A stretch of DNA of 64,000 nucleotides from Pseudoclavibacter helvolus. Its GTDB lineage: Bacteria > Actinomycetota > Actinomycetes > Actinomycetales > Microbacteriaceae. Position 1 is the first letter of the stretch, and each line of letters starts with the position of its first letter. The DNA is taken from positions 1 to 64,000 of the forward strand of contig NZ_JACHWJ010000012.1 in assembly GCF_014191305.1 (NCBI RefSeq). Direction: 5' to 3'. The notes below the pieces were generated by a model. That model was not told where the DNA came from. It saw nothing but the letters and a program-made list of their open reading frames with translations, and ran no database searches. Made by a program: the position numbers and the translations under genes. Below are positions 1 to 64,000 of the stretch, piece after piece.

Positions 1-1000
1 CGGCGATCATGCGCTGGTAGATGCCCCAGGTCGCCTCGACCTCGACGTGCTCGGACACTGCGAACAGCGCGTCGAGACGTGCTTGCTGTCGATCGGTGAG
101 CAGCCCCGCGCCGGTGTGGAGGGTGCGGCGGGCCTTGTAGAGCGGATCGTTCTTGCGCCCGCGCCGGCCGTGGAGGCGCTGCTGGACGCGGCGGCGGCAG
201 ACATCGAGCGCGTCGCCGGCGAGACGGACGACATGGAACGGGTCCATCACTGCCGTCGCTTTCGGCAGTTCTTCGCTGGCGGCGGTCTTGAACCCGGTGA
301 ACCCGTCCATCGCGACGACCTCGACCCCGTCCCGCCAGTGCTGAGGACGGGACGCGAGCCAGTTCTTGAACACCGCTTTCGAGCGGCCCTCGACCATGTC
401 CAGCAGCCGCGACGGGCCCGTCCTGTCGCGCACCGGGGTGAGGTCGATGATCACGGTGACGTACTTGTCGCCGAGGCGGGTGTGACGCCAGACGTGCTCG
501 TCAACGCCGATCACGGCGACGCCGTCGAATCGGGCCGGATCATCGATCAGCGCCCGCTTGCCCTCTGCGAGGATCGCGGTGTTCGTCGTGTGCCAGCCGA
601 CCCCGAGACCCGCCGCGGCGCGGGAGACGGTGAGGTGATCGACCACGACGGCTTCCAGCGCCCAGCGCATCCCGCCGCGGGACAGCTTCGCCCCGGGCTC
701 GGCCGCCGTGGTGGTGTCCTGCCGCCAGACCCGCCCGCAGCCGGAGCACTTGTAGCGGCGAACACGGACCAGCAGCGTCGTTGGCCGATGCCCGAACGGG
801 ACATGCGCCAACCGGCGCGTCACCGTGTCGCGAGGAGCGCCCTGGGCCCCGCAACGCCGGCACCACGGATCCGGCTCGAGGACCCGGCACTCCAGCACCG
901 TTCGCTCCGGGCTGCGGTGCTGGCCGACGACGACCAGGCCAAGGTCATCGAGATCGCAGAACGTGGTCAGATCGGGGGTCGTGAAAGTAGGGTGAGGCAA
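1..1000 (-). CDS. ISL3-family transposase, C-terminus outside window
   Basis: DDE transposase for cut-and-paste movement of the host IS. The start is taken as TTG at 1000 (reading LPHPTFTTPDLTTF), which aligns with the GTG start of the two ISL3 transposases at 3159 and 7424. The frame is open to the window edge with no stop. Visible parts are an N-terminal CxxC/CxxC zinc finger (CRRCGAQG and CSGCGRVW), the helix-turn-helix region, and the first acidic motifs GVDEHVWRHT and VAMDGFTGFK, followed by DPFHVVRLAGD. The last catalytic Glu lies beyond base 1. Long open frames on the opposite strand here are shadows. Confidence 0.85.
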   Translation of the reverse strand, partial: MPHPTFTTPDLTTFCDLDDLGLVVVGQHRSPERTVLECRVLEPDPWCRRCGAQGAPRDTVTRRLAHVPFGHRPTTLLVRVRRYKCSGCGRVWRQDTTTAAEPGAKLSRGGMRWALEAVVVDHLTVSRAAAGLGVGWHTTNTAILAEGKRALIDDPARFDGVAVIGVDEHVWRHTRLGDKYVTVIIDLTPVRDRTGPSRLLDMVEGRSKAVFKNWLASRPQHWRDGVEVVAMDGFTGFKTAASEELPKATAVMDPFHVVRLAGDALDVCRRRVQQRLHGRRGRKNDPLYKARRTLHTGAGLLTDRQQARLDALFAVSEHVEVEATWGIYQRMIA

Positions 1001-1111
1001 CGTCGAGGTCTTCCTTCGGACGGTCGTGTAGGAACTTCCATCCTGGAAGACCTCGACCCCTACCCGGCGACCGCCCCGCGCCCACGGCTACACCTTCATC
1101 TGCGAAGAGCC
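1..1111 (-). mobile_element. ISL3-family insertion sequence, copy 1, cut by window start
   Basis: The right end is the inverted repeat finishing at 1111; read inward it begins GGCTCTTCGCAGATGAAGG, the usual ISL3-family terminus. The transposase reads leftward from about 1000. The other end lies outside the window. This element is related to, but clearly diverged from, the two copies further right: the protein matches over its whole visible length with many substitutions. No target duplication can be tested because one end is missing. It abuts the NucA/NucB gene, whose open frame runs straight into the IS edge. Confidence 0.85.
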
Positions 1112-1136
1112 TATATACTTCTCTCTCGTTCCTAAA

Positions 1137-1916
1137 ATGAGGGCGAATGAGGGCTACATCAAGTCAAGCGTACGAATCGACAGCTGGACAGGCTCAATTC
1201 CTGGCATTACCGTGACATCGAAGCCTTCCTGTGGTGGAAGTTGCACGGTTGTGAGTAACAATTGGAAGATTGAGAGTTATCCGCTGGTCAACTCTGCCTC
1301 CAAACCTGACGGTTCGATGTCGTTCAAGACGACCCTTGGAGGCAAGAAGGATGTCAAATCCGCTTCGGGCATGTACTCGTTCGAGATGTGGGTTGGTTCG
1401 GAGAAAGTCCTCTCCGGTAAGCAGGTTCACAAGATGCGGTGTGACAATGCTGCATACGGTTATTCAATTGGCTGCGTGATTCCAGACTCTCCGGCGACGC
1501 ACCTAGTGAGCAAAACTGGGCAGGAGCAGTATCACGCGCACCTGTTGAAAGCTAAAGCCGCCGGTGTCGTAGGCTTCTATAGCACCAATATGCTTCGACG
1601 CAGCATGGACACCTACACCAAGACTGCAAACAACAAGAAGGCCTGCGGGGCAGGCAGTGGTGTTCCGAGTCCCCGACCTGCAGGTATGCAATGCGACGAG
1701 TATCCATTTGCGAGTACGTACAATGGCGCTGCTTCTTCATCGACGACCAGGACATACAATGGTTGTGGGCTTCTGAACATGCCCAGGGAAGGTGCATACC
1801 CGAGTCGGTGTCTTATACTTGCTGAGCACAATCAGTCAGGTGGAAACAAGCTCGCTGTCTTCTATCTAAACAATCGAATGGCAGACTTTGAGCCGTTCTG
1901 GATCGACATTAGGTGA
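1137..1916 (+). CDS. NucA/NucB-type DNase domain protein, 5'-truncated (probable toxin C-terminus)
   Basis: The C-terminal third (residues about 100-259) matches the NucA/NucB secreted deoxyribonuclease domain: the catalytic block CDEYPFAST at residues 186-194, then an NRMADFEPFWIDI ending. Upstream is a beta-rich stretch with Cys pairs (C32, C36) of unknown role. The first ATG is at 1137, but the frame stays open upstream to the IS end at 1111 and no ribosome binding site precedes it. The true N-terminus, probably a signal peptide or a large toxin-delivery region, has likely been lost to the insertion. A small gene follows 7 bp later and could encode an immunity protein. The domain call is firm; the toxin role is inferred from context. 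Confidence 0.75.
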   Translation: MRANEGYIKSSVRIDSWTGSIPGITVTSKPSCGGSCTVVSNNWKIESYPLVNSASKPDGSMSFKTTLGGKKDVKSASGMYSFEMWVGSEKVLSGKQVHKMRCDNAAYGYSIGCVIPDSPATHLVSKTGQEQYHAHLLKAKAAGVVGFYSTNMLRRSMDTYTKTANNKKACGAGSGVPSPRPAGMQCDEYPFASTYNGAASSSTTRTYNGCGLLNMPREGAYPSRCLILAEHNQSGGNKLAVFYLNNRMADFEPFWIDIR

Positions 1917-1923
1917 GGGTTGA

Positions 1924-2388
1924 ATGAATCTTGAAGTGGAGTACGGCTTCTTCGTCGTCGAAATCGGCGAGCTGCCATCCGATAAGCCCCGTGAGGACTA
2001 TATTCTTAGTCCCTCGAAGCACCAGCGGCTTATCCTCGCCGAGGCGGGGCTGGTCACTGTAAGTACCGGCTGGCCGAATGGGCAGGTCCAGGTGGATATC
2101 GACTTCCTCGAACACAATCCGGGGCGCCCCGTCCTCGAGAGTGGGCAAGAGATGCAAGAGATCTCCATTCGACCATTCGGTACAGACATCGTGCTCACCT
2201 CACCGGGGTCGATCGAGACGCCGGACACAGTTATTGGCTCATCTCCTTCAGGGTTCTATCGATTCCGCTGCATCGCTACAGGGCGAGAGCGCGACAACGA
2301 GGATTCAGTGGAGAAGTACCGAATTGAGATTTGGCCGACTTTTGGAGTCGAAGCCGAGGTCTTAGACAACATCCGGGACATGTACTGA
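1924..2388 (+). CDS. Putative immunity protein for the NucA/NucB DNase
   Basis: A 154-residue acidic, soluble protein with no signal peptide, membrane segment or family that I recognise. It begins 7 bp after the DNase stop, behind a GAGGG ribosome binding site, so the two are co-transcribed. Size, acidity and position directly downstream of a nuclease domain are typical of immunity genes in polymorphic toxin systems, where a cytoplasmic partner blocks the nuclease. The beta-strand-rich ending (residues about 100-150, RFRCIATGRERDN then YRIEIWPTFGVEAE) is compatible with a small binding fold. The function is inferred only. Confidence 0.5.
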   Translation: MNLEVEYGFFVVEIGELPSDKPREDYILSPSKHQRLILAEAGLVTVSTGWPNGQVQVDIDFLEHNPGRPVLESGQEMQEISIRPFGTDIVLTSPGSIETPDTVIGSSPSGFYRFRCIATGRERDNEDSVEKYRIEIWPTFGVEAEVLDNIRDMY

Positions 2389-2761
2389 TATTGTCCTGGT
2401 GCCCCCCTGAGCGGTAGGAAGTGCTCGGAGGCTTTTCGAGGGCCCGTGCGCGTTGTGATGACAAGTCGGCACTCGTGCACGGACCAAAAGCAAGCCTGGA
2501 ACAGCTGGCAGCATTCACGAGACGAGGGCCGGAACCTGTTAGTGGGTTCTGGCCCTCGGGCTTGGAGAACGTAATTCCGTTCCGGCGTTCAGCGCTGTCA
2601 GGGGCCAAGAACGCAGGCGACTAATCGTCAGCACGTCCGATTTCTATCGGACGGTGCGGGTTCAGTCGGGTGCGTGTCATGACGAAGATGGCTCCGCGCT
2701 GGGACACAAACCCGTGCTCCAGCAATGCGAGCGAGTGCGACTGTGATGCACCTGCTGTGCA
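2389..2761. other. Intergenic stretch, no supported gene
   Basis: Short open frames exist on both strands, but none has a good start context or recognisable protein. The only clear structure is the hairpin at 2523-2558. The right part probably holds the outer end of the IS630-type element whose transposase tail stops at 2762; I could not define its inverted repeat. Confidence 0.5.
2523..2558 (+). terminator. GC-rich hairpin, possible terminator
   Basis: An inverted repeat of about 14 bp, CGAGGGCCGGAACC pairing with GGTTCTGGCCCTCG around a short loop. There is no T-run after it, so a rho-independent role is uncertain. It lies 135 bp past the putative immunity gene. Confidence 0.45.
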
Positions 2762-3049
2762 CTAGTGTCGCGTTTCTGAAGTTGGTTGACGGTTCGCTTT
2801 CGCGAGGATCTCGTCGCTGGTCTTGGTCCAGACGAGTGGGTGCTTTCGGTCGTTCCAGCCAGTGATGAACTGCCGGATCTTCGCGTTGAGGTCTTTCACC
2901 GAGGTGAAAATCCCGCGACGGATCGCTTGCCGGTCGATGATCCCGAACCACACCTCGACCAAGTTCAACCACGACCCGGACGTCGGCGTGAAATGAACGT
3001 GGAAGCGGGGTCGTTTCTCGAGCCAGGTCTTGACCTCTGGCGTTTTGTG
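2762..3049 (-). pseudogene. IS630-family transposase, C-terminal fragment
   Basis: On the minus strand the frame reads HKTPEVKTWLEKRP, FTPTSGSWLNLVEVWF and then FITGWNDRKHP up to a TAG at 2762. This is the standard end of IS630-type (Tc1/mariner-like) DDE transposases, including the last catalytic acidic residue in LNLVEVWFG. The 5' part is missing because the ISL3 element beginning at 3050 cuts in. It is non-functional and only marks an older insertion. Confidence 0.85.
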
Positions 3050-4472
3050 GGCTCTTCGCAGATGAGGGTGTAGTCAGGATGCGCGCGGCGATTGGTGGAT
3101 AGGGGTCGAGGTCTTCCAGGATGGAAGTTCCTACGCTGTCCACCGGAAAGACCTCGACGTGTTCCACGCTACCTTTGCCGCGCCCGATCTGACTACCTTC
3201 TGTCGCCTTGACGAGCTCGGCCTGCAAGCTGTCGGGCAGCGCCTGGAGCCGGATCGGGCGGTGATCGAGTGCCGGGCCGTTGAGGCTGATCCGTGGTGTC
3301 GGGGGTGCGGCGCCGAGGGCGTCATTCGGGATACGGTGATTCGTCGTCTTGCGCATGAGCCGTTCGGTCACCGGCCCACGACGCTGCAGGTTCGGGTTCG
3401 TCGATACCGGTGTGATCATTGCAAGCGCACCTGGCGGCAGGACATGTCGAAGGCATCGTCGCCGCGGACGAAGATCTCCCGAAGCGGGGTGCGGTGGGCG
3501 TTGGAAGCTCTCGTGGTCGACCATCTCACCGTCTCTCGTGCCGCCGCCGGGCTTGGGGTGTCCTGGCATACCGCGAACAGCGCGATCCTCGCCGAAGGCA
3601 AGCGACGTCTAATCGATGACCCTCACCGTTTCGACGGCGTGAGCACCATCGGTGTCGACGAGCATGTCTGGCGTCACACGCGCAAGGACGACAAATACGT
3701 CACGGTCATCATCGACCTCACCCTCGTGCGGGACAAGACCGGCCCCGCGCGACTGCTGGACATGGTCGAGGGACGCTCGAAGGCAGTGTTCAAGCAGTGG
3801 CTCGCGCAGCGGCCGAAACAGTGGCGAGATCGGATCGAGGTCGTCGCGATGGACGGGTTCAGCGGCTTCAAGACCGCCGCCGCCGAAGAGCTGCCCGACG
3901 CGGTCCCCGTGATGGATCCGTTCCACGTCGTCCGCCTCGCCGGCGACGGGCTGGATCGGTGCCGGCAACGCGTTCAGCAGGCCACGCTCGGGCATCGAGG
4001 CCGTTCGGGCGACCCGCTCTACAAGGCCCGCCGCACCCTGCACACCGGCGACAGCCTCCTCACCGACAAGCAACGCGCACGCCTTCAAGCACTATTCACC
4101 GGTGATGATCATGTTGAGGTTGAAGCGACCTGGGGAATCTACCAGCGCATCGTTGCCGCCTACCGTGAACCGGACAAGACCAAGGGCAAGCAGATGATGC
4201 AGGCCGTCATCGACGCCGTCACCAGCGGTGTTCCCACCGCGCTGATCGAGATCCGTCGCCTCGGCCGAACGTTGAAACAGCGCGCCGCTGACGTGCTCGC
4301 TTACTTCGACCGCCCCGGCACCAGCAACGGCCCCACGGAGGCGATCAACGGCCGCCTCGAACACCTCAGAGGCTCAGCGCTCGGCTTCCGAAACCTGACG
4401 AACTATGTTGCCAGATCGCTACTCGAAGCCGGAGGATTCAGATCCCACCTACACCCTCGATTGCGATGAGCC
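3050..4472 (+). mobile_element. ISL3-family insertion sequence, copy 2 (1423 bp)
   Basis: The left end GGCTCTTCGCAGATGAGG begins at 3050. The right end is its imperfect inverted copy (GGCTCATCGCAATCGAGG read inward) ending at 4472. The element appears base-for-base identical to the one at 6111-7533 in opposite orientation. The 8 bp flanks differ (GTTTTGTG left, GGATATCC right), so no target duplication is present. Its left side lies in an IS630 transposase and its right side in an ATPase gene, so the two flanks were once apart. Confidence 0.9.
3159..4469 (+). CDS. ISL3-family transposase
   Basis: A full-length 436-residue transposase with a GTG start. The N-terminal zinc finger has two CxxC pairs (CRGCGAEG near residue 48, CDHCKRTW near 85), followed by an HTH-like segment and the DDE catalytic core. 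Core motifs are GVDEHVWRHTRKDDK, VAMDGFSGFKTA with DPFHVVRLAGDG, and a late GPTEAINGRLEHLRG carrying the Glu. It is identical to the product of 6114-7424. The stop lies 3 bp inside the right inverted repeat, so the 3' end of the gene forms part of the terminus. It is expected to be active. Confidence 0.92.
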   Translation: MFHATFAAPDLTTFCRLDELGLQAVGQRLEPDRAVIECRAVEADPWCRGCGAEGVIRDTVIRRLAHEPFGHRPTTLQVRVRRYRCDHCKRTWRQDMSKASSPRTKISRSGVRWALEALVVDHLTVSRAAAGLGVSWHTANSAILAEGKRRLIDDPHRFDGVSTIGVDEHVWRHTRKDDKYVTVIIDLTLVRDKTGPARLLDMVEGRSKAVFKQWLAQRPKQWRDRIEVVAMDGFSGFKTAAAEELPDAVPVMDPFHVVRLAGDGLDRCRQRVQQATLGHRGRSGDPLYKARRTLHTGDSLLTDKQRARLQALFTGDDHVEVEATWGIYQRIVAAYREPDKTKGKQMMQAVIDAVTSGVPTALIEIRRLGRTLKQRAADVLAYFDRPGTSNGPTEAINGRLEHLRGSALGFRNLTNYVARSLLEAGGFRSHLHPRLR

Positions 4473-6110
4473 GGATATCCCGCTCGGACCAGGAGGGGCG
4501 ACAGTGCAGCGCCTCAGCGAGACGCGGCTCTCCAGGACCGCGACTGGCCTGCAATCGATCAACGGAAACCGCGAAGAGCTTAAGGCAGCCGTTGAGGAAG
4601 CCCTCGTGGCCGCAGGGCGATCGTTGCTAGGGGCAACATATGGCTCGGTGCGAGAGCTACGCGAAGCGCTCGAACGAGCCGTGCAGGAGCACAACAATCG
4701 TTTACTCCCGTTGAACGAACTGAGCGGAACCGATGTCCCTGACCTTCCCGCGCTTCCCAACATGCACGACTACCTCGAAGAAGTGCGGCGCGCCGACAAG
4801 GTCGAAAGTGCGCTACTCCCACTGTTGACTGCTGTTGTAGACACTTCTGAACTCGCCGAAGTCGATCATTCAGTAGATTGTCCCGTTTGCCTGACACCGG
4901 ACGCGCTCAGTCCGGAACGCATCGCCGAAATTCGCGAGCGTCTACGAGATACCAACAGTCTCTCGGCCTCCGCGGCAGCGGCTGAAAAAGAGCTCAGTTT
5001 GTTTCAATCTAGGATAACGGAATGGGAAAGCCGTGTTCGTGAATCCCGGCCGACAGCAGCCGCGTGGGGCCGGATACGAGTAGATGAAGTTATGTCCGCT
5101 GCGGCCAATCTCGGCGAAGACGTTGTAAAACAGCTCGAACCGGCGATAGCGCGCGCCGTCGACCTCGCGAAGTCATCAGTAGTCATTACAGATTCGGTGA
5201 CCGCAGTGGTTAGTGACGTGAATCGCTTGGTCGAACTTGTTCGCCGTCGGGCGCCCATCCCTGAGACTGCGCGTCTAGACCTTGCGCCGACGAAACAGGC
5301 GCTAGCTGACTACCGGATAAGCCTCGCTGACGACGAGCCGTTGCGCGCATTAAACCAGACGGTCGAACCTATCCTGCGATCTCGGCTACAGTCCGAGGGT
5401 ATTTCTGAGTTGCTGGCGGTCACAGGACTGATTGATGAGTTCGTAGACGAACGGTATGTGGCAATACGTCGTCAGGCAGCTGTCGTTCGCCTCCGACGAG
5501 TGGACCGCGCCTTGCAGAAGGCGGCAGCCACCGTGCTTGACAAGCGTTTCGCGGCGATGAGTGAGGCTATTGAGCGATGGTGGAGTACCATCCGCCCAGA
5601 AGAACTCGTTAGTTTCGCGGGCGTGAAAAGACGGGCTTCTGGGGCAGTTTTTGTGAACCTGGTAGCTGCGCTGCAAACAGACCTCCACGGTGAAACTGTT
5701 GAACGGGACGCGCTTGGCATATTTAGCGACTCCCAACTCAACGCACTGGGTTTGTCCACGTTCTTAGCCCGCAACGAACTAGTTAAAGCGCCGTTCGTGT
5801 TCCTAGATGATCCTATTCCAGGTAGTGACGGTGAGCATCGTCTTACGTTCGTTCAGAACACCCTCGCATCCCTACTGGACGCGAATGTTCAGGTTGTCAT
5901 TACTACCTATGACCCTAAACTGGCGGAACATGCTCAAACCGTTAATGAACATCATCAGCCCATCACTTACGACCTCACTCTCACCAACGTTGTTGAGGGG
6001 ACCGAACCTGCCCAGACTTCAGACCAATTTAGCAATTACATGCTCCAGGGCGAGGATGGCGTGAACGCGCCTACCGCGGTTGGGCGGGCGAATTCATCAG
6101 GCGCATACCG

Positions 6111-7533
6111 GGCTCATCGCAATCGAGGGTGTAGGTGGGATCTGAATCCTCCGGCTTCGAGTAGCGATCTGGCAACATAGTTCGTCAGGTTTCGGAAGCC
6201 GAGCGCTGAGCCTCTGAGGTGTTCGAGGCGGCCGTTGATCGCCTCCGTGGGGCCGTTGCTGGTGCCGGGGCGGTCGAAGTAAGCGAGCACGTCAGCGGCG
6301 CGCTGTTTCAACGTTCGGCCGAGGCGACGGATCTCGATCAGCGCGGTGGGAACACCGCTGGTGACGGCGTCGATGACGGCCTGCATCATCTGCTTGCCCT
6401 TGGTCTTGTCCGGTTCACGGTAGGCGGCAACGATGCGCTGGTAGATTCCCCAGGTCGCTTCAACCTCAACATGATCATCACCGGTGAATAGTGCTTGAAG
6501 GCGTGCGCGTTGCTTGTCGGTGAGGAGGCTGTCGCCGGTGTGCAGGGTGCGGCGGGCCTTGTAGAGCGGGTCGCCCGAACGGCCTCGATGCCCGAGCGTG
6601 GCCTGCTGAACGCGTTGCCGGCACCGATCCAGCCCGTCGCCGGCGAGGCGGACGACGTGGAACGGATCCATCACGGGGACCGCGTCGGGCAGCTCTTCGG
6701 CGGCGGCGGTCTTGAAGCCGCTGAACCCGTCCATCGCGACGACCTCGATCCGATCTCGCCACTGTTTCGGCCGCTGCGCGAGCCACTGCTTGAACACTGC
6801 CTTCGAGCGTCCCTCGACCATGTCCAGCAGTCGCGCGGGGCCGGTCTTGTCCCGCACGAGGGTGAGGTCGATGATGACCGTGACGTATTTGTCGTCCTTG
6901 CGCGTGTGACGCCAGACATGCTCGTCGACACCGATGGTGCTCACGCCGTCGAAACGGTGAGGGTCATCGATTAGACGTCGCTTGCCTTCGGCGAGGATCG
7001 CGCTGTTCGCGGTATGCCAGGACACCCCAAGCCCGGCGGCGGCACGAGAGACGGTGAGATGGTCGACCACGAGAGCTTCCAACGCCCACCGCACCCCGCT
7101 TCGGGAGATCTTCGTCCGCGGCGACGATGCCTTCGACATGTCCTGCCGCCAGGTGCGCTTGCAATGATCACACCGGTATCGACGAACCCGAACCTGCAGC
7201 GTCGTGGGCCGGTGACCGAACGGCTCATGCGCAAGACGACGAATCACCGTATCCCGAATGACGCCCTCGGCGCCGCACCCCCGACACCACGGATCAGCCT
7301 CAACGGCCCGGCACTCGATCACCGCCCGATCCGGCTCCAGGCGCTGCCCGACAGCTTGCAGGCCGAGCTCGTCAAGGCGACAGAAGGTAGTCAGATCGGG
7401 CGCGGCAAAGGTAGCGTGGAACACGTCGAGGTCTTTCCGGTGGACAGCGTAGGAACTTCCATCCTGGAAGACCTCGACCCCTATCCACCAATCGCCGCGC
7501 GCATCCTGACTACACCCTCATCTGCGAAGAGCC
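6111..7533 (-). mobile_element. ISL3-family insertion sequence, copy 3 (1423 bp)
   Basis: Ends are GGCTCATCGCAATCGAGG at 6111 and the complement of GGCTCTTCGCAGATGAGG ending at 7533. It appears identical to copy 2 but inverted, and is flanked by the perfect duplication GCATACCG. It is inserted in frame +1 of the Rad50/SMC-like gene. With copy 2 it forms a composite-transposon-like arrangement around 4473-6110. Confidence 0.95.
6114..7424 (-). CDS. ISL3-family transposase
   Basis: 436 residues, identical in sequence to the transposase of copy 2 and read on the other strand from a GTG at 7424. It contains the same zinc finger CxxC pairs, GVDEHVWR, VAMDGFSGFK and GPTEAINGRLEH catalytic blocks. 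Full length and intact, so it probably supplied the activity that produced the duplication at this site. Confidence 0.92.
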   Translation of the reverse strand: MFHATFAAPDLTTFCRLDELGLQAVGQRLEPDRAVIECRAVEADPWCRGCGAEGVIRDTVIRRLAHEPFGHRPTTLQVRVRRYRCDHCKRTWRQDMSKASSPRTKISRSGVRWALEALVVDHLTVSRAAAGLGVSWHTANSAILAEGKRRLIDDPHRFDGVSTIGVDEHVWRHTRKDDKYVTVIIDLTLVRDKTGPARLLDMVEGRSKAVFKQWLAQRPKQWRDRIEVVAMDGFSGFKTAAAEELPDAVPVMDPFHVVRLAGDGLDRCRQRVQQATLGHRGRSGDPLYKARRTLHTGDSLLTDKQRARLQALFTGDDHVEVEATWGIYQRIVAAYREPDKTKGKQMMQAVIDAVTSGVPTALIEIRRLGRTLKQRAADVLAYFDRPGTSNGPTEAINGRLEHLRGSALGFRNLTNYVARSLLEAGGFRSHLHPRLR

Positions 7534-7905
7534 GCATACCGGCGCGCCGCGGAGCGGCTTGCCAAGCAGATCATTGCCACGAACCGGACTGCGTCGGGCA
7601 TTCCGACTTCAGTCGCAGAGGTAGGCGCGGAGGCAAATACCCTCGGGGATTTAATCCCCTTGACGGTCCCGTTCATGTTGAGTGCGGACGAAACTGGGAA
7701 GTGGCGTGTCATACCTAGGGTCCTCAATCCAGGTAACCACGACGACGGTGCGCCCAGCAGTTCGGAGCTCAAAACTGTACGAGGTAACTTAAGGCAGTTT
7801 GCTAGGGCGCATCACGCTAAATGGGGCAAGCAATTCGTGCGATGATGACGACCCGTTGTCTGTCAGGTACCTGGGAATTCGAGATAGAGCCGCCTTTCTG
7901 GCCCG

Positions 7906-9366
7906 CTATTCCAGAAAGTAGGCGTGCGTCTTGGTCCTGGTGTCAAGCACCTCGTCTGGGGTAACGCCTGCCTGGAGTGCAAGCTCGACTGAACCGTGGA
8001 GAGCGACAGTGATGCTGGGTGCGAACGCTCGATCGAGGGTGTCGAGGTAGTCGGACATGCTTGTGTCGAGCTGCTGGATAAGCTCCTCGTACTCGTCTGC
8101 GAGCTGCCCGGCGAGAGTTTGCTGTTCGCGGAGGTAGCGCTCGATGAGTGCGGCCTCGCGTGCGGCAAGCGAGTCCTTGCCTGACTTATACATGATGGTG
8201 CCGACGGTGTTGCCGATGACGGCGCCCAGTACGGGCACGGGGATGAGTGCTTGGCCGATGAGCGAGGACAGGGCGCTCACTGCGGAGTCCAGGCAGACGA
8301 GTTCCGCGTTCTCGATGAACTCTGCTTCGGTGATCTCGCCTCGACGCAGTTGGTTGGCTTGTTCCGCGATGGCGAAGCTCGCGGTGACGACTGCACTGGC
8401 GACCGCGGCGGAGGTTTTGGTGAAGTTCGTTAGGGAGTAGATGGTGAGGCCGCGCACGCCACCCTTGGTGAAGCCCAGTCCTGTGGCGCCCGCGATATCG
8501 GTCCAGTCTTCGCGCGTGAAGTCTTTGAGCTGTGTCCCCTGCCGGCGCTTGTCGATGACGGTGAGCACGAAGGCGGTTCCGCCTTCGATGGCTGCGGCGC
8601 CGAGGGTCGCTTTCGCGCCTTCTTGAAGGGTCGCGCGGCTCGCTTGCGCGGCGTCTGTGCGGAGGTCCTGGTCGGTGGCTCGGAGGGATTCTTGCTCTGT
8701 CTCGAAGGTCTGCTCGTAGGCTCCGCGTTGCGCCTGGTGGTAGTCGAGTTTGGAGGGTTCGAGGGAATCGATGTCGACCGTGTCTTGGTCGAAGAAGGCC
8801 TGGACGCGTTTCCAGTCTCTGAAGGATGGCCCGTCGCCGGAACTGTTCAGGAGCTTGCCCGCGTCCTCGGGGCTCATGGCGTGCAGCTGCTGGATCGTTT
8901 CGAAGTGGTCTGCTGGGATCTGATACTTCGCACCGTTTTTGAGGAAGTCCGGGTACTTCTCGAGGTGGTCGGCGATCGCGCCGAGCCCGAGCCGGCCGCC
9001 GGCTGCGACGAACTTCTGCTGGATCTCGACGCCGTCGCGTAGGAGGTCCACCGGTCCGTTGTCGTTGACCCACTGGTACGCGGCTTCGCCACCGACGATC
9101 TTGCTGCGCGCGTTGCTGATACCGACTTCGGCGACCTCGGCGATGAAGCCATGCATGCCTTTAGTGCCGCCGCGGTTGGTTTCGATGACCTCGAGATTGA
9201 TCTTCTTGATCGCCGAGTCGAGGGTGGAGAGCGCGTCCTTGAGGTTCAGGTCCTGCTGCCCGAGGGCGTCGAGGAGGGTATCCAGCCGGACTTGGTTGAG
9301 GTGACTGATCCAGGCGGCGACGGCCTGTTCCTGGTTGCTCTTGACGAGCTTGGGGGCGTCACTCAT
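7906..9366 (-). CDS. Unrecognised 486-aa membrane-associated protein (module gene 2)
   Basis: No family recognised. The N-terminal two thirds are soluble and helical. A central segment (about residues 275-360) is rich in Ala, Gly and hydrophobic residues, with hydrophobic stretches such as AAIEGGTAFVLTVI, SAAVASAVVTASFAIAEQA and IGQALIPVPVLGAVIGNTVG; a coiled coil follows and ends the protein. Start ATG at 9366 gives an 8-base overlap (ATGAGTGA) with the upstream gene, so the two are translationally coupled; an in-frame ATG at 9384 is less likely. The glycine/alanine-zipper pattern would suit membrane insertion or pore formation. The role is unknown; a defence or toxin function is only a guess. 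Confidence 0.75.
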   Translation of the reverse strand: MSDAPKLVKSNQEQAVAAWISHLNQVRLDTLLDALGQQDLNLKDALSTLDSAIKKINLEVIETNRGGTKGMHGFIAEVAEVGISNARSKIVGGEAAYQWVNDNGPVDLLRDGVEIQQKFVAAGGRLGLGAIADHLEKYPDFLKNGAKYQIPADHFETIQQLHAMSPEDAGKLLNSSGDGPSFRDWKRVQAFFDQDTVDIDSLEPSKLDYHQAQRGAYEQTFETEQESLRATDQDLRTDAAQASRATLQEGAKATLGAAAIEGGTAFVLTVIDKRRQGTQLKDFTREDWTDIAGATGLGFTKGGVRGLTIYSLTNFTKTSAAVASAVVTASFAIAEQANQLRRGEITEAEFIENAELVCLDSAVSALSSLIGQALIPVPVLGAVIGNTVGTIMYKSGKDSLAAREAALIERYLREQQTLAGQLADEYEELIQQLDTSMSDYLDTLDRAFAPSITVALHGSVELALQAGVTPDEVLDTRTKTHAYFLE

Positions 9367-10372
9367 CGTTGCCGGCGGGAACAATGCGGTGCCCGAGCAG
9401 CGCTGCGCATGCCTTGGTGTTATTCACCAACGCTGCGAGCTGGGACTGCTGCGTCGAGGTCAGGGCGCGGAAGTCAGCTGCGTAAAACTGCAGGGCAGCG
9501 CTGTAGGTCTTGACTAGGAGTTCGCGTATCGATGCGGTTCGCTGGTGGAGGTCGCCGATCTGGGCGTCCATGGTGCGTACGAGGGCGGTGTTCTGCATCA
9601 CGGCCTTCAGTGCTTCCTGTTTCGCTTCTCGGTTCTCGAACTTCTTCTTCGCGAACAGCGCGATGGAGGTGAGCAGTGCTGCGCCTGCCACGGTCCAGCC
9701 AATTGGGCCAGCGAGGGCGAGGAGTGCGCCGCCCGCGGCGGTGCCTCCCCCGCCAGCGGCGACCGCTCCCCCACCGAGCCATGCGATGGCTGCGTTGCTT
9801 GCGGCGGCGCCGGAGAGCGTGGAGATCGCTGTACCGGTGGATGCGGTCCCGAAGGTGGTTGCGACCCACATCGCTGCGGTCGGAGCCACGCTGGCGACCG
9901 CAGCTCCCGCGGTGATGCCCGCCCCTGCCCCAGCAGCTGACGCTCGAGCGGCTTGGAGGTCGTTCTGCGCGAATGCTTCAGCCTCGAGGAACTGCGCTTT
10001 CAGGATGTCGATCTCTTGGAAGTCTGTGTCAAACGATTTTGGGGTGTTGGCGACACTGTTCACGAGGAACTCGACGAGCTCGATGAGGTCTGTCGAACGC
10101 TCGCGCTGGCGCAGGAGGGAGAAACCCTTGTCGCTCATCGCGGTGAAGGCCGCGTTGTACTCTGCGATCGCGTCCTCGTACGGGTCTGACTTCGGGGCGT
10201 TTAGCTTCTCAACGGTATCGACCGTCGCGTCTTTCAGATCTCCAGCTTGCTCAACGAGTTGTGCTGATGCGTGACGCGCGAACTTCCCCAACCCACCGAA
10301 CGCTCTCGAGAGGCCCTCCTTGGCCTCATCCAAGCCATCTCTGGCATCTTCCGACCTGACTGAGCTGTCCAT
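9359..10372 (-). CDS. Unrecognised 337-aa glycine-zipper membrane protein (module gene 1)
   Basis: Start chosen at ATG 10372 (MDSSVRSEDARDG); the longer frame runs into noncoding repeats. Residues about 1-130 are soluble and helical. About 135-225 are a long Gly/Ala-rich hydrophobic tract (AGAGAGITAGAAVASVAPTA, then WLGGGAVAAGGGGTAAGGAL and LALAGPIGWTVAGAALL). It ends with a basic FAKKKFENREAKQEA and a helical C-terminus. Such tracts occur in proteins that insert as helical hairpins into membranes. It is the first gene of a two-gene leftward operon with the 486-residue protein. No known system was recognised. A CTCGTG-TGG-CACGAG palindrome at 10398-10412, just upstream, may be an operator. 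Confidence 0.75.
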   Translation of the reverse strand: MDSSVRSEDARDGLDEAKEGLSRAFGGLGKFARHASAQLVEQAGDLKDATVDTVEKLNAPKSDPYEDAIAEYNAAFTAMSDKGFSLLRQRERSTDLIELVEFLVNSVANTPKSFDTDFQEIDILKAQFLEAEAFAQNDLQAARASAAGAGAGITAGAAVASVAPTAAMWVATTFGTASTGTAISTLSGAAASNAAIAWLGGGAVAAGGGGTAAGGALLALAGPIGWTVAGAALLTSIALFAKKKFENREAKQEALKAVMQNTALVRTMDAQIGDLHQRTASIRELLVKTYSAALQFYAADFRALTSTQQSQLAALVNNTKACAALLGHRIVPAGNDE

Positions 10373-10397
10373 TCGTGCCTCATATTCTTTTCGAGTT

Positions 10398-10412
10398 CTC
10401 GTGTGGCACGAG
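10398..10412. promoter_or_regulatory. Possible operator of the glycine-zipper module
   Basis: CTCGTG-TGG-CACGAG is a perfect 6-3-6 inverted repeat 26 bp upstream of the 337-aa gene start. A partial second copy lies near 10480. Position and symmetry suggest a repressor site; no regulator gene is adjacent on that strand. Confidence 0.35.
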
Positions 10413-10534
10413 CGTAGCGAGCACCGCCGACATAGCGGGCAACGTGTGCGGTAGATGGGCGCTGCGTCAGCCCGAGAGGTTCTCGTGCGGCACTCCCCTA
10501 CCGATAAACCCGCATCAGAGCTGCCACTTGCGTG

Positions 10535-10566
10535 CGGTCGTGCACATGCGCGCATGTGCACAACCG
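10535..10566. repeat. 32-bp near-perfect palindrome, candidate partition site
   Basis: The inner 20 bp, TGCACATGCGCGCATGTGCA, are perfectly self-complementary. The arms extend outward with one mismatch (CGGTCG against CAACCG), and further interrupted symmetry (ACTTG ... CAAGT) can be traced to about 10527-10573. It shares the TGCACATG words of the arrays on both sides of the ParA-like operon. Confidence 0.7.
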
Positions 10567-10710
10567 CACAAGTTCCCATGCATTCCGCTAGTGCTGATCA
10601 CTGCGGAGCAACCGTGACGCATCCATGCGGGGTCCTGAAATCAATGAGCGCGCGAGTGCCTACGCCGTGCGACGGACTCCATGTCGAAGAAAGGATGCGC
10701 TACCCAAGAC

Positions 10711-10810
10711 ACACAACCCGCGCGTGCGCATGTGCACATGCGCGCACCTACACACGCGCACAAGCACACACGCGCACAACTACACAAGCGCACTTGTGCA
10801 CATGTGCGCG
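10711..10810. repeat. Alternating purine-pyrimidine array, left of parA-like gene
   Basis: About 100 bp composed almost wholly of GCGCAC, ACACGC, GTGCAC and ACATGTGC words, alternating purine and pyrimidine. It ends 19 bp before the ParA-like start. The words recur irregularly rather than as fixed units. It could be a centromere-like binding array, a Z-DNA-prone tract, or both. Confidence 0.75.
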
Positions 10811-10828
10811 GCGTGGTTTTATGATGCG

Positions 10829-11413
10829 ATGAAGATCGCAGTAGTGAACCTCAAGGGCGGGACGGGTAAGACGCTGACGGTGATGCATCTCGCCGCCGAA
10901 CTCATGAGCAGGCAGGAGAGTGTTTTCGTAGTCGATGCGGACCCGCAGGGATCCGCGCTGGATTGGGCGAACGCGCTGGATTGGCAAGCGACAGCTCATC
11001 CGAAGAACACCATCCATCGACAGTCCTGGCTCAGCGGCGTGGCTGACCATGTCGTGATCGACACTCCTCCCGGTGATCTGGGGGTGGCAACGTCGGCCAT
11101 GCGCGCGGCCGATCTGATTTTGATCCCTATGCAGCCGACCGGGGGTGACTTCGCCCAGTTTGCTGAGACTGCGCAGTTGGTTGAGGAGGTGCAGGCGCTC
11201 ACTGATGCGCATGCAGCGGTGTTGCTCACTCGAGTCGTGAAGCGCACGCTCGCCTCGGTCCAAGTGCGTGAGGCGCTCGAACCGTTCGGCGTTCCGGTCC
11301 TGGAATCAACCGTTCCTCAGGCTCAGGCGCTTGCAATGGCCTACGGGGCGAAGATCGCACTGGGCACTGCGTACGCAGATGTCTTGACCGAAATTCGGGA
11401 GATGAGCAAGTGA
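10829..11413 (+). CDS. parA: ParA-family partition ATPase
   Basis: A 194-residue ParA/MinD ATPase that would position plasmid copies by ATP-driven binding to the nucleoid. The deviant Walker A is KGGTGKT (residues 9-15), the A' motif is VVDADPQGSALDWAN near 40, and Walker B is VVIDTPPGD near 75. There is no N-terminal HTH, so it belongs to the small (type Ib-like) ParA group, which leaves autoregulation to its small partner. The start is ATG 10829; the longer frame upstream is repeat DNA. The next gene overlaps by GTGA and encodes a ribbon-helix-helix protein, matching the usual ParA-partner pairing. Confidence 0.85.
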   Translation: MKIAVVNLKGGTGKTLTVMHLAAELMSRQESVFVVDADPQGSALDWANALDWQATAHPKNTIHRQSWLSGVADHVVIDTPPGDLGVATSAMRAADLILIPMQPTGGDFAQFAETAQLVEEVQALTDAHAAVLLTRVVKRTLASVQVREALEPFGVPVLESTVPQAQALAMAYGAKIALGTAYADVLTEIREMSK

Positions 11414-11643
11414 GCGAGAGTAAGAACATGTTCACCGCCGCGGGACGCACTGCGAGGCCGCAGCGCGCCAAGGCGGGGGAGCGAACCCAAGCTGCGGCGG
11501 TTGAAGAGGAATCGGTCTACCACTCCGCACGAGTGCCTCTCTCGCTTAGTAAGGAGATCAAGAAGCTCGCGCTCGAGGAGGGTACGTCGCAGCAGGCGCT
11601 TACAGTCGAGGCTCTGCGGCTGCTCCTTGCTAGCCGAAATTAG
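11410..11643 (+). CDS. Ribbon-helix-helix partner of ParA (centromere-binding candidate)
   Basis: 77 residues, GTG start overlapping the ParA stop (GTGA). Residues about 35-77 form a ribbon-helix-helix: a strand SARVPLSLSKEIKKLALEEG followed by TSQQALTVEALRLLLASRN. The N-terminal 30 residues are basic and flexible. In small ParA operons such proteins bind the centromere and repress the operon. The arrays directly upstream and downstream are the obvious binding sites. No canonical ParB is seen nearby. Confidence 0.75.
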   Translation: MSESKNMFTAAGRTARPQRAKAGERTQAAAVEEESVYHSARVPLSLSKEIKKLALEEGTSQQALTVEALRLLLASRN

Positions 11644-12008
11644 GACACTGGCGCCGCACCTAGTCCCACATGTGCATAAGTGCACGCACGCACATGTGCA
11701 CATGCGCAGGTCTGCACACACGCACGTGTGCGCGTGTGCGCGTGTGCACGTGTGCACGTGTGCGCGTGTGCGCGTGTGCACACGTGCGCGGAGGCCGACT
11801 TATCAGGTTGAGTGACAGTCGGTCGGCCGGATGTAGGCGGGCGTTCGGCGCCTGCTGGAAGTTGCCTGCTGCTGCGTGACTTCTTGCACGCGTGGTCCTG
11901 CACGTTCCGTGCAGTTCATCTAGCCCCCCGAGTATCAGTATCCGGCTTTATCGAGGCAGCGGTGCTAAGAATCGTGTCAGGTGAGCTGGCTCTGAGGAGG
12001 GATGACGG
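11644..12008. other. Intergenic region holding the right repeat array
   Basis: The first half is the array at 11667-11790. From 11791 to 12008 no gene, hairpin or promoter stands out, apart from the ribosome binding site (GAGGAGGGATGACGG) of the DUF2188 gene at its end. Confidence 0.6.
11667..11790. repeat. Alternating purine-pyrimidine array, right of parA operon
   Basis: About 124 bp of ACATGTGC, GTGCACGTGT and GCGCGTGTGC words. It begins 23 bp after the RHH gene stop. The right half (11715-11785) is almost pure alternating purine-pyrimidine, made of runs of CGCGTGTG and GCACGTGT. It mirrors the left array in words but not in exact order. Confidence 0.75.
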
Positions 12009-12233
12009 ATGGCTACTGGCGACGTAAGCACGTATAGCGAGGACGGTGTTTGGAAATCGAAGGTTGAGGGGAGCTCGCGTGCTGCGCATGTGGGTGGCAC
12101 CAAGTCCGAGCAGGAGGCAGTCGGCCGCGACATGGCAAAGGCTCGCCGCGTCGAGCACACGGTTCGTAAGCTAGACGGCACGATCGGCAAGAAGAACTCG
12201 TACGGCAACGACCCGAATCCGCCCCGGGGGTGA
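12009..12233 (+). CDS. DUF2188-like small protein
   Basis: 74 residues with a strong ribosome binding site (GAGGAGGG) just upstream. The pattern is a Trp in a short strand (GVWKSKVEG), a helix rich in Ala/Arg (EQEAVGRDMAKARRVEH), and a closing strand plus tail GTIGKKNSYGNDPNPPRG. This is the DUF2188 layout, a small domain common in actinobacteria and plasmids and without known biochemical function. It stands alone and is followed by a shared terminator at 12310-12340. Confidence 0.7.
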   Translation: MATGDVSTYSEDGVWKSKVEGSSRAAHVGGTKSEQEAVGRDMAKARRVEHTVRKLDGTIGKKNSYGNDPNPPRG

Positions 12234-12309
12234 TGGACGCTGGAGGGTGTCTAGCCCCTCGGTGTAGCATGGTGGTTACAACGGGCCGGCTACCGGAACG
12301 TTGCCAGCC

Positions 12310-12340
12310 AAAGGCCCCGCACTGCGGGGCCTTTGTTTTA
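12310..12340. terminator. Bidirectional rho-independent terminator
   Basis: AAAGGCCCCGC-ACT-GCGGGGCCTTT followed by GTTTTA. An 11 bp perfect stem with A/T tails on both sides serves the DUF2188 gene from the left and the DUF3800 gene from the right; the DUF3800 stop codon (TAA) lies within it. Confidence 0.9.
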
Positions 12341-13051
12341 TGGTGTCCACGTCCAGCTGTGCGCGGTGGCCGCGTCGAGGTACTTGCCGAGCCGGTTCAT
12401 CGTGGACGCGGCTTTGGGGTGGGACTCGGCGACTGTTCGCCGTCGGCGGTGGAGGTAGACCGCGAGGTCGGCTGCTTGCAGTCCGGCGGAGTCCCTCGAT
12501 GAAGCAAACTGGATCGGTGCCGAGATCAGGTCGAGCTTGCTGGACCTGTATCCGGGGGTGCCGATGAGCTGGTAGCTCTCGAACTGCTTCTTGTGATCGT
12601 CTTGGGTAGAGATCTCGTCGGCGACGACGATGACCTGTTCTTTGTCGAAGACGTGGAAGTCTCGTCGGTGCTCGTTGACGCGTTCGAGCAGATGGCTGAG
12701 CACGATCGAGTGGGGCTGATCGGGGTACTTGTAGCGGGCGTTGAGTCTTTGGACGTCGACTCCGCGGAACAGGTACCTGACGCCGGCAGCTTCGGCCGCG
12801 TGGAGTGCCGCTGCGTAGATGTTGGCTGCCTCGCGGTGGCGGCCGCGGAGGGGCTTCCAGTCACCTGACCCGCCCATGAGTTCGTGGCCGTGGAGCTCAG
12901 CGTTGGCGGGGACGCCGTAGTCGTTTGCTGCGCGTGTGCGGATGGTGTCGTAGGCGTCCTCGAGCACCTCCCACTGTTCTTGGGTCATGATTGCGGCGCC
13001 GATGAAGTAGAAGTCCTGGGTGTATGACTCATCGACGTAGGCGATCAGCAC
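12338..13051 (-). CDS. DUF3800 domain protein
   Basis: 237 residues, GTG start at 13051. The opening MLIAYVDESYTQDFYFIGAAI is the hallmark of DUF3800, whose conserved Asp-Glu (YVDES) and later acidic residues (VIVVADEIS near residue 143, then AGLQAADLAVY near 197) suggest an RNase H-like metal-dependent nuclease fold. These genes are frequent on mobile elements and phages, and their cellular role is not established. It lies 49 bp after the winged-helix gene at 13101-13955, probably in the same transcript. Confidence 0.85.
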   Translation of the reverse strand: MLIAYVDESYTQDFYFIGAAIMTQEQWEVLEDAYDTIRTRAANDYGVPANAELHGHELMGGSGDWKPLRGRHREAANIYAAALHAAEAAGVRYLFRGVDVQRLNARYKYPDQPHSIVLSHLLERVNEHRRDFHVFDKEQVIVVADEISTQDDHKKQFESYQLIGTPGYRSSKLDLISAPIQFASSRDSAGLQAADLAVYLHRRRRTVAESHPKAASTMNRLGKYLDAATAHSWTWTP

Positions 13052-13100
13052 GGTTGGTTCCTCTCGCTGTCGCGTCGGTCTTGGTTCTTGGTGTGTGTTG

Positions 13101-13955
13101 TCATGCGGGCGGTCTCGTCGCTGCCTTGTTCTGCGCGGACGAGGGGGGAGTGGGCCGGACGCGTTTCTTGGCGGCCTCGCGGAGAGCTTCGCGTCGTTCG
13201 GTAGAGAAGTCTTCGAGCAACGTGTGTTCGGAGGCGAAGCGTCGCCCTTCGGGCGCGTTCGCGTCCTTGATCCATCGGTCTCTGCTGCTGAGCAGGTTCT
13301 TCGCGCGCAGCTCGGCCAGTCCCTTTTCGGTCGTTGTACGTGAGATCCCGTACCAAGCCTGTGCCTGGTCGATTTTCAGCGTCGTTGTCGACGTGGAACC
13401 GGTCTCCTTGAGAAGGATCAGCAGCGCGGCAAGCGCCGGCCAGGACAGCGTCGCGTAGAGCTCTTTGGTCCAGAGCTCGTGAGGTACGACCAGGTACGAG
13501 TCAGCACCCTTGCCCGTCGGAGCTTTGTAGGGGCCGGCCCCGGCTTCTGACCGAGGTGTTACCCGGATCAGGCGCCCTTGCCGTGGGAGCTCGACGAGGT
13601 CGAGGGCCTTGAGTGTTCGCCATGCGTTGGACAACGACTGTGGGTTCCAGGTGAGCGCGTTCTCTTCGTCGCTGGTCAGGAACCGTATCCAAGCAGAGGC
13701 TGAGATGGGGGCGTCTTCTCTCGACAACCAGGGCCAGTTCGCGAGCAGCGCGAGATAGAGCACCGTGGCTCGGTGGTTCCTGGTGAGCTTCGCCAACGTG
13801 CCGGGCCGACTGCTGTGACTGGTTTCAACTCGGGTCTGTACGAACGAGTGGCGAAGCTTGGTGTACCCGCTCTTGGTGCGGTCGAGGTAGATCTGCCGCG
13901 TCTCTGAGGGAGAAGCGGGATCTTCGTTGTCGGGATCTGGTTCGATGAGGTTCAT
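13101..13955 (-). CDS. Winged-helix protein, plasmid type
   Basis: 284 residues. Residues about 50-130 (YLALLANWPWLSREDAP through SLSNAWRTLKALDLVELPRQ) and again about 160-230 (LSWPALAALLILLKETG through YGISRTTTEKGLAELRAKNL) look like two winged-helix DNA-binding folds. The C-terminus is basic. I do not recognise a named family. Duplicated winged helices resemble plasmid replication initiators or transcription regulators, so a replication-control role is possible but unproven, particularly as a primase-like Rep lies elsewhere in the window. Confidence 0.65.
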   Translation of the reverse strand: MNLIEPDPDNEDPASPSETRQIYLDRTKSGYTKLRHSFVQTRVETSHSSRPGTLAKLTRNHRATVLYLALLANWPWLSREDAPISASAWIRFLTSDEENALTWNPQSLSNAWRTLKALDLVELPRQGRLIRVTPRSEAGAGPYKAPTGKGADSYLVVPHELWTKELYATLSWPALAALLILLKETGSTSTTTLKIDQAQAWYGISRTTTEKGLAELRAKNLLSSRDRWIKDANAPEGRRFASEHTLLEDFSTERREALREAAKKRVRPTPPSSAQNKAATRPPA

Positions 13956-14066
13956 GGGGAGAAAGTATCACCTGCTGGCCCTTGCAGATGTGTTCTGAGA
14001 AGAGCACCGTTCGAATTTCGCGACACTATATGAGAGTGCATGACTCCATATGAGATGCAGAGATGG

Positions 14067-14111
14067 CACGACGGCGTACTAACTTAGCCCCGCTTCGAGC
14101 GTGCCGTCGTG
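14067..14111. repeat. Inverted repeat between minus-strand genes
   Basis: CACGACGGC at 14067-14075 pairs perfectly with GCCGTCGTG at 14103-14111 across a 27 bp spacer. Nearby CATATGAGA is repeated. It may be a terminator stem for the gene ending at 14180 or an operator for the gene starting at 13955. Confidence 0.4.
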
Positions 14112-14179
14112 ACGTGTCGCGCCGGGTCGCGGCTTGGTGCTGTTTTCGCCACGAATACCGTTGAACTTTGGCGGTCATC

Positions 14180-14953
14180 TCAGTTGAGGCCGTCAGCTGC
14201 TTGCGGTTGGTCGGTCGTGGTGGTCGCTCGCGGGTGCGGGGCTTCTCGTGGCAGCATCACGATGAGGGAGTCGTGGCGGCCGAGGTGCTCGCGTTCGGAG
14301 CAGCTCAGGGTGATCTCGGTCTTCGTCACTGTGTAGCTGCGGAGCATGCCTAAGTACTCACCGGTGACGGTCTCATACTCGCGCCCGATGCGGTCTGCGT
14401 TGACTGACGTCAGCTTGGACGGCTGGGGGTTTCGTGCCGCAGTCTTGCGTCGCTCTTTGGTGTCCGGGTTGCAGCGTAGGCAAGCGCGGTAGGAGCGCAG
14501 AGCTTCCACTTCGTCGAGGGTGAGCAGGTTGGGCCACTTCGCAACTCCGTCAAACCCCGTTCCCGAGTGCCAGGACCCGTGTATCTCGCCTTCCTGTTCC
14601 TGTTCCATCTCGTGGGCGACATCACGGTCGACCTGATGCCGGACCGTGGCGCAGGACGCGAAGTGCACCACGGGCGAAGAAGTGCCAACGGAGTTGACGA
14701 GGTACAGCTTGCCAGCGTTCAAATCGGCCATGACTTGACGGTTCTCAGCTGCGATACGTGCGGGCAGTTCGCGGTAATGCTGGCGTTCACGGGCATCGAT
14801 GGTCGCTGCGAAGCGGACAGCGTCGTCGTAGGCGGCCTGTTGCCGCGGCGTCATCTCAAAGGTGATGACGCCCTGCGCCATGAGCTCCATAGCTGATTGC
14901 TCGCGAGCAAGGTGCTCCATGCGTAGCACCGCATCTGACTTCTTGAGGGGCAT
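14180..14953 (-). CDS. Hypothetical protein with Cys/His metal-binding pattern
   Basis: 257 residues, ATG at 14953. Not recognised. Residues about 1-85 are helical and charged (ERQHYRELPARIAAENRQ). Then comes VVHFASCATVRHQVDRD, a long acidic stretch (HEMEQEQEGEIHG), and YRACLRCNPDTKERRK. The spaced HxxxC and CLRC pairs resemble a zinc-binding fold seen in plasmid and phage hypothetical proteins. It follows a 63-residue gene by 7 bp on the same strand, so the two are likely co-expressed. The longer in-frame N-terminus overlaps that gene and is rejected. Confidence 0.6.
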   Translation of the reverse strand: MPLKKSDAVLRMEHLAREQSAMELMAQGVITFEMTPRQQAAYDDAVRFAATIDARERQHYRELPARIAAENRQVMADLNAGKLYLVNSVGTSSPVVHFASCATVRHQVDRDVAHEMEQEQEGEIHGSWHSGTGFDGVAKWPNLLTLDEVEALRSYRACLRCNPDTKERRKTAARNPQPSKLTSVNADRIGREYETVTGEYLGMLRSYTVTKTEITLSCSEREHLGRHDSLIVMLPREAPHPRATTTTDQPQAADGLN

Positions 14954-14960
14954 GGAGAGA

Positions 14961-15152
14961 TCATCTCGCACGGTCCCGCTCGCTAGGCTCACGCCGCCTC
15001 GGCACGCGCAGCAAACTCGCTCGGTCCTCCTCGACGAGGTCGTCGTAGCGAAGCGACGTGAGCGTTGTGTCGAAGAAACCCACCGCGTGCGCGGCCTGCA
15101 GCCGGCGCACCTCATCTTCAGTCGCTGGTCCAGATGGGTGCTGTGAATCCAT
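14961..15152 (-). CDS. Small hypothetical protein
   Basis: 63 residues starting MDSQHPSGPATEDEVRRL, charged, ending in a very basic RRREPSERDRAR. No family recognised. It sits immediately upstream of the 257-residue gene (7 bp gap), so it is probably the first gene of a two-gene unit. It could bind nucleic acid through its basic tail, but nothing shows this. Confidence 0.5.
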   Translation of the reverse strand: MDSQHPSGPATEDEVRRLQAAHAVGFFDTTLTSLRYDDLVEEDRASLLRVPRRREPSERDRAR

Positions 15153-15526
15153 GCTCGATGGTCGCGGTGACCACCGACAAAGAGACATCATCGCGCACGA
15201 CCAAGCAGATGACGTGGGGTGTCGTCTTGAGCGGTGCCCTAGAGGCTAGGGAGTCCTGAACGGAGCGGCCTGCGGCCACGCTCTGTTCTGTCACGCCTGC
15301 GGCGCTCGTTTTCTTGCCTGGAAGCCTGCGGCGATTGTACGGACGCTCCGTTGCGCACAAGCCCGCCACACGCTCCTGCGTCGGAGTGTCGGGCCCGACC
15401 GTCGAAACCGGCTCCGCACGCTCCGCCGGCCCCGACGCCCGGCCCTTCGGGTTGCTGCTCCACTCCTCGTCCTGATCGGCACTGCGTGCCTTCCAGGCAA
15501 AAAAACGATGGAGAGATGGGGAGTAC
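15153..15526. other. Intergenic region with repeat copy A
   Basis: Between the leftward 63-residue gene and the rightward DUF3560 gene. Bases 15292-15510 are the first copy of the ~220 bp repeat. Bases 15153-15291 show no gene. Open frames on both strands are repeat or shadow products. Confidence 0.6.
15292..15510 (+). repeat. Upstream repeat, copy A (of three)
   Basis: A conserved left block (CACGCCTGCGGCGCTCG ... GCCTGGAAGCCTGCGGCG, ATTGTACGGACG) and right block (GGGTTGCTGCTCCACTCC ... GCACTGCGTGCCTTCCAGGC, AAAAAAACGATG) enclose a variable centre of about 100 bp. The ends are inverted: TTGCCTGGAAG near the left, CTTCCAGGCAA near the right. It ends 16 bp before the DUF3560 start. Copies B and C precede two other genes in the same way. 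Confidence 0.85.
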
Positions 15527-16567
15527 ATGATGAACAGTCACACAGCCACCGAGACGGCCGCCGAGGTGGGGGAGCGGACGCGTAGCGTCCTTACGATCAC
15601 TCACACCCACGAGGCCGGAACATTGATCGAGGGCACAGCTCGCGGCGATGGAACCGCCGCTGTCCTGAAAGAGCAGCGCTGGCGCTGGAGCCGCAATCTC
15701 GGAGCCTGGTACGTGCCGCAGAGCCGCGACCGCCGCCCCAAGCACCACGTGATCCGCCCGACCGTCGCAGCGCTGGAGGCGGCAGGCTTCGAAGTCACCA
15801 CGGAACTCGACGAGACCACCCGCAGCGCCGCGGAGGTGGACGCCGCCCGCACGGAACGCGCGAACGACCGTGCCGCAGCGCTCGACGAAAAGGCCGGCCG
15901 CAAGGCAGCCGACGCCGAAGCGGCTGAGCTGCGCCGCCAGCGGGACTACAACAGCCTGCCCGAGGGTGGGGAGCCCATCAAGATCGGGCACCACTCTGAA
16001 GCGCGCCACCGCCGCGCCCACGACCGCGCCTGGTCGAGCCTGGGGAAGAGCGTCGAGGCCGACCGCGCCGCCGAGGAAGCCGAACGCCGCGCGAGGATAG
16101 CGGCCAGCGCCAACAGCGCCCGCCACAACCCGGTCACGGTCGCGAACCGCATCGAGAAGTTGCAGGCCGACGAGCGGCGCATGCAACGCCGCATCACGGA
16201 GCAGACGTACTCCTACGAGCACGGCTACCAGGACGCGACGCCCGAGAAGCAGGCCCCACGCGCGGAAGCGCTCGCACAGCACCTCGCGGAGCTGCGCGAC
16301 CAGATCGAGTTCTGGGAAGGCATCAGGGCCGAGCAGATCGCCAGCGGCAAGGCGACCGACTACGGCCGCCACAACGTCGCCAAGGGTGACGCCGTGCAGG
16401 TCCGCGGCACCTGGTGGATCGTCGCCCGCTGCAACGCGAAGACGGTCGCCGTGGAGACCGAGTACAGCTGGACGCATAAGACGCCCTGGCACGAGGTGCA
16501 GGACCACCGCACCGCGGCGCAGCTCGAAGAGGCCAAGGCCAAGAAAGCCGCCGCGGCCACCAGCTAG
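15527..16567 (+). CDS. DUF3560 domain protein
   Basis: 346 residues. The first ~85 (LTITHTHEAGTLIEGTARGD, WRWSRNLGAWYVPQSRDR) match the start of DUF3560 proteins, common on actinobacterial conjugative plasmids. The middle is a long Arg/Ala/Glu-rich coiled coil (about 95-265). The end (VQVRGTWWIVARCNAKTVAVET) forms a small beta domain. Function is unknown; the setting among SSB and conjugation genes suggests DNA handling after transfer. GGAGTACATG supplies the ribosome binding site; two adjacent ATGs occur at 15527 and 15530. Confidence 0.75.
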   Translation: MMNSHTATETAAEVGERTRSVLTITHTHEAGTLIEGTARGDGTAAVLKEQRWRWSRNLGAWYVPQSRDRRPKHHVIRPTVAALEAAGFEVTTELDETTRSAAEVDAARTERANDRAAALDEKAGRKAADAEAAELRRQRDYNSLPEGGEPIKIGHHSEARHRRAHDRAWSSLGKSVEADRAAEEAERRARIAASANSARHNPVTVANRIEKLQADERRMQRRITEQTYSYEHGYQDATPEKQAPRAEALAQHLAELRDQIEFWEGIRAEQIASGKATDYGRHNVAKGDAVQVRGTWWIVARCNAKTVAVETEYSWTHKTPWHEVQDHRTAAQLEEAKAKKAAAATS

Positions 16568-16577
16568 CCCCAATTAC

Positions 16578-16608
16578 GGGGCCGCGTTCACGCGAGGAAC
16601 GTGGCCCC
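16578..16608 (+). terminator. Terminator-like hairpin after DUF3560 gene
   Basis: GGGGCCGCGTTC pairs with GAACGTGGCCCC (11 of 12 bp). A smaller GCCCC-AATTAC-GGGGC stem at 16567-16582 overlaps its left arm. No T-run follows. Confidence 0.55.
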
Positions 16609-16698
16609 GCACTCTGGGCACTGCATCGGCTTGGTCACGTTGAGTTGCAGGAGGCAGCGCGGGCAGCGTGGCCAGCCGAGCGAGTCGTCGTCGTTCAT
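16588..16698 (-). CDS. 36-aa zinc-ribbon microprotein
   Basis: Too short for ordinary gene calling. The minus strand reads MNDDDSLGWPRCPRC and then LLQLNVTKPMQCPECGATFL: CxxC at residues 12-15 and CxxC at 27-30 separated by a short strand-turn, a complete zinc-ribbon knuckle pair. It points back towards the DUF3560 gene and its 3' end overlaps the hairpin at 16578-16608. The ribosome binding site is weak. Similar tiny zinc ribbons occur on actinobacterial plasmids; they may aid protein-nucleic acid contacts. Existence is inferred from motif quality alone. Confidence 0.5.
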   Translation of the reverse strand: MNDDDSLGWPRCPRCLLQLNVTKPMQCPECGATFLA

Positions 16699-17125
16699 GC
16701 GGCGGAGCCTAGACCGCCCCAGCCCAGAGCGGAGAAATCATCCACAGGCGCGGGGAGTGGTCACGGCTCAGGCGACCTCCGGCCGCCGCGAGGGGGACGC
16801 GCCCCCTCGCGCACCCCCGAGTACACGAGGCTCCCCTTCGGGTCGCGAGTGATGCCGCTGCGCGGCCAGTGCTTTTTCACGCCTGCGGCGCTCGTTCTTT
16901 TACCTGGAAGCCTGCGGCGATTGTACGGACGCTCCATTGCGCACAAGCCGCGCTGCGCGCGGCCAGCTCCGCCGAGATTTTCGACCCGCGCTCGCAGGCT
17001 CGCTTACCTCGGGCCGAAATTCTCTCCCCCGCTGCCCTTCGGGTTGCTGCTCCACTCCTCGTCCTGATCGGCACTGCGTGCCTTCCAGGCAAAAAAACGA
17101 TGAGAGAGATGAGAGAGATCACCCC
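16699..17125. other. Intergenic region with repeat copy B
   Basis: Apart from about 70 bp after the microprotein start, it consists of the extended repeat B. A perfect stem CGCGAGGGGG-ACG-CGCCCCCTCGCG lies at about 16788-16812. No gene is supported. Confidence 0.6.
16769..17102 (+). repeat. Upstream repeat, copy B with 5' extension
   Basis: The core 16878-17102 matches copies A and C. A further ~110 bp upstream (CAGGCGACCT ... GCGGCCAGTGCTTTTT), with a hairpin rich in C and G, is shared only with copy C. It ends 23 bp before the next gene start, and the GAGAGAT words after it supply that gene's ribosome binding site. Confidence 0.85.
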
Positions 17126-17647
17126 ATGAGCGCAATCATGCTGGCCCCCGAACATTTCAACGTCCTGATCTGGACCGCGATCCACGCGGCCCCCGCTGTC
17201 CCGAGTGAGCGGAACCTCGTCACCAACACGACGGCCGAGTCCACCCCGTACAACGGGGTTCGCAGCTGCGGACACATGGGCAACGTGCGCGAGCTCACCG
17301 CCGGCACTGAAACGGTGTACGGGCAGATGCTGGTCGACGCGAACGCCGCGAGCGTGAATGGCAAGTACGGCGAAGACAACGCGTACGTCTACGCCTACTC
17401 GCGGCCGAAATCCACCGAGTGGACGCCGCGCGAAGTGCTCTCCGCGCTCGACGGGTTCGAGTACCAGGCATGCGAGGTCGCGGACTGGGCGTCGAGTGAG
17501 GCGAAGCAGTTCTGCGACATCCTGCGCCGCCGCCTGGAGCGCCGCATCATCGGTAACGACGACGGCCCCTGGATCATCGGTGAGGACACGCTGCCTGCGC
17601 TCGTCGAGGAGCGCCACGCGAACATGCGACGCCGCGGCATCGCCTGA
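17126..17647 (+). CDS. Hypothetical plasmid protein
   Basis: 173 residues, ATG at 17126 after purine-rich GAGAGATGAGAGAGATC. No family recognised with certainty. It is a soluble alpha/beta protein with VYAYSRPKSTEWTPREVLSALDGFEYQ and CEVADWASSEAKQFCDILRRRLER in the second half. It sits in a row of small plasmid genes (DUF3560, this one, a 134-residue protein, SSB), each with its own copy of the upstream repeat, and is closed by the hairpin at 17660-17694. The longer in-frame upstream extension is repeat DNA. Confidence 0.65.
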   Translation: MSAIMLAPEHFNVLIWTAIHAAPAVPSERNLVTNTTAESTPYNGVRSCGHMGNVRELTAGTETVYGQMLVDANAASVNGKYGEDNAYVYAYSRPKSTEWTPREVLSALDGFEYQACEVADWASSEAKQFCDILRRRLERRIIGNDDGPWIIGEDTLPALVEERHANMRRRGIA

Positions 17648-17659
17648 CCCGGAGAGACG

Positions 17660-17694
17660 GCGAGGGCCGGGCGGTCTGAGAAACCGGCCCTCGC
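17660..17694 (+). terminator. Hairpin after the 173-aa gene
   Basis: GCGAGGGCCGG and CCGGCCCTCGC form an 11 bp perfect stem. A near-duplicate follows the next gene at 18515-18549, including its GACG lead-in, so gene plus terminator plus leader behave as a repeated unit. Confidence 0.75.
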
Positions 17695-17744
17695 TTCCCC
17701 GACAGAGTGCCACACCGAAAGAGCGAGATCACCCCGGCCGCGCC

Positions 17745-18077
17745 CAGGCGACCTGGCGGCCGCCGCGAGGGGGAAGCATCCCCCTCGCGCACCCCCAGCT
17801 CACACGAGGCTCCCTGCGGTCGCGAGGGATGCCGCTTCGCGGCCAGTGCTTTTTCACGCCTGCGGCGCTCGTTCTTTTGCCTGGAAGCCTGCGGCGATTG
17901 TACGGACGATTCGTGGAGCACAAGCCCGCTGCGCGGGCCGGTTCTTCCGAGACTTTCGGCACGCGGTCGCAAGCTCCCTTATCTCGCGCCGAAACTCTCT
18001 CCCCCACCGCCGCAAGGGTTGCTGCTCCACTCCTCGTCCTGATCGGCACTGCGTGCCTTCCAGGCAAAAAAACGATG
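17745..18077 (+). repeat. Upstream repeat, copy C with 5' extension
   Basis: The core 17855-18077 shares the left and right blocks of copies A and B. The 5' extension is shared with B. The inverted terminal words TTGCCTGGAAG and CTTCCAGGCAAAAAAA are intact. It ends 21 bp before the ATG of the 134-residue gene. Confidence 0.85.
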
Positions 18078-18098
18078 AGAGAGATGGAGACCCACATC

Positions 18099-18503
18099 AT
18101 GGAACGTCCTACAGGAGCCGTCGCGATCAAGCTCGACGCAGACATCCTCCTCAACCGCGCTCGCGCGGCCGAAGCCGCACGACTCGAAGACGAAGTCTTC
18201 GACCCGGCAACGCTGACCCACGGGCCAGGCCCGCAGATGCTCATCGCGGTGGATCGCGGCGTGGCCGCCGTGATCAACGGTGAAGGCGTCGGGGAAGTGG
18301 AGCAAGATTTCGACCGCATCGACGTCTGGTTCACGCGCTCCGGCATGTGGGAGACGGTGCCGCTGTCGCTGGCCGACATCAACGCCGCCGCGACCGAAGA
18401 AACGATCGACCTCGCAGACGGCATCCGCCGCTTCGGAGATCGCCTCGACATGAACTTCTTCCGCTGGTTCGGCCGCTACGACCGCGACCACCGCCCCGCC
18501 TGA
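18099..18503 (+). CDS. Hypothetical plasmid protein
   Basis: 134 residues from ATG 18099 (MERPTGAVAIKLDAD), preceded by GATGGAGAC; an ATG at 18075 inside the repeat is a possible longer start. No family recognised. Soluble and acidic, with ADILLNRARAAEAARLEDEV, a central beta segment (PQMLIAVDRGVAAVINGEG), and a FFRWFGRYDRDHRPA tail. It probably belongs with its neighbours to the post-transfer or maintenance genes of the plasmid, but nothing specific is shown. Confidence 0.6.
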   Translation: MERPTGAVAIKLDADILLNRARAAEAARLEDEVFDPATLTHGPGPQMLIAVDRGVAAVINGEGVGEVEQDFDRIDVWFTRSGMWETVPLSLADINAAATEETIDLADGIRRFGDRLDMNFFRWFGRYDRDHRPA

Positions 18504-18514
18504 CCGAAGAGACG

Positions 18515-18549
18515 GCGAGGGCCGGGTGCTCTGGAAAACCGGCCCTCGC
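18515..18549 (+). terminator. Hairpin after the 134-aa gene
   Basis: GCGAGGGCCGG pairs with CCGGCCCTCGC around a GTGCTCTGGAAAA loop. Almost identical to the hairpin at 17660-17694. Confidence 0.75.
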
Positions 18550-18586
18550 AGCCCCCACAGATTGCCACATCGAGAGGACTCGAATC

Positions 18587-18808
18587 ATGCTTGAACTCAT
18601 CACCCCAACCGCCACGCTCACCGCGGACACCGAAGTCGAGCTCGCGTCCCGATGGGCCGCGCTGGAGAACGGCGGGGATTGGGAAGTCGACGTCATCCCG
18701 TTCGTCGAGCACAGCACCGTGTGGGCGTACGTCGAGGCGCTGGAGCTCGTGCGAGACGGCCACGTCGACGACCACACGCTGACCGCGACCATGGCAGGTG
18801 CGCGATGA
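18587..18808 (+). CDS. Small hypothetical protein
   Basis: 73 residues, MLELITPTATLTADTEVEL, with a likely strand-helix layout and the helix STVWAYVEALELVRDGHV. A GAGAGGAC ribosome binding site precedes the ATG. Its stop overlaps the next start as ATGA, so translation is coupled. No family recognised. Confidence 0.55.
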   Translation: MLELITPTATLTADTEVELASRWAALENGGDWEVDVIPFVEHSTVWAYVEALELVRDGHVDDHTLTATMAGAR

Positions 18809-19065
18809 CCCTCGTCGGCCGCAACGAGGACAGCTCCGGGTTCTACGAGATCCACCAGGAGGGCGCCGCGCTCATCACGTACACGGGCTCGAGCTCCGAC
18901 GAGCTCCAGGAGCTCGCCGTGCAGCAGCTGCGCCCCGTCGACCCCGGTAGCGTCGAACAAAGCGACGCGCACTGGTACGAGTACGGCACACACGGCCACC
19001 GCTGCGGCATCTACGAGGGAGACGGATTCGCCCGCATCAACGGCATCACCTACGAGCTCCACTAA
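18805..19065 (+). CDS. Small hypothetical protein
   Basis: 86 residues coupled by ATGA to the 73-residue gene. Acidic, mixed alpha/beta, with SSDELQELAVQQLRP as a helix and a closing beta segment HWYEYGTHGHRCGIYEGDG. No family recognised. It is followed 31 bp later by SSB, probably in the same transcript. Confidence 0.55.
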   Translation: MTLVGRNEDSSGFYEIHQEGAALITYTGSSSDELQELAVQQLRPVDPGSVEQSDAHWYEYGTHGHRCGIYEGDGFARINGITYELH

Positions 19066-19096
19066 CCACGAACCACGACGACGCCGAGGAGGGCGC

Positions 19097-19516
19097 ATGT
19101 TCACGCAGATCACCCGCACCGGGAACCTCACCAAAACCCCGACCCTGTTTCGCGACCAGGACGACGGCAAGTACACATACGCGAGCATCGCGTGCTCGCG
19201 CCGCTTCAAGGACAAGGCATCGGGGGAGTGGCAGTCCGGGCCGCGCATCGTCTACGACGTGCACGTGACCGGGAACCTTGCGGCAGCGGTCGTTGACCTC
19301 GCGACCAGGTGCGGAAACGTCGCGCTGGAGTTCACCGGCCGCCTCATCGAGGAGGCGGACGATTCCGGCACGATCCGGCAGAAGGTCTACGCCGACAACG
19401 TGACCGTGAGCCTGCGCGGCCAGAACGTCACCGTGGAACGCCCCAAGGGCAAGCCACGCCAGGGGCCGGACCTCGCCGCTGAAGCCAGCAGCGCGTGGGA
19501 AGAGCAGGCTGACTAG
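19097..19516 (+). CDS. ssb: Single-stranded DNA-binding protein
   Basis: 139 residues with an OB fold: MFTQITRTGNLTKTPTLFRD at the start, YASIACSRRFKD and VYDVHVTGNLAAAVVDLATR in the core, VALEFTGRLIEE and VYADNVTVSLRGQNVTVE at the end. It lacks the acidic C-terminal peptide (DDDIPF type) that chromosomal SSB uses to recruit partners and ends in SSAWEEQAD instead, as many plasmid SSBs do. It would coat single-stranded DNA during conjugation or replication. The ribosome binding site is GAGGAGGGCGC. After it a GCGAGGGACCCCTCGCGC stem (19551-19568) resembles the stem of repeats B and C. Confidence 0.85.
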   Translation: MFTQITRTGNLTKTPTLFRDQDDGKYTYASIACSRRFKDKASGEWQSGPRIVYDVHVTGNLAAAVVDLATRCGNVALEFTGRLIEEADDSGTIRQKVYADNVTVSLRGQNVTVERPKGKPRQGPDLAAEASSAWEEQAD

Positions 19517-19643
19517 CGCCGCTCCGAGTCGCCGGCCTCGCTGCGGGCAGCGCGGGCGAGGGACCCCTCGCGCACCCCGGTTTGACGGTGGGATGTGTGT
19601 CGAGGCTTATCGGGGTTGCGGTGGTTCGCTGCTGCCGGCGGGT

Positions 19644-20582
19644 CTAGGACGGTTTGCGTGGTGCGGCGGTGACGAAGACGCGTTCTGCTTGGAGGAATGG
19701 TGCGTCTCGTGAGCCTGACGTGTGCTGTTTGATCCAGATGGTTTTGTGGGTCTGCTCGCGGGGGTACCACTGCTGTCGCTGGTGGGCCGATACTGGCCAC
19801 CGGTGTTCTGGGCGTCGTCTGCGACGATTGCCTGCTTGTTCTGTGGCTTCGCTCGACAAAGGGCGGTACGCGAGGACAATTTCTGCGGGTGTTTTGGTCC
19901 CCGGAGGGGTGGGCGAGGGGTTCTGCTCCTGGTGAGTCGGGAGGGGAACCGTGGCGAGGCTTTGGTGGACGTCGTGGTGAGTGAGTGAGCTGATGGCGTG
20001 GACAAGCGTTGCGCCGTTGCCCCGTTGCTCGAGAAGTGAGGTGACGCGAGCCATTGGTGTTGCGGTGACAAGGTTCCCCCAAGGGGCAATCGCAACGATG
20101 TGTTTGTGCCAGTAGAGGAGGCGCTGGCCGTCTTCGAACCAGGCTATGCCGGAACGTGGGGTTCTTGATAGTTGTTCGTCGTTGGGGACTCGTTGGATGA
20201 GCTCCGGGAGAGTTCCGTAACGGAAGTAGCTCAGTGCGGAGTCGCGTCGGGCTTTGCGAAGGAGCGCAACGGAAGGTGTGTCGGCTGCGAATCGCAGCAA
20301 GGTTTGGAGAGCGATGTCGATGTTGGCCGGCATGCGTTGAGGTGTCCAACTAAGTGTGCGCGCATGTTCGATGTCTGCGTGCGGGACGGGCTGGATACCG
20401 GGGAAGCCCGTGGGCGAGTTGCTGCCTTCTGACCAGAGCTTGCGGAGTTGTTTCTCGACAGAGCTTTCGATGCTGGATGAGGCGCTTTTCACGAAGAAGC
20501 CGTTGTGGCTCATGAATTGCATGATGGTTCGCGAATCGATGCCGAGCTCGGAAGCGAGCTGGTGCACTCGGGTCTTGGGCAT
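19644..20582 (-). CDS. IF2-N domain protein of unknown function
   Basis: 312 residues from ATG 20582 (MPKTRVHQLASELGIDSRT). Residues 1-50 are a translation initiation factor IF2 N-terminal domain (RVHQLASELGI, IMQFMSHNGFFVKSASSSIE), found without any GTPase domain. The middle is alpha-helical. The end (PEHRWPVSAHQRQQWYPREQ, HKTIWIKQHTSG, AERVFVTAAPRK) resembles a short C-terminal motif seen in actinobacterial plasmid proteins. A TACTAT hexamer 6 bp before the ATG would make the mRNA leaderless; a TTG at 20669 is an alternative start. In IF2 this domain contacts the ribosome; here its use is unknown. Confidence 0.7.
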   Translation of the reverse strand: MPKTRVHQLASELGIDSRTIMQFMSHNGFFVKSASSSIESSVEKQLRKLWSEGSNSPTGFPGIQPVPHADIEHARTLSWTPQRMPANIDIALQTLLRFAADTPSVALLRKARRDSALSYFRYGTLPELIQRVPNDEQLSRTPRSGIAWFEDGQRLLYWHKHIVAIAPWGNLVTATPMARVTSLLEQRGNGATLVHAISSLTHHDVHQSLATVPLPTHQEQNPSPTPPGTKTPAEIVLAYRPLSSEATEQAGNRRRRRPEHRWPVSAHQRQQWYPREQTHKTIWIKQHTSGSRDAPFLQAERVFVTAAPRKPS

Positions 20583-20699
20583 GTCGGAATAGTACGGGCG
20601 GTGGTGACTCACTCGGGCTTTGCGCGCTGACGTTCCCGGGATCGTGTCTCGGCTGACTTCTGTGAGCAAGAAGCGTGAGTGGTAGGGCGGGGCGTCACG

Positions 20700-21494
20700 T
20701 CATGGATTGAGGGTGTGCCAATGCTCGACTCGGCGGAGCAGGCGGGGTGAGAACCTGAGCGATCCGTCCCGTGCGCAGGTGACCGCGTCGATGTCGAAGC
20801 GGTCGGTGGCGTCGTTCAGCGCTGGGATGCCACCGGCGAGGATCGCGGTGGCGAGCGCGTCGGCGGTCACGATGTCGGCGGCGGCGACGGTGACTTGGAT
20901 GAATTCACGCTGGTTCGAGTGGGGGTCGCGGCGCCAGATGTGCTCGCCACGTTCGCCGATGCCGGAGGTCGCCACCGCACGCTGAGCTTCTTGCAGTGGT
21001 ACGGACATCAGGAGCGATGATCTGTCTGTGGGGTCGATGATGCCCACGGTCCAGTCTCGAGGCGACGGATTCTCTTGCGTACTGTTCTCGGTGCGTTCGC
21101 GCCCCCGCGCGAGGACATCACCGCCGACGTTGAGCAGCCAGTTCGCGACGCCGAGCTCGTCGAGCAGGTTGCCCGCTTCTTCCATGGCCTGCGCTTTCAC
21201 CACACCGGACAGGTCGATGACCCCGTCGGGGCGGTGCGGGGTGAAGGCTCCGGATGTGAGCGAGCGCCAGTCGAGCGCCCGTGCGTAGGTGTCCCTCGTC
21301 TGGAGGCTCGCGTCGGCGAGGCGGAGCTCACCGCGAGCGATGAGGCTCGCCTCGGACGCTTCTCGGTAGAGGCTGAACTTCGCGTCGGCGTTCGCGAAGC
21401 AGAATTCGACGGGAGCAAGCACCTTGGGGCTCACCTGGGCGTGTGTGCGCAAACTCGCGACGGTGCCCATCGTCGCGAACGTGTGGGTGCTCAC
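20700..21494 (-). CDS. apbE: ApbE-type FAD:protein FMN transferase
   Basis: 264 residues. It moves FMN from FAD onto a Thr of target proteins outside the membrane. Family landmarks are MGTVASLRTH near the start, a FANADAKFSLYREASEAS substrate block, DGVIDLSGVVKAQAMEEAG (usually DLGGIAKG), and WLLNVGGDVLARG. The late ATSGIGERGEHIWRR and VTVAAADIVTADALATAILAGG with Mg-binding acidic/Thr residues complete the family. It is the last gene of the six-gene leftward operon, overlapping the FMN-binding gene, whose SGAT motif is its expected target. No clear lipoprotein signal is seen, so its location is uncertain. Confidence 0.85.
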   Translation of the reverse strand: MSTHTFATMGTVASLRTHAQVSPKVLAPVEFCFANADAKFSLYREASEASLIARGELRLADASLQTRDTYARALDWRSLTSGAFTPHRPDGVIDLSGVVKAQAMEEAGNLLDELGVANWLLNVGGDVLARGRERTENSTQENPSPRDWTVGIIDPTDRSSLLMSVPLQEAQRAVATSGIGERGEHIWRRDPHSNQREFIQVTVAAADIVTADALATAILAGGIPALNDATDRFDIDAVTCARDGSLRFSPRLLRRVEHWHTLNP

Positions 21495-22018
21495 AGCCCC
21501 GCCTGGTCGAGCGCCGACTGCAGCGAGGACAGGTAGCCCTCGGTGGTGTAGGTTGCTCCGCTCACCGTAGAGACCTTGGCGGATTGTGCCGCGAGAACCT
21601 CCGCCCGGAGCACCGGTGCGGCACGGTTCGAGATCGCGACGGACCTGCCGTCGGCATCGGTGAGCTGCAGCGCTGTCACGTCCGTGATGGAGCCGCCGCT
21701 CACCGTGACCTGCACCTGGACGTTGCCGTAGCGAGTGCGCTGCGAATCGCCCGTGTACGTGCCATCGGCTGCAGTGGTCGTGGCCGAGCTCTGTCCCGCC
21801 GCGACCGGGTCAGTGGCCGTGCTGGGGTCGGGGGAGGCAGTGGGTGCGACGGCAGTGTCGGAAAGCGGGGAGCTCCCCGCCGTTGATGGCGCCGGAGCTC
21901 GCGACGTGGTGACGACGGCCTGTGGCTGATCGAGCGTTCCCGCGGCGCCGAGCTGCCACCCGGTGACGAGGACGGCGATCGACGCGATGACGCTGGCAAC
22001 TGCTGCTCGTGTTCTCAC
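21491..22018 (-). CDS. Exported FMN-binding domain protein, ApbE substrate
   Basis: 175 residues, GTG start at 22018 overlapping the reductase stop (GTGA). One N-terminal transmembrane or signal segment (VASVIASIAVLVTGWQLG), then a Ser/Thr/Pro/Ala-rich linker to about residue 85. An FMN-binding domain follows, with GTYTGDSQRTRYGNVQVQV and closing VSTVSGATYTTEGYLSSLQ. SGAT is the canonical flavinylation site; the Thr would carry covalent FMN. It would accept electrons from the reductase encoded just upstream and pass them on outside the membrane. Its stop overlaps the ApbE start by 4 bases. Confidence 0.85.
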   Translation of the reverse strand: MRTRAAVASVIASIAVLVTGWQLGAAGTLDQPQAVVTTSRAPAPSTAGSSPLSDTAVAPTASPDPSTATDPVAAGQSSATTTAADGTYTGDSQRTRYGNVQVQVTVSGGSITDVTALQLTDADGRSVAISNRAAPVLRAEVLAAQSAKVSTVSGATYTTEGYLSSLQSALDQAGL

Positions 22019-23514
22019 CAGTCGAACCTCTCTGTGTGGATCTGCTGATCGGGGAGACCTGCGGCCTTCGCGTCCCTGACGACGAGGTCGGTCCAAGCAC
22101 TCGGCCCGCAGATGTACAGGTCGGAGGAGCAGAGGTCGGGGAACACCGACTCGAGGGTCACACCTCGACCGAGGTCGTTGGCGGACATCCAGGTGCTGGT
22201 GCCCGCAGGGCGCTGCCCCACCATCGAGTGGACACGACTGCCCGTGCGCTTGGCGAGGTGCGCCATCTCATCCCACAGGTACGCCTGGGTCGGGTCGGTG
22301 GCCCGGAGGAGCACGGTTGCCTCGCCGGGTTCGAGCCTCGAGTGCTCGAGCAGCGCGCGTGCGGGGGTGATGCCGATGCCGGCGGTGATGACGGCGAGCT
22401 TCGGGGACGTGCGAGCGACGGGCGTGAAGGTCCCGTACGGGCCCTCGATGGAGACTCTCGTTCCGGGGCGGAGGCGAGAGAGGCGGCGTGTGCCGGAACC
22501 GAGCTCGCGAACAGTGATGCGCGCGTGCTCGTCGCCCGGGACCGCCGAGAAGGAGATGGGGTGCGCGTGCCACCAGGTCGCGCCATTCCAGAACCGCCAG
22601 ATCGCGTACTGGCCGCCGTTCGCGCCGAGGCGGCGCAGCTTCCGTCCGCTCAGATGGATGGAGAACACACCGGGCGCGATGGCCTCGACTCCCTCCACAC
22701 GCAGGTGATGGCGAAGCGATCGGATCGTGGGAGTCAGGAACCGGAACCAGGCGATGGAGCCGAAGGCGATCGCGTAGAGGCCGATCCAGTACGCGCGCTG
22801 TGGACCTCCTTCGGCGAGGACCTGCCCTGTGGAGAGCTGATGCGGCACGGCGGTGAGCACGGCGGCGTAGCTCAGCAGGTGAATGGCATGCCAGGCCTCG
22901 TAGGGGAATCTGCGCCTGACGGCGACAACCGAGGTGACGACGACCACGATGAGGAGGGCCATCGCGAGCACCGCGAGCAGGATGTCGGAAGCGCTCAGCA
23001 GCGAGATGGACTCTGCGATCACGCTGGAGCCGTCTGTCATGGCGTAGCCGATGATGAGCAGAGCCCCGTGCCCGAGGAGCAGGAAGAGGGCGGGCTTCCC
23101 CAGCCGCCGGTGAAGCGCCATGGCTTCGTCGAGGCCAACCGCGCGATCGACTGCAGGGATGCGAGCGGCGAGCACGAGCATCAGCAGGATCAGGTCGGTT
23201 CCCACGAGACCCGCGACGATGCCGACTGCCGTCACAACATCGCCGGGGGTCGCGATGCTCGCGGCGCCTCCGCTCGACAGGAACAAGGCGATCGCGGCGG
23301 CGACCGAAACCCAGCAGGCGGTGACGAGCAGGTCCGCCGCGCGGAGGCGACGGCGGTGCATGCGCGTCCTGGTCTGCGCGACCCGCTCACGGCTTGTCGG
23401 TGGCATCGTGGGCGCCTGGTCCGCGGGGGCGCTGGTGGTGTGCTGGGCGGTCACGTCGGTTCCCTCTGCAACTCTCGGGTCTCCGCTCCGAGTGCTCGGT
23501 GCGGTGGTGTCCAT
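22015..23514 (-). CDS. Ferric-reductase-like membrane flavocytochrome
   Basis: 499 residues. N-terminal ~50 residues polar; six membrane segments to about residue 255 with conserved His pairs (MALHRRLGKPALFLLLGHGA, FPYEAWHAIHLLSYAAVL) for two b haems. Then a ferredoxin-reductase-like FAD domain (HAHPISFSAVPGDEHARITV) and an NAD(P) domain (LAVITAGIGITPARALLEHS, SSDLYICGPSAWTDLV). It would carry electrons from cytoplasmic NAD(P)H across the membrane. It starts 61 bp after the histidine kinase gene and is coupled to the FMN-binding gene. The electron acceptor (iron, or an FMN chain) is inferred. Confidence 0.85.
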   Translation of the reverse strand: MDTTAPSTRSGDPRVAEGTDVTAQHTTSAPADQAPTMPPTSRERVAQTRTRMHRRRLRAADLLVTACWVSVAAAIALFLSSGGAASIATPGDVVTAVGIVAGLVGTDLILLMLVLAARIPAVDRAVGLDEAMALHRRLGKPALFLLLGHGALLIIGYAMTDGSSVIAESISLLSASDILLAVLAMALLIVVVVTSVVAVRRRFPYEAWHAIHLLSYAAVLTAVPHQLSTGQVLAEGGPQRAYWIGLYAIAFGSIAWFRFLTPTIRSLRHHLRVEGVEAIAPGVFSIHLSGRKLRRLGANGGQYAIWRFWNGATWWHAHPISFSAVPGDEHARITVRELGSGTRRLSRLRPGTRVSIEGPYGTFTPVARTSPKLAVITAGIGITPARALLEHSRLEPGEATVLLRATDPTQAYLWDEMAHLAKRTGSRVHSMVGQRPAGTSTWMSANDLGRGVTLESVFPDLCSSDLYICGPSAWTDLVVRDAKAAGLPDQQIHTERFDW

Positions 23515-23575
23515 TCAGAGTGCGGTCGGGGCCTCGACGGAGCCGGTGAGAACGTGCCTCACTGGATTCGAGAAC

Positions 23576-25051
23576 TCACATGTTCGCGCCACGGGGCGAA
23601 CTGGGGAGGGTGACGGTCACTCGAGCACCCCCTTGTGCGAGGTTGACGATCGCGGCCACGCCGCCGGCGTTGCGAGCGAGCGCCTCGACGAGCGCGAGCC
23701 CGAGTCCACTGCCGCCGCTGCTCGTGTCCCTGGCCTCGTCTGGGCGGGTGAAGCGTTCGAATGCGTGGGGGATGAACGATTCTGGGAGGCCTTTCCCTGT
23801 GTCGCTTACCGTGAGCTCGACGGCGCCATCCTGCTGGCGGAGCTCGAGGTGGATTCTGCCAGCATCCGTCCCCCTCGTCGCCGCGATCGCGTTCGCCAGC
23901 AGGTTGTCGAGGATTCGGGAGAAGGCGGGCGCGGAAAGACGCGTGCGGTCTGTCGAGTCCTCGAGGTCGATCGTGAATTCGATATCTGGGCCGCGGGTGC
24001 CGGCGATCAGCCGAGCACGGTCCACCGCGCTCATCATCTCGGACTCGAGCTCGACGAGGTCGGCTGCCTGTTCCGCTTCGTTCGAACTCTGGCCGCGCAG
24101 GGCGTCGAGGCGCGACAGCTCGAGGAGGTTCGCGGCGAGCCGCGCGAGCCGCTCCAAGGAGCCTTGCGCGGCTCGGATCTCGTGTTCCAGTGCGGGAGCG
24201 TCACCGAACGAGCGATGAGCGAGCTCCAGCTGCGTCGTCAGCGCAGCGATGGGTGTGCGCAGCTCGTGACTGGCGGCCGAGACCATTTCCCGTTCTCGCG
24301 CGGCGGTGTCGCGCATCCCGATGATGAACGCGTTGAGCGTCTCCGCGAGGTCGGCGAGTTCGTCGCGAGCGGGTCCGACCGGCAACAGCGTCTCGCTCGA
24401 CTCCGTGCTCAGCGTGCGAGCGATGCGCCTCATCCGGCTGACCGGCCGGAGCGCGGCCGTGGTGAGCGCCCAGGCGGTGAAGCCGAAGACGACCACCAGG
24501 AACCCTGCTCCGATGACCAGCGCCTGGTCGAGCGCCTCGACGGTCAGATCGCTCCCGGCGCCGCTGCGTGCCGAGACGAGCTGCCATCGGCCCTCTCCTG
24601 AGGTGACCGTTTCGGCGACCAACGTGAAGCGGACGTCCTCGTCGGTCACCATCGTCGAGACGCCCTCGGCCGCGAGCCTCGTTGGCTGGTTCCCGCTCCC
24701 GTCAGCGCCACGAGAGGCATCATCAGCGGGTGAGTCCGGTCCCTTGCCGCGGCCCTCGATCGCCGCACGGACGTCGTGGGGCATCGTATCGACTGGGACG
24801 GAGCCATCGGGCGCACGAATGTAGACCAGGACACCGGCGCTCGGCGCATCCGGTGCCTCATCTGGGTTGCTCGAGATATCAGCCACGTACGGGGCCAGGT
24901 CGCCCGTCGCCAGCGTCACCTCGGCATCGCGGACGAACTGGGCGAGCTGCAGGTGCACGGCGAACGCCGCGCCCGAGACGACGAGGGTCGCCACGAGCAC
25001 GCTGCCGAGCGCGATACGGGCGCGGATGGACAGGGAGCGGAGCCACGTCAT
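23576..25051 (-). CDS. Sensor histidine kinase
   Basis: 491 residues from ATG 25051, overlapping the response regulator stop (ATGA). TM1 near residues 10-32, an extracytoplasmic sensor to about 175 with an Asp/Pro-rich loop, TM2 near 178-198, then HAMP. The phospho-accepting His lies in SAASHELRTPIAALTTQLEL. Catalytic boxes are N (ILDNLLANAIAATRGTD), G1 (TVSDTGKGLP), F (HAFERF) and G2 (GGSGLGLALVEALA). The signal is unknown; neighbours suggest metal or redox state. A longer in-frame start within the regulator gene is rejected. Confidence 0.9.
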   Translation of the reverse strand: MTWLRSLSIRARIALGSVLVATLVVSGAAFAVHLQLAQFVRDAEVTLATGDLAPYVADISSNPDEAPDAPSAGVLVYIRAPDGSVPVDTMPHDVRAAIEGRGKGPDSPADDASRGADGSGNQPTRLAAEGVSTMVTDEDVRFTLVAETVTSGEGRWQLVSARSGAGSDLTVEALDQALVIGAGFLVVVFGFTAWALTTAALRPVSRMRRIARTLSTESSETLLPVGPARDELADLAETLNAFIIGMRDTAAREREMVSAASHELRTPIAALTTQLELAHRSFGDAPALEHEIRAAQGSLERLARLAANLLELSRLDALRGQSSNEAEQAADLVELESEMMSAVDRARLIAGTRGPDIEFTIDLEDSTDRTRLSAPAFSRILDNLLANAIAATRGTDAGRIHLELRQQDGAVELTVSDTGKGLPESFIPHAFERFTRPDEARDTSSGGSGLGLALVEALARNAGGVAAIVNLAQGGARVTVTLPSSPRGANM

Positions 25052-25737
25052 GACGTGCGCTCGCTGCTTGTGACGAGCTGGTAGCCCGCGCCGCGCACGG
25101 TCGCGATGCGGACTCCAGCGCCGCTCGGCTCGAGCTTCTTGCGCAGGTAGCTCACGTACTGGTCGACGATGGTCGGCTCGAAGTGCTCGACGGATCCCCA
25201 CACTTCGTCGAGGATGTCCGCTCGAGAACACACCTCCCCCGGGTGCGCTGCGAGGTGACGCAGCAGCGCGAACTCCTTCATGCTCAGGGGGAACGGCCGT
25301 CCGTGCACGCTCGCGCGGACGGCGAGCGAATCGAGCCTGAGGGCGCCGACTTCGAGCACCGGTTGCGGAGAGCCCGATTGACGGCGGAGCTGCGCCCGGA
25401 TGCGGGCGCTGAGTTCCCCGAAATGGAACGGCTTCGTGACGTAGTCGTCGGCACCCGCGTCGAGCCCGAAGATACGATCATCGACGCTATCCCTGGCCGT
25501 GATGACGATCACGGGCAGCTGGCTCCCTGACTCGCGGATGCGCCTGCACACCTCGAAGCCACTCATCTTGGGGAGCATCACGTCTACCACTGCGACGTCG
25601 AGCGGGCCGCTCGAGAACGCGATGAGCGCATCCACCCCGTTTCCGACCAGCGTGACGTCGTGCCCCTCCTCGCTGAGACCGCGATCGAGCAGCGCCCCCA
25701 TCGTCGGGTCGTCTTCGACAACGAGGATCCGGGCCAT
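25048..25737 (-). CDS. OmpR/PhoB-type response regulator
   Basis: 229 residues. Receiver domain 1-118 with acidic pair D9/D10, phospho-acceptor D52 (VAVVDVMLPKMSGFEV), T (VIVITARDS) and K (DYVTKPFHFGEL). The winged-helix output domain has FPLSMKEFALLRHLAAHPGE and VDQYVSYLRKKLEPSGAGVRI. It shares one base with the VIT gene stop and overlaps the kinase by ATGA, so all three are one transcript. It probably controls this operon in response to the extracytoplasmic signal. Confidence 0.92.
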   Translation of the reverse strand: MARILVVEDDPTMGALLDRGLSEEGHDVTLVGNGVDALIAFSSGPLDVAVVDVMLPKMSGFEVCRRIRESGSQLPVIVITARDSVDDRIFGLDAGADDYVTKPFHFGELSARIRAQLRRQSGSPQPVLEVGALRLDSLAVRASVHGRPFPLSMKEFALLRHLAAHPGEVCSRADILDEVWGSVEHFEPTIVDQYVSYLRKKLEPSGAGVRIATVRGAGYQLVTSSERTS

Positions 25738-26480
25738 CAGACCACGCCGGAAGTTCCGAGCAGAGAGCCGATGAGGAACGTCGCCCCGAGCGCCACGGCG
25801 CCTCCGGCGACAACGCGGATGGTCGGCCGCAGGGCTGGGCTCCCGCCGATGCGGGCGCCGAGGTAGCCGGTCGCCGCCAGCGCGAACAGCACGACCGCGA
25901 AGGTGGCTTGGATCCGGATGCTCTCGGGGAGCAGCAGAATCGAGAGGAGTGGGAGGAGCGCACCGATCGTGAACGCGAGTGCGGACGCTCCGGCGGCTGC
26001 GAGCGGGCTGGCCACCGCTTCTTCACTGAGGCCGAGCTCCGTCTCAAGGTGAGCCGTGAGAGCGTCCTTGGCGGTGAGTTCGACGGCCACCTGGCGTGCG
26101 GTGTCGGGGCTGAGGCCCTTGGCCTCGTAGAGGCCTGCAAGCTCGATGAGCTCTGCTTCCGGTTCCTCCGCGAGCTCGCGGCGCTCCTTCGCGATCAGGG
26201 CCTTCTGGCTGTCGCTCTGGCTGCTCACGGAGACGTACTCGCCGAGCGCCATGGAGATGGCACCGCCGACGAGCCCAGCCGTGCCCGCGGTGAGGATGGC
26301 CGGAATCGCTGTCGTGGCTCCCGCCACACCGACGACGAGCGCAGCGACGGAGACGATGCCATCATTGGCGCCGAGCACCCCGGCTCGGAGCCAGTTGAGC
26401 CTGCCGTGAATGGAAGCATCGTGTGGCTCGTGGGCATGGGCACCCGGGGTGGGCGCAGCGGGGGTCGTCATAGGCGTCAT
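25737..26480 (-). CDS. VIT/CCC1-family Fe2+/Mn2+ transporter
   Basis: 247 residues. The VIT1/CCC1 signature is clear: a hydrophilic His-containing N-terminus, WLRAGVLGANDGIVSVAALV, GAISMALGEYVSVSSQSDSQ with metal-binding residues, then a cytoplasmic helical domain rich in Glu (ERRELAEEPEAELIELAGLY), and three more membrane helices. It moves ferrous iron or manganese out of the cytosol. It heads the operon, so metal detoxification and the two-component-controlled flavin electron chain are expressed together. The first ATG is used; a second at residue 4 is possible. Confidence 0.88.
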   Translation of the reverse strand: MTPMTTPAAPTPGAHAHEPHDASIHGRLNWLRAGVLGANDGIVSVAALVVGVAGATTAIPAILTAGTAGLVGGAISMALGEYVSVSSQSDSQKALIAKERRELAEEPEAELIELAGLYEAKGLSPDTARQVAVELTAKDALTAHLETELGLSEEAVASPLAAAGASALAFTIGALLPLLSILLLPESIRIQATFAVVLFALAATGYLGARIGGSPALRPTIRVVAGGAVALGATFLIGSLLGTSGVV

Positions 26481-26596
26481 GAAAGCACAGCGCGGGCGCT
26501 TTGTGAGCGGCGAGCAGACACGAGCGGGTGAGCACTGCCTGTCCTTCCTCCGCCGAAACGTAGCTGTGGCGACGTCGTTGTCGTGGCCCGAGCTCG

Positions 26597-26743
26597 CTAC
26601 TGCGCCAGCGCGGAGACCAGATTGATCATCGCGGCCAGCACGGTCACCCCCAGGACGAACGAGAGCAAGGCGTGCCGGAGAGCTTCGCGTCGGATACGCG
26701 TACTGAGTAGTTCTCGACGACGGCTGATACCTTGGGGTATCAC
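26597..26743 (-). pseudogene. C-terminal remnant of a DUF1345-like membrane protein
   Basis: The minus strand reads RRREALRHALLSFVLG followed by VTVLAAMINLVSALAQ and a stop at 26597: one hydrophobic helix after a basic stretch, like the end of DUF1345 proteins. A GTG at 26743 could start a 48-residue protein, but upstream of it only the toxin-antitoxin gene's shadow continues. The simplest view is a gene decapitated where the segment carrying the zeta toxin and mobilisation genes joins. It could instead be a real small membrane protein upstream of VIT. Confidence 0.4.
26725..26742. promoter_or_regulatory. Operator-like palindrome upstream of the zeta-toxin operon
   Basis: TGATACC-TTGG-GGTATCA, a perfect 7-4-7 inverted repeat 16 bp before the antitoxin-like start codon and overlapping where the ribosome binding region begins. 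Toxin-antitoxin operons are usually repressed by the antitoxin, and this gene has an HTH, so this is a natural candidate site. Confidence 0.55.
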
Positions 26744-26758
26744 TACTTGGAGGTCCGC

Positions 26759-27322
26759 ATGTCTACTCAGCTTGAAGACCGCGCCAAAGAGGCGCGTTTG
26801 CTCCGTCGCCGTTCGGAGCTCGACCGGCTCACATACATTCGCAAGGTGGCCGAGCTCGCGCAGCTTGGCTCGCAGCGGGAGATCGCACGCGCGCTCGGGA
26901 TCGCGCAGCCCAACGTGTCGAAGACGATGAAGGCCGCAGCGGCTGCGCCGCCGCTGGTCGAGGGGTTCTCGGGCGCTGACCCGTTCGAGATCGCGGAGCG
27001 CTACTCCATCGGTGAGCTGACGCTCTTCCAACTCGTCCACGAGCTGCTGCGGTGGGACTACAAGCCGACGCAGCGCACGGACGGGTACAACGACCTGTTG
27101 TTCTCCGTGCCGGGTTCGTGGGACGACATCGTGCGCGCCGAGAGCGAAGGACTGATCGGCCTCGATGTGTACGGATTCGTGCAGCGGGAGACCGCTGCGT
27201 TGGACGCGCGCCAGGAGGCTTCGGGGGAGCCTTACCGTGGGTTCACTCATGAGGAGGCGAGCGAGGCTGCGCAGCGGTTCGTTGAGGCGGCCTCTGGTGA
27301 TGTGCTGGCCGGGGCTGCCTAG
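26759..27322 (+). CDS. HTH protein, probable antitoxin of the zeta toxin
   Basis: 187 residues from ATG 26759 with GGAGG 5-6 bp upstream; a GTG/ATG further upstream at 26732 is not needed. The helix-turn-helix lies in residues about 30-60 (VAELAQLGSQREIARALGIA, QPNVSKTMKAA). The C-terminal half is acidic and helical (SGEPYRGFTHEEASEAAQRF). Its TAG overlaps the GTG of the zeta toxin gene. It is much longer than classical epsilon antitoxins and adds a DNA-binding domain, as in actinobacterial plasmid pairs. The role is inferred from position. Confidence 0.65.
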   Translation: MSTQLEDRAKEARLLRRRSELDRLTYIRKVAELAQLGSQREIARALGIAQPNVSKTMKAAAAAPPLVEGFSGADPFEIAERYSIGELTLFQLVHELLRWDYKPTQRTDGYNDLLFSVPGSWDDIVRAESEGLIGLDVYGFVQRETAALDARQEASGEPYRGFTHEEASEAAQRFVEAASGDVLAGAA

Positions 27323-28335
27323 TGGTGGATGCGTCGCTGGTGGAGCGTCACCGGCGAGGTGTGGTGGAGCTTTCGCGTGATGGTGCGGCGCTCGCGCCGA
27401 ATGCGCCGACGGCGACGATTCGGAACCCTGAGTGGTTCGTGACGCAGCGTGGGGTTTCGACGCCGACGCCGCAGCGTCTTGAGCTCCACAAGGCGCTGAA
27501 ACGCGAGTACCTGGAGAAGTACCCGGACGTGCGCAACGAGTCGCGCGCGATGGTGCTGGCGGGGCCTCCCGGCGCTGGCAAGTCGACCGCCAAAGGTGAG
27601 GTGCTGGGGGAGCGGTCGGAGCAGTACCTGACGGTGGACGCGGACGAGTTCAAGGCCATGCTGTTGCGGGAGGCGTTGCGCGATGGCAGCTATGAATCGT
27701 TCATCAAGCCGGAGGCGGTGAAGTGGCTCGAATCGACGGGTGAGCAGTTCTTCCCGTTGGAGCTTGCGTCGCTCGTGCACGAGGAGTCCTCGATGCTCGC
27801 GAAGGAGCTGCGCGACGAGGCGTTGCGTGAGGGGAAGAACGTCATCATCGACACCGTGTTGTCGTCGGAGACGAGCGCCCGTCAGCTCGGGCAGCAGCTC
27901 GCAGCCGAGGGGTACACGGCAGAGGTGCTGGACGTTGAAGTGTCCTACGAAATTTCGCAGGGTCGCATCGCGAAACGGTGGCAGCAGTCCTACGAGGAAG
28001 CCACCGAAAAGGGCGGGCTCGGTGGTCGTTGGGTGCCGAGCGAATACGCACGCAGCGTGTTCGACGGACCGAACGGAAAGAGCAAGTCCGAGGCTGCCGC
28101 GCGGGTGCTCGCTGATGAGTGCCCGGTGGTGCAGCGCTACCGCGTCTATCGCACCACGCAGGAGAGCACGTCAGAGCGTCCCGCGGTCGCGTCCTGGGAG
28201 GTCGACATGAAGCGTGCAGCGCCAGGGGCTGCGCTCACGACTCCGAAGGCCGCCGCCGCAGCTGAGCACTACAACATCGCTCATCCGCAGCAGCCACAGG
28301 TCGATCCGAAGCGTGGTCCCGATCTCGGCCGGTAG
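27322..28335 (+). CDS. Zeta-toxin-family kinase
   Basis: 337 residues, GTG start. Walker A AGPPGAGKST at residues 80-89, a following VDADEFKAMLLREALRDG with the acidic substrate-binding residues, then IIDTVLSSETSARQLGQQLA and SYEISQGRIAKRWQQS carrying the basic lid. Zeta toxins phosphorylate UDP-N-acetylglucosamine or related sugars and block wall synthesis. It is larger than the 287-residue plasmid prototype, with a ~70-residue N-terminal extension and a Pro/Ala-rich tail. Coupled to the HTH gene upstream and closed by the hairpin at 28355-28392. Confidence 0.82.
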   Translation: MVDASLVERHRRGVVELSRDGAALAPNAPTATIRNPEWFVTQRGVSTPTPQRLELHKALKREYLEKYPDVRNESRAMVLAGPPGAGKSTAKGEVLGERSEQYLTVDADEFKAMLLREALRDGSYESFIKPEAVKWLESTGEQFFPLELASLVHEESSMLAKELRDEALREGKNVIIDTVLSSETSARQLGQQLAAEGYTAEVLDVEVSYEISQGRIAKRWQQSYEEATEKGGLGGRWVPSEYARSVFDGPNGKSKSEAAARVLADECPVVQRYRVYRTTQESTSERPAVASWEVDMKRAAPGAALTTPKAAAAAEHYNIAHPQQPQVDPKRGPDLGR

Positions 28336-28354
28336 ATGCCGCCCGGAACGTCAC

Positions 28355-28392
28355 GACCCCCTGCCCCGGTAGCCCGGTGCAGGGGGTCTTTC
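28355..28392. terminator. Bidirectional terminator
   Basis: GACCCCCTGC pairs with GCAGGGGGTC, followed by TTTC. It lies between the converging zeta toxin gene and the 125-residue minus-strand gene. Confidence 0.85.
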
Positions 28393-28423
28393 GCAACCGC
28401 TCATGGTCGCGAGGACGTGCGCG

Positions 28424-28801
28424 TTACTGCTGGTCTGTGTGCTGCTCTTCGCCGCCATTGGTGTCAGCTTGGGAGGAGGTTGCCGCCACCTTTGGTTTCC
28501 GAGCCGAGCGGGCGCGAACGCGCTTCTTCTTCTCGGGTTCCGTGAAGCCGATGTCACGCAAGGCGTCCGCGCTCCAGCCCGCCTTGATCGCCGCCGAGTA
28601 GGCGCGCACGTCGGCTGCTTCCGCGTCGCGCTGGAGCTCCGCGTGATGCGCTTGCAACTCCGCGAGTTCGCGCGCTGCGTCGTCGCGAGCGTCGGTGATT
28701 GACTGCCGCGCTGTGGCGAGCACTCGGATCGCTTCGATGCGGTCTTGTTCCGCGCGCTTTGCGCGCTCCACTGCTTCTTGAACGCTCACGCTATTACTCA
28801 T
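28424..28801 (-). CDS. Coiled-coil hypothetical protein
   Basis: 125 residues from ATG 28801 with GGAG five bases upstream (ATG at 28810 is an alternative). Residues 10-75 are a long Ala/Glu/Arg coiled coil (AVERAKRAEQDRIEAIRVLA). A basic EKKKRVRARSARKPKVAAT segment and a polar tail follow. It diverges from the mobilisation genes across the candidate oriT. The highly basic region could bind DNA; relaxosome accessory function is possible but unproven. Confidence 0.6.
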   Translation of the reverse strand: MSNSVSVQEAVERAKRAEQDRIEAIRVLATARQSITDARDDAARELAELQAHHAELQRDAEAADVRAYSAAIKAGWSADALRDIGFTEPEKKKRVRARSARKPKVAATSSQADTNGGEEQHTDQQ

Positions 28802-28960
28802 GCTCTCCATCGTAGGGACGCGGACACAGAACGTCGAGCGCTGAGCGCTCTCTGGGTCAAGCGCTGTGCGCTTTCCCGCGGGCTCGGCCCGCAACGCGTC
28901 ACGACCCGCGTCTGGCGACGTGTGCCGCTCCGCAGGGTGTCCCAGACGGAGCAAGCTATA

Positions 28961-28979
28961 GACTTAGCTGTGCTAAGTC
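28961..28979. other. Candidate oriT inverted repeat
   Basis: GACTTAGC-TGT-GCTAAGTC is a perfect 8-3-8 inverted repeat in the noncoding region 100 bp upstream of mobC and the relaxase. It is followed by GGCTTGGCCCTCGAC. Relaxases of this type recognise such a repeat and nick a few bases beyond it. The exact nick site cannot be read from sequence alone. Confidence 0.5.
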
Positions 28980-29078
28980 GGCTTGGCCCTCGACTTTCCG
29001 TCTCTGGCTTGGCACACTGGTGGTGTGGTCCCAACGTTGTTGGTTCGCTGCGCTAGGCCGGAAAGGGGAGTGGTGTTC

Positions 29079-29489
29079 ATGGATGAGCAGGCTTCTCGCG
29101 GGCGGTTCTTCGACCGTCGTCGTCGCGCGAATGTCGAGGGTGGTCGGCAGCACCGTCACGAGGTGAAGGTGACGCCCGAGGAAGAGGGCGCGCTGCTGCG
29201 GAAGGCGAATGCCAAGGGGATCACCATTCCCCGGCTGCTCGTGGAGTCAGCTTTGGCCGAGGACGGTGCGGAGATTCCCTCGGATCGTCGCGCGTTGCTG
29301 GTGGACATGTTCGCCGCGTACCGGACGCTGGCGAGCTTGGGGAACAACCTGAACCAGATCGCGAAGGCGACGAACGCCGAGGGGTCGGTGCCGTCCGAGC
29401 TGCGGGAGCCGCTGCGCCACACGCTGGATGCAGTGCGCACGGCGGCCGTCGCAATGAATGCGGCCATCGAGGAGATGCCGAAGCCATGA
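29079..29489 (+). CDS. mobC: MobC-like relaxosome protein
   Basis: 136 residues from ATG 29079; GTG codons at 29070 and 29073 are alternatives after GAAAGGGG. Residues about 25-50 (RHEVKVTPEEEGALLRKANA) form an RHH-like strand-helix. The MobC landmark AAYRTLASLGNNLNQIAKATNAEG is at about 80-105. It binds oriT and helps the relaxase open DNA. Its stop overlaps the relaxase start (ATGA). Confidence 0.85.
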   Translation: MDEQASRGRFFDRRRRANVEGGRQHRHEVKVTPEEEGALLRKANAKGITIPRLLVESALAEDGAEIPSDRRALLVDMFAAYRTLASLGNNLNQIAKATNAEGSVPSELREPLRHTLDAVRTAAVAMNAAIEEMPKP

Positions 29490-31195
29490 TGCCGAATGTC
29501 GTGCGCGGTGATCGGATGACCGGCTTGCTGACGTATCTCGTCGGTCCAGGCCGCTCGAACGAGCACGAAGAACCACACCTGGTTGCTGGTGACAGCCCCC
29601 TCATGTCTTGGTACGACGACGCGGAGCTGAGCCGCGAATCCGCGGTCGAGATCGCTCGCCACCTCGACCTGCCGAAACGCATGTATGACACCGAGGTCAA
29701 CGGCGGCCACGTCTGGCACGCGTCACTATCGCTGCGCGCAGACGAGGGTCAGCTCACCGACGAGCAGTGGGGCCAGATCGCGGAGGAGTTCGTGCGCGAG
29801 ATGGGGTTCGATGACCACGAGGGCACGAAGGCACCGTGCCGTTGGGTCGCGGTCCGTCATGGCGTCTCGAAGAACGGCAACGACCACATCCACATCGCGG
29901 TGAATCTGGTTCGTGAAGACGGCACGAAAGCTCCCATCCACAATGACTACTACCGCGCGCAGCAGGTCACTCGTGCGCTGGAAACCAAGCACGGCTTGGA
30001 GGAGCTGGAGTCGGTGCGGCAAGAGCGCGCGACGCGCGGTTTCGACCCCGCGGAGCGCGAGGCGCAGGCGCGGTCTCGGGCGCGAGCTCGTTACGAGCGT
30101 GAGCGCGCGACCGGCGATACGAAGTCGCCCGCGTGGGAGGCGCTGTCCGGTGACGACCGGCGCACGAAAATCGCTGCCGAGCTGCACACTGATCAGCCCC
30201 GCTACCTCCTCTCGCTTCGCGTTCGAGGCGCTGCCGCTGCGTCACAGGACGAGGGGGAGTTCGTGCGCCGCATGCGCCGCGTCGGGCTGCTCGTGCGCCC
30301 ACGTTTCGCGGACGGTCGAACGGACGTCGTGACGGGCTACTCGGTGGCCGCGCGACCCACCTACGGGGAGCGTCCGATTTGGTACGGCGGTGGACAGATG
30401 GGCCGCGATCTGACGCTGCCGAGGTTGCGCGCAGAGTGGCCGGATACCCCCACGGGCGCATCCGATGCTGCCAAGGAATGGGAGGCCGCGTACCGTGGCC
30501 GTCGCGCCGTCGCGCCGGGGCGTGAGACGCAGGAAATCGACCCCGAGATGTGGGAGCGGCAGGGCAAGGAGCTGCAAGAGACGGTTGCTCGTTTGGAGCA
30601 GATTCCGGTCGAAGATCGCGAGACATGGGCGAGGGTTTCGCGACACTCCGCGGGCATCCTGGCTGCATGGTCGAATGCCACCGAGAAGACCCCCGGACAC
30701 CTCGCTGTCGCAGCCGAAGCACTGTCGCGTTCCGCGCAAACCTACCGGCAGCCTGAGCGTGAGCCGAAGGTGAACATGCAGGCCCTTGCGGGCACGGCGA
30801 TGATCGTCGCCGCGGCCACTCGCGGGGGTCAGGGCGTGGTCGCGCAGCGCGCCATGATTCGGCAGATGCTGCGACTCATGGGCGCGATTCACGACTACGC
30901 GGAAGCACACCGCCAGAAGACCATCACCGACCGCATCATGACCGACACCGGATACCGGCTCGCCGCCGTGCGTGACCGCCTCGACGCACGCCCGATTCCG
31001 GGCGTCGCGGTGAAGCAACCGGAACGTGACACGTCGATGATGAGCGAGAAGGCGCGCATCGCCTACGAGCACGAACGCATCGGTCAGGCGCGCCCGCCCG
31101 AGGAGGCCGTGCGGACGCCGCTGCCGAACAAGTTGGAGCAGCCGACGCGCACTTACGAACCGACACCACAGGCCGATACCGGCGTGGAGCGATAG
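29486..31195 (+). CDS. Relaxase (MobA/VirD2 type)
   Basis: 569 residues. The conserved N-terminal nuclease domain occupies about 1-180: MTGLLTYLVGPGRSNEHEEP, GHVWHASLSLRADEGQLTDE with the first His motif, and NGNDHIHIAVNLVREDGT holding the HxH of the metal triad. The catalytic Tyr is among the tyrosines near the N-terminus, not fixed by motif here. The rest is a helical, charged region. It nicks one strand at oriT and leads it into the secretion channel. ATGs at 29486 and 29489 are both possible. Confidence 0.85.
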   Translation: MMPNVVRGDRMTGLLTYLVGPGRSNEHEEPHLVAGDSPLMSWYDDAELSRESAVEIARHLDLPKRMYDTEVNGGHVWHASLSLRADEGQLTDEQWGQIAEEFVREMGFDDHEGTKAPCRWVAVRHGVSKNGNDHIHIAVNLVREDGTKAPIHNDYYRAQQVTRALETKHGLEELESVRQERATRGFDPAEREAQARSRARARYERERATGDTKSPAWEALSGDDRRTKIAAELHTDQPRYLLSLRVRGAAAASQDEGEFVRRMRRVGLLVRPRFADGRTDVVTGYSVAARPTYGERPIWYGGGQMGRDLTLPRLRAEWPDTPTGASDAAKEWEAAYRGRRAVAPGRETQEIDPEMWERQGKELQETVARLEQIPVEDRETWARVSRHSAGILAAWSNATEKTPGHLAVAAEALSRSAQTYRQPEREPKVNMQALAGTAMIVAAATRGGQGVVAQRAMIRQMLRLMGAIHDYAEAHRQKTITDRIMTDTGYRLAAVRDRLDARPIPGVAVKQPERDTSMMSEKARIAYEHERIGQARPPEEAVRTPLPNKLEQPTRTYEPTPQADTGVER

Positions 31196-31211
31196 GAAGG
31201 GAACACGGATC

Positions 31212-32060
31212 ATGGCTGAGGAATCAGACGGCATCGAGGAAGCCTTCGAAGGTCAAATGCGGATGGTCGCGATGACCGCAGCGCGCGCGGGGGAGATGTT
31301 CGCCCGAGCTCGCGAGGACGCGAAGCGGCGGGCACAGCAGAGCAGCGACCGCGAGGCGCGCGAGCTGGCGTCGCGCCTCGAAGCTGAGAAGCAGATGGCG
31401 CGCACGCAGTACGTCGACGTGCAGCGCCCAGAGTGGTGGGATCGCGCAACGCCGGACGAGATCGGGCAGCGCTTCCAGACCGCCCGTGCCTGGCAGCAGG
31501 AGGACCCGGAGGCAGCTCGCGCGGAGCTTCGGATGCGGCAGGAAATCAAGACTCGGTACGGCATCGATGTCCCCGCGGACGGGCGAGCGGTGAGCGGGGT
31601 CGAGGTCACAAACGCGGTGCAAGGCAGCGTCGACCAAGAGCGCGCGGCGGCCGAGCGGACGCGCGCCGAACGCGAGCGGGCCGAGGCGCTGTTGCTTGAC
31701 GCTGACGCAAACCGGGACGACCGCGACGCGGACGCTGCGCGCAGCGCCGCCGAGCTCGAACCGGACGCTGAGGAGCGCGAGCGGGCCACCGTCGAGGCGG
31801 CGCAGCGCGACACCTCGTCGACGGTGGCGCGTGACAAGAGCGAAGTGCTCTACGACAGCGCCGAGCGCCGCGACGCGACCGCTCAGGAGCTCCAGAAGCA
31901 GGGTATGAGCGAGAAGGCCATCGCAGCGCGCATGCACGAGGACATCGGCCAAGCCACGCCACCCAGTGCTGCGGTCAAGCACGGCGGCCCGAAGAAGGCA
32001 CCCAAGGCACGTAAGGTGGGCGGGCCGCAGAAGACCCAGCAGGCTGAGCTCGGCCGCTGA
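31212..32060 (+). CDS. Charged coiled-coil protein of the mobilisation operon
   Basis: 282 residues after a clear GGAAGGGAA ribosome binding site, 16 bp past the relaxase stop. Almost wholly Ala/Arg/Glu/Asp coiled coil (ERERAEALLLDADANRDDRD), with QYVDVQRPEWWDRATPDEIG as the one folded-looking patch near 70 and a basic C-terminus (KKAPKARKVGGPQK). No family named. Third gene in the mobC-relaxase transcript, closed by a strong terminator; an auxiliary transfer role is likely. Confidence 0.65.
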   Translation: MAEESDGIEEAFEGQMRMVAMTAARAGEMFARAREDAKRRAQQSSDREARELASRLEAEKQMARTQYVDVQRPEWWDRATPDEIGQRFQTARAWQQEDPEAARAELRMRQEIKTRYGIDVPADGRAVSGVEVTNAVQGSVDQERAAAERTRAERERAEALLLDADANRDDRDADAARSAAELEPDAEERERATVEAAQRDTSSTVARDKSEVLYDSAERRDATAQELQKQGMSEKAIAARMHEDIGQATPPSAAVKHGGPKKAPKARKVGGPQKTQQAELGR

Positions 32061-32070
32061 GTGGAATGCA

Positions 32071-32109
32071 GAAGGGGCGGGAATGGCTTGAAGTCATTCC
32101 CGCCCCTTC
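32071..32109. terminator. Strong bidirectional terminator
   Basis: GAAGGGGCGGGAATG and CATTCCCGCCCCTTC make a 15 bp perfect stem with a 9-base loop. It separates the converging mobilisation and secretion operons. Confidence 0.92.
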
Positions 32110-32124
32110 GTCGTGCGTGCGGTC

Positions 32125-32583
32125 TTATTGAGTCGTCCTGGACGCCTCCTCTGGCACGTATGGCAGCGGCTCTCCCGGACGATTTAGGTTCTCTGGGTTG
32201 TCGTGGTCAGCGCCAGCGAATGGGCCGTCCTTGTCCAGCAAGACGCGCATGTGCGGGTCGGCGTGGTTCAGGTACCAGACGCTGAGCCCGGTCGCGGAAT
32301 CTTTGCGCAGGAACTCCCACGCCCGCCACATCGCCCCAAGCCGTGACATCGCTTCGGGGTACTCCCAGTAGCGTCCCGCCCACACGCGCGCGTGACCGTT
32401 GATGTGCCGCGCGTATCCGCTGATCAGGAAGCCGCGCACGAACTCATCCAACGAGGCGTAGTACAGGTCAGACTCCTCAGTCGCACCCGACTCCACATCC
32501 GGTTCCACGTCGTCGTCGACGTCGCTCGGGTCGGGCGCGAACGCCGCCGCCCCGGTGCCGAACGCTTCCCAGTCCTTAGGCAT
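32125..32583 (-). CDS. DUF4913 domain protein
   Basis: 152 residues from ATG 32583, overlapping the coupling-protein stop by 8 bases. An acidic N-terminus (about 1-45) leads into the DUF4913 core: YYASLDEFVRGFLISGYARH, RVWAGRYWEYPEAMSRLGAM, WYLNHADPHMRVLLDKDGPF. DUF4913 genes accompany TraG-type coupling proteins in actinobacterial conjugative elements; molecular role unknown. It is the last gene of the leftward transfer operon. Confidence 0.82.
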   Translation of the reverse strand: MPKDWEAFGTGAAAFAPDPSDVDDDVEPDVESGATEESDLYYASLDEFVRGFLISGYARHINGHARVWAGRYWEYPEAMSRLGAMWRAWEFLRKDSATGLSVWYLNHADPHMRVLLDKDGPFAGADHDNPENLNRPGEPLPYVPEEASRTTQ

Positions 32584-34375
32584 TGACACCCTCCCTCCGC
32601 TGGCGCGCCTGCTCGTCGCGCAGCTCCTTCTCCGCGTCAGTGATCGTCTGCTGTCCCTGCGGGTCATACCTCCGGATGGACTCTTTCACCGCGTCGGCGT
32701 GCGCGCCAGCCATCCACGGGATGGTCTTGGCCAGCACCGGCCGGGAGCCGGACGCGAACACGATCGCGCGGCCCTTGGGGAGCGCGGTGAGGTCGTCGAC
32801 GTCCATGATCCGTTCTCGGTTCACGTTGTTCGAGACGGTGCGCTGCCCTCGCGTGTAGGAGGTGGTGGAGGTCTGTCGGTCTCGGTCTCCGATGACTTCC
32901 GACATGCTCTTCATGAACGCGGGCTCGTCGACGCCGCCGCCGTAGACCTTGATGTTGGAGGCGGACCAGAGCTTGCGCATGCCCGACTCGCCCCACACGT
33001 CCACGCCCTGCGACCAGGACTGCAGAATCGTCATGAGGATGATGCCGCGCGAGCCGTAGTGCGAATAGAGGCTCGGGAGCTGCGCCCACCGGCACACGTT
33101 CGCGGCCTCATCGAGCACGCCCACGAGCGGCACGCGCAGGCGTCCACCGGGGGACTGGCGGCCGAGCTCTTCGGCGGCTTCCGTGACGGCCACGGTCAGT
33201 GCGGTGACCAAAGGGCCGGCGGTGCTCTCCCCCTCCATGGAGAGGCTGTAGAGCGTGCCTGGGGTGCGCACGAACTCGGCGGGGTTGAAGTGCGGGCGCG
33301 CGTCGTGCTCGCCTTGCGGGTTTACCCACGCGGCCACTTGGCGGTTCGTGAGGCACGCGGCCATCTGCATGGCCGTGCCGTAGATGCCGCCGCGCTGTTT
33401 CTCGGGTGAGCGGATCACGCCGCGCAGCTGCTGTGCGAGCAGTGGGTAGTCGTGCTGCTGGAGGATCACTGCCGATTCTTCATCGTCGGGCTTCGCGAGC
33501 CACGTGTAGACGTCGGTGATCGGCCGCTGGTCGAGGGCCGCGGCGAGGAGGAGCCCTGCGAGGAGGTCTTTTCCTGCGGGCTCGAAGAACGCGTCCGTCT
33601 TGGCACCGGCTGGTCGGGAGCCGTTTGCGAAGTGGGCGGCGAGGTTCTTCGCCTTCACCTCGTCGGTCACGTACGAGAGGGGGTTCCACCACCACGTCGG
33701 TTGCTCGTTCGCGACGCCCTGCGGATCGAACACCCAGACCGGCCCCACGTTCGCGCGGACGCCACGGGTGGCGTCCACGACGTCGCGCTTGTTGGAGGTC
33801 ACCAGCACGCCCCCTGGAGCGTCCAGAATCGCCGGGATGGCACGAGAGGTCGTCTTTCCCGTGCGAGGCCCCCAGATGTCGATATGCATGTCTTCGACGG
33901 AGCCGTAGAGCGTCTGCCCGTCGATGACGGCTTTCCCGACCTCGACGCCCACGAATCCGTCGACGCCGAGACGCTGCGCGGTGCCTTCGACGGCCTTGCG
34001 CTTCAACCCGGCGATGTCGCGACCCCGGCCCATCGAGCGGGCCGCGTAGTCGACGCGGCTGCGCTTGCGGCCGCTTCGCATCTTGGCGATGAGGAACAGC
34101 GTGAGCAACGCGGCGAGGACCACACCGCAGCCAATCGCGACGACGGTGCCCCACACTCCGGGCCAGGCGAGATCGCCGCCGAGGAGCCCGAAAAGCATCT
34201 GGAACGGATCGACCGGGAGATTGGTGCCCGTGGCCGCGAGCTTGTGACCGAGAACCATCGAGACCCACACGACGGCGAGCGTGACCACGACGAGGCCGAT
34301 GCCCCAGAACATGAGCAGTGTGCCGCCCGAAAGGCGCGCCCCGTTGTCGTAGCGTTCCCGATGCTGTGAGCTCAT
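32576..34375 (-). CDS. Type IV coupling protein (VirD4/TraG type)
   Basis: 599 residues. Two N-terminal membrane helices (about 20-45 and 75-98), then the ATPase. Walker A is GPRTGKTTSRAIPAILD near residue 170, followed by VLVTSNKRDVVDATRG. Walker B is VPLVGVLDEAANVCRWAQLP near 410, then GIILMTILQSWSQGVDVWGE. It docks the relaxase-DNA complex at the secretion channel. The Walker A Gly-Pro-Arg variant differs from GxxGxGKT but is common in actinobacterial TraG proteins. It starts next to the VirB4-like gene stop with a 4-base overlap. Confidence 0.88.
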   Translation of the reverse strand: MSSQHRERYDNGARLSGGTLLMFWGIGLVVVTLAVVWVSMVLGHKLAATGTNLPVDPFQMLFGLLGGDLAWPGVWGTVVAIGCGVVLAALLTLFLIAKMRSGRKRSRVDYAARSMGRGRDIAGLKRKAVEGTAQRLGVDGFVGVEVGKAVIDGQTLYGSVEDMHIDIWGPRTGKTTSRAIPAILDAPGGVLVTSNKRDVVDATRGVRANVGPVWVFDPQGVANEQPTWWWNPLSYVTDEVKAKNLAAHFANGSRPAGAKTDAFFEPAGKDLLAGLLLAAALDQRPITDVYTWLAKPDDEESAVILQQHDYPLLAQQLRGVIRSPEKQRGGIYGTAMQMAACLTNRQVAAWVNPQGEHDARPHFNPAEFVRTPGTLYSLSMEGESTAGPLVTALTVAVTEAAEELGRQSPGGRLRVPLVGVLDEAANVCRWAQLPSLYSHYGSRGIILMTILQSWSQGVDVWGESGMRKLWSASNIKVYGGGVDEPAFMKSMSEVIGDRDRQTSTTSYTRGQRTVSNNVNRERIMDVDDLTALPKGRAIVFASGSRPVLAKTIPWMAGAHADAVKESIRRYDPQGQQTITDAEKELRDEQARQRREGVNA

Positions 34376-35943
34376 GATGCTTCGCCTTCCCTGTCACCGA
34401 CGCGAGATTGTTCGTGCCAGCGCGTGTTCGTGTCGCTCATCAGGTCATCGGCTGCCGTGAACTGCACGTCGACGGGGATGCCTGGGCGCCCGCCGACCTT
34501 GACCAGGAACTTCCCCCGCCCGGGAGGGGTCGCTTCCTGGTTCGTCGTCGGGTCCCACGCGGGCGGGTCCTGCCAGCCGATCAGCAAGTCCTGCTCCGCT
34601 CGGGACAGCGGGATCGCGGACGTGAGCTGCGGCATCTCCGCGGACGGGAGCCCGCCGCAGATGACCATTCCCGAGCGCTCCACGAACCCCTTCGCTTTCA
34701 TCCGGTCCTCCTCAGAAGCGAGGGAGAGAAGGTCACTCATCGTGTGGGTGACCATCGCCATGCCGACTCCTCGAGTTCGGTTCAGGCGGGTGAGCGCGTC
34801 CACGCGGTCGACCATGCCGCGGCCGGCGCGGAGGGCTCGCCAGAGTTCGTCGAGCACCACGAAGTAGTGCCGTCGCGGCTCCAGGCCCGCGTCCGCGAGG
34901 GCGTTCGCGACGTTGACCGTGCCGAACCCGGCGGACCAGCACGCGAGCAGCGCTGCGGCCTGGAGGTCCATTTCGGAGTCGTCGATGGAGGAGACGTCGT
35001 AGACCACGGGCCGGTCACGACGCATCGGGTTCGTCGTCGGCTTGGAGAACATCTCCCCGAGACGGCCACCGCCCGTGAGCCCGATCAGCGAGGCTTCGAG
35101 GTCTTCGGTGATCTCCTTGTACCGCTCATCGCTGCCGCGGTCGAGCGCGACCGCCCGCACCTCCAGGGGTGGGTCCTGGATGACTTTGAGGAGATCGCCC
35201 AGCACAGGCACGCCCTCGTGGGTGTCGTCGAGCACCTTCAACGCTCGGTCCAGGATGGTCTCTTCCCGGTCGGTTGGCGGAGCGCCGCGCATGATCGTCA
35301 GGAGCGCGGAGACCATCGTGTGACGACGGCCGTGCGCGTCCGCGAGGACCTGGAGGGCTTCTTTCTCGTAGCCCTCCGAGCGCAGCCGGCGAGCTGCTTC
35401 CGTGGACTCGCCGGGGTCGAGGATGTTGAGGTATCCGCGGCCACGTCCGAGCTCGATGACCTGCCCGCCGAGCGCCTGGATCATCACCAGGTAGTCCGGC
35501 TTCAAGTCACCCAACACCATGGGAATCACGCCGTAGCCAGAAAGGCCGGCGGCCATGCGCCGGATGATCGAAGACTTCCCCAATCCGGGCTTGCCAAGTA
35601 CGAACACCGAGGGGTTCGAGATCAGCTTGGCCCGCTGGAACCAGGAAATGGGGTCGCAGCAGAGCGTCGCGCCCGTGTGAATATGGCGACCAAGCGGCAC
35701 GCCCACCATGGGCGTGCCGGTCCCGATGGCGAACGGCCAGAGCCCGCACACCTGGACCGTCGTGCCCCGCCACTCCTGAGGAGCCTGCACGTACGTGGAT
35801 TCGCCACGGCCCTTGCCGAGCCAGCCGCGCATCCCCGGCCGCTTAGGACGGAGTGCGGTGGGCTCGGTCTTTTCGTTCTTGGCTGCCTTGGAACTCTTGC
35901 GCTTCTTCTCGCTCGCTCCCTTGTCGCGCCTGGTGAGTGTCAT
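34372..35943 (-). CDS. VirB4/TraC-like conjugation ATPase
   Basis: 523 residues. A basic N-terminus, then VFVLGKPGLGKSSIIRRMAA with Walker A GKPGLGKSS near residue 118, and MVLGDLKPDYLVMIQALGGQ. Late motifs are PRRHYFVVLDELWRALRAGR (Walker B near 355), GVGMAMVTHTMSDLLSLASE and SGMVICGGLPSAEM. These order the protein in the FtsK/HerA group with VirB4/TraC, which drive pilus or channel assembly. It is shorter than Gram-negative VirB4 (about 800) because the N-terminal half is carried by the separate SCO6880-like protein encoded upstream. Confidence 0.85.
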   Translation of the reverse strand: MTLTRRDKGASEKKRKSSKAAKNEKTEPTALRPKRPGMRGWLGKGRGESTYVQAPQEWRGTTVQVCGLWPFAIGTGTPMVGVPLGRHIHTGATLCCDPISWFQRAKLISNPSVFVLGKPGLGKSSIIRRMAAGLSGYGVIPMVLGDLKPDYLVMIQALGGQVIELGRGRGYLNILDPGESTEAARRLRSEGYEKEALQVLADAHGRRHTMVSALLTIMRGAPPTDREETILDRALKVLDDTHEGVPVLGDLLKVIQDPPLEVRAVALDRGSDERYKEITEDLEASLIGLTGGGRLGEMFSKPTTNPMRRDRPVVYDVSSIDDSEMDLQAAALLACWSAGFGTVNVANALADAGLEPRRHYFVVLDELWRALRAGRGMVDRVDALTRLNRTRGVGMAMVTHTMSDLLSLASEEDRMKAKGFVERSGMVICGGLPSAEMPQLTSAIPLSRAEQDLLIGWQDPPAWDPTTNQEATPPGRGKFLVKVGGRPGIPVDVQFTAADDLMSDTNTRWHEQSRVGDREGEAS

Positions 35944-37451
35944 AGCTTGTCCCTCAGTTCGGCTGGCACCTTGACGTGCTTCTGGAGCACGAGTCCCAGC
36001 GGCAGGGCTGCCGCGAATGCGGAGTCCTGCGATCCGAAGACCGGACGCACACGCAGGCGTGCGGTCGCGGCCAGGTTGTCGATGGCAGCTCGCGCGTCGG
36101 CCACCATGTCGAGATCGTCGACGGTTGCCGTCACGAGCACGCCGAACTCGACGAGGCCCGCGCCGGATGCTTCCTCGCGTGCCGTGGCTTCCGCGGCGCG
36201 GATGCCGAGGCTGTCACGGGCGGAGGGCTTCGCCGTCGCGGTCGCGCGGAACTGAGCGGCCGACAGGTCGGCCTCAACGATGGCCGCAGCTCGCGCCGAG
36301 TCAATCGGCCGGTACAGCAGCGTGATGCGCTTGCGCGCGATGTCGCGGTGTGGGGCGAGGAGCTTCGCGAGGACCCCGGACTGGACGCTGCCGCGGGGAG
36401 CGGAGGTCATCGACCAGGTGACCGAGTAGGCCGAGTCGTGGCGGTATCCGCCCCAGTCGGCCTGCGCGGCCGTTGGGCCAACGTCGGGCCAGGTCAGCTC
36501 GGGCGTCTCCCCGTTCGCGTGCGCCTCATCGATCAGGGCTGCCGCGGCCGGGTCATACGCGATACGCACGGTCTCGCACAGCTCTTGCGCGGCGACCGGA
36601 TGCGCAGCCCCAGCACCCGTCGCTTCAAGCCCAGCAGTGAGGCCCGGGATGCGAGCGGCCAGCTCGCGCGCCATGTCGTCGGCGCTGCGCTTCTTGCCAC
36701 CGGATCGCATCGTGGCGGAGAACGTCAGTGCCACGTAGGCCTTCACGGTCGAGGAGCCGGACGGGTACGAGTCCACGATGTCGGTGAGCATGCCGCGCGC
36801 GAACTCGGGTGCTGACGCATCGATGTTCGTGGCGACCTCGCGGCGCAGCCGTGTCCCCGAGTCCGGGGCGGTCTCGATGGTGACGGCCGCGGCCTCCAGG
36901 CCCGGTTCGTCCCCGATGTTGGAGAGCCAGTGGCCCCAGTCGGCCACCCACGAGTCGACCTGTTCTGGGTCGACGAGCGCTGCCCCATCTGGCTCGGTGC
37001 CGAGCACGATGGAGTACGAGAGCGTCGCCGGCGTGTAGATCAGCGCGAACGGGCGACCGTACGAGTCGCGGTGCTCGCTGAGCCGCGTCGGAGCTGCGAG
37101 GCCGGGGAGCTGGTACGTTCCCCAGTCGGTGCGGCCGATGGGGCCAGACCGGTACACGTTCGCGCCCCGGCTGCGCGCCGCGGCGAACCCGAGGCGGGTC
37201 GCGATGCGGCTCACCACGGACTGCCCGTGCGAGTCCTTCGTGACCACTGCGAGCATGAGGATCGAGAGCACCCCGAAGGTGATCGCCGCCTCCAGCACGC
37301 CAACGAGCATCACGATGAGCACCACCAGCACGAGGCAGCCGAGCATGAGCGCGGTGCCGACCGATCCGAGGCCCATGAGGCCGGGGGAGGTTGGACGTCG
37401 CCAGTTCCCGTAGGTACGGGGCGCGCGGTTGTTGGGGTCAACGGCTACCAT
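35940..37451 (-). CDS. SCO6880-family conjugation protein
   Basis: 503 residues from ATG 37451, chosen because AGGAGG lies 9 bp upstream; an ATG at 37484 would overlap the previous gene by 47 bp. Two membrane helices near 28-70 (PrgI-like segment: RRPTSPGLMGLGSVGTALML) are followed by a large soluble region like the SCO6880 family (VYRSGPIGRTDWGTYQLPGL, PFALIYTPATLSYSIVLGTE). In actinobacterial type IV systems this protein supplies the membrane anchor and N-terminal part of the VirB3-VirB4 unit, while the ATPase is the next gene (4-base overlap). Confidence 0.82.
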   Translation of the reverse strand: MVAVDPNNRAPRTYGNWRRPTSPGLMGLGSVGTALMLGCLVLVVLIVMLVGVLEAAITFGVLSILMLAVVTKDSHGQSVVSRIATRLGFAAARSRGANVYRSGPIGRTDWGTYQLPGLAAPTRLSEHRDSYGRPFALIYTPATLSYSIVLGTEPDGAALVDPEQVDSWVADWGHWLSNIGDEPGLEAAAVTIETAPDSGTRLRREVATNIDASAPEFARGMLTDIVDSYPSGSSTVKAYVALTFSATMRSGGKKRSADDMARELAARIPGLTAGLEATGAGAAHPVAAQELCETVRIAYDPAAAALIDEAHANGETPELTWPDVGPTAAQADWGGYRHDSAYSVTWSMTSAPRGSVQSGVLAKLLAPHRDIARKRITLLYRPIDSARAAAIVEADLSAAQFRATATAKPSARDSLGIRAAEATAREEASGAGLVEFGVLVTATVDDLDMVADARAAIDNLAATARLRVRPVFGSQDSAFAAALPLGLVLQKHVKVPAELRDKL

Positions 37452-39144
37452 CTGGGCCGCCTCCTTCTCCAGTCGATTGCTCACCGAGGTCCTTCACGGC
37501 TCCTGCCGCGGCCTGTCCCGCTTGCTGCGCCTTCCCGAGCGCTACACCCGCGGCAGCGCCAGCCGCCATGCCGACCGGGCCGCCCGCGGCTCCTGCGGTC
37601 GCGCCCGCTGCGGCACCTCCACCGGCTCCCGCAGCAGCTCCAGCACCTGCACCGGCCCCAGCTCCCGCTCCTGCGGTTGCTGCGCCGGCACCGCTCGTCG
37701 CGGCTCCCGTCGAGGCTGCGCCGGAGGATGCTGCGGCGCCCGACTTGCCACCAGCTGCGCTCTGCGCGCCAGCGTTCTGCGCCGATGAGGACGCGGATTG
37801 GCTACCGGACTTCCCACCTGTGGGTGCCGAGCTCGAACCGCTGTCGCCCTTCTCGCCGGAACGGCCGCTGTTGCCGTTTCCACCGCCGCCACCTCCTGTC
37901 GAGAGGCGACCGAGGGCTGCGGCGCCACTGGGGAGAGCCGCCAGGGCGCCGGCGGCGAGCATCCCGCCGCCGGCGCCGGCTGCCATCGAACCGACCATGG
38001 GCGTCACGAAGCGCATGAGAGCGGGCATCGCGAAGAGCGCGATGATCATCAGCATCAGGCCGGTCAGAATCGCCAAGATGCCAGTGCCGTCGTCTTGGAA
38101 GACGTCGGTGCCGGCCAGTTGGAACGCCGCGCCGTAGACGATCGCAGCGGCTGGCTTGTAGAGGACGAGGGCGATGATCCAGCCGACGCAGCGCTTGAAC
38201 CAGGTCTTTCCCATCTCCGTGTTCGTCGCGGCTGCGGCGACCGGGAGGATGCCGACGAGGACGACGAGCATGCCGCTACGAGCGACCATGAGCACGATCT
38301 GGAACGCAGAGGTCAGGATCGCGATGAGGCCCAGAATGATGATCAGGATGGGCGCGAGTGCTCCCCCAGCCGGGTTGTTCGTGAAGGCCAGGAGCGTCGT
38401 GATGTTCTCCCCGAAGCAGGCACTGCCTTCGGCGTCGACCCCTGTGGGGCAGTTCGTCGACGCGTTCAACACCCACACGGAGAATTGGTCGGATGCACTG
38501 ATCAAGATGCCGACCATGGAGGTTCCGAACGCGGTGACGGCGATGAGCGTGATGAGGCTTTGCACGAGATCGCGCCCGGGCTCAGCGCGCTTCTCCCAAG
38601 CCATGCGGATGCCGCCGATGATCACCGACAACACGGCGACGGCTCCAAGAATCCACCACAGCGAGGATTGGATGAAGAACGCAGCACCGCCGACCCCCTG
38701 CGGGCCTCCGCTGCTCACGAGCTGAGCCACGAGAGCGCTTGCCGCGCTGATGAGCACGACGCCGCCGAGGACGAATCCGAGCTTCCCGACCGCCATGAAG
38801 CCCTCACCGGCACGCATGCGGGTCGCTATCTGCATGGCCAGGAAGACCGCCGAGATGATGGCGAAGACGAGACCGAGCCAGGTCACCCAGCCGAGCAGCA
38901 CTTCTATCTCTGTGCTGATCGGAGGTGCACCCACGACGGTCTGGTCACCGCTATCGGTCAGGTTCGGCGTACCGATGTAGACCCAGATGGTGCCGAGGGA
39001 AGCCACCATCTTGCCGACGCCCTCTGCAATGGAATTGGCCAAGTCTTCAACTGCGCCGCTGGCGACAGCCTGCGCGCCTTCCGCCAAATGGCAGTTGACG
39101 TTCCAATAGTTCCACCCGGTGCAGCCCGGGTCTGCCGCGGCCAC
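37438..39144 (-). CDS. VirB6/TrbL-like polytopic membrane protein
   Basis: 568 residues. An exported N-terminus with Cys residues (CTGWNYWNVNCHLAEG), then about seven membrane helices to residue ~375 (IEVLLGWVTWLGLVFAIISA, LGFVLGGVVLISAASALVAQ, GWIIALVLYKPAAAIVYGA). The final ~190 residues are low-complexity Gly/Ala/Ser, including long runs of AGAGAGAG type. VirB6/TrbL proteins form part of the inner-membrane channel. The low-complexity tail is unusual in length. It starts 3 bp after the VirB8-like gene stop. Confidence 0.82.
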   Translation of the reverse strand: MAAADPGCTGWNYWNVNCHLAEGAQAVASGAVEDLANSIAEGVGKMVASLGTIWVYIGTPNLTDSGDQTVVGAPPISTEIEVLLGWVTWLGLVFAIISAVFLAMQIATRMRAGEGFMAVGKLGFVLGGVVLISAASALVAQLVSSGGPQGVGGAAFFIQSSLWWILGAVAVLSVIIGGIRMAWEKRAEPGRDLVQSLITLIAVTAFGTSMVGILISASDQFSVWVLNASTNCPTGVDAEGSACFGENITTLLAFTNNPAGGALAPILIIILGLIAILTSAFQIVLMVARSGMLVVLVGILPVAAAATNTEMGKTWFKRCVGWIIALVLYKPAAAIVYGAAFQLAGTDVFQDDGTGILAILTGLMLMIIALFAMPALMRFVTPMVGSMAAGAGGGMLAAGALAALPSGAAALGRLSTGGGGGGNGNSGRSGEKGDSGSSSAPTGGKSGSQSASSSAQNAGAQSAAGGKSGAAASSGAASTGAATSGAGAATAGAGAGAGAGAGAAAGAGGGAAAGATAGAAGGPVGMAAGAAAGVALGKAQQAGQAAAGAVKDLGEQSTGEGGGPDGSR

Positions 39145-39147
39145 GGT

Positions 39148-39915
39148 CTAGGCGCTCCAGGCGATGTACCCCGCCAGGTCAGGGATGGTCGCCACGTCGA
39201 TGGGTGCGTTCGGGTCGGTCACGCTGAGCTTCCAGTCACCGGCTTCCCACACCAGGTCGTAGACCGACGACAGGTTGACGACTTGCCCGTTCGTGGAGCC
39301 CTGCGCCGCGATATCGATGCGTGCTGTGTCGCCCGTGTAGGACAGAATGCGGAAACCTTCGATGTCTACGCGTACGCCTGTATTGCCGCCACCGGTTCCC
39401 GGTCCTGCGGCCAGGACGGCCTCACGGTTCGGTCCCTCAGCGAGGAAGTAGTCCAGGAACAAGCCAACGGTTTCGGAGTTGCTGCCCTGGGCGACTGCGT
39501 TCGCGGCGGCAAACACTGCGCCTTCGGGCGAGTGCTGGAAGCAGCTGCGGATCCCGTTCTCATCGGTCTGCCCTGGACCATACGTTGCAGACTTCGGGTA
39601 CCCCAGAGTTCCATCGAACGCCCACTCCGCTTCGGGAGCCGCCGTGACGGAACCGGTCAGCACTTCACCGGGGAGGCCGCACACGCTGCTGCTTTCGGGA
39701 GCAGGTTCCTCGGTCGCCTGAGGCTCGGATGGAGCGGTGCTTGGCTGGCTGGTCGCGCTCGCCAGTGGGGCCGCCGCTTCGTCATCCTGCCTGTTGAGTG
39801 CGCCCACCACGGCGAGGGTGATGCCGAGTGTCGCCACAATTGCGACGACGATGGCCGCGACGATGAACCCTGGGCGCGTGAACGGGCTGGAGGTGTTTTC
39901 TTCGTTGTTGGCCAT
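39148..39915 (-). CDS. VirB8/TcpC-like conjugation protein
   Basis: 255 residues. A short cytoplasmic N-terminus, one membrane helix (GFIVAAIVVAIVATLGITLA), a Ser/Ala/Pro/Glu linker with two Cys-bearing segments, and an extracytoplasmic NTF2-like domain (EGFRILSYTGDTARIDIAAQ, YDLVWEAGDWKLSVTDPNAP). This layout fits TcpC/VirB8, the scaffold that links inner-membrane and outer parts of the channel. It sits between the pilin-like and VirB6-like genes, as in other actinobacterial transfer operons. Confidence 0.78.
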   Translation of the reverse strand: MANNEENTSSPFTRPGFIVAAIVVAIVATLGITLAVVGALNRQDDEAAAPLASATSQPSTAPSEPQATEEPAPESSSVCGLPGEVLTGSVTAAPEAEWAFDGTLGYPKSATYGPGQTDENGIRSCFQHSPEGAVFAAANAVAQGSNSETVGLFLDYFLAEGPNREAVLAAGPGTGGGNTGVRVDIEGFRILSYTGDTARIDIAAQGSTNGQVVNLSSVYDLVWEAGDWKLSVTDPNAPIDVATIPDLAGYIAWSA

Positions 39916-39928
39916 GTTGCGGCGCTCC

Positions 39929-40234
39929 TTAGATCAAGAACCCGATGAGGGACGTCGCGGCCGAGATGACGATGACGCCACCGAGGGCCATGCCGATCTT
40001 TCCGGCGTGCTCGCCGCCCTCACCACGGCGCGACTGGATCGCCATGAGGGCACCGGCCATGATGAGGCCGATGACGCAGATCGCGAGGGCGACCCACTTC
40101 AACCAGCCCATGATCGTGGTGACGCCTTCGGTGCCCGGAGGCTGGATGGGCGGGGAGTCCGGGATGCCCAGCGGGGCGACGGTGGCTGCGTAGTCTCCGA
40201 CGAGCGCGACAGCGGTGATGAGTTCAGGGCTCAT
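39929..40234 (-). CDS. VirB2/TrbC pilin-like protein
   Basis: 101 residues from ATG 40234 with AAAGGACC upstream. Two hydrophobic helices (WLKWVALAICVIGLIMAGAL, IGMALGGVIVISAATSLIGF) are separated by a charged loop QSRRGEGGEHAG, the shape of VirB2-type pilin subunits and of the small two-helix proteins in Gram-positive type IV systems. No long signal peptide. Function inferred from shape and location 13 bp ahead of the VirB8-like gene. Confidence 0.7.
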   Translation of the reverse strand: MSPELITAVALVGDYAATVAPLGIPDSPPIQPPGTEGVTTIMGWLKWVALAICVIGLIMAGALMAIQSRRGEGGEHAGKIGMALGGVIVISAATSLIGFLI

Positions 40235-40244
40235 GACGGTCCTT

Positions 40245-40862
40245 TCAGTGGGTGGTGCGCGAGGCACCAGTGAGAATTGCGGTCAGATCGGTGACAAAGG
40301 CGCGAACGTCCTTGTGGGCTGTGGTGGGGTCCGGGAGTTCCCCGAGGCGTAGGGCGTCGCTCCAGGGCACGTTCCAGACGCGAGGGACTCCGCCGCCGAC
40401 GATGGCGGCGAAGTCGCGCAGCGGGCGCGGGAGCTTGCCTGGGGCGTCTGCGACGATGACGAGGCCCACTACGTCGACGAACGGGACCAGTCCCGAGCCC
40501 CACTGTGTCGCCGCGCGCTGCGCATCAAGCAGCCCTTGCATGTTCGAGCGGGCGACGATGACGACTCGAGAACGGTTGTTCGACGTCGTGACGTGCGGCC
40601 ACGCGTGTCCGGCAGCGACCCAGTTCGGAGAGAGCGCCGCAAGGGAGGACTCCCCCGCGCCGCCATGAGCTCCAACTAAGAAGAGCTCGGCTTCCCGGTG
40701 GAAGGGACGTGTGCCGAGCTGGTCTGCTCTGTCTGGAGCTGGGACGCCGCGTTGCGGAGCAGCCGGCCCCTGTATGCCCGTCGAGATTGCGTCTGCGCTC
40801 GCTTCGAGCTCCACGGGCGGAACCAGCGGCTGGGAGACCCATGGGTTATGAGCCGTGCTCAT
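40245..40862 (-). CDS. DUF6668-like protein, degenerate P-loop
   Basis: 205 residues, first gene of the leftward transfer operon with GGGGGAGGT before its ATG. Residues about 75-95 read FLVGAHGGAGESSLAALSPN, like a Walker A in which Lys is replaced by Glu-Ser, and RVVIVARSNMQGLLDAQRAA and GLVIVADAPGKLPRPLRD follow the MinD/ParA core. The family name is from memory. It may be a nucleotide-free relative of MinD-type ATPases that regulates transfer. Confidence 0.65.
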   Translation of the reverse strand: MSTAHNPWVSQPLVPPVELEASADAISTGIQGPAAPQRGVPAPDRADQLGTRPFHREAELFLVGAHGGAGESSLAALSPNWVAAGHAWPHVTTSNNRSRVVIVARSNMQGLLDAQRAATQWGSGLVPFVDVVGLVIVADAPGKLPRPLRDFAAIVGGGVPRVWNVPWSDALRLGELPDPTTAHKDVRAFVTDLTAILTGASRTTH

Positions 40863-40927
40863 CTTCTACCTCCCCCGATAATTGCGGCATGTCTGTCGAC
40901 CTCAACCAAGCCCGACAAGCCAATTTA

Positions 40928-41001
40928 ACTATAGAGAAGAGTGTAGCTGACGTGAAGCTATCCAGTGCTGTACAAGACGTCAAAATGTGTATAGTGGGCG
41001 C
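40928..41001. promoter_or_regulatory. Divergent promoters of the transfer operons
   Basis: Leftward: -10 TATAGT (complement of 40928-40933), 17 bp spacer, -35 TTCACG (complement of 40951-40956). Rightward: -10 TATAGT at 40990-40995, which would start transcription at the ATG 41002, giving a leaderless mRNA; its -35 is weak. The small HTH protein at 41002 is the obvious candidate regulator of both. Confidence 0.55.
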
Positions 41002-41289
41002 ATGGCGCGCAAATACTGGATCGAGGTCGTAATGGCCGACCACGAGGGCCTCGAAGCAGCGTTCGCCAACGCCCCGGACATCCTGACCACGCCAGAGCTC
41101 GCTGAGCGGTTGAACATGACCGTCCAGGGCGTCCAGAAGTGGCTGAAAGACGGGGTCCTTCCCGGATACAAGGTCGGCCGCACCTGGTTTGTGACGAAGC
41201 ACGATCTGCTCGCCACCTTCCAAGCCGGAGCAAACCGGGGGGCATCTGGAGAGGTGGCTGTCGACGTTTCAGAGGAGTCAGAAAGCTGA
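41002..41289 (+). CDS. Small HTH (MerR/excisionase-like) DNA-binding protein
   Basis: 95 residues. The helix-turn-helix DILTTPELAERLNMTVQGVQ KWLKDG with a wing GYKVGRTWFVTKHDLLATFQ matches the helix_turn_helix_17 (excisionase-like) group. Start ATG 41002 would be leaderless; ATG 41032 (MADHEGLEA) has GAGGT four bases upstream and is equally plausible. First gene of the rightward transfer operon and next to the divergent promoters, so it probably regulates conjugation. Confidence 0.75.
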   Translation: MARKYWIEVVMADHEGLEAAFANAPDILTTPELAERLNMTVQGVQKWLKDGVLPGYKVGRTWFVTKHDLLATFQAGANRGASGEVAVDVSEESES

Positions 41290-41426
41290 CAGCCACGCGG
41301 AGGGGGCACAGATGCGGAGATCAAAAGACTCGTCATCCTGCCTCCTCATGCTCGACGTTCCGAAGTTGGATCTCGTCTAAGTAACCCCATCACAAACCGT
41401 GGACATAGCGAAGGGCAGTACTCCCC

Positions 41427-41975
41427 ATGACGCGCACACACCGACTCAGCGCCGGTCTCGCCCTTCTCGCGATGCTCGGGCTGACGGCGTGCGCGACGGA
41501 CGAACCGGCAGAGACCGCGGTCCCCACCGCGACACCGACGTCCACCATGTTCGTCCCGGACCTCGACCAGTTCACCCCGCCGCCCGCGGGCATCATCGAC
41601 GACAAGACCGGGCAGACGACCGGGCCAAAAGCCCCCGCCGTCTGGGACGAGGCGTCTCGCGCCGCGGTGATCGCCGCCGCCGAGACCGCCATGACCGCCT
41701 ACGCGCGCCCCACGGTCGATGCGAACACGTGGATTACCGAGCTCACGCCGCTGCTCACTCCCAAAGCGGCCAAGGACTACAACTACAGCCGCAACAGCAA
41801 CATCCCCGCCACGCAAGTCACCGGCCCCGGCGTCATTGTGAAGGACGACAGCGTGTACCTCGCGCACGTCGAAGTCCCCACCGACGCAGGGACCTGGACG
41901 CTCATGCTCGTGCGCGAGTACGGCGACTCCCCGTGGCTCGTCGAGCGGTTCACGCCGCCTGAGGGAATCCACTGA
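41427..41975 (+). CDS. Transfer-operon lipoprotein
   Basis: 182 residues. Signal peptide RTHRLSAGLALLAMLG with lipobox LTAC (Cys22). A Thr/Pro/Ala linker, then an extracytoplasmic domain with helix AAVIAAAETAMTAYARP and a VEVPTDAGTWTLMLVREYGD ending that resembles small NTF2-like or VirB8-like folds. Its stop is one base from the M23 peptidase start, so the two act together on the outer face of the membrane, probably in channel assembly. Confidence 0.72.
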   Translation: MTRTHRLSAGLALLAMLGLTACATDEPAETAVPTATPTSTMFVPDLDQFTPPPAGIIDDKTGQTTGPKAPAVWDEASRAAVIAAAETAMTAYARPTVDANTWITELTPLLTPKAAKDYNYSRNSNIPATQVTGPGVIVKDDSVYLAHVEVPTDAGTWTLMLVREYGDSPWLVERFTPPEGIH

Positions 41976-41976
41976 G

Positions 41977-43071
41977 ATGAGCGAGCAGAAGAAGGGCTCC
42001 GGCGCGCTCATCGCGCTCATCGCCGTCCCCGGCGTGGTCATCGCCATCGTCCTGAGCATGGTGATTCTGCTGGGTTCCGACCCCGATGCCTGCAACCCTG
42101 CAAAGGGGGGCGCGAGCGGCGTCTCGGTCGATCCGAACAGCGTCCCTGACGTCGAGATCGCGGGCTATGGCCGTGAGCAACTGATCAACGCCGCGAACGT
42201 GATCCTGGCCGGGAAAGACATGGGGCTGAGCGTGCGAGATCAGACCATCGGCGTCATGACCGCGATGGGCGAATCCACCCTCAACAACATCGACTACGGC
42301 GACTGGGAAACCAGCGGCGTCACGAACCCGGACGGCTCCCCCACCACCTCTATTGGCCTCTTCCAGCAGCAGGACCACTGGGGCAGCCGCGAAGAGCGCC
42401 TGGACCCGTACCGGGCTTCACAGATCTTCTTCTCCGCCATGGAGACCTCAGTGCCGCTGCCCGAGCGCGACTCCGTGGAACCGACACTGGTGGCACACCG
42501 CACGCAGGTCAACTTGGACCCGTACTACTACACGAAGTTCTGGGACGGCGCGGTGCAGATCGTCGAAGAGCTCTCCGGCACCACGACCGGCCTCAAGTCC
42601 GGTGCGGGCGCGCAGGTGTGCTCTGGTGTTGCGGGCACGCCAGGCCAGGTTTCCTCGTCCGGCTGGGCGATGCCGGGTGAGGGACCGATCACCTCGCCGT
42701 ATGGCATGCGTGTCCACCCGATCTACGGGGACGCTCGCCTGCACTCCGGCACCGACCTCGCGGCCGGTGGCTGCGACGGGCCGATCTGGGCAGCCCAAGC
42801 CGGAACCGTCACGTTCCGTGGCTTCGACTCTGGCGGCAACGGCACGATCACCCTCGACCACGGTGGCGGCATCACCACCAAGTACCTGCACTCCTTCGAA
42901 AGCGGGCTCCTTGTCAACGTCGGAGACACCGTCAAAGCCGGACAGCAGATCGCGATGACCGGCACCAGCGGCCAGTCGACCGGTTGCCACCTGCACTTCA
43001 TGGTCCTCGTCAACGACGAGACCGTGGACCCCGAACCTTTCCTCGCCCAAGTGGGCATCACTCTCGGATAG
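41977..43071 (+). CDS. M23 peptidase with lytic domain, transfer cell-wall hydrolase
   Basis: 364 residues. One N-terminal membrane helix (ALIALIAVPGVVIAIVLSMV). Residues about 55-190 resemble a lysozyme-like region (MTAMGESTLNNIDYGDW, GLFQQQDHWGSREERLDP, found in VirB1-type transglycosylases). The C-terminal LytM/M23 domain has SPYGMRVHPIYGDARLHSGT D (HxxxD) and GCHLHFMVL (HxH) zinc ligands. Such proteins open the peptidoglycan for the conjugation channel. Confidence 0.87.
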   Translation: MSEQKKGSGALIALIAVPGVVIAIVLSMVILLGSDPDACNPAKGGASGVSVDPNSVPDVEIAGYGREQLINAANVILAGKDMGLSVRDQTIGVMTAMGESTLNNIDYGDWETSGVTNPDGSPTTSIGLFQQQDHWGSREERLDPYRASQIFFSAMETSVPLPERDSVEPTLVAHRTQVNLDPYYYTKFWDGAVQIVEELSGTTTGLKSGAGAQVCSGVAGTPGQVSSSGWAMPGEGPITSPYGMRVHPIYGDARLHSGTDLAAGGCDGPIWAAQAGTVTFRGFDSGGNGTITLDHGGGITTKYLHSFESGLLVNVGDTVKAGQQIAMTGTSGQSTGCHLHFMVLVNDETVDPEPFLAQVGITLG

Positions 43072-43083
43072 ATGGAGCACACC

Positions 43084-44640
43084 GTGACCACGAATCAGGC
43101 AGTTCCCGTCATCACCGCCCGCACGGACGCCTCCGGCGTCGGCTACATTGCCGTCGACGGACAGCAAGAGCCATTCGACGCCCCCACGGTCGACGTGGCA
43201 CGCGGCTACATCGTCGACAAGCTCAGCGAGATCGCCCGCACCCGCAACGAGGTTGTGCGGGCAGAGACCACCGACCCAGACGGGGTGTGGACGCTCGTCG
43301 TGGACCCGTGGGGGCGAGTCAAAGCCGAAGTGCAGCACAGCAGCGATGGCATCGACGAGGACACCGCGCAGGCTCCCCCGAAGTCGCGCACCGAACCCAA
43401 GCCCATCACCGCGCCGCAGCCGATCATCGCGACCGAGCCTGCGGCTCCCATCGCACCCGTTCAGCTCCCCGCTCCGGTGCAGCTCCCCGCTCCCGCAGCC
43501 CCGGCAGCGTCCGCCCCCGCAGCACCGTCCTACCAGGCACCAGGGGCCTTCATCTCGACGCCACCCAGAGCCGTGCCACAACAGCCGGCCCCTGCGCAGG
43601 CCCCGAGCTACGCACCAGCTCCAACCCCCACGGCCTCCGCGCCTGCGCCCAGCTACGCGGCCCCCCAGCCAGCCCCTGCGCCAGCTCAGCAGCAGCAGCA
43701 GGGTGAGCAGCCGACGCGGCGCGACGCTCGCCAGTCGTTCCTCACCCAGGAGCAAACCGAAGAGCCCGCCACGACCGGATGGCGCGGCGCGCTGTCTGGC
43801 ATCGGCATTCGTCTCAGCCCGTCCGAGAACGAGCGAGCGGAACGCGCCGACGTGCAGGCCGTGAGCCAGCACTGGCCCGGACCTCGCACCATCGCCGTCG
43901 TGAACGCGAAGGGCGGCAGCTCGAAGACGCCCACCACGATCCTTCTTGCGGCCGTGTTCGCCCGCTTCGGCGGCGCAGGCGTGTTGACGTGGGACAACAA
44001 CCAGACCCGAGGCACGCTCGGCTGGCGCACCGAGCAGGGGCCGCACGAATCCACCCTCCTCGAGCTGCTGCCACAGGTCGACCGGTTGCTGTCCACCGGC
44101 GCGCAGTCCGCGGACCTGGCCCACTACGTGCACCACCAGACGCGCGACCGGTTCGATGTGCTGCGCTCGCAGCCCACGAACCTCGCTCACGAGCAGCGCA
44201 TGGCACCCGAGGACGTCGACGCGATCCACGCGGTCGCCTCGAAGTATTACCGGCTCGTGTTCATCGACTCCGGCAACGACGAGTCCGACCCCATGTGGTT
44301 GCGCATGATCGACCACACCGACCAGCTCGTGCTGGCTACCACCACCCGTGACGATCACGCTGAGGCGGGCGCGCTCCTGCTGGAGGCGCTGTCGCAGCGG
44401 GACGAAAAGTCGGCGCAGCTCGCGCGCCAGGCTGTCGTCGTCGTCAACCAGGCGAACGCGAAGAGCAACCGCGCCGACGTCGACCACGTCGCCAACGGCT
44501 ACCGCAGCTTGGTGCGCGACGTCGCGGCGATCCCGTTCGATCCAGCCATGGTCGACGGCGTGCTGCGCTACGGTTCGCTCGGCGTCAAGACGCAGCGAGC
44601 CTGGCTGTCCGCTGGCGCTGCCGTCGCGAGGGGACTCTGA
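43084..44640 (+). CDS. MinD/ParA-like ATPase with Pro/Ala-rich linker
   Basis: 518 residues from GTG 43084, which has GGAG six bases upstream; ATG 43072, directly after the peptidase stop, lacks a site. Residues 1-95 form a small beta domain, then ~130 residues of Pro/Ala/Gln linker. The ATPase follows: TIAVVNAKGGSSKTPTTILL has a deviant Walker A KGGSSKT in place of KGGVGKT, with YRLVFIDSGNDESDPMWLRM as Walker B. Such MinD-like proteins recur in actinobacterial conjugation operons, perhaps positioning the machine. The SS substitution in the P-loop may alter turnover. Confidence 0.82.
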   Translation: MTTNQAVPVITARTDASGVGYIAVDGQQEPFDAPTVDVARGYIVDKLSEIARTRNEVVRAETTDPDGVWTLVVDPWGRVKAEVQHSSDGIDEDTAQAPPKSRTEPKPITAPQPIIATEPAAPIAPVQLPAPVQLPAPAAPAASAPAAPSYQAPGAFISTPPRAVPQQPAPAQAPSYAPAPTPTASAPAPSYAAPQPAPAPAQQQQQGEQPTRRDARQSFLTQEQTEEPATTGWRGALSGIGIRLSPSENERAERADVQAVSQHWPGPRTIAVVNAKGGSSKTPTTILLAAVFARFGGAGVLTWDNNQTRGTLGWRTEQGPHESTLLELLPQVDRLLSTGAQSADLAHYVHHQTRDRFDVLRSQPTNLAHEQRMAPEDVDAIHAVASKYYRLVFIDSGNDESDPMWLRMIDHTDQLVLATTTRDDHAEAGALLLEALSQRDEKSAQLARQAVVVVNQANAKSNRADVDHVANGYRSLVRDVAAIPFDPAMVDGVLRYGSLGVKTQRAWLSAGAAVARGL

Positions 44641-44642
44641 CC

Positions 44643-45470
44643 ATGCCGAACACCCAGACCGCGCAGCATGCGCAGCAGCTCGCCTCCTGGCCGCGCATGG
44701 TCGCCCTCGTGCGACCGGACGGCAGCGGATCGCTCACGATCAACGGCACCGAGCGCGCCTGCGCCGCCGCCTCGATTGAAGAGCTCCGCACCGGCATGAT
44801 CGCCCGTTGTGTGTCCTACGCGATCCAGCTCGGCCGCCCCGTCCGACTCGACGTCGACGAAGCCCCGAACGCGTGGACGCTCGCCGTCCGCGCTGACGGC
44901 ATCGTGCAGGAGATCGACGAGACGGGCGAGCTGCCCTCCCCCGATGGGCTCGCCCCCATCGAGGGACGATGCCGAACCTGTCGGCACCTGGAGCCGGTCA
45001 TCGCCGCCGCCTGCTCGCAGTGCGCGACGCCCGAGCCCCACCGCGTGGAGCTCGACGCCACGGTCACCGAGAGCGCGCAGCTCGCCACCATCCGCGACGA
45101 AGAGAGCAAGCCACAGGAGCAGACCCGGGACCGCGCGCCGAGCGCTCCCCCGGCACGCCTCCAGCTCACCTTCAACGGGCAGCCCGCGGTCGTCGTCGAC
45201 GGGCACGCCGCCATCGGGCGCGACCCCGAGCCGGTCAACGGCCGCACGCCCATCCGCGTGCAGAGCCCGCAGCAGCTCGTCTCCCGCACGCACCTGTTCG
45301 TCGACCTCGACGAGGAGGGACGCATCGTCGTCACCGACAACGGCTCCGGCAACGGCACGGAAGCGCAGACCGAGCCGCCCATGCGCCTCGACGCGGGCAC
45401 GCCATACGCGCTGCATCCCGGCACGACGCTGCACCTGGGCGACGCGACGTGCCGCATTGATTTGGTCTGA
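44643..45470 (+). CDS. FHA-domain protein with zinc-ribbon
   Basis: 275 residues. The middle has two Cys pairs (CRTCRHLEPVIAAACSQC) forming a zinc ribbon near residues 103-120, and the C-terminal 100 residues are an FHA fold (AAIGRDPEP, QQLVSRTHLFVDLD, VTDNGSGNGTEAQ). FHA domains bind phosphothreonine, so this may link a Ser/Thr kinase signal to the transfer apparatus. It begins 2 bp after the MinD-like gene and is co-transcribed. Confidence 0.8.
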   Translation: MPNTQTAQHAQQLASWPRMVALVRPDGSGSLTINGTERACAAASIEELRTGMIARCVSYAIQLGRPVRLDVDEAPNAWTLAVRADGIVQEIDETGELPSPDGLAPIEGRCRTCRHLEPVIAAACSQCATPEPHRVELDATVTESAQLATIRDEESKPQEQTRDRAPSAPPARLQLTFNGQPAVVVDGHAAIGRDPEPVNGRTPIRVQSPQQLVSRTHLFVDLDEEGRIVVTDNGSGNGTEAQTEPPMRLDAGTPYALHPGTTLHLGDATCRIDLV

Positions 45471-45501
45471 CGGACCCGGATTTCGAGAGGAAACGCACCC
45501 A

Positions 45502-45798
45502 ATGCGCCGACACGCCGCTAACGACCGCGTTAACAAGCTCGGTCATCTCCATCATGGACCCATGACCGGTGACAACGCAGGTATCCGCCGCAACAGGCGT
45601 CCCGCAGGCGAGCTCGCTAAGCCATTCCAGGTGCGACTCGCAGCCGACCTCGCCGCAGAAATGCGGCAGGCAGCCCGAGCATCGGGCAACCTCTCCTACT
45701 CCCTCTACGTGGAGCGTATGGCCGCCACTCTCCGTGACGAGAATGGCCAGCTCCCGGTCTTCACCGATGATGCGGAGGCACATACGGCAGCGGCTTAA
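45502..45798 (+). CDS. RHH-like small DNA-binding protein
   Basis: 98 residues from ATG 45502 after GAGAGGAAA. A basic N-terminus and a ribbon-helix-helix-like part (KPFQVRLAADLAAEMRQAAR, SLYVERMAATLRDENG). Last gene of the rightward transfer operon, closed by the hairpin at 45804-45831. It may regulate the neighbouring replication gene or transfer operon; this is inference. Confidence 0.65.
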   Translation: MRRHAANDRVNKLGHLHHGPMTGDNAGIRRNRRPAGELAKPFQVRLAADLAAEMRQAARASGNLSYSLYVERMAATLRDENGQLPVFTDDAEAHTAAA

Positions 45799-45803
45799 AC
45801 GAA

Positions 45804-45831
45804 GAAGCCCGCCGCTTCCGCGACGGGCTTC
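45804..45831 (+). terminator. Terminator of the rightward transfer operon
   Basis: GAAGCCCG and CGGGCTTC form an 8 bp stem around CCGCTTCCGCGA, followed by CTAAAGTTT. Confidence 0.75.
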
Positions 45832-45981
45832 CTAAAGTTTCGTAGCTCCAACCCTCTGAGTTTGGCGACCTGAGGTTCGAGCTAATCCCCACACAGTCCC
45901 GGCTACCAACCGGGGGCTTTGTAGTACCCACTCCGAGGAGGAGGTGCCCTCATAGTACCCAAATCTGTCTCGTTTGTCCCT
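45832..45981. promoter_or_regulatory. Upstream region of the replication gene
   Basis: Contains a CCCGG-CTACCAA-CCGGGGGCTTTG hairpin-like segment (about 45898-45923), the direct repeat TAGTACCCA at 45921-45929 and near 45952, and a strong GAGGAGGAG purine block 40 bp before the GTG start that cannot serve that start. A counter-transcript or translational control of replication would fit, but no promoter is clear. Confidence 0.35.
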
Positions 45982-47949
45982 GTGTTGGCACTGAGTCGTG
46001 CGCACGAGGGCGTCCCAACCACCCCGAGCGGGTGGGAACTGGCGAGAGCACTCAGCCCACGGCCGCGCATTCGCGTCGCGGATCGCCTCGCTGACGGCGA
46101 GGTGCTGAACGCGTACAGCCGCGATGTTTCGGTGTTCGCGGAGCAGCCGCAGAGCCCCTGGGCGATGTACCTCGCGACCGAGACCGGCGACTACCGGTTC
46201 CTCTGCTTCGACCTTGACGCGAGCCGCGGCAACACGGTCTACGACGCAGGCAAGCTCACACTTTGGTTGAACGAGCTCGGTATCGACCACGTGCTCACGA
46301 AGTCCGGTCCCAGTGGAGGGCGCCACGTCTGGCTTGCGCTCGAGGAAGAGGCATCGGCCGAGACCGTGCGCGAGCTCGCGCAGCTCGCAGCTCAGCTCCT
46401 CCCGTCGTTGGACCCCACTCCCCTTACCAATCCGCGCACGGGGTGTGTGCGTCCGCCTGGTTCCCCTCACCGCTACGGTGACTCGTCGCGGCCTGCCGGC
46501 CCGCTCGACGCACTCCTGGACCCGTCGGTGACGCCGGACCAAATGCGGGAGCTCCGGGCGTTCCTCATCGACACAGGAGCTGAAGAGCTCGCCCCGGTCA
46601 CGTCTCTCACCAAGGGCATGGTCGTCGATGCTGGCGGCCACCCGCACATCACTGGTACGAAGCGCCCTCTGAGTTCGCGTGTGCGTTTGGTGCTCGACAC
46701 TCCCCCAATCGATGACGCTTCCCTCTCGCTCGCTACGGTCCTGGCGGGCTGCGCGAACGCCCGCTGGACACTCGCGGACGTGCGCGAGCTCGTCGACGAT
46801 GCGCCCGCGTTCGAGCACGTGCGGTCCCAGCGCCACAAGCACGGCCACCGCATCCCCCGCACCCCACAGGGCCGGGAACGCGCCCTGGTCTCCGCGTGGA
46901 GGCATGCCGTGACCTACGTGGCCGCGAACCCGTCCACGGGCGACGGCACCGATGACGGCTTCCTCACCCGCTGCGCTGCCACGGTCGAGGCCGTGGACGC
47001 GGCGCAGGCACGCGCGAACGCGATGCCAGGCCTCTGGGGCGGCGACCGTGCCTCGTCCCGCTCACGCGTCCGCACGGGCACGCACAGCACCCGCGCCGTC
47101 CTCGACGCCCTCTGCCTCTACATGGCGCAAGCCGCACAGCTCACGGTCGAGGCCGACGTGCGCCGCATCTCCGCGGACACCGGCTATGGCCGCACCACCG
47201 TGCACGAGGCGCTTCGCCGCCTCGCCACCCCGACCGACGAGGCCTCGCCGGAGTCGGCCTGGATCGTCCGTGTGGGAACCCCGGAGGGCGCCCACGCGCA
47301 GCGCTACCGCCTCTCCCAAAAGTTCTCCACAGGGGCTGGAGTTGGTAACCGGACACAAGTGCGTGCACGCCCCGCCGACCACTCCCCCCTGCAAGCTCGA
47401 ACCCAGCACATCGCCTGGCTTGCGAAGAACCTGCAGGCGCTCGCGCACGACACCTTCGCTGCTCCTCGCAGCTTGGGCCGAACCGCCGGACTCGTCTACA
47501 AACACGTCGATGAAGGCTCCGTGCTCACCGTCGAGGAGCTCACCCGCAGTACCGGTCTCGACGCCCTCCGTACCCGGCAAGCTCTCCGTGCCCTCCACCT
47601 GCATGGCCTCCTCTCCCGGACCGATCACGGCTGGACTCGGGAAGAAGGCAGCTCCGTTGACGTCGTGGCGCAAACCCTCAATGTCGCGGGGCACCTCGAA
47701 GCACGTCGAGCGCGCTACGCCGACGAACGGCACTGCTGGGCGTGGTGGCAGGCGGAGGTGCAATGGATGTCGAGGCGCGGGAAGCGACGTCGTCGACGCC
47801 GCTCCCCCACGGCCGCGCAGCTGCTCAGCGTCAGCGATCGGCCGGACTATCCGAGATACCCCCGCAGCGAGGGTCGAGGCGATCACCGAGCCGCGCTCGC
47901 CCTCGTGAGGGCTGGCACCGTCAACGCTCCAGCGCTGCGCGCCGCGTGA
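45982..47949 (+). CDS. Primase-like plasmid replication protein (Rep)
   Basis: 655 residues, GTG start (a TTG and later codons are possible as no clear ribosome binding site precedes it). Residues about 60-190 resemble an archaeo-eukaryotic primase core: YRFLCFDLDASRGNTVYDAG with the DxD metal pair, LTKSGPSGGRHVWLALEE with the conserved SGGRH, and PRTGCVRPPGSPHRYG. C-terminal parts contain winged helices (ADTGYGRTTVHEALRRLA, LTRSTGLDALRTRQALRALH). Such proteins prime and initiate replication of actinobacterial plasmids. This is the best replication gene in the window. Confidence 0.75.
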   Translation: MLALSRAHEGVPTTPSGWELARALSPRPRIRVADRLADGEVLNAYSRDVSVFAEQPQSPWAMYLATETGDYRFLCFDLDASRGNTVYDAGKLTLWLNELGIDHVLTKSGPSGGRHVWLALEEEASAETVRELAQLAAQLLPSLDPTPLTNPRTGCVRPPGSPHRYGDSSRPAGPLDALLDPSVTPDQMRELRAFLIDTGAEELAPVTSLTKGMVVDAGGHPHITGTKRPLSSRVRLVLDTPPIDDASLSLATVLAGCANARWTLADVRELVDDAPAFEHVRSQRHKHGHRIPRTPQGRERALVSAWRHAVTYVAANPSTGDGTDDGFLTRCAATVEAVDAAQARANAMPGLWGGDRASSRSRVRTGTHSTRAVLDALCLYMAQAAQLTVEADVRRISADTGYGRTTVHEALRRLATPTDEASPESAWIVRVGTPEGAHAQRYRLSQKFSTGAGVGNRTQVRARPADHSPLQARTQHIAWLAKNLQALAHDTFAAPRSLGRTAGLVYKHVDEGSVLTVEELTRSTGLDALRTRQALRALHLHGLLSRTDHGWTREEGSSVDVVAQTLNVAGHLEARRARYADERHCWAWWQAEVQWMSRRGKRRRRRRSPTAAQLLSVSDRPDYPRYPRSEGRGDHRAALALVRAGTVNAPALRAA

Positions 47950-47991
47950 ATCTCTCGACCGAACCGAACTTCTGAGCTTTACGCTGACGAC

Positions 47992-48672
47992 ATGCGCGGC
48001 CGATACGTCATCGCGAAGACCAGCAGCGACCTCCTGTTCGAGTTCGACGCGGGCGGTGAGTTCGAGTGGGAGCCCGCCTACAGCGTCGCGCCCACGAACT
48101 CCGCCCCGATCCTGCGTCAGCACGACGGTGAGCGCGAGTTTGAGATTGCGAAGTGGGGCTTTCGGCCGTCTTGGGCAAAGGCCGGCGGCCCGCCCCGCAT
48201 CAACGCGCGCCTGGAGACCGTGGCAACGAACGGCTTGTTTCGGGGCGCGTTCGCGGGGAGCCGCTGCATCGTGCCGATGAGCGGCTACTACGAGTGGGAA
48301 GAAGTGGAAGACGGCAAGCAGCCGTACTTCATCTCCTCCCCCGCAGCCGTGCTCGCCGCAGCAGGGCTACAAGCTGCGTACAAGGACGAGAACGACGAGT
48401 GGCGCTCCACGTTCACGATCATCACCCGCGAAGCCAAGGACGCCTCTGGGGAGATCCACGACCGCATGCCCGTGTTCCTCGAACCGGAGATGTTCGACCG
48501 GTGGATCAGCGCCGAGAAGATCGAGCACAAGGACGCGATGCTGCACGAGCTCGACGAAACGTCGGCTGCGGTCGCGGCGACGATCACGACGCTGCCGGTT
48601 GCTCGAGCTGTCAACAACGTGCGGAAGCTCGACCGCACCGATGCCAGCCTCATCGAAGCCATAACGCTCTAG
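47992..48672 (+). CDS. SRAP-family protein (YedK/HMCES) lacking the catalytic cysteine
   Basis: 226 residues. SRAP proteins crosslink to abasic sites in single-stranded DNA through Cys2 exposed after Met removal. Other active-site residues are intact: N71 and R73 in INARLET, E101 in GYYEWEE, H156 in IHDRMPV. The start, however, reads MRGRY instead of MCGRY: codon CGC for the expected TGC. The frame, ATG and family alignment leave no other start. Either DNA binding without crosslinking is kept, or the residue reflects a single-base change. Useful on a conjugative plasmid that enters as single-stranded DNA. Confidence 0.85.
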   Translation: MRGRYVIAKTSSDLLFEFDAGGEFEWEPAYSVAPTNSAPILRQHDGEREFEIAKWGFRPSWAKAGGPPRINARLETVATNGLFRGAFAGSRCIVPMSGYYEWEEVEDGKQPYFISSPAAVLAAAGLQAAYKDENDEWRSTFTIITREAKDASGEIHDRMPVFLEPEMFDRWISAEKIEHKDAMLHELDETSAAVAATITTLPVARAVNNVRKLDRTDASLIEAITL

Positions 48673-48691
48673 CGGTTACCGGGGCGATGTC

Positions 48692-48943
48692 GTGCGCGAG
48701 GAGGTGCGGGTCTACACAACCGGCGAGAGCTGCATACGTTGCAAGCTCACCAAGAAGGCTCTGACAGCCAAAGGAATCGAGTTCGTCGAGGTCGACGTCA
48801 CCCTGGCCGAGAACGCCGCAGCCCACGCCTACATCACCGACGAGCTCGGCTATACGGAAGCGCCCGTCGTGGTCGTCGACGACGAGGACCACTGGTCCGG
48901 GTTCCGTCCCGACCATATCGACCGCTTGGCCGCGCACCACTAG
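48692..48943 (+). CDS. NrdH/glutaredoxin-like protein
   Basis: 83 residues from GTG 48692 (a second GTG at 48704 is possible). Thioredoxin fold with a CIRC redox site (Cys14, Cys17; NrdH usually CVQC), GIEFVEVDVT, and the cis-Pro region EAPVVVVDDEDHWSGFRPDH with the SGFRPD signature of NrdH. NrdH reduces ribonucleotide reductase and other targets; here it may also support redox-type arsenate reductases encoded nearby. It follows the SRAP gene by 20 bp. Confidence 0.82.
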   Translation: MREEVRVYTTGESCIRCKLTKKALTAKGIEFVEVDVTLAENAAAHAYITDELGYTEAPVVVVDDEDHWSGFRPDHIDRLAAHH

Positions 48944-48986
48944 TAGCTGCGGTGCGATTGTCGGAGGGAGGTGCGAGACTTCCCGC

Positions 48987-49184
48987 ATGGCTGAGCAGCA
49001 GACGAACGTTGTGACCCTCGATCTCACGGACGGTGACCGGTACGCGATCCTGGTCAACGCGCTTCAGGACTACGCCAGCGATGCCCTCGATAAGGCGCAG
49101 CAAGAGGGCAACACGACCGCGGAACGCGACCACTTCCAGAGCGTCGCTGCGACTGCCACTGAGCTGCTCGACGAACTGGGCTAA
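48987..49184 (+). CDS. Small helical hypothetical protein
   Basis: 65 residues, preceded by GGAGGGAGGTG. Acidic, with two predicted helices (YAILVNALQDYASDALDKAQ and TAERDHFQSVAATATELLDE). No family recognised. Confidence 0.55.
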   Translation: MAEQQTNVVTLDLTDGDRYAILVNALQDYASDALDKAQQEGNTTAERDHFQSVAATATELLDELG

Positions 49185-49190
49185 CACCAG

Positions 49191-49580
49191 TCAGTTCGCC
49201 ATCCACGCGCCAGGCGGCAGTCGGTCGTAGCTCGTGGTCAGGTAGTTGCGCCGATCCGCGAGGTAGCGGCACCCGTCGACGAAGACGGCCGCGCTTTCCA
49301 GGCCCGTCGCGGGAAGCTCGCGAAGCGAGTTCGGGTAGCAGGGCGGCACCTTCTCCCACAGCAGCCAGGAGAGCCCGTCGATGGGGCGGGTCGCGAGCGG
49401 CACCCACTGAATCTCTTTCACGAAGCGTTGCCCTTTGACGCCGAGGTAGTGGATGCGGCTGCATCGCAGGGTGAGCGCCGCGAGGGCAGTAGCGGCAGGC
49501 ACGAGCTCCGCTGAGGGAACGATAGAGCCTGGATCGAACGAGGTGAACACGACCCGCAGGGTCCCACCAACCGGGGACAT
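49191..49580 (-). CDS. Hypothetical protein
   Basis: 129 residues, MSPVGGTLRVVFTSFDPGSI. Soluble, mixed; contains IHYLGVKGQRFVKEIQWVPL and SAAVFVDGCRYLADRRNYLT. No family recognised. It converges on the 65-residue gene with a 6 bp gap and has no clear operon partner. Confidence 0.45.
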   Translation of the reverse strand: MSPVGGTLRVVFTSFDPGSIVPSAELVPAATALAALTLRCSRIHYLGVKGQRFVKEIQWVPLATRPIDGLSWLLWEKVPPCYPNSLRELPATGLESAAVFVDGCRYLADRRNYLTTSYDRLPPGAWMAN

Positions 49581-49631
49581 TTACGGCGGGCGGCCAATGC
49601 GTGCCGCGCTTCTCGGCACCCTCGGGCTTGC

Positions 49632-50527
49632 CTATTCCGCGCTGGCTCGCGCGTCTTCAACGTCGAATGCTGCTCGGTACTGCTCTGGCACGGAATGGAT
49701 GAGTTTGAGTCGTTCGTTGGGGTTGATGAACACACCAGGTTGAACCCCCACCCACGTGTGCATGGCCCGTGACCAGGCCTCGACCGACTCCTGCACCACG
49801 AGCCCGATCAGCCGGGCGTAGGTGTCGGGTATCAGCCAGGACGTCGAGAGGTGGATTTGCTCCCCGTGAACGACTCCGGACATCCCCGAGTAGGTCTCCC
49901 CAATCGTGGGAATTTCTTCGGTCACCCGCTGCGAATACTGAAACCGGGTCTTCGCGTGCGCCCGTCCCACGATGACCTGGGACACCTCGTCGGTGGAGAT
50001 TCCTTTTTCGTGTGGCGCACCACGCGGACGCCGCTCTTCGCCAGGTCCTGCACGATGCCTTCGCGGAGCACGCGGTGTCGTTCTGCGTCGCTGGTGAGGG
50101 AGCCGGAGATGCTCTTTTCCAGAGACCGGAACAGTCCCGCGTATCCACGAGCTGCGCGCTCGTCCGGTTCGACATTCGCTGCGAGCGCCCACGACGTTGA
50201 GGCTGCGACCTCTGCGATGGACCTCGCAATTGGCATCGCCGGCAGCGGGTAGAAGGTGCCTTGTTGCAGCAAGATATCGAGGCCAAGCAGGTGCGAGAGC
50301 ATGGCGTTACTCGTCGCCTCGGCGTGAGCGACTTTCCACTGAAGCGCGAGCTTGTGCTGTCCCTGAGCCGCAGCGGCAGCCTCTATGCCGTATGGCGTGG
50401 AGGCGGATGCGGCGGCGAGCCGGCCCGCGTACCTCAGTGTTGAGGCGTCAACGTGCGTTCGGCACTGCCGGACGATGCGTCGCGCAGCGTCGGCAGCGAG
50501 CTGGAAACGGGCGTCATCATCGGTCAT
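49632..50527 (-). pseudogene. Helical hypothetical protein split by a frameshift
   Basis: Two minus-strand frames join into one sensible protein of about 300 residues: MTDDDARFQLAADAARRIV through GIVQDLAKSGVRVVRH, then EKGISTDEVSQVIVGRAHAK through RAAFDVEDARASAE. The switch falls at the run CACGAAAAAGGA near 50014; a -1 shift there fuses the frames. No family recognised. Either a one-base indel in the A-run has inactivated it, or slippage allows some full-length product. Frame 1 alone ends at 49922. Confidence 0.55.
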
Positions 50528-50557
50528 AGGCAGGTTGGGTGAGGAGTCGGGCTGCGG

Positions 50558-50905
50558 CTATGGGCGGGCAGCCGGTGTGGTGTGCGGGGTCTGGACGTAC
50601 TGGGCGACCGCGTCGCGGACCACCTGGGAGATGGAGATCCCGCGCTCTTGCGCGACGAGGCGGACTTGCTCGTCGAGGAAGGGGGTTGGGCGCACCTTCC
50701 ACACGTGGGATGCGGGGGCAGTCGCGTCGAGACGTGGACGTCCCTTGGCGACGCGCACGGCCGATTCCAGATCGCCCGTGCCCGCTGCCTCGATGAGGGC
50801 GCGCTGGGCGGCCGCGGCCGCGGCCGGACCGCGACGGACCGTGCCCTTCTTGGGGAGCAGCGCGCCAGCTTCCGCCTGTGCTGCGAGTTCGGTGTAGTCA
50901 CTCAT
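50558..50905 (-). CDS. RHH antitoxin
   Basis: 115 residues. The C-terminal part (KVRPTPFLDEQVRLVAQERG, ISISQVVRDAVAQYVQT) is a ribbon-helix-helix DNA-binding domain; the Ala-rich N-terminus is helical. It overlaps the upstream toxin-like gene by 8 bases, so the pair is co-translated in the order toxin then antitoxin, the reverse of most pairs. It likely neutralises the toxin and represses the operon. Confidence 0.7.
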   Translation of the reverse strand: MSDYTELAAQAEAGALLPKKGTVRRGPAAAAAAQRALIEAAGTGDLESAVRVAKGRPRLDATAPASHVWKVRPTPFLDEQVRLVAQERGISISQVVRDAVAQYVQTPHTTPAARP

Positions 50906-51170
50906 GGTCTTCTCCTTCAGTCGGCAGGTCTCGGTACAGGTCGCTCAGTTCCATCACGTGGAAGATCACGAGGTCACGCGGTGGGCGGTGGGCTGCGATG
51001 ACTTCGAGGTAGCGCTCTGTCTGCGCGTGCGGGTGGCCGATGTACACCGTGGTGGTCTCCCCCGGCTTCCCATCGAGCTCGGCTGCGGCCTCGGCATGCG
51101 TCATCGCGTAGAGCGCATCTTCACGCGAAATGCCGTGCTTCGCCGCGCTTGGCGTCCACCGAATACCCAT
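50898..51170 (-). CDS. BrnT-like toxin candidate
   Basis: 90 residues from ATG 51170 (MGIRWTPSAAKHGISREDAL). A small mixed protein with PHAQTERYLEVIAAHRPPRD and LVIFHVMELSDLYRDLPTEG; the opening AKHGIS, the VYIGHPHAQTERYL core and the closing VIFHVMELSDLYR are typical of small ribonuclease-like toxins paired with RHH antitoxins. It precedes its antitoxin. The family label is tentative. Confidence 0.6.
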   Translation of the reverse strand: MGIRWTPSAAKHGISREDALYAMTHAEAAAELDGKPGETTTVYIGHPHAQTERYLEVIAAHRPPRDLVIFHVMELSDLYRDLPTEGEDHE

Positions 51171-51269
51171 GCAAAAAACGTACCACAAAAAGCGACCACG
51201 AAACAGGGGGTGACAGGCGTGATTCGGAGCAACGCGACCGTCCGCCGGCTCCGTCGCGAGGAGTGTTGT

Positions 51270-52646
51270 TCAGCCGCAGCTGGAAGTGGGCTGGGGGGTC
51301 TGTCCGTCACTCGTGACGAGTTGCGGTGCGCCGCAACTCGTCACGTTGTTCTCTTCGGGTGTGCTGGTCGAGCACACCCCGGTTTCCGGGAGGACGAGGG
51401 TGACGAGGCGCGCTTGCTCGTGGTGTCCGGCGAGCTCGTCCGCGATGGATCGCACTTGCTCGTACCCGGTGAGGAGCAGGAAGGTGGGGGCGCGGCCGTA
51501 GCTCTTCATGCCGGCGATGTAGAAGCCGGGTTCGGGGTGGGTGAGCTCGTCCACGCCGTGCGGGTAGACGGTGCCGCAGGAGTGCGCGTTCGGATCGATC
51601 AGGGGTGCGAGTGCTCGGGGTGCTTCCACGACGGTGTCGAGGTCGAGTCGGAGTTCGCGCAGCAGGTCAAGGTTGGGGCGGAACCCGGTCGCGTTGACGA
51701 TCACGTCGACGTCTACGGAGGCGGCGACTCCGGCGCGAAGCCCGGTGACTCGAACGCCACCATCTTCCGCGGGGGCGAGGGCGTCGATCTCGAACTGGTC
51801 GAGGAGCTGGACCTGCCCGGAGGTGACGAGCGCCCGGGTGGCCCCGCCGAGTTCGCCTCGCGCTGCGAGCTTGTCGTGGGCGGACCCGTATACGCGGGTG
51901 GGCTGTTTGCCACGGATGGCCCAGAAGATCTGTGTGGCAGGTTCCCGCTTGGCGAGGGAGGCGAGTTTCAGCAGGGTGTTCGCGGCGGAGTGGCCGGCAC
52001 CGACGACGAGGACGCGTTTCCCGGCGAATTGAGCACGGTCGTGTCCGAGCACGTCGGGGAGGGCGTGGCTGAGGTGCTCGCGCACCTGGTTTGCGCCGAT
52101 GGGCTCGAGGCCGCTGGAGCCGATGGCGTTGCTCGTCTCGTACGTGCCGGACGCGTCGATCACGGCACGCGCGAGCGTTTCGGTGACCCCCGCAGTGGAT
52201 TCGGTGCGGAGCACGAAGGGGGCGCGTTCGCGTCCGAGTGTGCGGGTGCGGTCCATGCCGCGGCGGGTGACGGCGAGCACCCGGTGGCCGTAGCGGACGC
52301 GGTCCGCGAGGGCGGGGACCGCGGCGAGCGGCAGGAGGTAGTCGTCGACGAGCTGCTGCCCGGTGGGCAGGGTTTTGGCGGGTGGTGCGTTCCAGTCGGC
52401 ATCGTCCAGGAGGCGCGCGGCGGCTTCGTCGACGAGGTACTCCCACGGTGAGAACAGGCGCGTGTGTCCCCACGCTGCGACAGAGGCTCCAGCTTGGTCT
52501 CCTGCCTCGAACACGACCACCTCCTGCCCTCGCTCCAGCAGCTGCGCGGCGGCGGCGAGGCCGATTGGCCCCGCGCCGATGATCGCGACCGGCAACGCGT
52601 CGAGCCCGGTGGTCGATGCTGGGGTGGTCGCTGGGGAGGTGGTCAT
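51270..52646 (-). CDS. FAD-dependent oxidoreductase of the ars cluster (ArsO-like)
   Basis: 458 residues. FAD-binding VAIIGAGPIGLAAAAQLLER near residue 20, an NADPH-binding KRVLVVGAGHSAANTLLKLA near 215, and a late VIVNATGFRPNLDLL and YIAGMKSYGRAPTFLLLTGY. This is the flavin monooxygenase/Trx-reductase superfamily; ArsO-type flavoproteins recur in actinobacterial ars operons, but the reaction is not certain. A C-terminal tail of about 40 residues holds three spaced Cys (GVCSTS, TSCGAP, TSSCG), which could bind arsenite. Last gene of the acr3 operon. Confidence 0.8.
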   Translation of the reverse strand: MTTSPATTPASTTGLDALPVAIIGAGPIGLAAAAQLLERGQEVVVFEAGDQAGASVAAWGHTRLFSPWEYLVDEAAARLLDDADWNAPPAKTLPTGQQLVDDYLLPLAAVPALADRVRYGHRVLAVTRRGMDRTRTLGRERAPFVLRTESTAGVTETLARAVIDASGTYETSNAIGSSGLEPIGANQVREHLSHALPDVLGHDRAQFAGKRVLVVGAGHSAANTLLKLASLAKREPATQIFWAIRGKQPTRVYGSAHDKLAARGELGGATRALVTSGQVQLLDQFEIDALAPAEDGGVRVTGLRAGVAASVDVDVIVNATGFRPNLDLLRELRLDLDTVVEAPRALAPLIDPNAHSCGTVYPHGVDELTHPEPGFYIAGMKSYGRAPTFLLLTGYEQVRSIADELAGHHEQARLVTLVLPETGVCSTSTPEENNVTSCGAPQLVTSDGQTPQPTSSCG

Positions 52647-52661
52647 GACTGGCTCCTTGGG

Positions 52662-53651
52662 TTAGCGGACGGGTGTGGCGGCCGCGTCGAGTTCAGCGGT
52701 GGCAGCCTGCGGGTAGGTGGCGAGGCCCGCGGAGGCGAGGTAGTGCTCCGCGTCTTGGGCTGCGGCGCAGCCGGTGCCCGCAGCGGTGATCGCCTGCCGA
52801 TACCGGAAGTCGACCAGGTCGCCTGCCGCGAACACCCCCGTGAGAGAGGTGTGGGTGGTGGGTGCGCTCACGCGCACGTACCGGTTCTCGTCGACGTCGA
52901 CCTGCCCGTCGACGAGCTCGCTGCGGGGGTCGTGGCCGACGGCGATGAACAGCCCCGTCGCGGGCAGCTCGTCGAGCTCACCTGTGACGGTGTCGCGCAG
53001 GCGCAGCGATTCGAGGTGATCAGTGCCGACCGCTTCGAGCACCTCCGAGTCCCAGCGCACGGTGATGCGCGGGTTCGCGAACGCACGATCCTGCATGATC
53101 TTCGAGGCGCGCAGCGAATCGCGGCGGTGGATGAGGGTGACGCTGTTCGCGAAGCGAGTCAGGAACATCGCCTCCTCCAGGGCGGAGTCCCCGCCCCCGA
53201 CGACGGCAATATCTTGACCCTTGAAGAAGAACCCGTCACACGTCGCACACCAGGACACCCCGTGCCCGGTCAACCGCTCCTCACCCGGAACACCGAGCTT
53301 CCGGTACGCGGACCCCATGGCGAGCACCACGGCGTGCGCATCGAACGTGCCCGAGTATCCGGTTTCAACGGTCTTGACCGGACCCTCGAGCTGCAACTCC
53401 GTGGCGTCGTCGACGACGATGCGCGTCCCGAACCGCTCCGCCTGCTGCCGCATGTTCTCCATCAGGTCGGGGCCGAGGACGCCGGCCGGGAAGCCCGGAA
53501 AGTTCTCGACCTCCGTGGTGTTCACGAGCGCGCCGCCCGCTTCCACGGCGCTGGTGAGCAGCACCGGAGAGAGTCCTGCGCGGGCGAGGTAGATCGCAGC
53601 CGTGTACCCGGCCGGGCCGGAGCCGACGACGACGACGTTCTCGACGCTCAC
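52662..53651 (-). CDS. trxB: Thioredoxin reductase
   Basis: 329 residues from GTG 53651, overlapping the ArsC stop (GTGA). FAD site VVVVGSGPAGYTAAIYLARA, redox-active CATC in VSWCATCDGFFFKGQDIAVV, NADPH site VGGGDSALEEAMFLTR, and the closing GVFAAGDLVDFRYRQAITAA. It passes NADPH electrons to thioredoxin or NrdH, which re-reduce the redox-type arsenate reductases encoded in the same operon. The longer reading into the ArsC gene is rejected. Confidence 0.9.
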   Translation of the reverse strand: MSVENVVVVGSGPAGYTAAIYLARAGLSPVLLTSAVEAGGALVNTTEVENFPGFPAGVLGPDLMENMRQQAERFGTRIVVDDATELQLEGPVKTVETGYSGTFDAHAVVLAMGSAYRKLGVPGEERLTGHGVSWCATCDGFFFKGQDIAVVGGGDSALEEAMFLTRFANSVTLIHRRDSLRASKIMQDRAFANPRITVRWDSEVLEAVGTDHLESLRLRDTVTGELDELPATGLFIAVGHDPRSELVDGQVDVDENRYVRVSAPTTHTSLTGVFAAGDLVDFRYRQAITAAGTGCAAAQDAEHYLASAGLATYPQAATAELDAAATPVR

Positions 53652-54328
53652 GCGCGGGAGCCTTCGAGCGCGATGGGGGTGACGCCGAGGCCGGCGAGCA
53701 GCTCGGTGACGTGCGTGTGGAGCTGGTCGCGGATCGCCCGCACCTCGTCGGCACCCAGCCCGGACGGATCGGTGAGGTTCCAGTCCTGGTATTGCTTGCC
53801 CGGGTAGACCGGGCAGGCATCGCCGCAGCCCATCGTGATCACGACGTCCGCGGCCTGCACGACATCGTCGGTGAGGGGCTTGGGGAACTCCTGGCCGAGG
53901 TCGAGGCCGAGCTCCGCCATCGCGTCGACCGCTTCCGGGTGAAGGGTCTTCGCGGGTGCGGAACCCGCGGAGCGCACGTGCACCTTGTCGCCGGCCAGCG
54001 CCTGGGTGAGGAGCGCGGCCATCTGGGAACGGCCCGCGTTCTGCTCGCACAGGAAGAGGATCTCCGGCACGGGGCGAGCGATGTCGCCCTTCGCCTGCGC
54101 GAGCGCCGTCAGTCGGTCTTTGACGAACCTGGTCGTGTTGGTGATGAGGTGCGCCTTGACGGTGGAGGTGCGCAGGAGTGCCGCGTACGACTCGAGCACG
54201 TATCGCTCGACCGTCTCTCTGTTCAGGATGCCCGTGAACTGCTCGGCGAGCTGGTCGGCAAGGCGGTGCAGGGCTGCTTCGGGGTAGGCGAGGCCGGGCA
54301 GTCCGCGGCGCTGGCTCAGATCAGTCAT
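53648..54328 (-). CDS. arsC: Arsenate reductase with N-terminal helical domain
   Basis: 226 residues. Residues 1-85 form a three-helix domain (HRLADQLAEQFTGILNRE, YVLESYAALLRTSTVKAHLI, FVKDRLTALAQAKGD) found in actinobacterial ArsC-like proteins. The PTPase-like core starts at ILFLCEQNAGRSQMAALLTQ with the nucleophilic Cys (loop CEQNAGRS) and has ITMGCGDACPVYPGKQYQDW with the two resolving Cys. It reduces arsenate to arsenite using thioredoxin. Confidence 0.85.
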   Translation of the reverse strand: MTDLSQRRGLPGLAYPEAALHRLADQLAEQFTGILNRETVERYVLESYAALLRTSTVKAHLITNTTRFVKDRLTALAQAKGDIARPVPEILFLCEQNAGRSQMAALLTQALAGDKVHVRSAGSAPAKTLHPEAVDAMAELGLDLGQEFPKPLTDDVVQAADVVITMGCGDACPVYPGKQYQDWNLTDPSGLGADEVRAIRDQLHTHVTELLAGLGVTPIALEGSRA

Positions 54329-54334
54329 GGTCGG

Positions 54335-54745
54335 CTACGCCTTCGCGGGAAGGAGCTCGGCGATGAGCGCTTCGACGCGCTGCTTGATGTCGTCGCGGAT
54401 GGGGCGCACGGCCTCGATGCCCTGGCCTGCGGGGTCGTCGAGCTTCCAGTCCTCGTACCGCTTGCCGGGGAAGAACGGGCAGGCGTCGCCGCAGCCCATC
54501 GTGATCACGACGTCGGAGGCCTGGACGGCTTCCGTGGTCAGCACCTTCGGGGTGTTCCCCGCGATATCGATGCCTTCTTCGGCCATGGCCTCGACGGCGA
54601 CGGGGTTGATCTGGTCTTTCGGCTCGCTCCCCGCGGAGAGCACCTCGATACGCCCACCTGCGAGGGCGGTGAGGTAGCCGGCGGCCATCTGGGAGCGGCC
54701 AGCGTTGTGGACGCAGACGAACAGCACGGAAGGTTTCGTGGACAT
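54335..54745 (-). CDS. arsC: Thioredoxin-coupled arsenate reductase
   Basis: 136 residues of the low-molecular-weight phosphatase fold: VLFVCVHNAGRSQMAAGYLT with Cys11 in the P-loop, then VVITMGCGDACPFFPGKRYE with Cys85 and Cys89, and a KLDDPAGQGIE ending. The triad matches the thioredoxin-linked pI258 type (C10, C82, C89 spacing). First arsC after Acr3; the 226-residue ArsC follows 6 bp downstream. Confidence 0.9.
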   Translation of the reverse strand: MSTKPSVLFVCVHNAGRSQMAAGYLTALAGGRIEVLSAGSEPKDQINPVAVEAMAEEGIDIAGNTPKVLTTEAVQASDVVITMGCGDACPFFPGKRYEDWKLDDPAGQGIEAVRPIRDDIKQRVEALIAELLPAKA

Positions 54746-54800
54746 CAGGGGCCTTTCACAGAGGTGGGTGGAGCGGGGTCAAAGAAGGAGGTGGAGCGAG

Positions 54801-55895
54801 TCAGGCGAGGGTGGACGTCGACGCAGCGGGTGCCGGGCTGGCTGCTGCGGCGGGGAAGAGCCGGGGGCGCAGCCAGAGCGCAACGTAGACGAGGGCCACG
54901 AGCACGGGCACCTCGATCAGTGGGCCGACGATGCCCGCGAGGGCCTGCCCGCTGGTCGCGCCGAACGTGCCGATGGCGACGGCGATCGCGAGCTCGAAGT
55001 TGTTGCCCGCCGCCGTGAACGCGAGCGTCGTGGTGCGCTCGTAACCGAGCCCCACGAGCTTCCCGAGCCCGAAGCCGAGGAGGAAGGTGACGGCGAAGTA
55101 GATGAGCAGCGGCAGGGCGATGCGTGCGACATCCATTGGGCGGTCGATGACCTGCTGCCCCTGGAGCGCGAAGAGCATGACGATCGTGAACAGCAGCCCG
55201 TAGAGCGCGAATGGGCCCACCTTAGGGAGGAACCTGGACTCGTACCAGTCGCGGCCCTTCGTCGATTCCCCGATGCGGCGGGACAGGTAGCCGGCGAGCA
55301 ACGGGATACCGAGGAACACGAGCACGCTGATCGTGATCGCCCAGAACGAGAAGTCCGCACTGGTCGTGGGCAGGCCCAGCCAGGACGGGAGCAGCTGGAG
55401 GTAGAACCAGCCAAGCGCCCCGAACATGATGACCTGGAACACGGAGTTTAGCGCCACGAGGAACGCGGCCGCTTCCCGGTCCCCGCAGGCGAGGTCGTTC
55501 CAGATCAGCACCATCGCGATACAGCGTGCGAGCCCCACGATGATGAGCCCGGTCCGGTATTCGGGCAGATCTGGCAGCAGCAGCCACGCGAGGGCGAACA
55601 TGAGGGCGGGGCCCACGAGCCAGTTCATGACGAGCGAGGAGATCAGCAGCTTCCGGTCCCCCGCGACGGCCCGTGCATCCGAGTAGCGGACCTTCGCGAG
55701 CACCGGATACATCATCACCAGCAGCCCGATGGCGATCGGCACGCTCACCGAGCCGATCTCGAAGGTGTGCAGGAACGCGCCGACGGAGGGCACGAACACC
55801 GCCAGCAGGAGGCCCACTCCCATGGCCAGGAGAATCCAGACGGGGAGAAGGCGATCGAGGGTGCCGAGCCGGGCAGGTGCGGTGGGGGTGCTCAT
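54801..55895 (-). CDS. acr3: Arsenite efflux transporter Acr3
   Basis: 364 residues from ATG 55895. Ten membrane helices with the Acr3 signature GLARCIAMVLIWNDLACGDR (essential Cys), VFQVIMFGALGWFYLQLLPS, and AFTAAGNNFELAIAVAIGTF. It exports As(III) formed by the two downstream ArsC enzymes. Transcribed from the promoter at 55948-55976 and first in a six-gene leftward operon ending at 51270. Confidence 0.93.
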   Translation of the reverse strand: MSTPTAPARLGTLDRLLPVWILLAMGVGLLLAVFVPSVGAFLHTFEIGSVSVPIAIGLLVMMYPVLAKVRYSDARAVAGDRKLLISSLVMNWLVGPALMFALAWLLLPDLPEYRTGLIIVGLARCIAMVLIWNDLACGDREAAAFLVALNSVFQVIMFGALGWFYLQLLPSWLGLPTTSADFSFWAITISVLVFLGIPLLAGYLSRRIGESTKGRDWYESRFLPKVGPFALYGLLFTIVMLFALQGQQVIDRPMDVARIALPLLIYFAVTFLLGFGLGKLVGLGYERTTTLAFTAAGNNFELAIAVAIGTFGATSGQALAGIVGPLIEVPVLVALVYVALWLRPRLFPAAAASPAPAASTSTLA

Positions 55896-55928
55896 GAAAC
55901 TCCAGATCTGCCGGCTTCGGCAGTTGAC

Positions 55929-55976
55929 ATCGATGCTGATCGATTCGAGTATTGTCACCATATCGATGGCTGTCAA
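55929..55976 (-). promoter_or_regulatory. acr3 promoter and ArsR-type operator
   Basis: On the minus strand: -35 TTGACA (complement of 55971-55976), spacer of 17 bp, -10 AATACT (complement of 55948-55953). The palindrome TTGACATCGAT ... ATCGATGGCTGTCAA spans the hexamers and lies between the divergent acr3 and arsR-like genes. A similar CGACATCCATCGATGT occurs near 61896. Confidence 0.75.
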
Positions 55977-56041
55977 TCTGACCGGGAGGAGTTCAGCTGT
56001 GGTTCAGCCTTTTGCCCCCGACTCGTAACCGGTGTTCGCGG

Positions 56042-56070
56042 TTGGGGGTGGCAGCTTGCGGATCTAGACT
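56042..56070 (+). promoter_or_regulatory. Promoter of the ArsR-ArsC fusion operon
   Basis: -35 TTGGGG (56042-56047), 17 bp spacer, -10 TAGACT (56065-56070). The start point would be at the ATG 56077, giving leaderless mRNA. The -35 is a weak match. Confidence 0.5.
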
Positions 56071-56076
56071 CGGGTG

Positions 56077-56400
56077 ATGACTGGTCCCGAGTTTGCGTCC
56101 GTTGACGCCACGCCGTCGGGTCCGTTGAGTCGCCCCGCCGCTGAGGCGCTCGCGAGTACGTTCCGAGCCATCTCAGATCCCACTCGGCTGCAAGTGCTGA
56201 GCATGCTGCTCGGGAGTGCGACCGGGGAAGCGACGGTGGGTGAGCTCGCGACCAGTTTGGGGCTTCGTCAGCCCACCATCACGCATCACCTGCGCATCCT
56301 GCTCGAGGACGGAATCTTGACCCGCGAACAGCGTGGCCGCCACGTGTGGATGTCGATTGCGCGCGAGCGCAAGCAGGAGATCGTCGACCTATTGAGGTAG
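56077..56400 (+). CDS. arsR: ArsR-family repressor without cysteines
   Basis: 107 residues from ATG 56077 (a GTG at 56074 is an alternative). Winged HTH: FRAISDPTRLQVLSMLLGSA, VGELATSLGLRQPTITHHLR, ILLEDGILTREQRGRHVWMS. It holds no cysteine at all, whereas classical ArsR binds As(III) by Cys (ELCVC motif). It lies divergent from acr3 and adjacent to an HTH-ArsC fusion; the inducer may not be bound directly, or metalloids other than arsenite are sensed. The stop is 2 bp from the next ATG. Confidence 0.8.
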   Translation: MTGPEFASVDATPSGPLSRPAAEALASTFRAISDPTRLQVLSMLLGSATGEATVGELATSLGLRQPTITHHLRILLEDGILTREQRGRHVWMSIARERKQEIVDLLR

Positions 56401-56402
56401 CC

Positions 56403-57359
56403 ATGCACGTCCCGCCGGGATCGCTCGCACGACCATTGGACGATGAGTCAGCGCACGCGCGTTCGCGGCAGCTGCATCTTCTCGCGTCTCCCGCGAATCT
56501 GCGAGTGCTGAGTGCTCTCGCGGCTCGCCCCGCCGAGCACACACCGCTTGCGGCACTCGCGGCCGGCATCCAGCTGTCCAGCTCGGAGTTCGCCGCGTCG
56601 CTGTCTGCGCTGGAGGAGGTGGCGCTGGTGTTCTGGGATGCGAAAGGGGCTCCGCAGTTGACGGCCGAGGCGTGGATACGCTTCGGCCGTCTCCTCGCCG
56701 GCACGCCGATCGCGATCGCATCTCTTCCTGATCGGCCCCGGCCGCCGGTTGCGGGGTTGGAGCGTGTTGTGCGGGACCTCTCGGATCGGTTCGCGTCCGT
56801 GCTCTCCGTGGAGACGGTCCGAGAGTACGTCGAGCGCAGCTACGAGCTGTTGGTGCCGCGGGTGAACGCTGACGACCATCTGGTGGCGATGACGGCGCAG
56901 TTCGCGACCTCGCGCCTCGATGCGCTGGTGGCTGCCACCGGGCTGCGACCCGCGGCGATCCCTGAGGTGCTGTTCGTGTGTGTGCAGAACGCCGGCCGCT
57001 CCCAAATTGCGGCCGCGGTGCTTCGTCACCTCGCCGGCGAGGGTGTGCATGTCCGGACGGCGGGCTCCAAACCGGCAGACGTTGTTCACCCGAGTATCGT
57101 CTCGGCGTTAGCGGAGATCGGTGTCCCGTTCGCCTCGGAGTTCCCGAAGCCGTTGACGGACGAAGTCGTTCAGGCGGCCGACTTCGTGGTCACGATGGGG
57201 TGCGGGGATGCGTGCCCGGTGTATCCGGGGCGACGGTACATGGACTGGCCGATCGCGGATCCTGTCGGTCGCTCCGAGGGCGAGGTGCGGGAGATTCGCG
57301 ATCAGATCGTGGATCGCGTCCGGAACCTCATTCAGACGTTGGCGTCGCCGAGTCGGTGA
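56403..57359 (+). CDS. Fusion of wHTH-like, helical and ArsC domains
   Basis: 318 residues. Residues about 15-105 look like a winged helix of ArsR type (RQLHLLASPANLRVLSALAA, SSSEFAASLSALEEVALVFW). About 115-185 form the same three-helix domain as the 226-residue ArsC. The ArsC domain spans 188-318: VLFVCVQNAGRSQIAAAVLR, VVTMGCGDACPVYPGRRYMD. It may bind DNA and reduce arsenate in one chain, linking sensing and detoxification; the combined function is inferred. Its 3' end overlaps the convergent regulator gene by 32 bp. Confidence 0.8.
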   Translation: MHVPPGSLARPLDDESAHARSRQLHLLASPANLRVLSALAARPAEHTPLAALAAGIQLSSSEFAASLSALEEVALVFWDAKGAPQLTAEAWIRFGRLLAGTPIAIASLPDRPRPPVAGLERVVRDLSDRFASVLSVETVREYVERSYELLVPRVNADDHLVAMTAQFATSRLDALVAATGLRPAAIPEVLFVCVQNAGRSQIAAAVLRHLAGEGVHVRTAGSKPADVVHPSIVSALAEIGVPFASEFPKPLTDEVVQAADFVVTMGCGDACPVYPGRRYMDWPIADPVGRSEGEVREIRDQIVDRVRNLIQTLASPSR

Positions 57360-58041
57360 GCGTCGGACTGAGTCTTGGGACGCCGCCGCTTCGTGGATCG
57401 AGGAGGTCGGGGGTCCCGGGAGCAGAATCGGTGATGCGCAGACGGAGGCGTGTGGCGATGGCGCGCACGTTGCGGGTTCCGCCCACCGCGATCGCGAGCT
57501 CAGCGAAGCTTGGCGTGACGGGGTAGGCGCGCGCGAGACAGTGGAGGAGATCGAATTCTCGACCGACGAGGGCGAGGTCGTGTCCGTGCCAGTGCGCTCG
57601 AGTGATGTCAACTTCGAGGAGGAGCTCTCCGAGCTGGAGCCGCTCGACGAAGTGAGGCTCGGGCAGTTCACCGAGTGCGACCCGCAGCGTCGCTGCGGAC
57701 ACGGGCGCGGGGATCGCGTAGGTGCGCGAGTGTCGGGCACGAGCAGTGGTGACGCCGGGGCGGGCCCGGGGGCTCACCGCGAGGAAGAGGGGGGCCTCGG
57801 TGAGGGACCGGACGAGGGTGGCCCCCTCGTCCGGTCCCACGTCTGCGTGCTCGCTGCTGAGGACCACCGCGTGGGCCGCGTGCTGGGCGAGGTCGAGCAG
57901 CGCGTCCACGAATGCTGAGTAGTGGACGAGCGCCATTCCGAGGTGACGAAACTCGGCGGCTCGGCTGCGCGTCACGTAGTTCTGGCGGCCGATGGTGACG
58001 ACTCGCAGCTGCCCGTCAGCAGCCGTGAGGGCTGCACTCAC
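57328..58041 (-). CDS. Pseudo-receiver transcriptional regulator of the pst operon
   Basis: 237 residues, GTG start overlapping the pstB stop (GTGA). The N-terminal ~130 residues have a receiver-like layout, but the usual Asp is replaced ([17 protein letters not shown]) and the Lys/Thr positions are not clear. The C-terminal part ([52 protein letters not shown]) is a PhoB-type winged helix. It may act as a phosphorylation-independent regulator of phosphate uptake. The 3' end overlaps the ArsC fusion gene convergently. Confidence 0.7.
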
Positions 58042-58898
58042 CCAAATCGCCCGCTGATGTAGTCCTCGGTGCGCTTGTCGGCCGGGTCTTCGAAGATCTT
58101 CGTCGTCTGGTCGTATTCGACGAGCACGCCGGTGCGGTCACCGCTCGTCTCATCGGCCAGTGCCGTGAAGAACGCCGTGCGATCTGCGATGCGGGCCGCT
58201 TGCTGCATGTTGTGCGTCACCACGACGATCGAGTACTCGCGTCGCAGATCGTGCATGAGATCTTCGATGCGGGTCGTCGCGATCGGATCCAGGGCGGAGC
58301 AGGGCTCATCCATGAGGATCACGTCCGGGCGCACGGCGATCGTGCGGGCGATGCAGAGACGCTGCTGCTGCCCACCGGAGAGCCCGAACGCGCTCTGCTT
58401 CAGCTTGTCTTTCACTTCGTTCCAGAGCGCCGCCTTCGTGAGCGCCTCTTCGACAAGGTCGTCCATCGAGGACGGCTTCATGCCGACCACGCGCGGCCCA
58501 TACGCAATGTTGTCGTAGATCGATTTGGGGAACGGGTTGGGCTTCTGGAAGACCATGCCGATACGTCGGCGCACGGAGATCGCGTCGACGTCTTTCGCGT
58601 AGATGTCCTGCCCGTGGAAGAGGACTTTGCCCTCTACACGGGCTCCGTCGACGAGGTCGTTCATACGGTTCAGCGACCGGAGCAGCGTTGACTTGCCGCA
58701 GCCCGATGGGCCGATGAGGGCGGTGATCTCGTTCTTGCCGAAGGTGAGGTCCACGTTGGTCACGGCCCGGAACGAGCCGTAGTACACGTCCACGCCATGG
58801 CATTCGATGACCGGCTCGGGAACGGCGGGAATCTGGGGACGCTTGCGGGTTGCGATGTGCAGGCCGTCGGAGAGGTTGGTGGTGGCGTTTGTAGTCAT
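58038..58898 (-). CDS. pstB: Phosphate ABC transporter ATPase
   Basis: 286 residues. Walker [22 protein letters not shown]-loop [20 protein letters not shown], signature [20 protein letters not shown], Walker [17 protein letters not shown], and H-loop [16 protein letters not shown]. All PstB hallmarks are present. It powers high-affinity phosphate import through PstC-PstA, encoded directly upstream on the same strand. Confidence 0.95.
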
Positions 58899-58911
58899 GG
58901 TTGCCTCGCGT

Positions 58912-59817
58912 CTACCAGCGCTGCTGGAATCGGTTGCGGATGATGATGGCGATCGCGTTCATGGCGAGCAGGATCACGAGCAGGAGAATCGAGGCGGCGG
59001 ACGCCAGCGTGTGGAACTCCTCTTGCGGTCTGCCGGTCCAGTTGAAGATCTGGATCGGCATGGTCGTGAACCCGCTGAGGAGCCCGTTCGGGTCGAAGCT
59101 CACGAAGACCAGGGCGCCCAGCAGCAGCAGCGGCGCGGCCTCACCGAGCGCTCGGGAGAGCGCCAAGATCGTTCCGGTCGCGATTCCCGGAACCGCCGCG
59201 GGCAGGGTCTGCCGGAACGCGGTTTGCACCTCGGATGCCCCCAACGCGATCGAGGCCTGCCGAATGTCGAGGGGAACCGCTCGCAGCGCCTCACGCGTGG
59301 AGATGATGATGACCGGCAGGATGAGCAGGCCAAGGGCGAGCGCCCCACCGATGACGATGTTCTTGTCCCGCACGCCGATCAAGCTGAGTGCTGAGAGTGC
59401 CAGCAGGCCGTAGACGATGGACGGGACGGCGGCGAGGTTCTGCACGTTGAGCTCGATGAACCGATTGAAGCGGTTCTTCTTGTCGGCGAACTCCTCGAGG
59501 TGGAGCGCCGCGGCCACCCCCAGGGGAATGGTGAGCACGGCGGTGACCGCGATAACCCAGATGGAGCCGAGGATCGCCGGGCGCGCGCCGGCGCGCTCCG
59601 GGTCCGAAGAGGGGTATTCCGTGATGAGGCCAGCATCGAGACGGCCCATGCCGTCGATGAAGGTCGTAACGATGAGGGTCACCAGGAAGCTGAGCGCGAT
59701 GAAGAGGCAGATCCAGAGCAGGATGAGGAATGCGACCGAGCGTGGGCTGAGTTCTCCTCCCCGCACGCGTCCAGCGATGGAGGGTCGGGTTCCGAGCGGG
59801 GCGAGTTTCGTGGACAT
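58912..59817 (-). CDS. pstA: Phosphate ABC transporter permease
   Basis: 301 residues from ATG 59817, sharing one base with the pstC stop. Six membrane helices; the [16 protein letters not shown]-type EAA loop reads [25 protein letters not shown], and [20 protein letters not shown] is typical. Coupled to pstC and followed by pstB after 13 bp. The longer apparent N-terminus in another frame is not used. Confidence 0.93.
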
Positions 59818-60770
59818 CAGTAGGCCTCTCGGAAGCGACGGACGATGCGAACGGCAACGGCGTTGATTAGCAACGTGAGCAGGAACAGCAGCAGGCCGAC
59901 GGCGAAGAGGGTGTCGTATTCGATGGATCCGACCCGGGAGTCTCCCAGGGCGGCGTTCGCGATGAACCCGGTCATGGTTTGGCCCTGTTCGAGAGGACCG
60001 GTGACGATGCGTGCCTGGTTCCCGGCGGCAATGGCGACGATCATGGTTTCGCCGACGGCTCGGGAGATGCCGAGCACGACCGCCGCGATGATGCCGGACA
60101 GTGCGGCCGGGAACACAACCCGCAGGGTGGTCTGCATGCGGTTCGCTCCGAGGGCCGCCGATCCTTGACGCATGGCCTGTGGTACGGCGGACATGGAGTC
60201 TTCGCTGATGGAGGCGATGGTGGGAACGATCATGATCCCCATCACGATGCCGGCGGCGAGCACGCTGAACGCTTCCGTGGGCAGCTGCAGCCATTCGCGG
60301 AACACCCGTGCTTGCACGAACTGCAGGGCGAAGAGGCCGTAGACGACGGTGGGGACGCCGGCGAGCACTTCCAGGATGGGTTTCAGGATCCGTCGCCACT
60401 TGGGGCGGGCGTACTCAGAGAGGAATACCGCAGCGCCGAGGCCCATCGGGACCGCGACAGCGAGGGCGATCAGTGTCGTCCATGCGGTCGCGGTCAGGAG
60501 TGGAACGACGCCGAAAGAGGCGTCCGCGAATCGGGGAGCCCAGCGGGTACCGAAGAGGAACTCCCAAATGGGGACCTCGGTGAAGAATCCGATGGAGGGC
60601 ACCAGGAGTGCGATGACGATACCGAAGGTGATGACGACCGCCAGTGACGCGGCAAGGCGCAGCGCGAGGCGGACCAGGCGTTCACCGGTTCGGCGGTTGC
60701 CGGAGCTGAGGACGGAGCGGGGAGCCCCCTGCTGGACAGTGGGCTCCCCAGAGGTGACGACGTTTGGCAC
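59817..60770 (-). CDS. pstC: Phosphate ABC transporter permease
   Basis: 317 residues from GTG 60770 with AGGGAC ahead; the first codons of a longer frame fall in the pstS-pstC gap. Membrane helices include LAASLAVVITFGIVIALLVP and VVPLLTATAWTTLIALAVAV. The EAA-like loop DSMSAVPQAMRQGSAALGAN and the closing AVAVRIVRRFREAY fit PstC. Partner of PstA in the permease dimer. Confidence 0.93.
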   Translation of the reverse strand: MPNVVTSGEPTVQQGAPRSVLSSGNRRTGERLVRLALRLAASLAVVITFGIVIALLVPSIGFFTEVPIWEFLFGTRWAPRFADASFGVVPLLTATAWTTLIALAVAVPMGLGAAVFLSEYARPKWRRILKPILEVLAGVPTVVYGLFALQFVQARVFREWLQLPTEAFSVLAAGIVMGIMIVPTIASISEDSMSAVPQAMRQGSAALGANRMQTTLRVVFPAALSGIIAAVVLGISRAVGETMIVAIAAGNQARIVTGPLEQGQTMTGFIANAALGDSRVGSIEYDTLFAVGLLLFLLTLLINAVAVRIVRRFREAY

Positions 60771-60798
60771 GAAGGTCCCTAGTGGTGTCGTGGAGTTC

Positions 60799-61767
60799 TT
60801 AGGCCAGGGCGGCGAGTTCGTCCTGCGCGGTGGTGACCTGCTCGTCCGTGAGTGGCACGAAGAGTGCGTTGCCCGCGATGTCCGTGGAGTTGGCGACGTA
60901 GAAGTCAACGAAGGTCTTCACGGCCGGCTTGTCCGTGTAGGAGGCGTTTGCGACGTAGATGTAGAGCTCGCGGCCCAGCGGCTGGTAGCTGCCGTCCTGC
61001 ACGGTCTCGTTGGTGGCAGCTACGCATCCGCTGCCGCCATCGATCTCGACGGCACGGACCGAGTCGGCGTTCTCTTCCACGTAGGAGAGGCCGAAGAAGC
61101 CGACGCCGCCCTTCGCGCCAGAGACGCCCTGGACGGTGATGTTGTCGTCCTCGGAGGGGCTGTAATCGGTGCGGATCGCGCCCTCGTCGCCGTTGATGGC
61201 ATCAGTGAAGTAGTCGAACGTGCCCGAGTCCGTGCCCGCGCCGAAGAGCGCGAGCGGCTCATCGGGGAATGACGGGTCGATCTGGTTCCAGCTGGTGACG
61301 CTGCCTTCGGCTTCCGGTCCCCACATGGTGGCGAGCTGTTCGACCGTCAGGCATGTTGCCCAGTCGTTCTCCGGGTTCACGACCACGGAGAGCCCATCGT
61401 TAGCCATGACGATCTCGGTGAACTCGATGCCATTGGCTTCACACTCGGCGATCTCCTCATCGGAGATAGCTCGCGAGGCGTTCGAGACGTCCGTTTCGCC
61501 GGCGCAGAACTTCGAGAAGCCGCCACCGGTGCCGCTGGTTGCGACCGTGACATTGATGCCGGGCTCGGTGTCGCGGAAGAGGTCAGCAGCAGCCTCCGTC
61601 AGCGGGGCAACGGTGGACGAGCCGTCGGTGGTCACGGAACCAGTCCCGGCACCCTCACCTTCCGACGCGCTGCCGGAACCGCCCTGGCCCCCACATGCGG
61701 TCAGCACCAGGAGTGCGAGAGCAGCAACGGACGAGGCTCCAGCGAGTTTGAGCGACTTAGCAGTCAT
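60799..61767 (-). CDS. pstS: Phosphate-binding lipoprotein
   Basis: 322 residues from ATG 61767. Signal AGASSVAALALLVLTAC with lipobox LTAC; then TTDGSSTVAPLTEAAADLFR and VTVATSGTGGGFSKFCAGET with the phosphate-binding Ser/Thr/Gly positions, SNASRAISDEEIAECEANGI, and KVFFVDFYVANSTDIAGNAL-like closing segments. It delivers phosphate, and by mimicry arsenate, to PstCA. A TATAGA -10 (complement of 61843-61848) lies upstream of the pst operon. Confidence 0.93.
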   Translation of the reverse strand: MTAKSLKLAGASSVAALALLVLTACGGQGGSGSASEGEGAGTGSVTTDGSSTVAPLTEAAADLFRDTEPGINVTVATSGTGGGFSKFCAGETDVSNASRAISDEEIAECEANGIEFTEIVMANDGLSVVVNPENDWATCLTVEQLATMWGPEAEGSVTSWNQIDPSFPDEPLALFGAGTDSGTFDYFTDAINGDEGAIRTDYSPSEDDNITVQGVSGAKGGVGFFGLSYVEENADSVRAVEIDGGSGCVAATNETVQDGSYQPLGRELYIYVANASYTDKPAVKTFVDFYVANSTDIAGNALFVPLTDEQVTTAQDELAALA

Positions 61768-61893
61768 TACAATCCTTCCAACGCGGACGCATCCGCAACG
61801 AGACGTGTAGGCCAGCCACGCTGACCAATGCATAGAAGCTCGTCTATATGAATTCGCGGTAAACGCCGTCGGAGATGCTCAGGATGCCGCGTA

Positions 61894-61912
61894 TCGACAT
61901 CCATCGATGTGA
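61894..61912. promoter_or_regulatory. ArsR-type operator between pstS and arsR2
   Basis: ATCGACATCCATCGATGTG contains the ACATC/GATGT symmetry and the ATCGA words found in the acr3 operator. It lies 45 bp before the second arsR, near a TAGAGT -10-like hexamer at about 61917. Autoregulation of the arsR-arsC pair is likely, and the divergent pst operon could be affected too. Confidence 0.45.
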
Positions 61913-61956
61913 AGCGGTAGAGTGTGTGCTGTCGATGATTCGTGCGGAGGATGCCG

Positions 61957-62328
61957 ATGACCACCCCCCAGTTGCTGCCGCTTGCTGACGTGACTGCGTG
62001 CTGCGAGCCGCTCACGCATGAGTCCATCACGGCAGAAAATGCGCTCAGGCTCTCGAAGGTTCTGAAGGTCATCGCTGACCCGGCCCGGTTGCGGCTCATT
62101 TCGATGATCGCGGCGCAGGAGAAGGCGGAGGCGTGCGCGTGCGACCTCACGGAGCCGCTCGGGCTCGGGCAGCCCACCGTGTCCCACCACCTGAAGATCT
62201 TGGTCGAGGCGGGCATCCTCGCCCGCGAGAAGCGCGGTTCCTGGGCCTACTTCAGCCTCGTCCCCGGCGCACTCGACTCACTCGCCGCCCTCCTCACCAG
62301 CAACGAACTCGCCGGAGCGACCCGATGA
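61957..62328 (+). CDS. arsR: ArsR repressor with two-cysteine N-terminal site
   Basis: 123 residues from ATG 61957 with CGGAGG six bases upstream. Cys15-Cys16 (TACCEPLTH) and the later CAC at 60-62 (EACACDLTEPL) resemble the As(III) site of Corynebacterium glutamicum ArsR, built from paired N-terminal Cys and a helix Cys. HTH: CDLTEPLGLGQPTVSHHLKI. It controls the arsC just downstream (ATGA overlap). It contrasts with the cysteine-free ArsR at 56077. Confidence 0.88.
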   Translation: MTTPQLLPLADVTACCEPLTHESITAENALRLSKVLKVIADPARLRLISMIAAQEKAEACACDLTEPLGLGQPTVSHHLKILVEAGILAREKRGSWAYFSLVPGALDSLAALLTSNELAGATR

Positions 62329-62732
62329 CCTCCACCCCCACGAACATCGTCTTCGTCTGCCAGAAGAACGGCGGCAAGTCCCAGATGGCCGCAGCGCTCA
62401 TGCGTTCCGTGGCCGGCCCCGAGGTACACGTCACCTCAGCGGGCACCAAGCCCGGCGCCGCCCTCAACCAGCAGTCCGTGGACTCGCTCGCCGAGATCGG
62501 CGTGAGCGTCGGCGACGAGCACCCGAAGCAGCTCACGCCGGAGATGATCGACGCGGCCGACCTCATCGTCGTGCTCGGCGCAGAAGCGCGCGTCCCCGAG
62601 ACGCCTGGTGTGGAGATCGAGACGTGGATCACGGACGAGCCCTCCGAGCGCGGCATCGAAGGCATGGAGCGCATGCGCCTCGTCCGCGACGACATCCGCG
62701 CCCGCGTCGAAGCCCTCCACGCACGAATCTAA
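62325..62732 (+). CDS. arsC: Mycothiol-dependent arsenate reductase
   Basis: 135 residues of the low-molecular-weight phosphatase fold with one Cys only, Cys12 in VFVCQKNGGKSQMAAALMRS. KNGGKS in place of HNAGRS is the corynebacterial ArsC1/ArsC2 type, which forms an arseno-mycothiol adduct reduced by mycoredoxin. It therefore works by a different pathway from the two redox-triad ArsC enzymes at 53648 and 54335. Coupled to ArsR. Confidence 0.88.
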   Translation: MTSTPTNIVFVCQKNGGKSQMAAALMRSVAGPEVHVTSAGTKPGAALNQQSVDSLAEIGVSVGDEHPKQLTPEMIDAADLIVVLGAEARVPETPGVEIETWITDEPSERGIEGMERMRLVRDDIRARVEALHARI

Positions 62733-62810
62733 CGAGCGCAGCCTCCAATCCGGGTCTTGACGTCGCCGCGGAAATCGAGCGATGATGTCCCTACGCAGAT
62801 TTCCGCGCTC

Positions 62811-62837
62811 AAAAGGTCAGCCACCAGCTGACCTTTT
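62811..62837 (+). terminator. Rho-independent terminator
   Basis: AAAAGGTCAGC-CACCA-GCTGACCTTTT then CTCG. An 11 bp perfect stem with T-run, 79 bp past the ArsC stop. Confidence 0.85.
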
Positions 62838-62968
62838 CTCGTTCCAGCACGACCTTGACGTCCCACCGTCTTCACCCAGTACGTTGAAGATGCGAGGGAC
62901 CGACACCCCACTGTTTGCGCCTATTTCCCACCTCCGGGATAGGATCGCCCTGGCGGTTCGCTCCGCCT

Positions 62969-62996
62969 AAGGCCAACCTCGCGGTTGGCCTTTTTT
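62969..62996 (+). terminator. Rho-independent terminator
   Basis: AAGGCCAACC-TCGC-GGTTGGCCTT followed by TTTT. No gene lies between it and the previous terminator. Confidence 0.85.
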
Positions 62997-63284
62997 GGTG
63001 CCAGCTCGATCGGTGCAGGTCTTGAGGCGTGAGCGATGTCACCCAGTAGCTTCAAGATGGGGCGCTCCACAGCAGAGTTGCAGCGTGACTGCCTTTCGAG
63101 CGATGATCGAGGCTCCGGGGGGCGTCTGTCCGAGCGTGGCAGCTTCGCAGGGTCGGCCCGAGATCGTCTTGCGCCGAGCTGATGTCCGCTCGTACCGTGA
63201 GCATGGAACTGTGTGGTTGCCGAAAAGGCGTGAAACCCGCTACTTTCTTTCTGTATTGCTGATCCGTCTGCCTGCGGATTCGAC

Positions 63285-63309
63285 GCCGACACCTCGTGTC
63301 GGCTTTTTT
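63285..63309 (+). terminator. Rho-independent terminator
   Basis: GCCGACAC-CTC-GTGTCGGC then TTTTTT. Again no gene precedes it, so an untranslated transcript may end here. Confidence 0.85.
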
Positions 63310-63470
63310 CATGCCCGGGCACAGGCCGCCCTGCTGGCCCGCTCTTCTGTCATGCAGACGGAAGCCCCGAATTCACGAGCGCTCAGTGTCGAGCGTTCGA
63401 CAAGCTCACCGTCCGTCCCGGGCGGTGAATCCTGGCGCACTCTCGTGCGCCGAACTCAGTGGAGGTCCAC

Positions 63471-63677
63471 ATGGTGAACCTGCTTCCTGAGCTCCTCGGC
63501 AAGGTGGACCCCACCGCGCTGCTGGTCATCCTGACCGGGCTCGCCCTGATCCTCATCGCGCTCGTCGCGGCGATCGTTCTGGGCGTGCTCTTCGGTCGTA
63601 GTGGTGTCCCGGCAAAGCGCGTGGTGGCGATCCTCCGCGCGATTGGCGACATGCTCGCCCGCGTCCCCCGCCGGTAG
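63471..63677 (+). CDS. Single-span small membrane protein
   Basis: 68 residues from ATG 63471 with GGAGG six bases upstream. One hydrophobic helix (ALLVILTGLALILIALVAAI VLGVLF), then a basic C-terminal tail (AKRVVAILRAIGDMLARVPRR). No family recognised. It stands alone between the terminators and the recombinase-type palindrome. Confidence 0.6.
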   Translation: MVNLLPELLGKVDPTALLVILTGLALILIALVAAIVLGVLFGRSGVPAKRVVAILRAIGDMLARVPRR

Positions 63678-63723
63678 CTCAAAAACGCATCCTCCTCTGA
63701 GTATGCAGGAGTCTGCCTTCATG

Positions 63724-63752
63724 TGTCTCATAAGTAAACTGGTTTTGAGACA
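63724..63752. other. Recombinase-type palindrome
   Basis: TGTCTCA ... TGAGACA, 7 bp perfect arms extended imperfectly by TAA/TTT, with a 15 bp spacer. The same layout is seen at resolvase-binding sites of Tn3-type transposons and at serine-recombinase crossover sites. No recombinase gene is in the window. Confidence 0.35.
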
Positions 63753-63923
63753 CCTGGTGAGGGTGCTGGCTGCAACGGTGCGCCGAGAGGAGTGCACCAG
63801 ATGCCTACTGGTAGCGCCGACTGTTGCTGAGTTGCGTATTCAGCGGCTTCCGACTCTTCTCCCAATGAATGGTGGGGAACTGATCACCAATGATTGATCA
63901 GCGCTTGCTGTATAGTTCAGTAC

Positions 63924-64000
63924 ATGCTGACTATTGCTTCGCGCCTCGACGTCATGAACCGGCTCGGCCGGGCCATGGCGGACCCGACGCGCTCCCGGAT
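63924..64000 (+). CDS. CadC/CmtR-like metal-responsive repressor, cut by window end
   Basis: The visible 25 residues, MLTIASRLDVMNRLGRAMAD then PTRSR, match the start of CmtR/CadC-type ArsR repressors for cadmium or lead. The -10 TATAGT at 63911-63916 puts the transcript start at the ATG, giving leaderless mRNA. It suggests that a cadmium-resistance gene follows to the right. Confidence 0.7.
   Translation, partial: MLTIASRLDVMNRLGRAMADPTRSR

What the first reader, a model, noticed from the sequence alone, without database searches (positions are those of the whole stretch)
10535..11790. Partition-like operon embedded in alternating purine-pyrimidine arrays
A small ParA and its RHH partner are bracketed by ~100 bp and ~124 bp arrays of GTGCAC/ACATGTGC words, plus a 32 bp palindrome of the same words. 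Known centromeres use regular short repeats; this alternating design is unusual and prone to left-handed DNA or cruciforms. The RHH protein may read such sequence, a possible new centromere type.
Basis: partly seen in the sequence, partly recalled or inferred. Interest (0 to 1): 0.75.

Follow-up and report, generated by a model that had tools for sequence, protein, structure and literature searches.

The report
Plasmid partition centromere, 8-bp repeats
A bacterial plasmid carries a small two-gene segregation system flanked by its DNA "handles", and the odd-looking handle sequence turns out to be an 8-base repeat whose letters happen to alternate, so it is most likely a new example of a known kind of plasmid centromere.

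Summary
parA (10829-11413) and an RHH parB (11410-11643) lie between two arrays, 10719-10806 and 11667-11790, with a 38-nt near-palindrome at 10532-10569. The downstream array holds a 78-bp unbroken purine-pyrimidine run; 60 dinucleotide shuffles of the window reach at most 21. The interpretation needs changing. The arrays are abutting 8-bp boxes of class CRCRYGYG; 19 of 31 in-frame boxes fit exactly. Shuffles that keep the R/Y pattern do not reproduce the box counts (0 of 5000 for either array) and almost never the pitch (1 of 3000, 0 of 3000). Among 31 par loci, lag 8 is best in 25 upstream flanks, against 24 of 428 control segments. The words differ, and outside the window no alternating run in these flanks exceeds 12 bases. 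The nearest relatives (74-75% ParA) use ACATGT-type boxes at the same pitch on both sides. Best reading: a type Ib parABS with parS on both sides, laid out like RedRock-type phage parABS. The alternation is most simply a by-product of the box sequence. A left-handed-DNA centromere is not excluded but gained no support. New member of a known kind.

The parts
10829..11413 (+). parA: 194-aa ParA-type ATPase with a deviant Walker A motif (KGGTGKT, residues 9-15) and no N-terminal DNA-binding domain
   Evidence: Pfam AAA_31 1.6e-16 and CbiA 8.7e-15; NCBIfam ParA_partition 7.3e-42, but 143.2 bits is under its cut-off of 180; best solved relative ParF 1.4e-14
11410..11643 (+). parB: 77-aa ribbon-helix-helix protein, presumed centromere-binding; RHH in the C-terminal half, preceded by an N-terminal arm
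   Evidence: Pfam Antitox_RHH 28.9 bits against cut-off 27.2, residues 46-76; a profile of 13 ParBs hits a CopG-family RHH protein (4.1e-7) and ParG (5.4e-5) over profile positions 35-76
10719..10806 (.). parS-L: 11 abutting 8-bp boxes, consensus CRCRYGYG, mixed orientation, ending 22 bp before the parA start
11667..11790 (.). parS-R: 15 abutting 8-bp boxes (11667-11786), same consensus, starting 23 bp after the parB stop; holds the 78-bp alternating run 11713-11790
10527..10569 (.). outlying box cluster (38-nt near-palindrome 10532-10569; boxes CACATGCG, CGCATGTG, CACAACCG), in the same 8-bp phase as parS-L
   Evidence: inverted repeat I16; frame listing
10797..10825 (+). possible parA promoter (TGCACA, 17 nt, TATGAT) overlapping the last boxes of parS-L; weak evidence
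   Evidence: 1 found, mean 0.5 in shuffles

Best explanation
This is a type Ib parABS partition cassette of a conjugative or mobilizable plasmid, probably in a Microbacteriaceae bacterium. ParB dimers bind side by side, one per 8-bp box of class CRCRYGYG, on arrays on both sides of the operon (parS-L, parS-R, and a small outlying cluster). The ParB-parS complex recruits and stimulates nucleoid-bound ParA, which separates plasmid copies; ParB on parS-L probably also represses parA. The R/Y alternation follows from the box: it starts with C, ends with G, tolerates A/G at positions 2 and 4 and T/C at 5 and 7, and abuts its neighbours without a spacer. Shown: gene content, box pitch and consensus, the same pitch beside most related operons examined, plasmid-type genes on the contig. 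Inferred: ParB binding, one dimer per box, repression, and partition itself.
For: ParA and RHH families. Lag 8 best of lags 5-15 in 25 of 31 upstream and 12 of 31 downstream flanks, against 24 of 428 control segments. A word search allowing both orientations beats the best of 12 shuffles by more than 1 point in 26 of 31 upstream and 14 of 31 downstream flanks. RedRock shows the same layout in my data (L042); its ParB recognises two parS loci of 8-bp repeats and the cassette stabilises plasmids (PMC7157519 passages). In the window, positions 1,3 are C in 58 of 62 cells and positions 6,8 are G in 53 of 62, while positions 2,4,5,7 mix within class; 10 of 12 deviant boxes keep one intact CRCR half and only 2 of 12 keep alternation. 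Contig C12 (97,164 bp) carries a relaxase and a TraG-type coupling protein, plus a TrbL-like protein below Pfam's cut-off.
Against: No binding or stability data. ParB has no tblastn match in the plasmid collection at E 0.01 and none in the solved structures with the single sequence. ParA is under the NCBIfam equivalog cut-off. The consensus CRCRYGYG was derived from the same arrays on which it is scored; only the lag test avoids that. In 6 of 31 upstream flanks lag 8 is not the best lag: the window itself (14; lag-8 z 4.2), L006 and L011 (6), L063 (12), L056 (11), L057 (9); 17 of 31 downstream flanks are not above shuffles. No structure model was obtained.
Confidence: 0.86

Rival explanations
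1. One reading: the arrays act through unusual DNA shape (left-handed DNA or cruciforms), and ParB or supercoiling senses that shape; a new centromere type.
For: 78-bp perfect alternating run made only of CG/GC, CA/TG and GT/AC steps, unique among the 31 par loci (next longest outside the window 12); 38-nt near-palindrome.
Against: Within the run C and T are not interchangeable between slots (positions 1,3: 18 C of 18; positions 5,7: 3 C and 15 T; Fisher 2.9e-7), though the matching G/A contrast there is weak (Fisher 0.04). R/Y-preserving shuffles lack the boxes (0 of 5000 for either array) and nearly always the pitch (lag 8 reached in 1 of 3000 for L, 0 of 3000 for R). 10 of 12 deviant boxes break alternation. 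The nearest relatives with a complete ParB (46-47% identical) have boxes that do not chain into long alternating runs (longest 9).
Confidence: 0.06
2. The arrays are simple-sequence (microsatellite) expansions without function that happen to flank parAB.
For: Exact GTGTGCRC x3 arrays occur in 13 viral-contig loci (12 contigs), none with a ParA relative within the fetched DNA (0 of 13 by tblastn with 7 ParAs at E 1e-4).
Against: The arrays sit 22 and 23 bp from parA and parB, share one consensus, and are not pure repeats (20 distinct among 31 boxes); related operons carry other words at the same pitch and place. A DNA search of the own 3.84-Mb assembly with the whole locus matched nothing outside it.
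Confidence: 0.04
3. The arrays are replication iterons or an origin rather than a centromere.
For: Iterated sites are common at plasmid origins (recalled); the origin regions of RedRock-type non-RepA phages lie upstream of parA (PMC7157519 passages).
Against: No replication initiator was recognised among the 8 neighbouring proteins scanned (the 284-aa product of 13101-13955 has only sub-threshold HTH similarity) or the 20 further ORFs scanned, but the rest of the contig was not scanned. The pitch goes with parAB in many different replicons.
Confidence: 0.04

Closest known systems
RedRock-type actinobacteriophage parABS (Dedrick 2016, not held; described in PMC7157519, passages seen)
   Same: Small ParA, small ParB, two parS loci flanking the operon, 8-bp repeats; in my data L042 shows lag 8 on both sides. 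An additional parS locus is reported for Miko and Rachaly.
   Different: RedRock is described with eight direct copies per locus; here 11 and 15 boxes in mixed orientation and a self-complementary class CRCRYGYG. RedRock's flanks do not alternate beyond 9 bases. ParB identity to the window's is 22%.
par cassettes of Mycetocola lacteus (L007), Leucobacter massiliensis (L008, cut off inside parB) and MT840037 (L005)
   Same: 74-75% identical ParA; 46-47% identical ParB for L005 and L007; 8-bp boxes on both sides for L005 and L007.
   Different: Boxes are of ACATGT type (GACATGTC, TACATGTA, GGCATGTA and the like), fewer, and do not chain into long alternation. L008's flanks were not examined.
pSM19035 delta/omega/parS (PMC9499535, passages seen)
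   Same: RHH ParB; contiguous short repeats; one dimer per repeat; four or more contiguous repeats needed for full ParA activation, and different orientations of four repeats worked similarly.
   Different: 7-bp repeat WATCACW; genes transcribed separately (PMC5016525 passage).
pCXC100 type Ib partition (named in a PMC5016525 passage; its Leifsonia host is recalled)
   Same: Type Ib, RHH-type ParB, centromere upstream of the operon.
   Different: Direct repeats only, as stated there; its sequence was not examined here.
TP228 ParFG-parH
   Same: ParF is the best solved relative of ParA; ParG is found by the ParB profile.
   [quoted passage not shown] here boxes abut.

Membership tests
Type Ib (RHH ParB) parABS partition | Short ParA with deviant Walker A and no N-terminal DNA-binding domain | tested here: met
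   194 aa, KGGTGKT at residues 9-15, Pfam AAA_31/CbiA, nearest solved ParF
Type Ib (RHH ParB) parABS partition | Small RHH ParB encoded directly after parA | tested here: met
   77 aa, 4-bp overlap, Antitox_RHH just above cut-off, ParG by profile; no structure model
Type Ib (RHH ParB) parABS partition | Iterated centromere upstream of the operon | tested here: met
   11 abutting boxes at 10719-10806; that they are the centromere is inferred
Type Ib (RHH ParB) parABS partition | ParB binds the repeats, activates ParA and stabilises the replicon | not testable with these tools
   needs experiment
RedRock-type two-sided parABS | 8-bp repeats in two loci flanking parAB | tested here: met
RedRock-type two-sided parABS | Eight directly repeated copies per locus | tested here: not met
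   11 and 15 boxes, mixed orientation; so the layout is the same but it is not filed as that lineage
NCBIfam NF041546 ParA_partition equivalog | Score at or above curated cut-off 180 | tested here: not met
   143.2 bits
Alternating/left-handed-DNA centromere (hypothetical) | Alternation kept independently of the repeat sequence and in relatives | tested here: not met
Alternating/left-handed-DNA centromere (hypothetical) | Array adopts left-handed or cruciform DNA in the cell | not testable with these tools
   needs chemical probing

The most novel reading that the evidence does not exclude
The box sequence has drifted to a form whose abutting copies make a strongly Z-prone tract, and the plasmid exploits it: superhelical stress would flip parS-R between right-handed DNA that ParB can bind and left-handed DNA that it cannot, tying centromere assembly to replication or transcription of the plasmid.
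Probability: 0.05. Interest if true: 0.75.

Novelty: new member of a known kind. Interest (0 to 1): 0.32.

Why it matters
It replaces a striking but loosely defined pattern by a testable centromere model: 8-bp boxes, one ParB dimer each, on both sides of parAB. The comparison also suggests that an 8-bp pitch with freely varying words and orientations is common beside small ParA / small ParB operons of actinobacterial plasmids and phages (25 of 31 loci upstream; the set also holds one Deinococcus and one Xanthomonas plasmid). That offers a simple way to propose parS sites. It also offers a natural specificity pair: two ParBs 46-47% identical, with similar predicted beta strands (HSARVPL and HSTRVPV), next to related but different boxes.

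Tried and rejected
Same arrays elsewhere: blastn of 10500-10828 and of 11644-11800 against plasmids gave no match. A GTGTGCRC x3 scan of viral contigs gave 13 loci on 12 contigs, none with a ParA relative. ParB by tblastn against plasmids: none for the window's ParB at E 0.01, none for the Mycetocola ParB at E 0.1. ParA in viral contigs: 17 stretches, none confirmed. Counts with the own genome included: same genus 1 of 10 at E 1e-15, same family 5 of 398 at E 1e-20, same order 13 of 396 at E 1e-20.

Rows chosen and dropped: the 31 loci are the window, 8 of the 40 listed plasmid hits (of 3180 records), 4 phage records (3 of 20 listed, plus RedRock by accession), L007, five of the 29 non-own loci, 11 of the 12 non-own loci, and L065. 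I picked the plasmid and phage rows for spread of hosts, not at random. Dropped: L054 (same plasmid region as L045), L064 (identical to L007 over 1400 bp), L008 (contig ends in parB), L009 (26% partial match), and the other 24 non-own loci (L015, L017-L039; mostly short or weak matches, flanks not examined). First passes with wrong strand or a narrow motif were redone. For L056 and L057 no ParB was found, so the downstream flank starts at the parA stop. The ParB reading frame used for L050 (the record's annotation) looks doubtful. One search used 200-bp upstream and 160-bp downstream flanks, 12 shuffles each, and no control segments.

Considered and rejected: the promoter reading of parS-L as firm (1 found, 0.5 expected); circular closure of C12 (no end overlap found with 20-, 30- and 50-base ends).

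Literature: searches were seen as listings; passages were seen of PMC7157519, PMC13245405, PMC5016525, PMC9499535 and PMC5559632. No paper was read whole.

Full report
What is there. parA (10829-11413) encodes a 194-aa ParA ATPase starting MKIAVVNLKGGTGKT (within the ORF), with Pfam AAA_31 at 1.6e-16 and ParF as its best solved relative at 1.4e-14. parB (11410-11643) overlaps it by 4 bases and encodes 77 aa with an RHH region: Antitox_RHH 28.9 bits against a cut-off of 27.2. A profile of 13 such ParBs finds a CopG-family RHH protein at 4.1e-7 and ParG at 5.4e-5. The window starts contig C12 of a 3.84-Mb assembly. C12 is 97,164 bp and carries a relaxase (29486-31195), a TraG-type coupling protein (32576-34375) and a TrbL-like protein below Pfam's cut-off (37438-39144), so it is most likely a conjugative or mobilizable plasmid. 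The host is probably a member of Microbacteriaceae: a genome in its family group carries a par stretch identical over 1400 bp to that of Mycetocola lacteus. This is an inference, since plasmids move.

The observation. The longest perfect alternating run is 78 bp at 11713-11790; 60 dinucleotide shuffles of the window reach 21 at most. The upstream array alternates only in pieces of 29, 14, 15 and 16 bp. Tandem Repeats Finder reports period 16 upstream and 8, 16, 24 and 32 downstream.

The hidden regularity. Read in 8-bp steps, the arrays are abutting boxes: 11 at 10719-10806, 15 at 11667-11786, and 5 in-frame positions at 10527-10566 around the palindrome. Of these 31 boxes 19 fit CRCRYGYG exactly. 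(One search counted 34 frame positions, with three edge positions that I then left out as not boxes; 19 of 34 fit.) This class is its own reverse complement, as expected for a symmetric RHH dimer. Positions 1 and 3 are C in 58 of 62 cells and positions 6 and 8 are G in 53 of 62, while positions 2 and 4 mix A with G (39 and 20) and positions 5 and 7 mix T with C (38 and 19). If only alternation mattered, C and T should be interchangeable in every pyrimidine slot; they are not (Fisher 4.8e-14 for all boxes, 1.3e-6 for the 20 distinct boxes; boxes are not fully independent, so these are guides). Within the 78-bp run alone the C/T contrast holds (2.9e-7) and the G/A contrast is weak (0.04). Shuffles that keep the R/Y pattern never reach the box counts (0 of 5000 for either array) and hardly ever the lag-8 identity (1 of 3000 for L, 0 of 3000 for R). 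The box consensus was derived from the same arrays, so the lag test is the cleaner one. Of the 12 deviant boxes 10 keep one intact CRCR half and only 2 keep alternation. Alternation is therefore most simply a by-product: the box begins with a pyrimidine, ends with a purine, alternates inside, and abuts its neighbour.

Relatives. I compared 160-bp flanks of 31 par loci (selection and dropped rows are listed under Tried and rejected). Lag 8 is the best of lags 5-15 in 25 of 31 upstream flanks and 12 of 31 downstream flanks, against 24 of 428 control segments of the same loci; lag-8 z of at least 2.5 occurs in 24 of 31, 7 of 31 and 5 of 428. The window's own upstream flank has its best lag at 14 (z at lag 8 is 4.2), because alternation raises even lags. 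A word search allowing both orientations finds arrays above shuffles in 26 of 31 upstream and 14 of 31 downstream flanks. Words differ widely: CTACAGCT (L011), GTCGAGTA (RedRock, L042), TTACTCAT (L055), AACTACTG (L053), TGCCGGTA (L047). The longest alternating run in the flanks of the other 30 loci is 12. The nearest relatives, with 74-75% identical ParA and, where complete, 46-47% identical ParB, carry ACATGT-type boxes such as GACATGTC and TACATGTA at the same pitch on both sides. Results against: upstream, lag 8 is not best in the window (14), L006 and L011 (6), L063 (12), L056 (11) and L057 (9), although the word search still finds boxes in the window, L006, L011 and L063; 17 of 31 downstream flanks are not above shuffles.

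Mechanism. By analogy with RHH systems, ParB dimers should sit side by side on the boxes. For pSM19035 one dimer binds each 7-bp repeat, at least four contiguous repeats are needed for full ParA activation, and different orientations of four repeats worked similarly (PMC9499535, passages). [quoted passage not shown] The present arrays, 11 and 15 boxes long and placed 22 and 23 bp from the genes, fit this. Repression of parA by ParB on parS-L is plausible, since the last boxes overlap a promoter-like site, but that site is hardly better than chance. Binding, repression and partition are inferred, not shown.

Known or new. The layout matches type Ib and RedRock-type parABS. It differs in copy number, in mixed orientation, and in the degenerate self-complementary word that makes it alternate. 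The one search I made for alternating or Z-DNA partition centromeres (search listing only, 10 of 19 papers listed) showed no such report by title or abstract start; many papers, Dedrick 2016 among them, are not held. I class it as a new member of a known kind.

Noticed in passing
L005 (MT840037.1) 1-1517: A record named 'Bacteriophage sp.' from human faeces carries a par cassette 75% identical in ParA to this plasmid's, next to what reads like a flavodoxin-type ORF (by eye); it may be a plasmid or a chimeric scaffold rather than a phage.
   Followed up: no
window 20700-26480: A redox/metal group of genes: ApbE family protein, ferric-reductase-like membrane protein, histidine kinase and a VIT-family protein.
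   Followed up: no
L056 (G354:C28) upstream of ParA: This ParA relative has an 11-bp period upstream instead of 8 (z 4.6), and no RHH ParB ORF was found by the script.
   Followed up: no
L067 2555-2650 and L072 5423-5518: Viral contigs with long arrays of GTGTGCAC/GTGTGCGC octamers and no ParA relative within the fetched DNA; ORFs around L067's array were listed without an explanation.
   Followed up: partly
window 10527-10806: The outlying box cluster and parS-L share the same 8-bp phase although 152 bp lie between them; a 1-in-8 coincidence or a trace of a once longer array.
   Followed up: no
window 12009-12335: A 74-aa DUF2188 gene follows parS-R and precedes a terminator-like hairpin with 12 pairs at 12309-12335.
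   Followed up: no
window 6114-7424 and 1137-1916: An ISL3-family transposase and a NucA/NucB-type nuclease domain lie upstream on the same contig.
   Followed up: no
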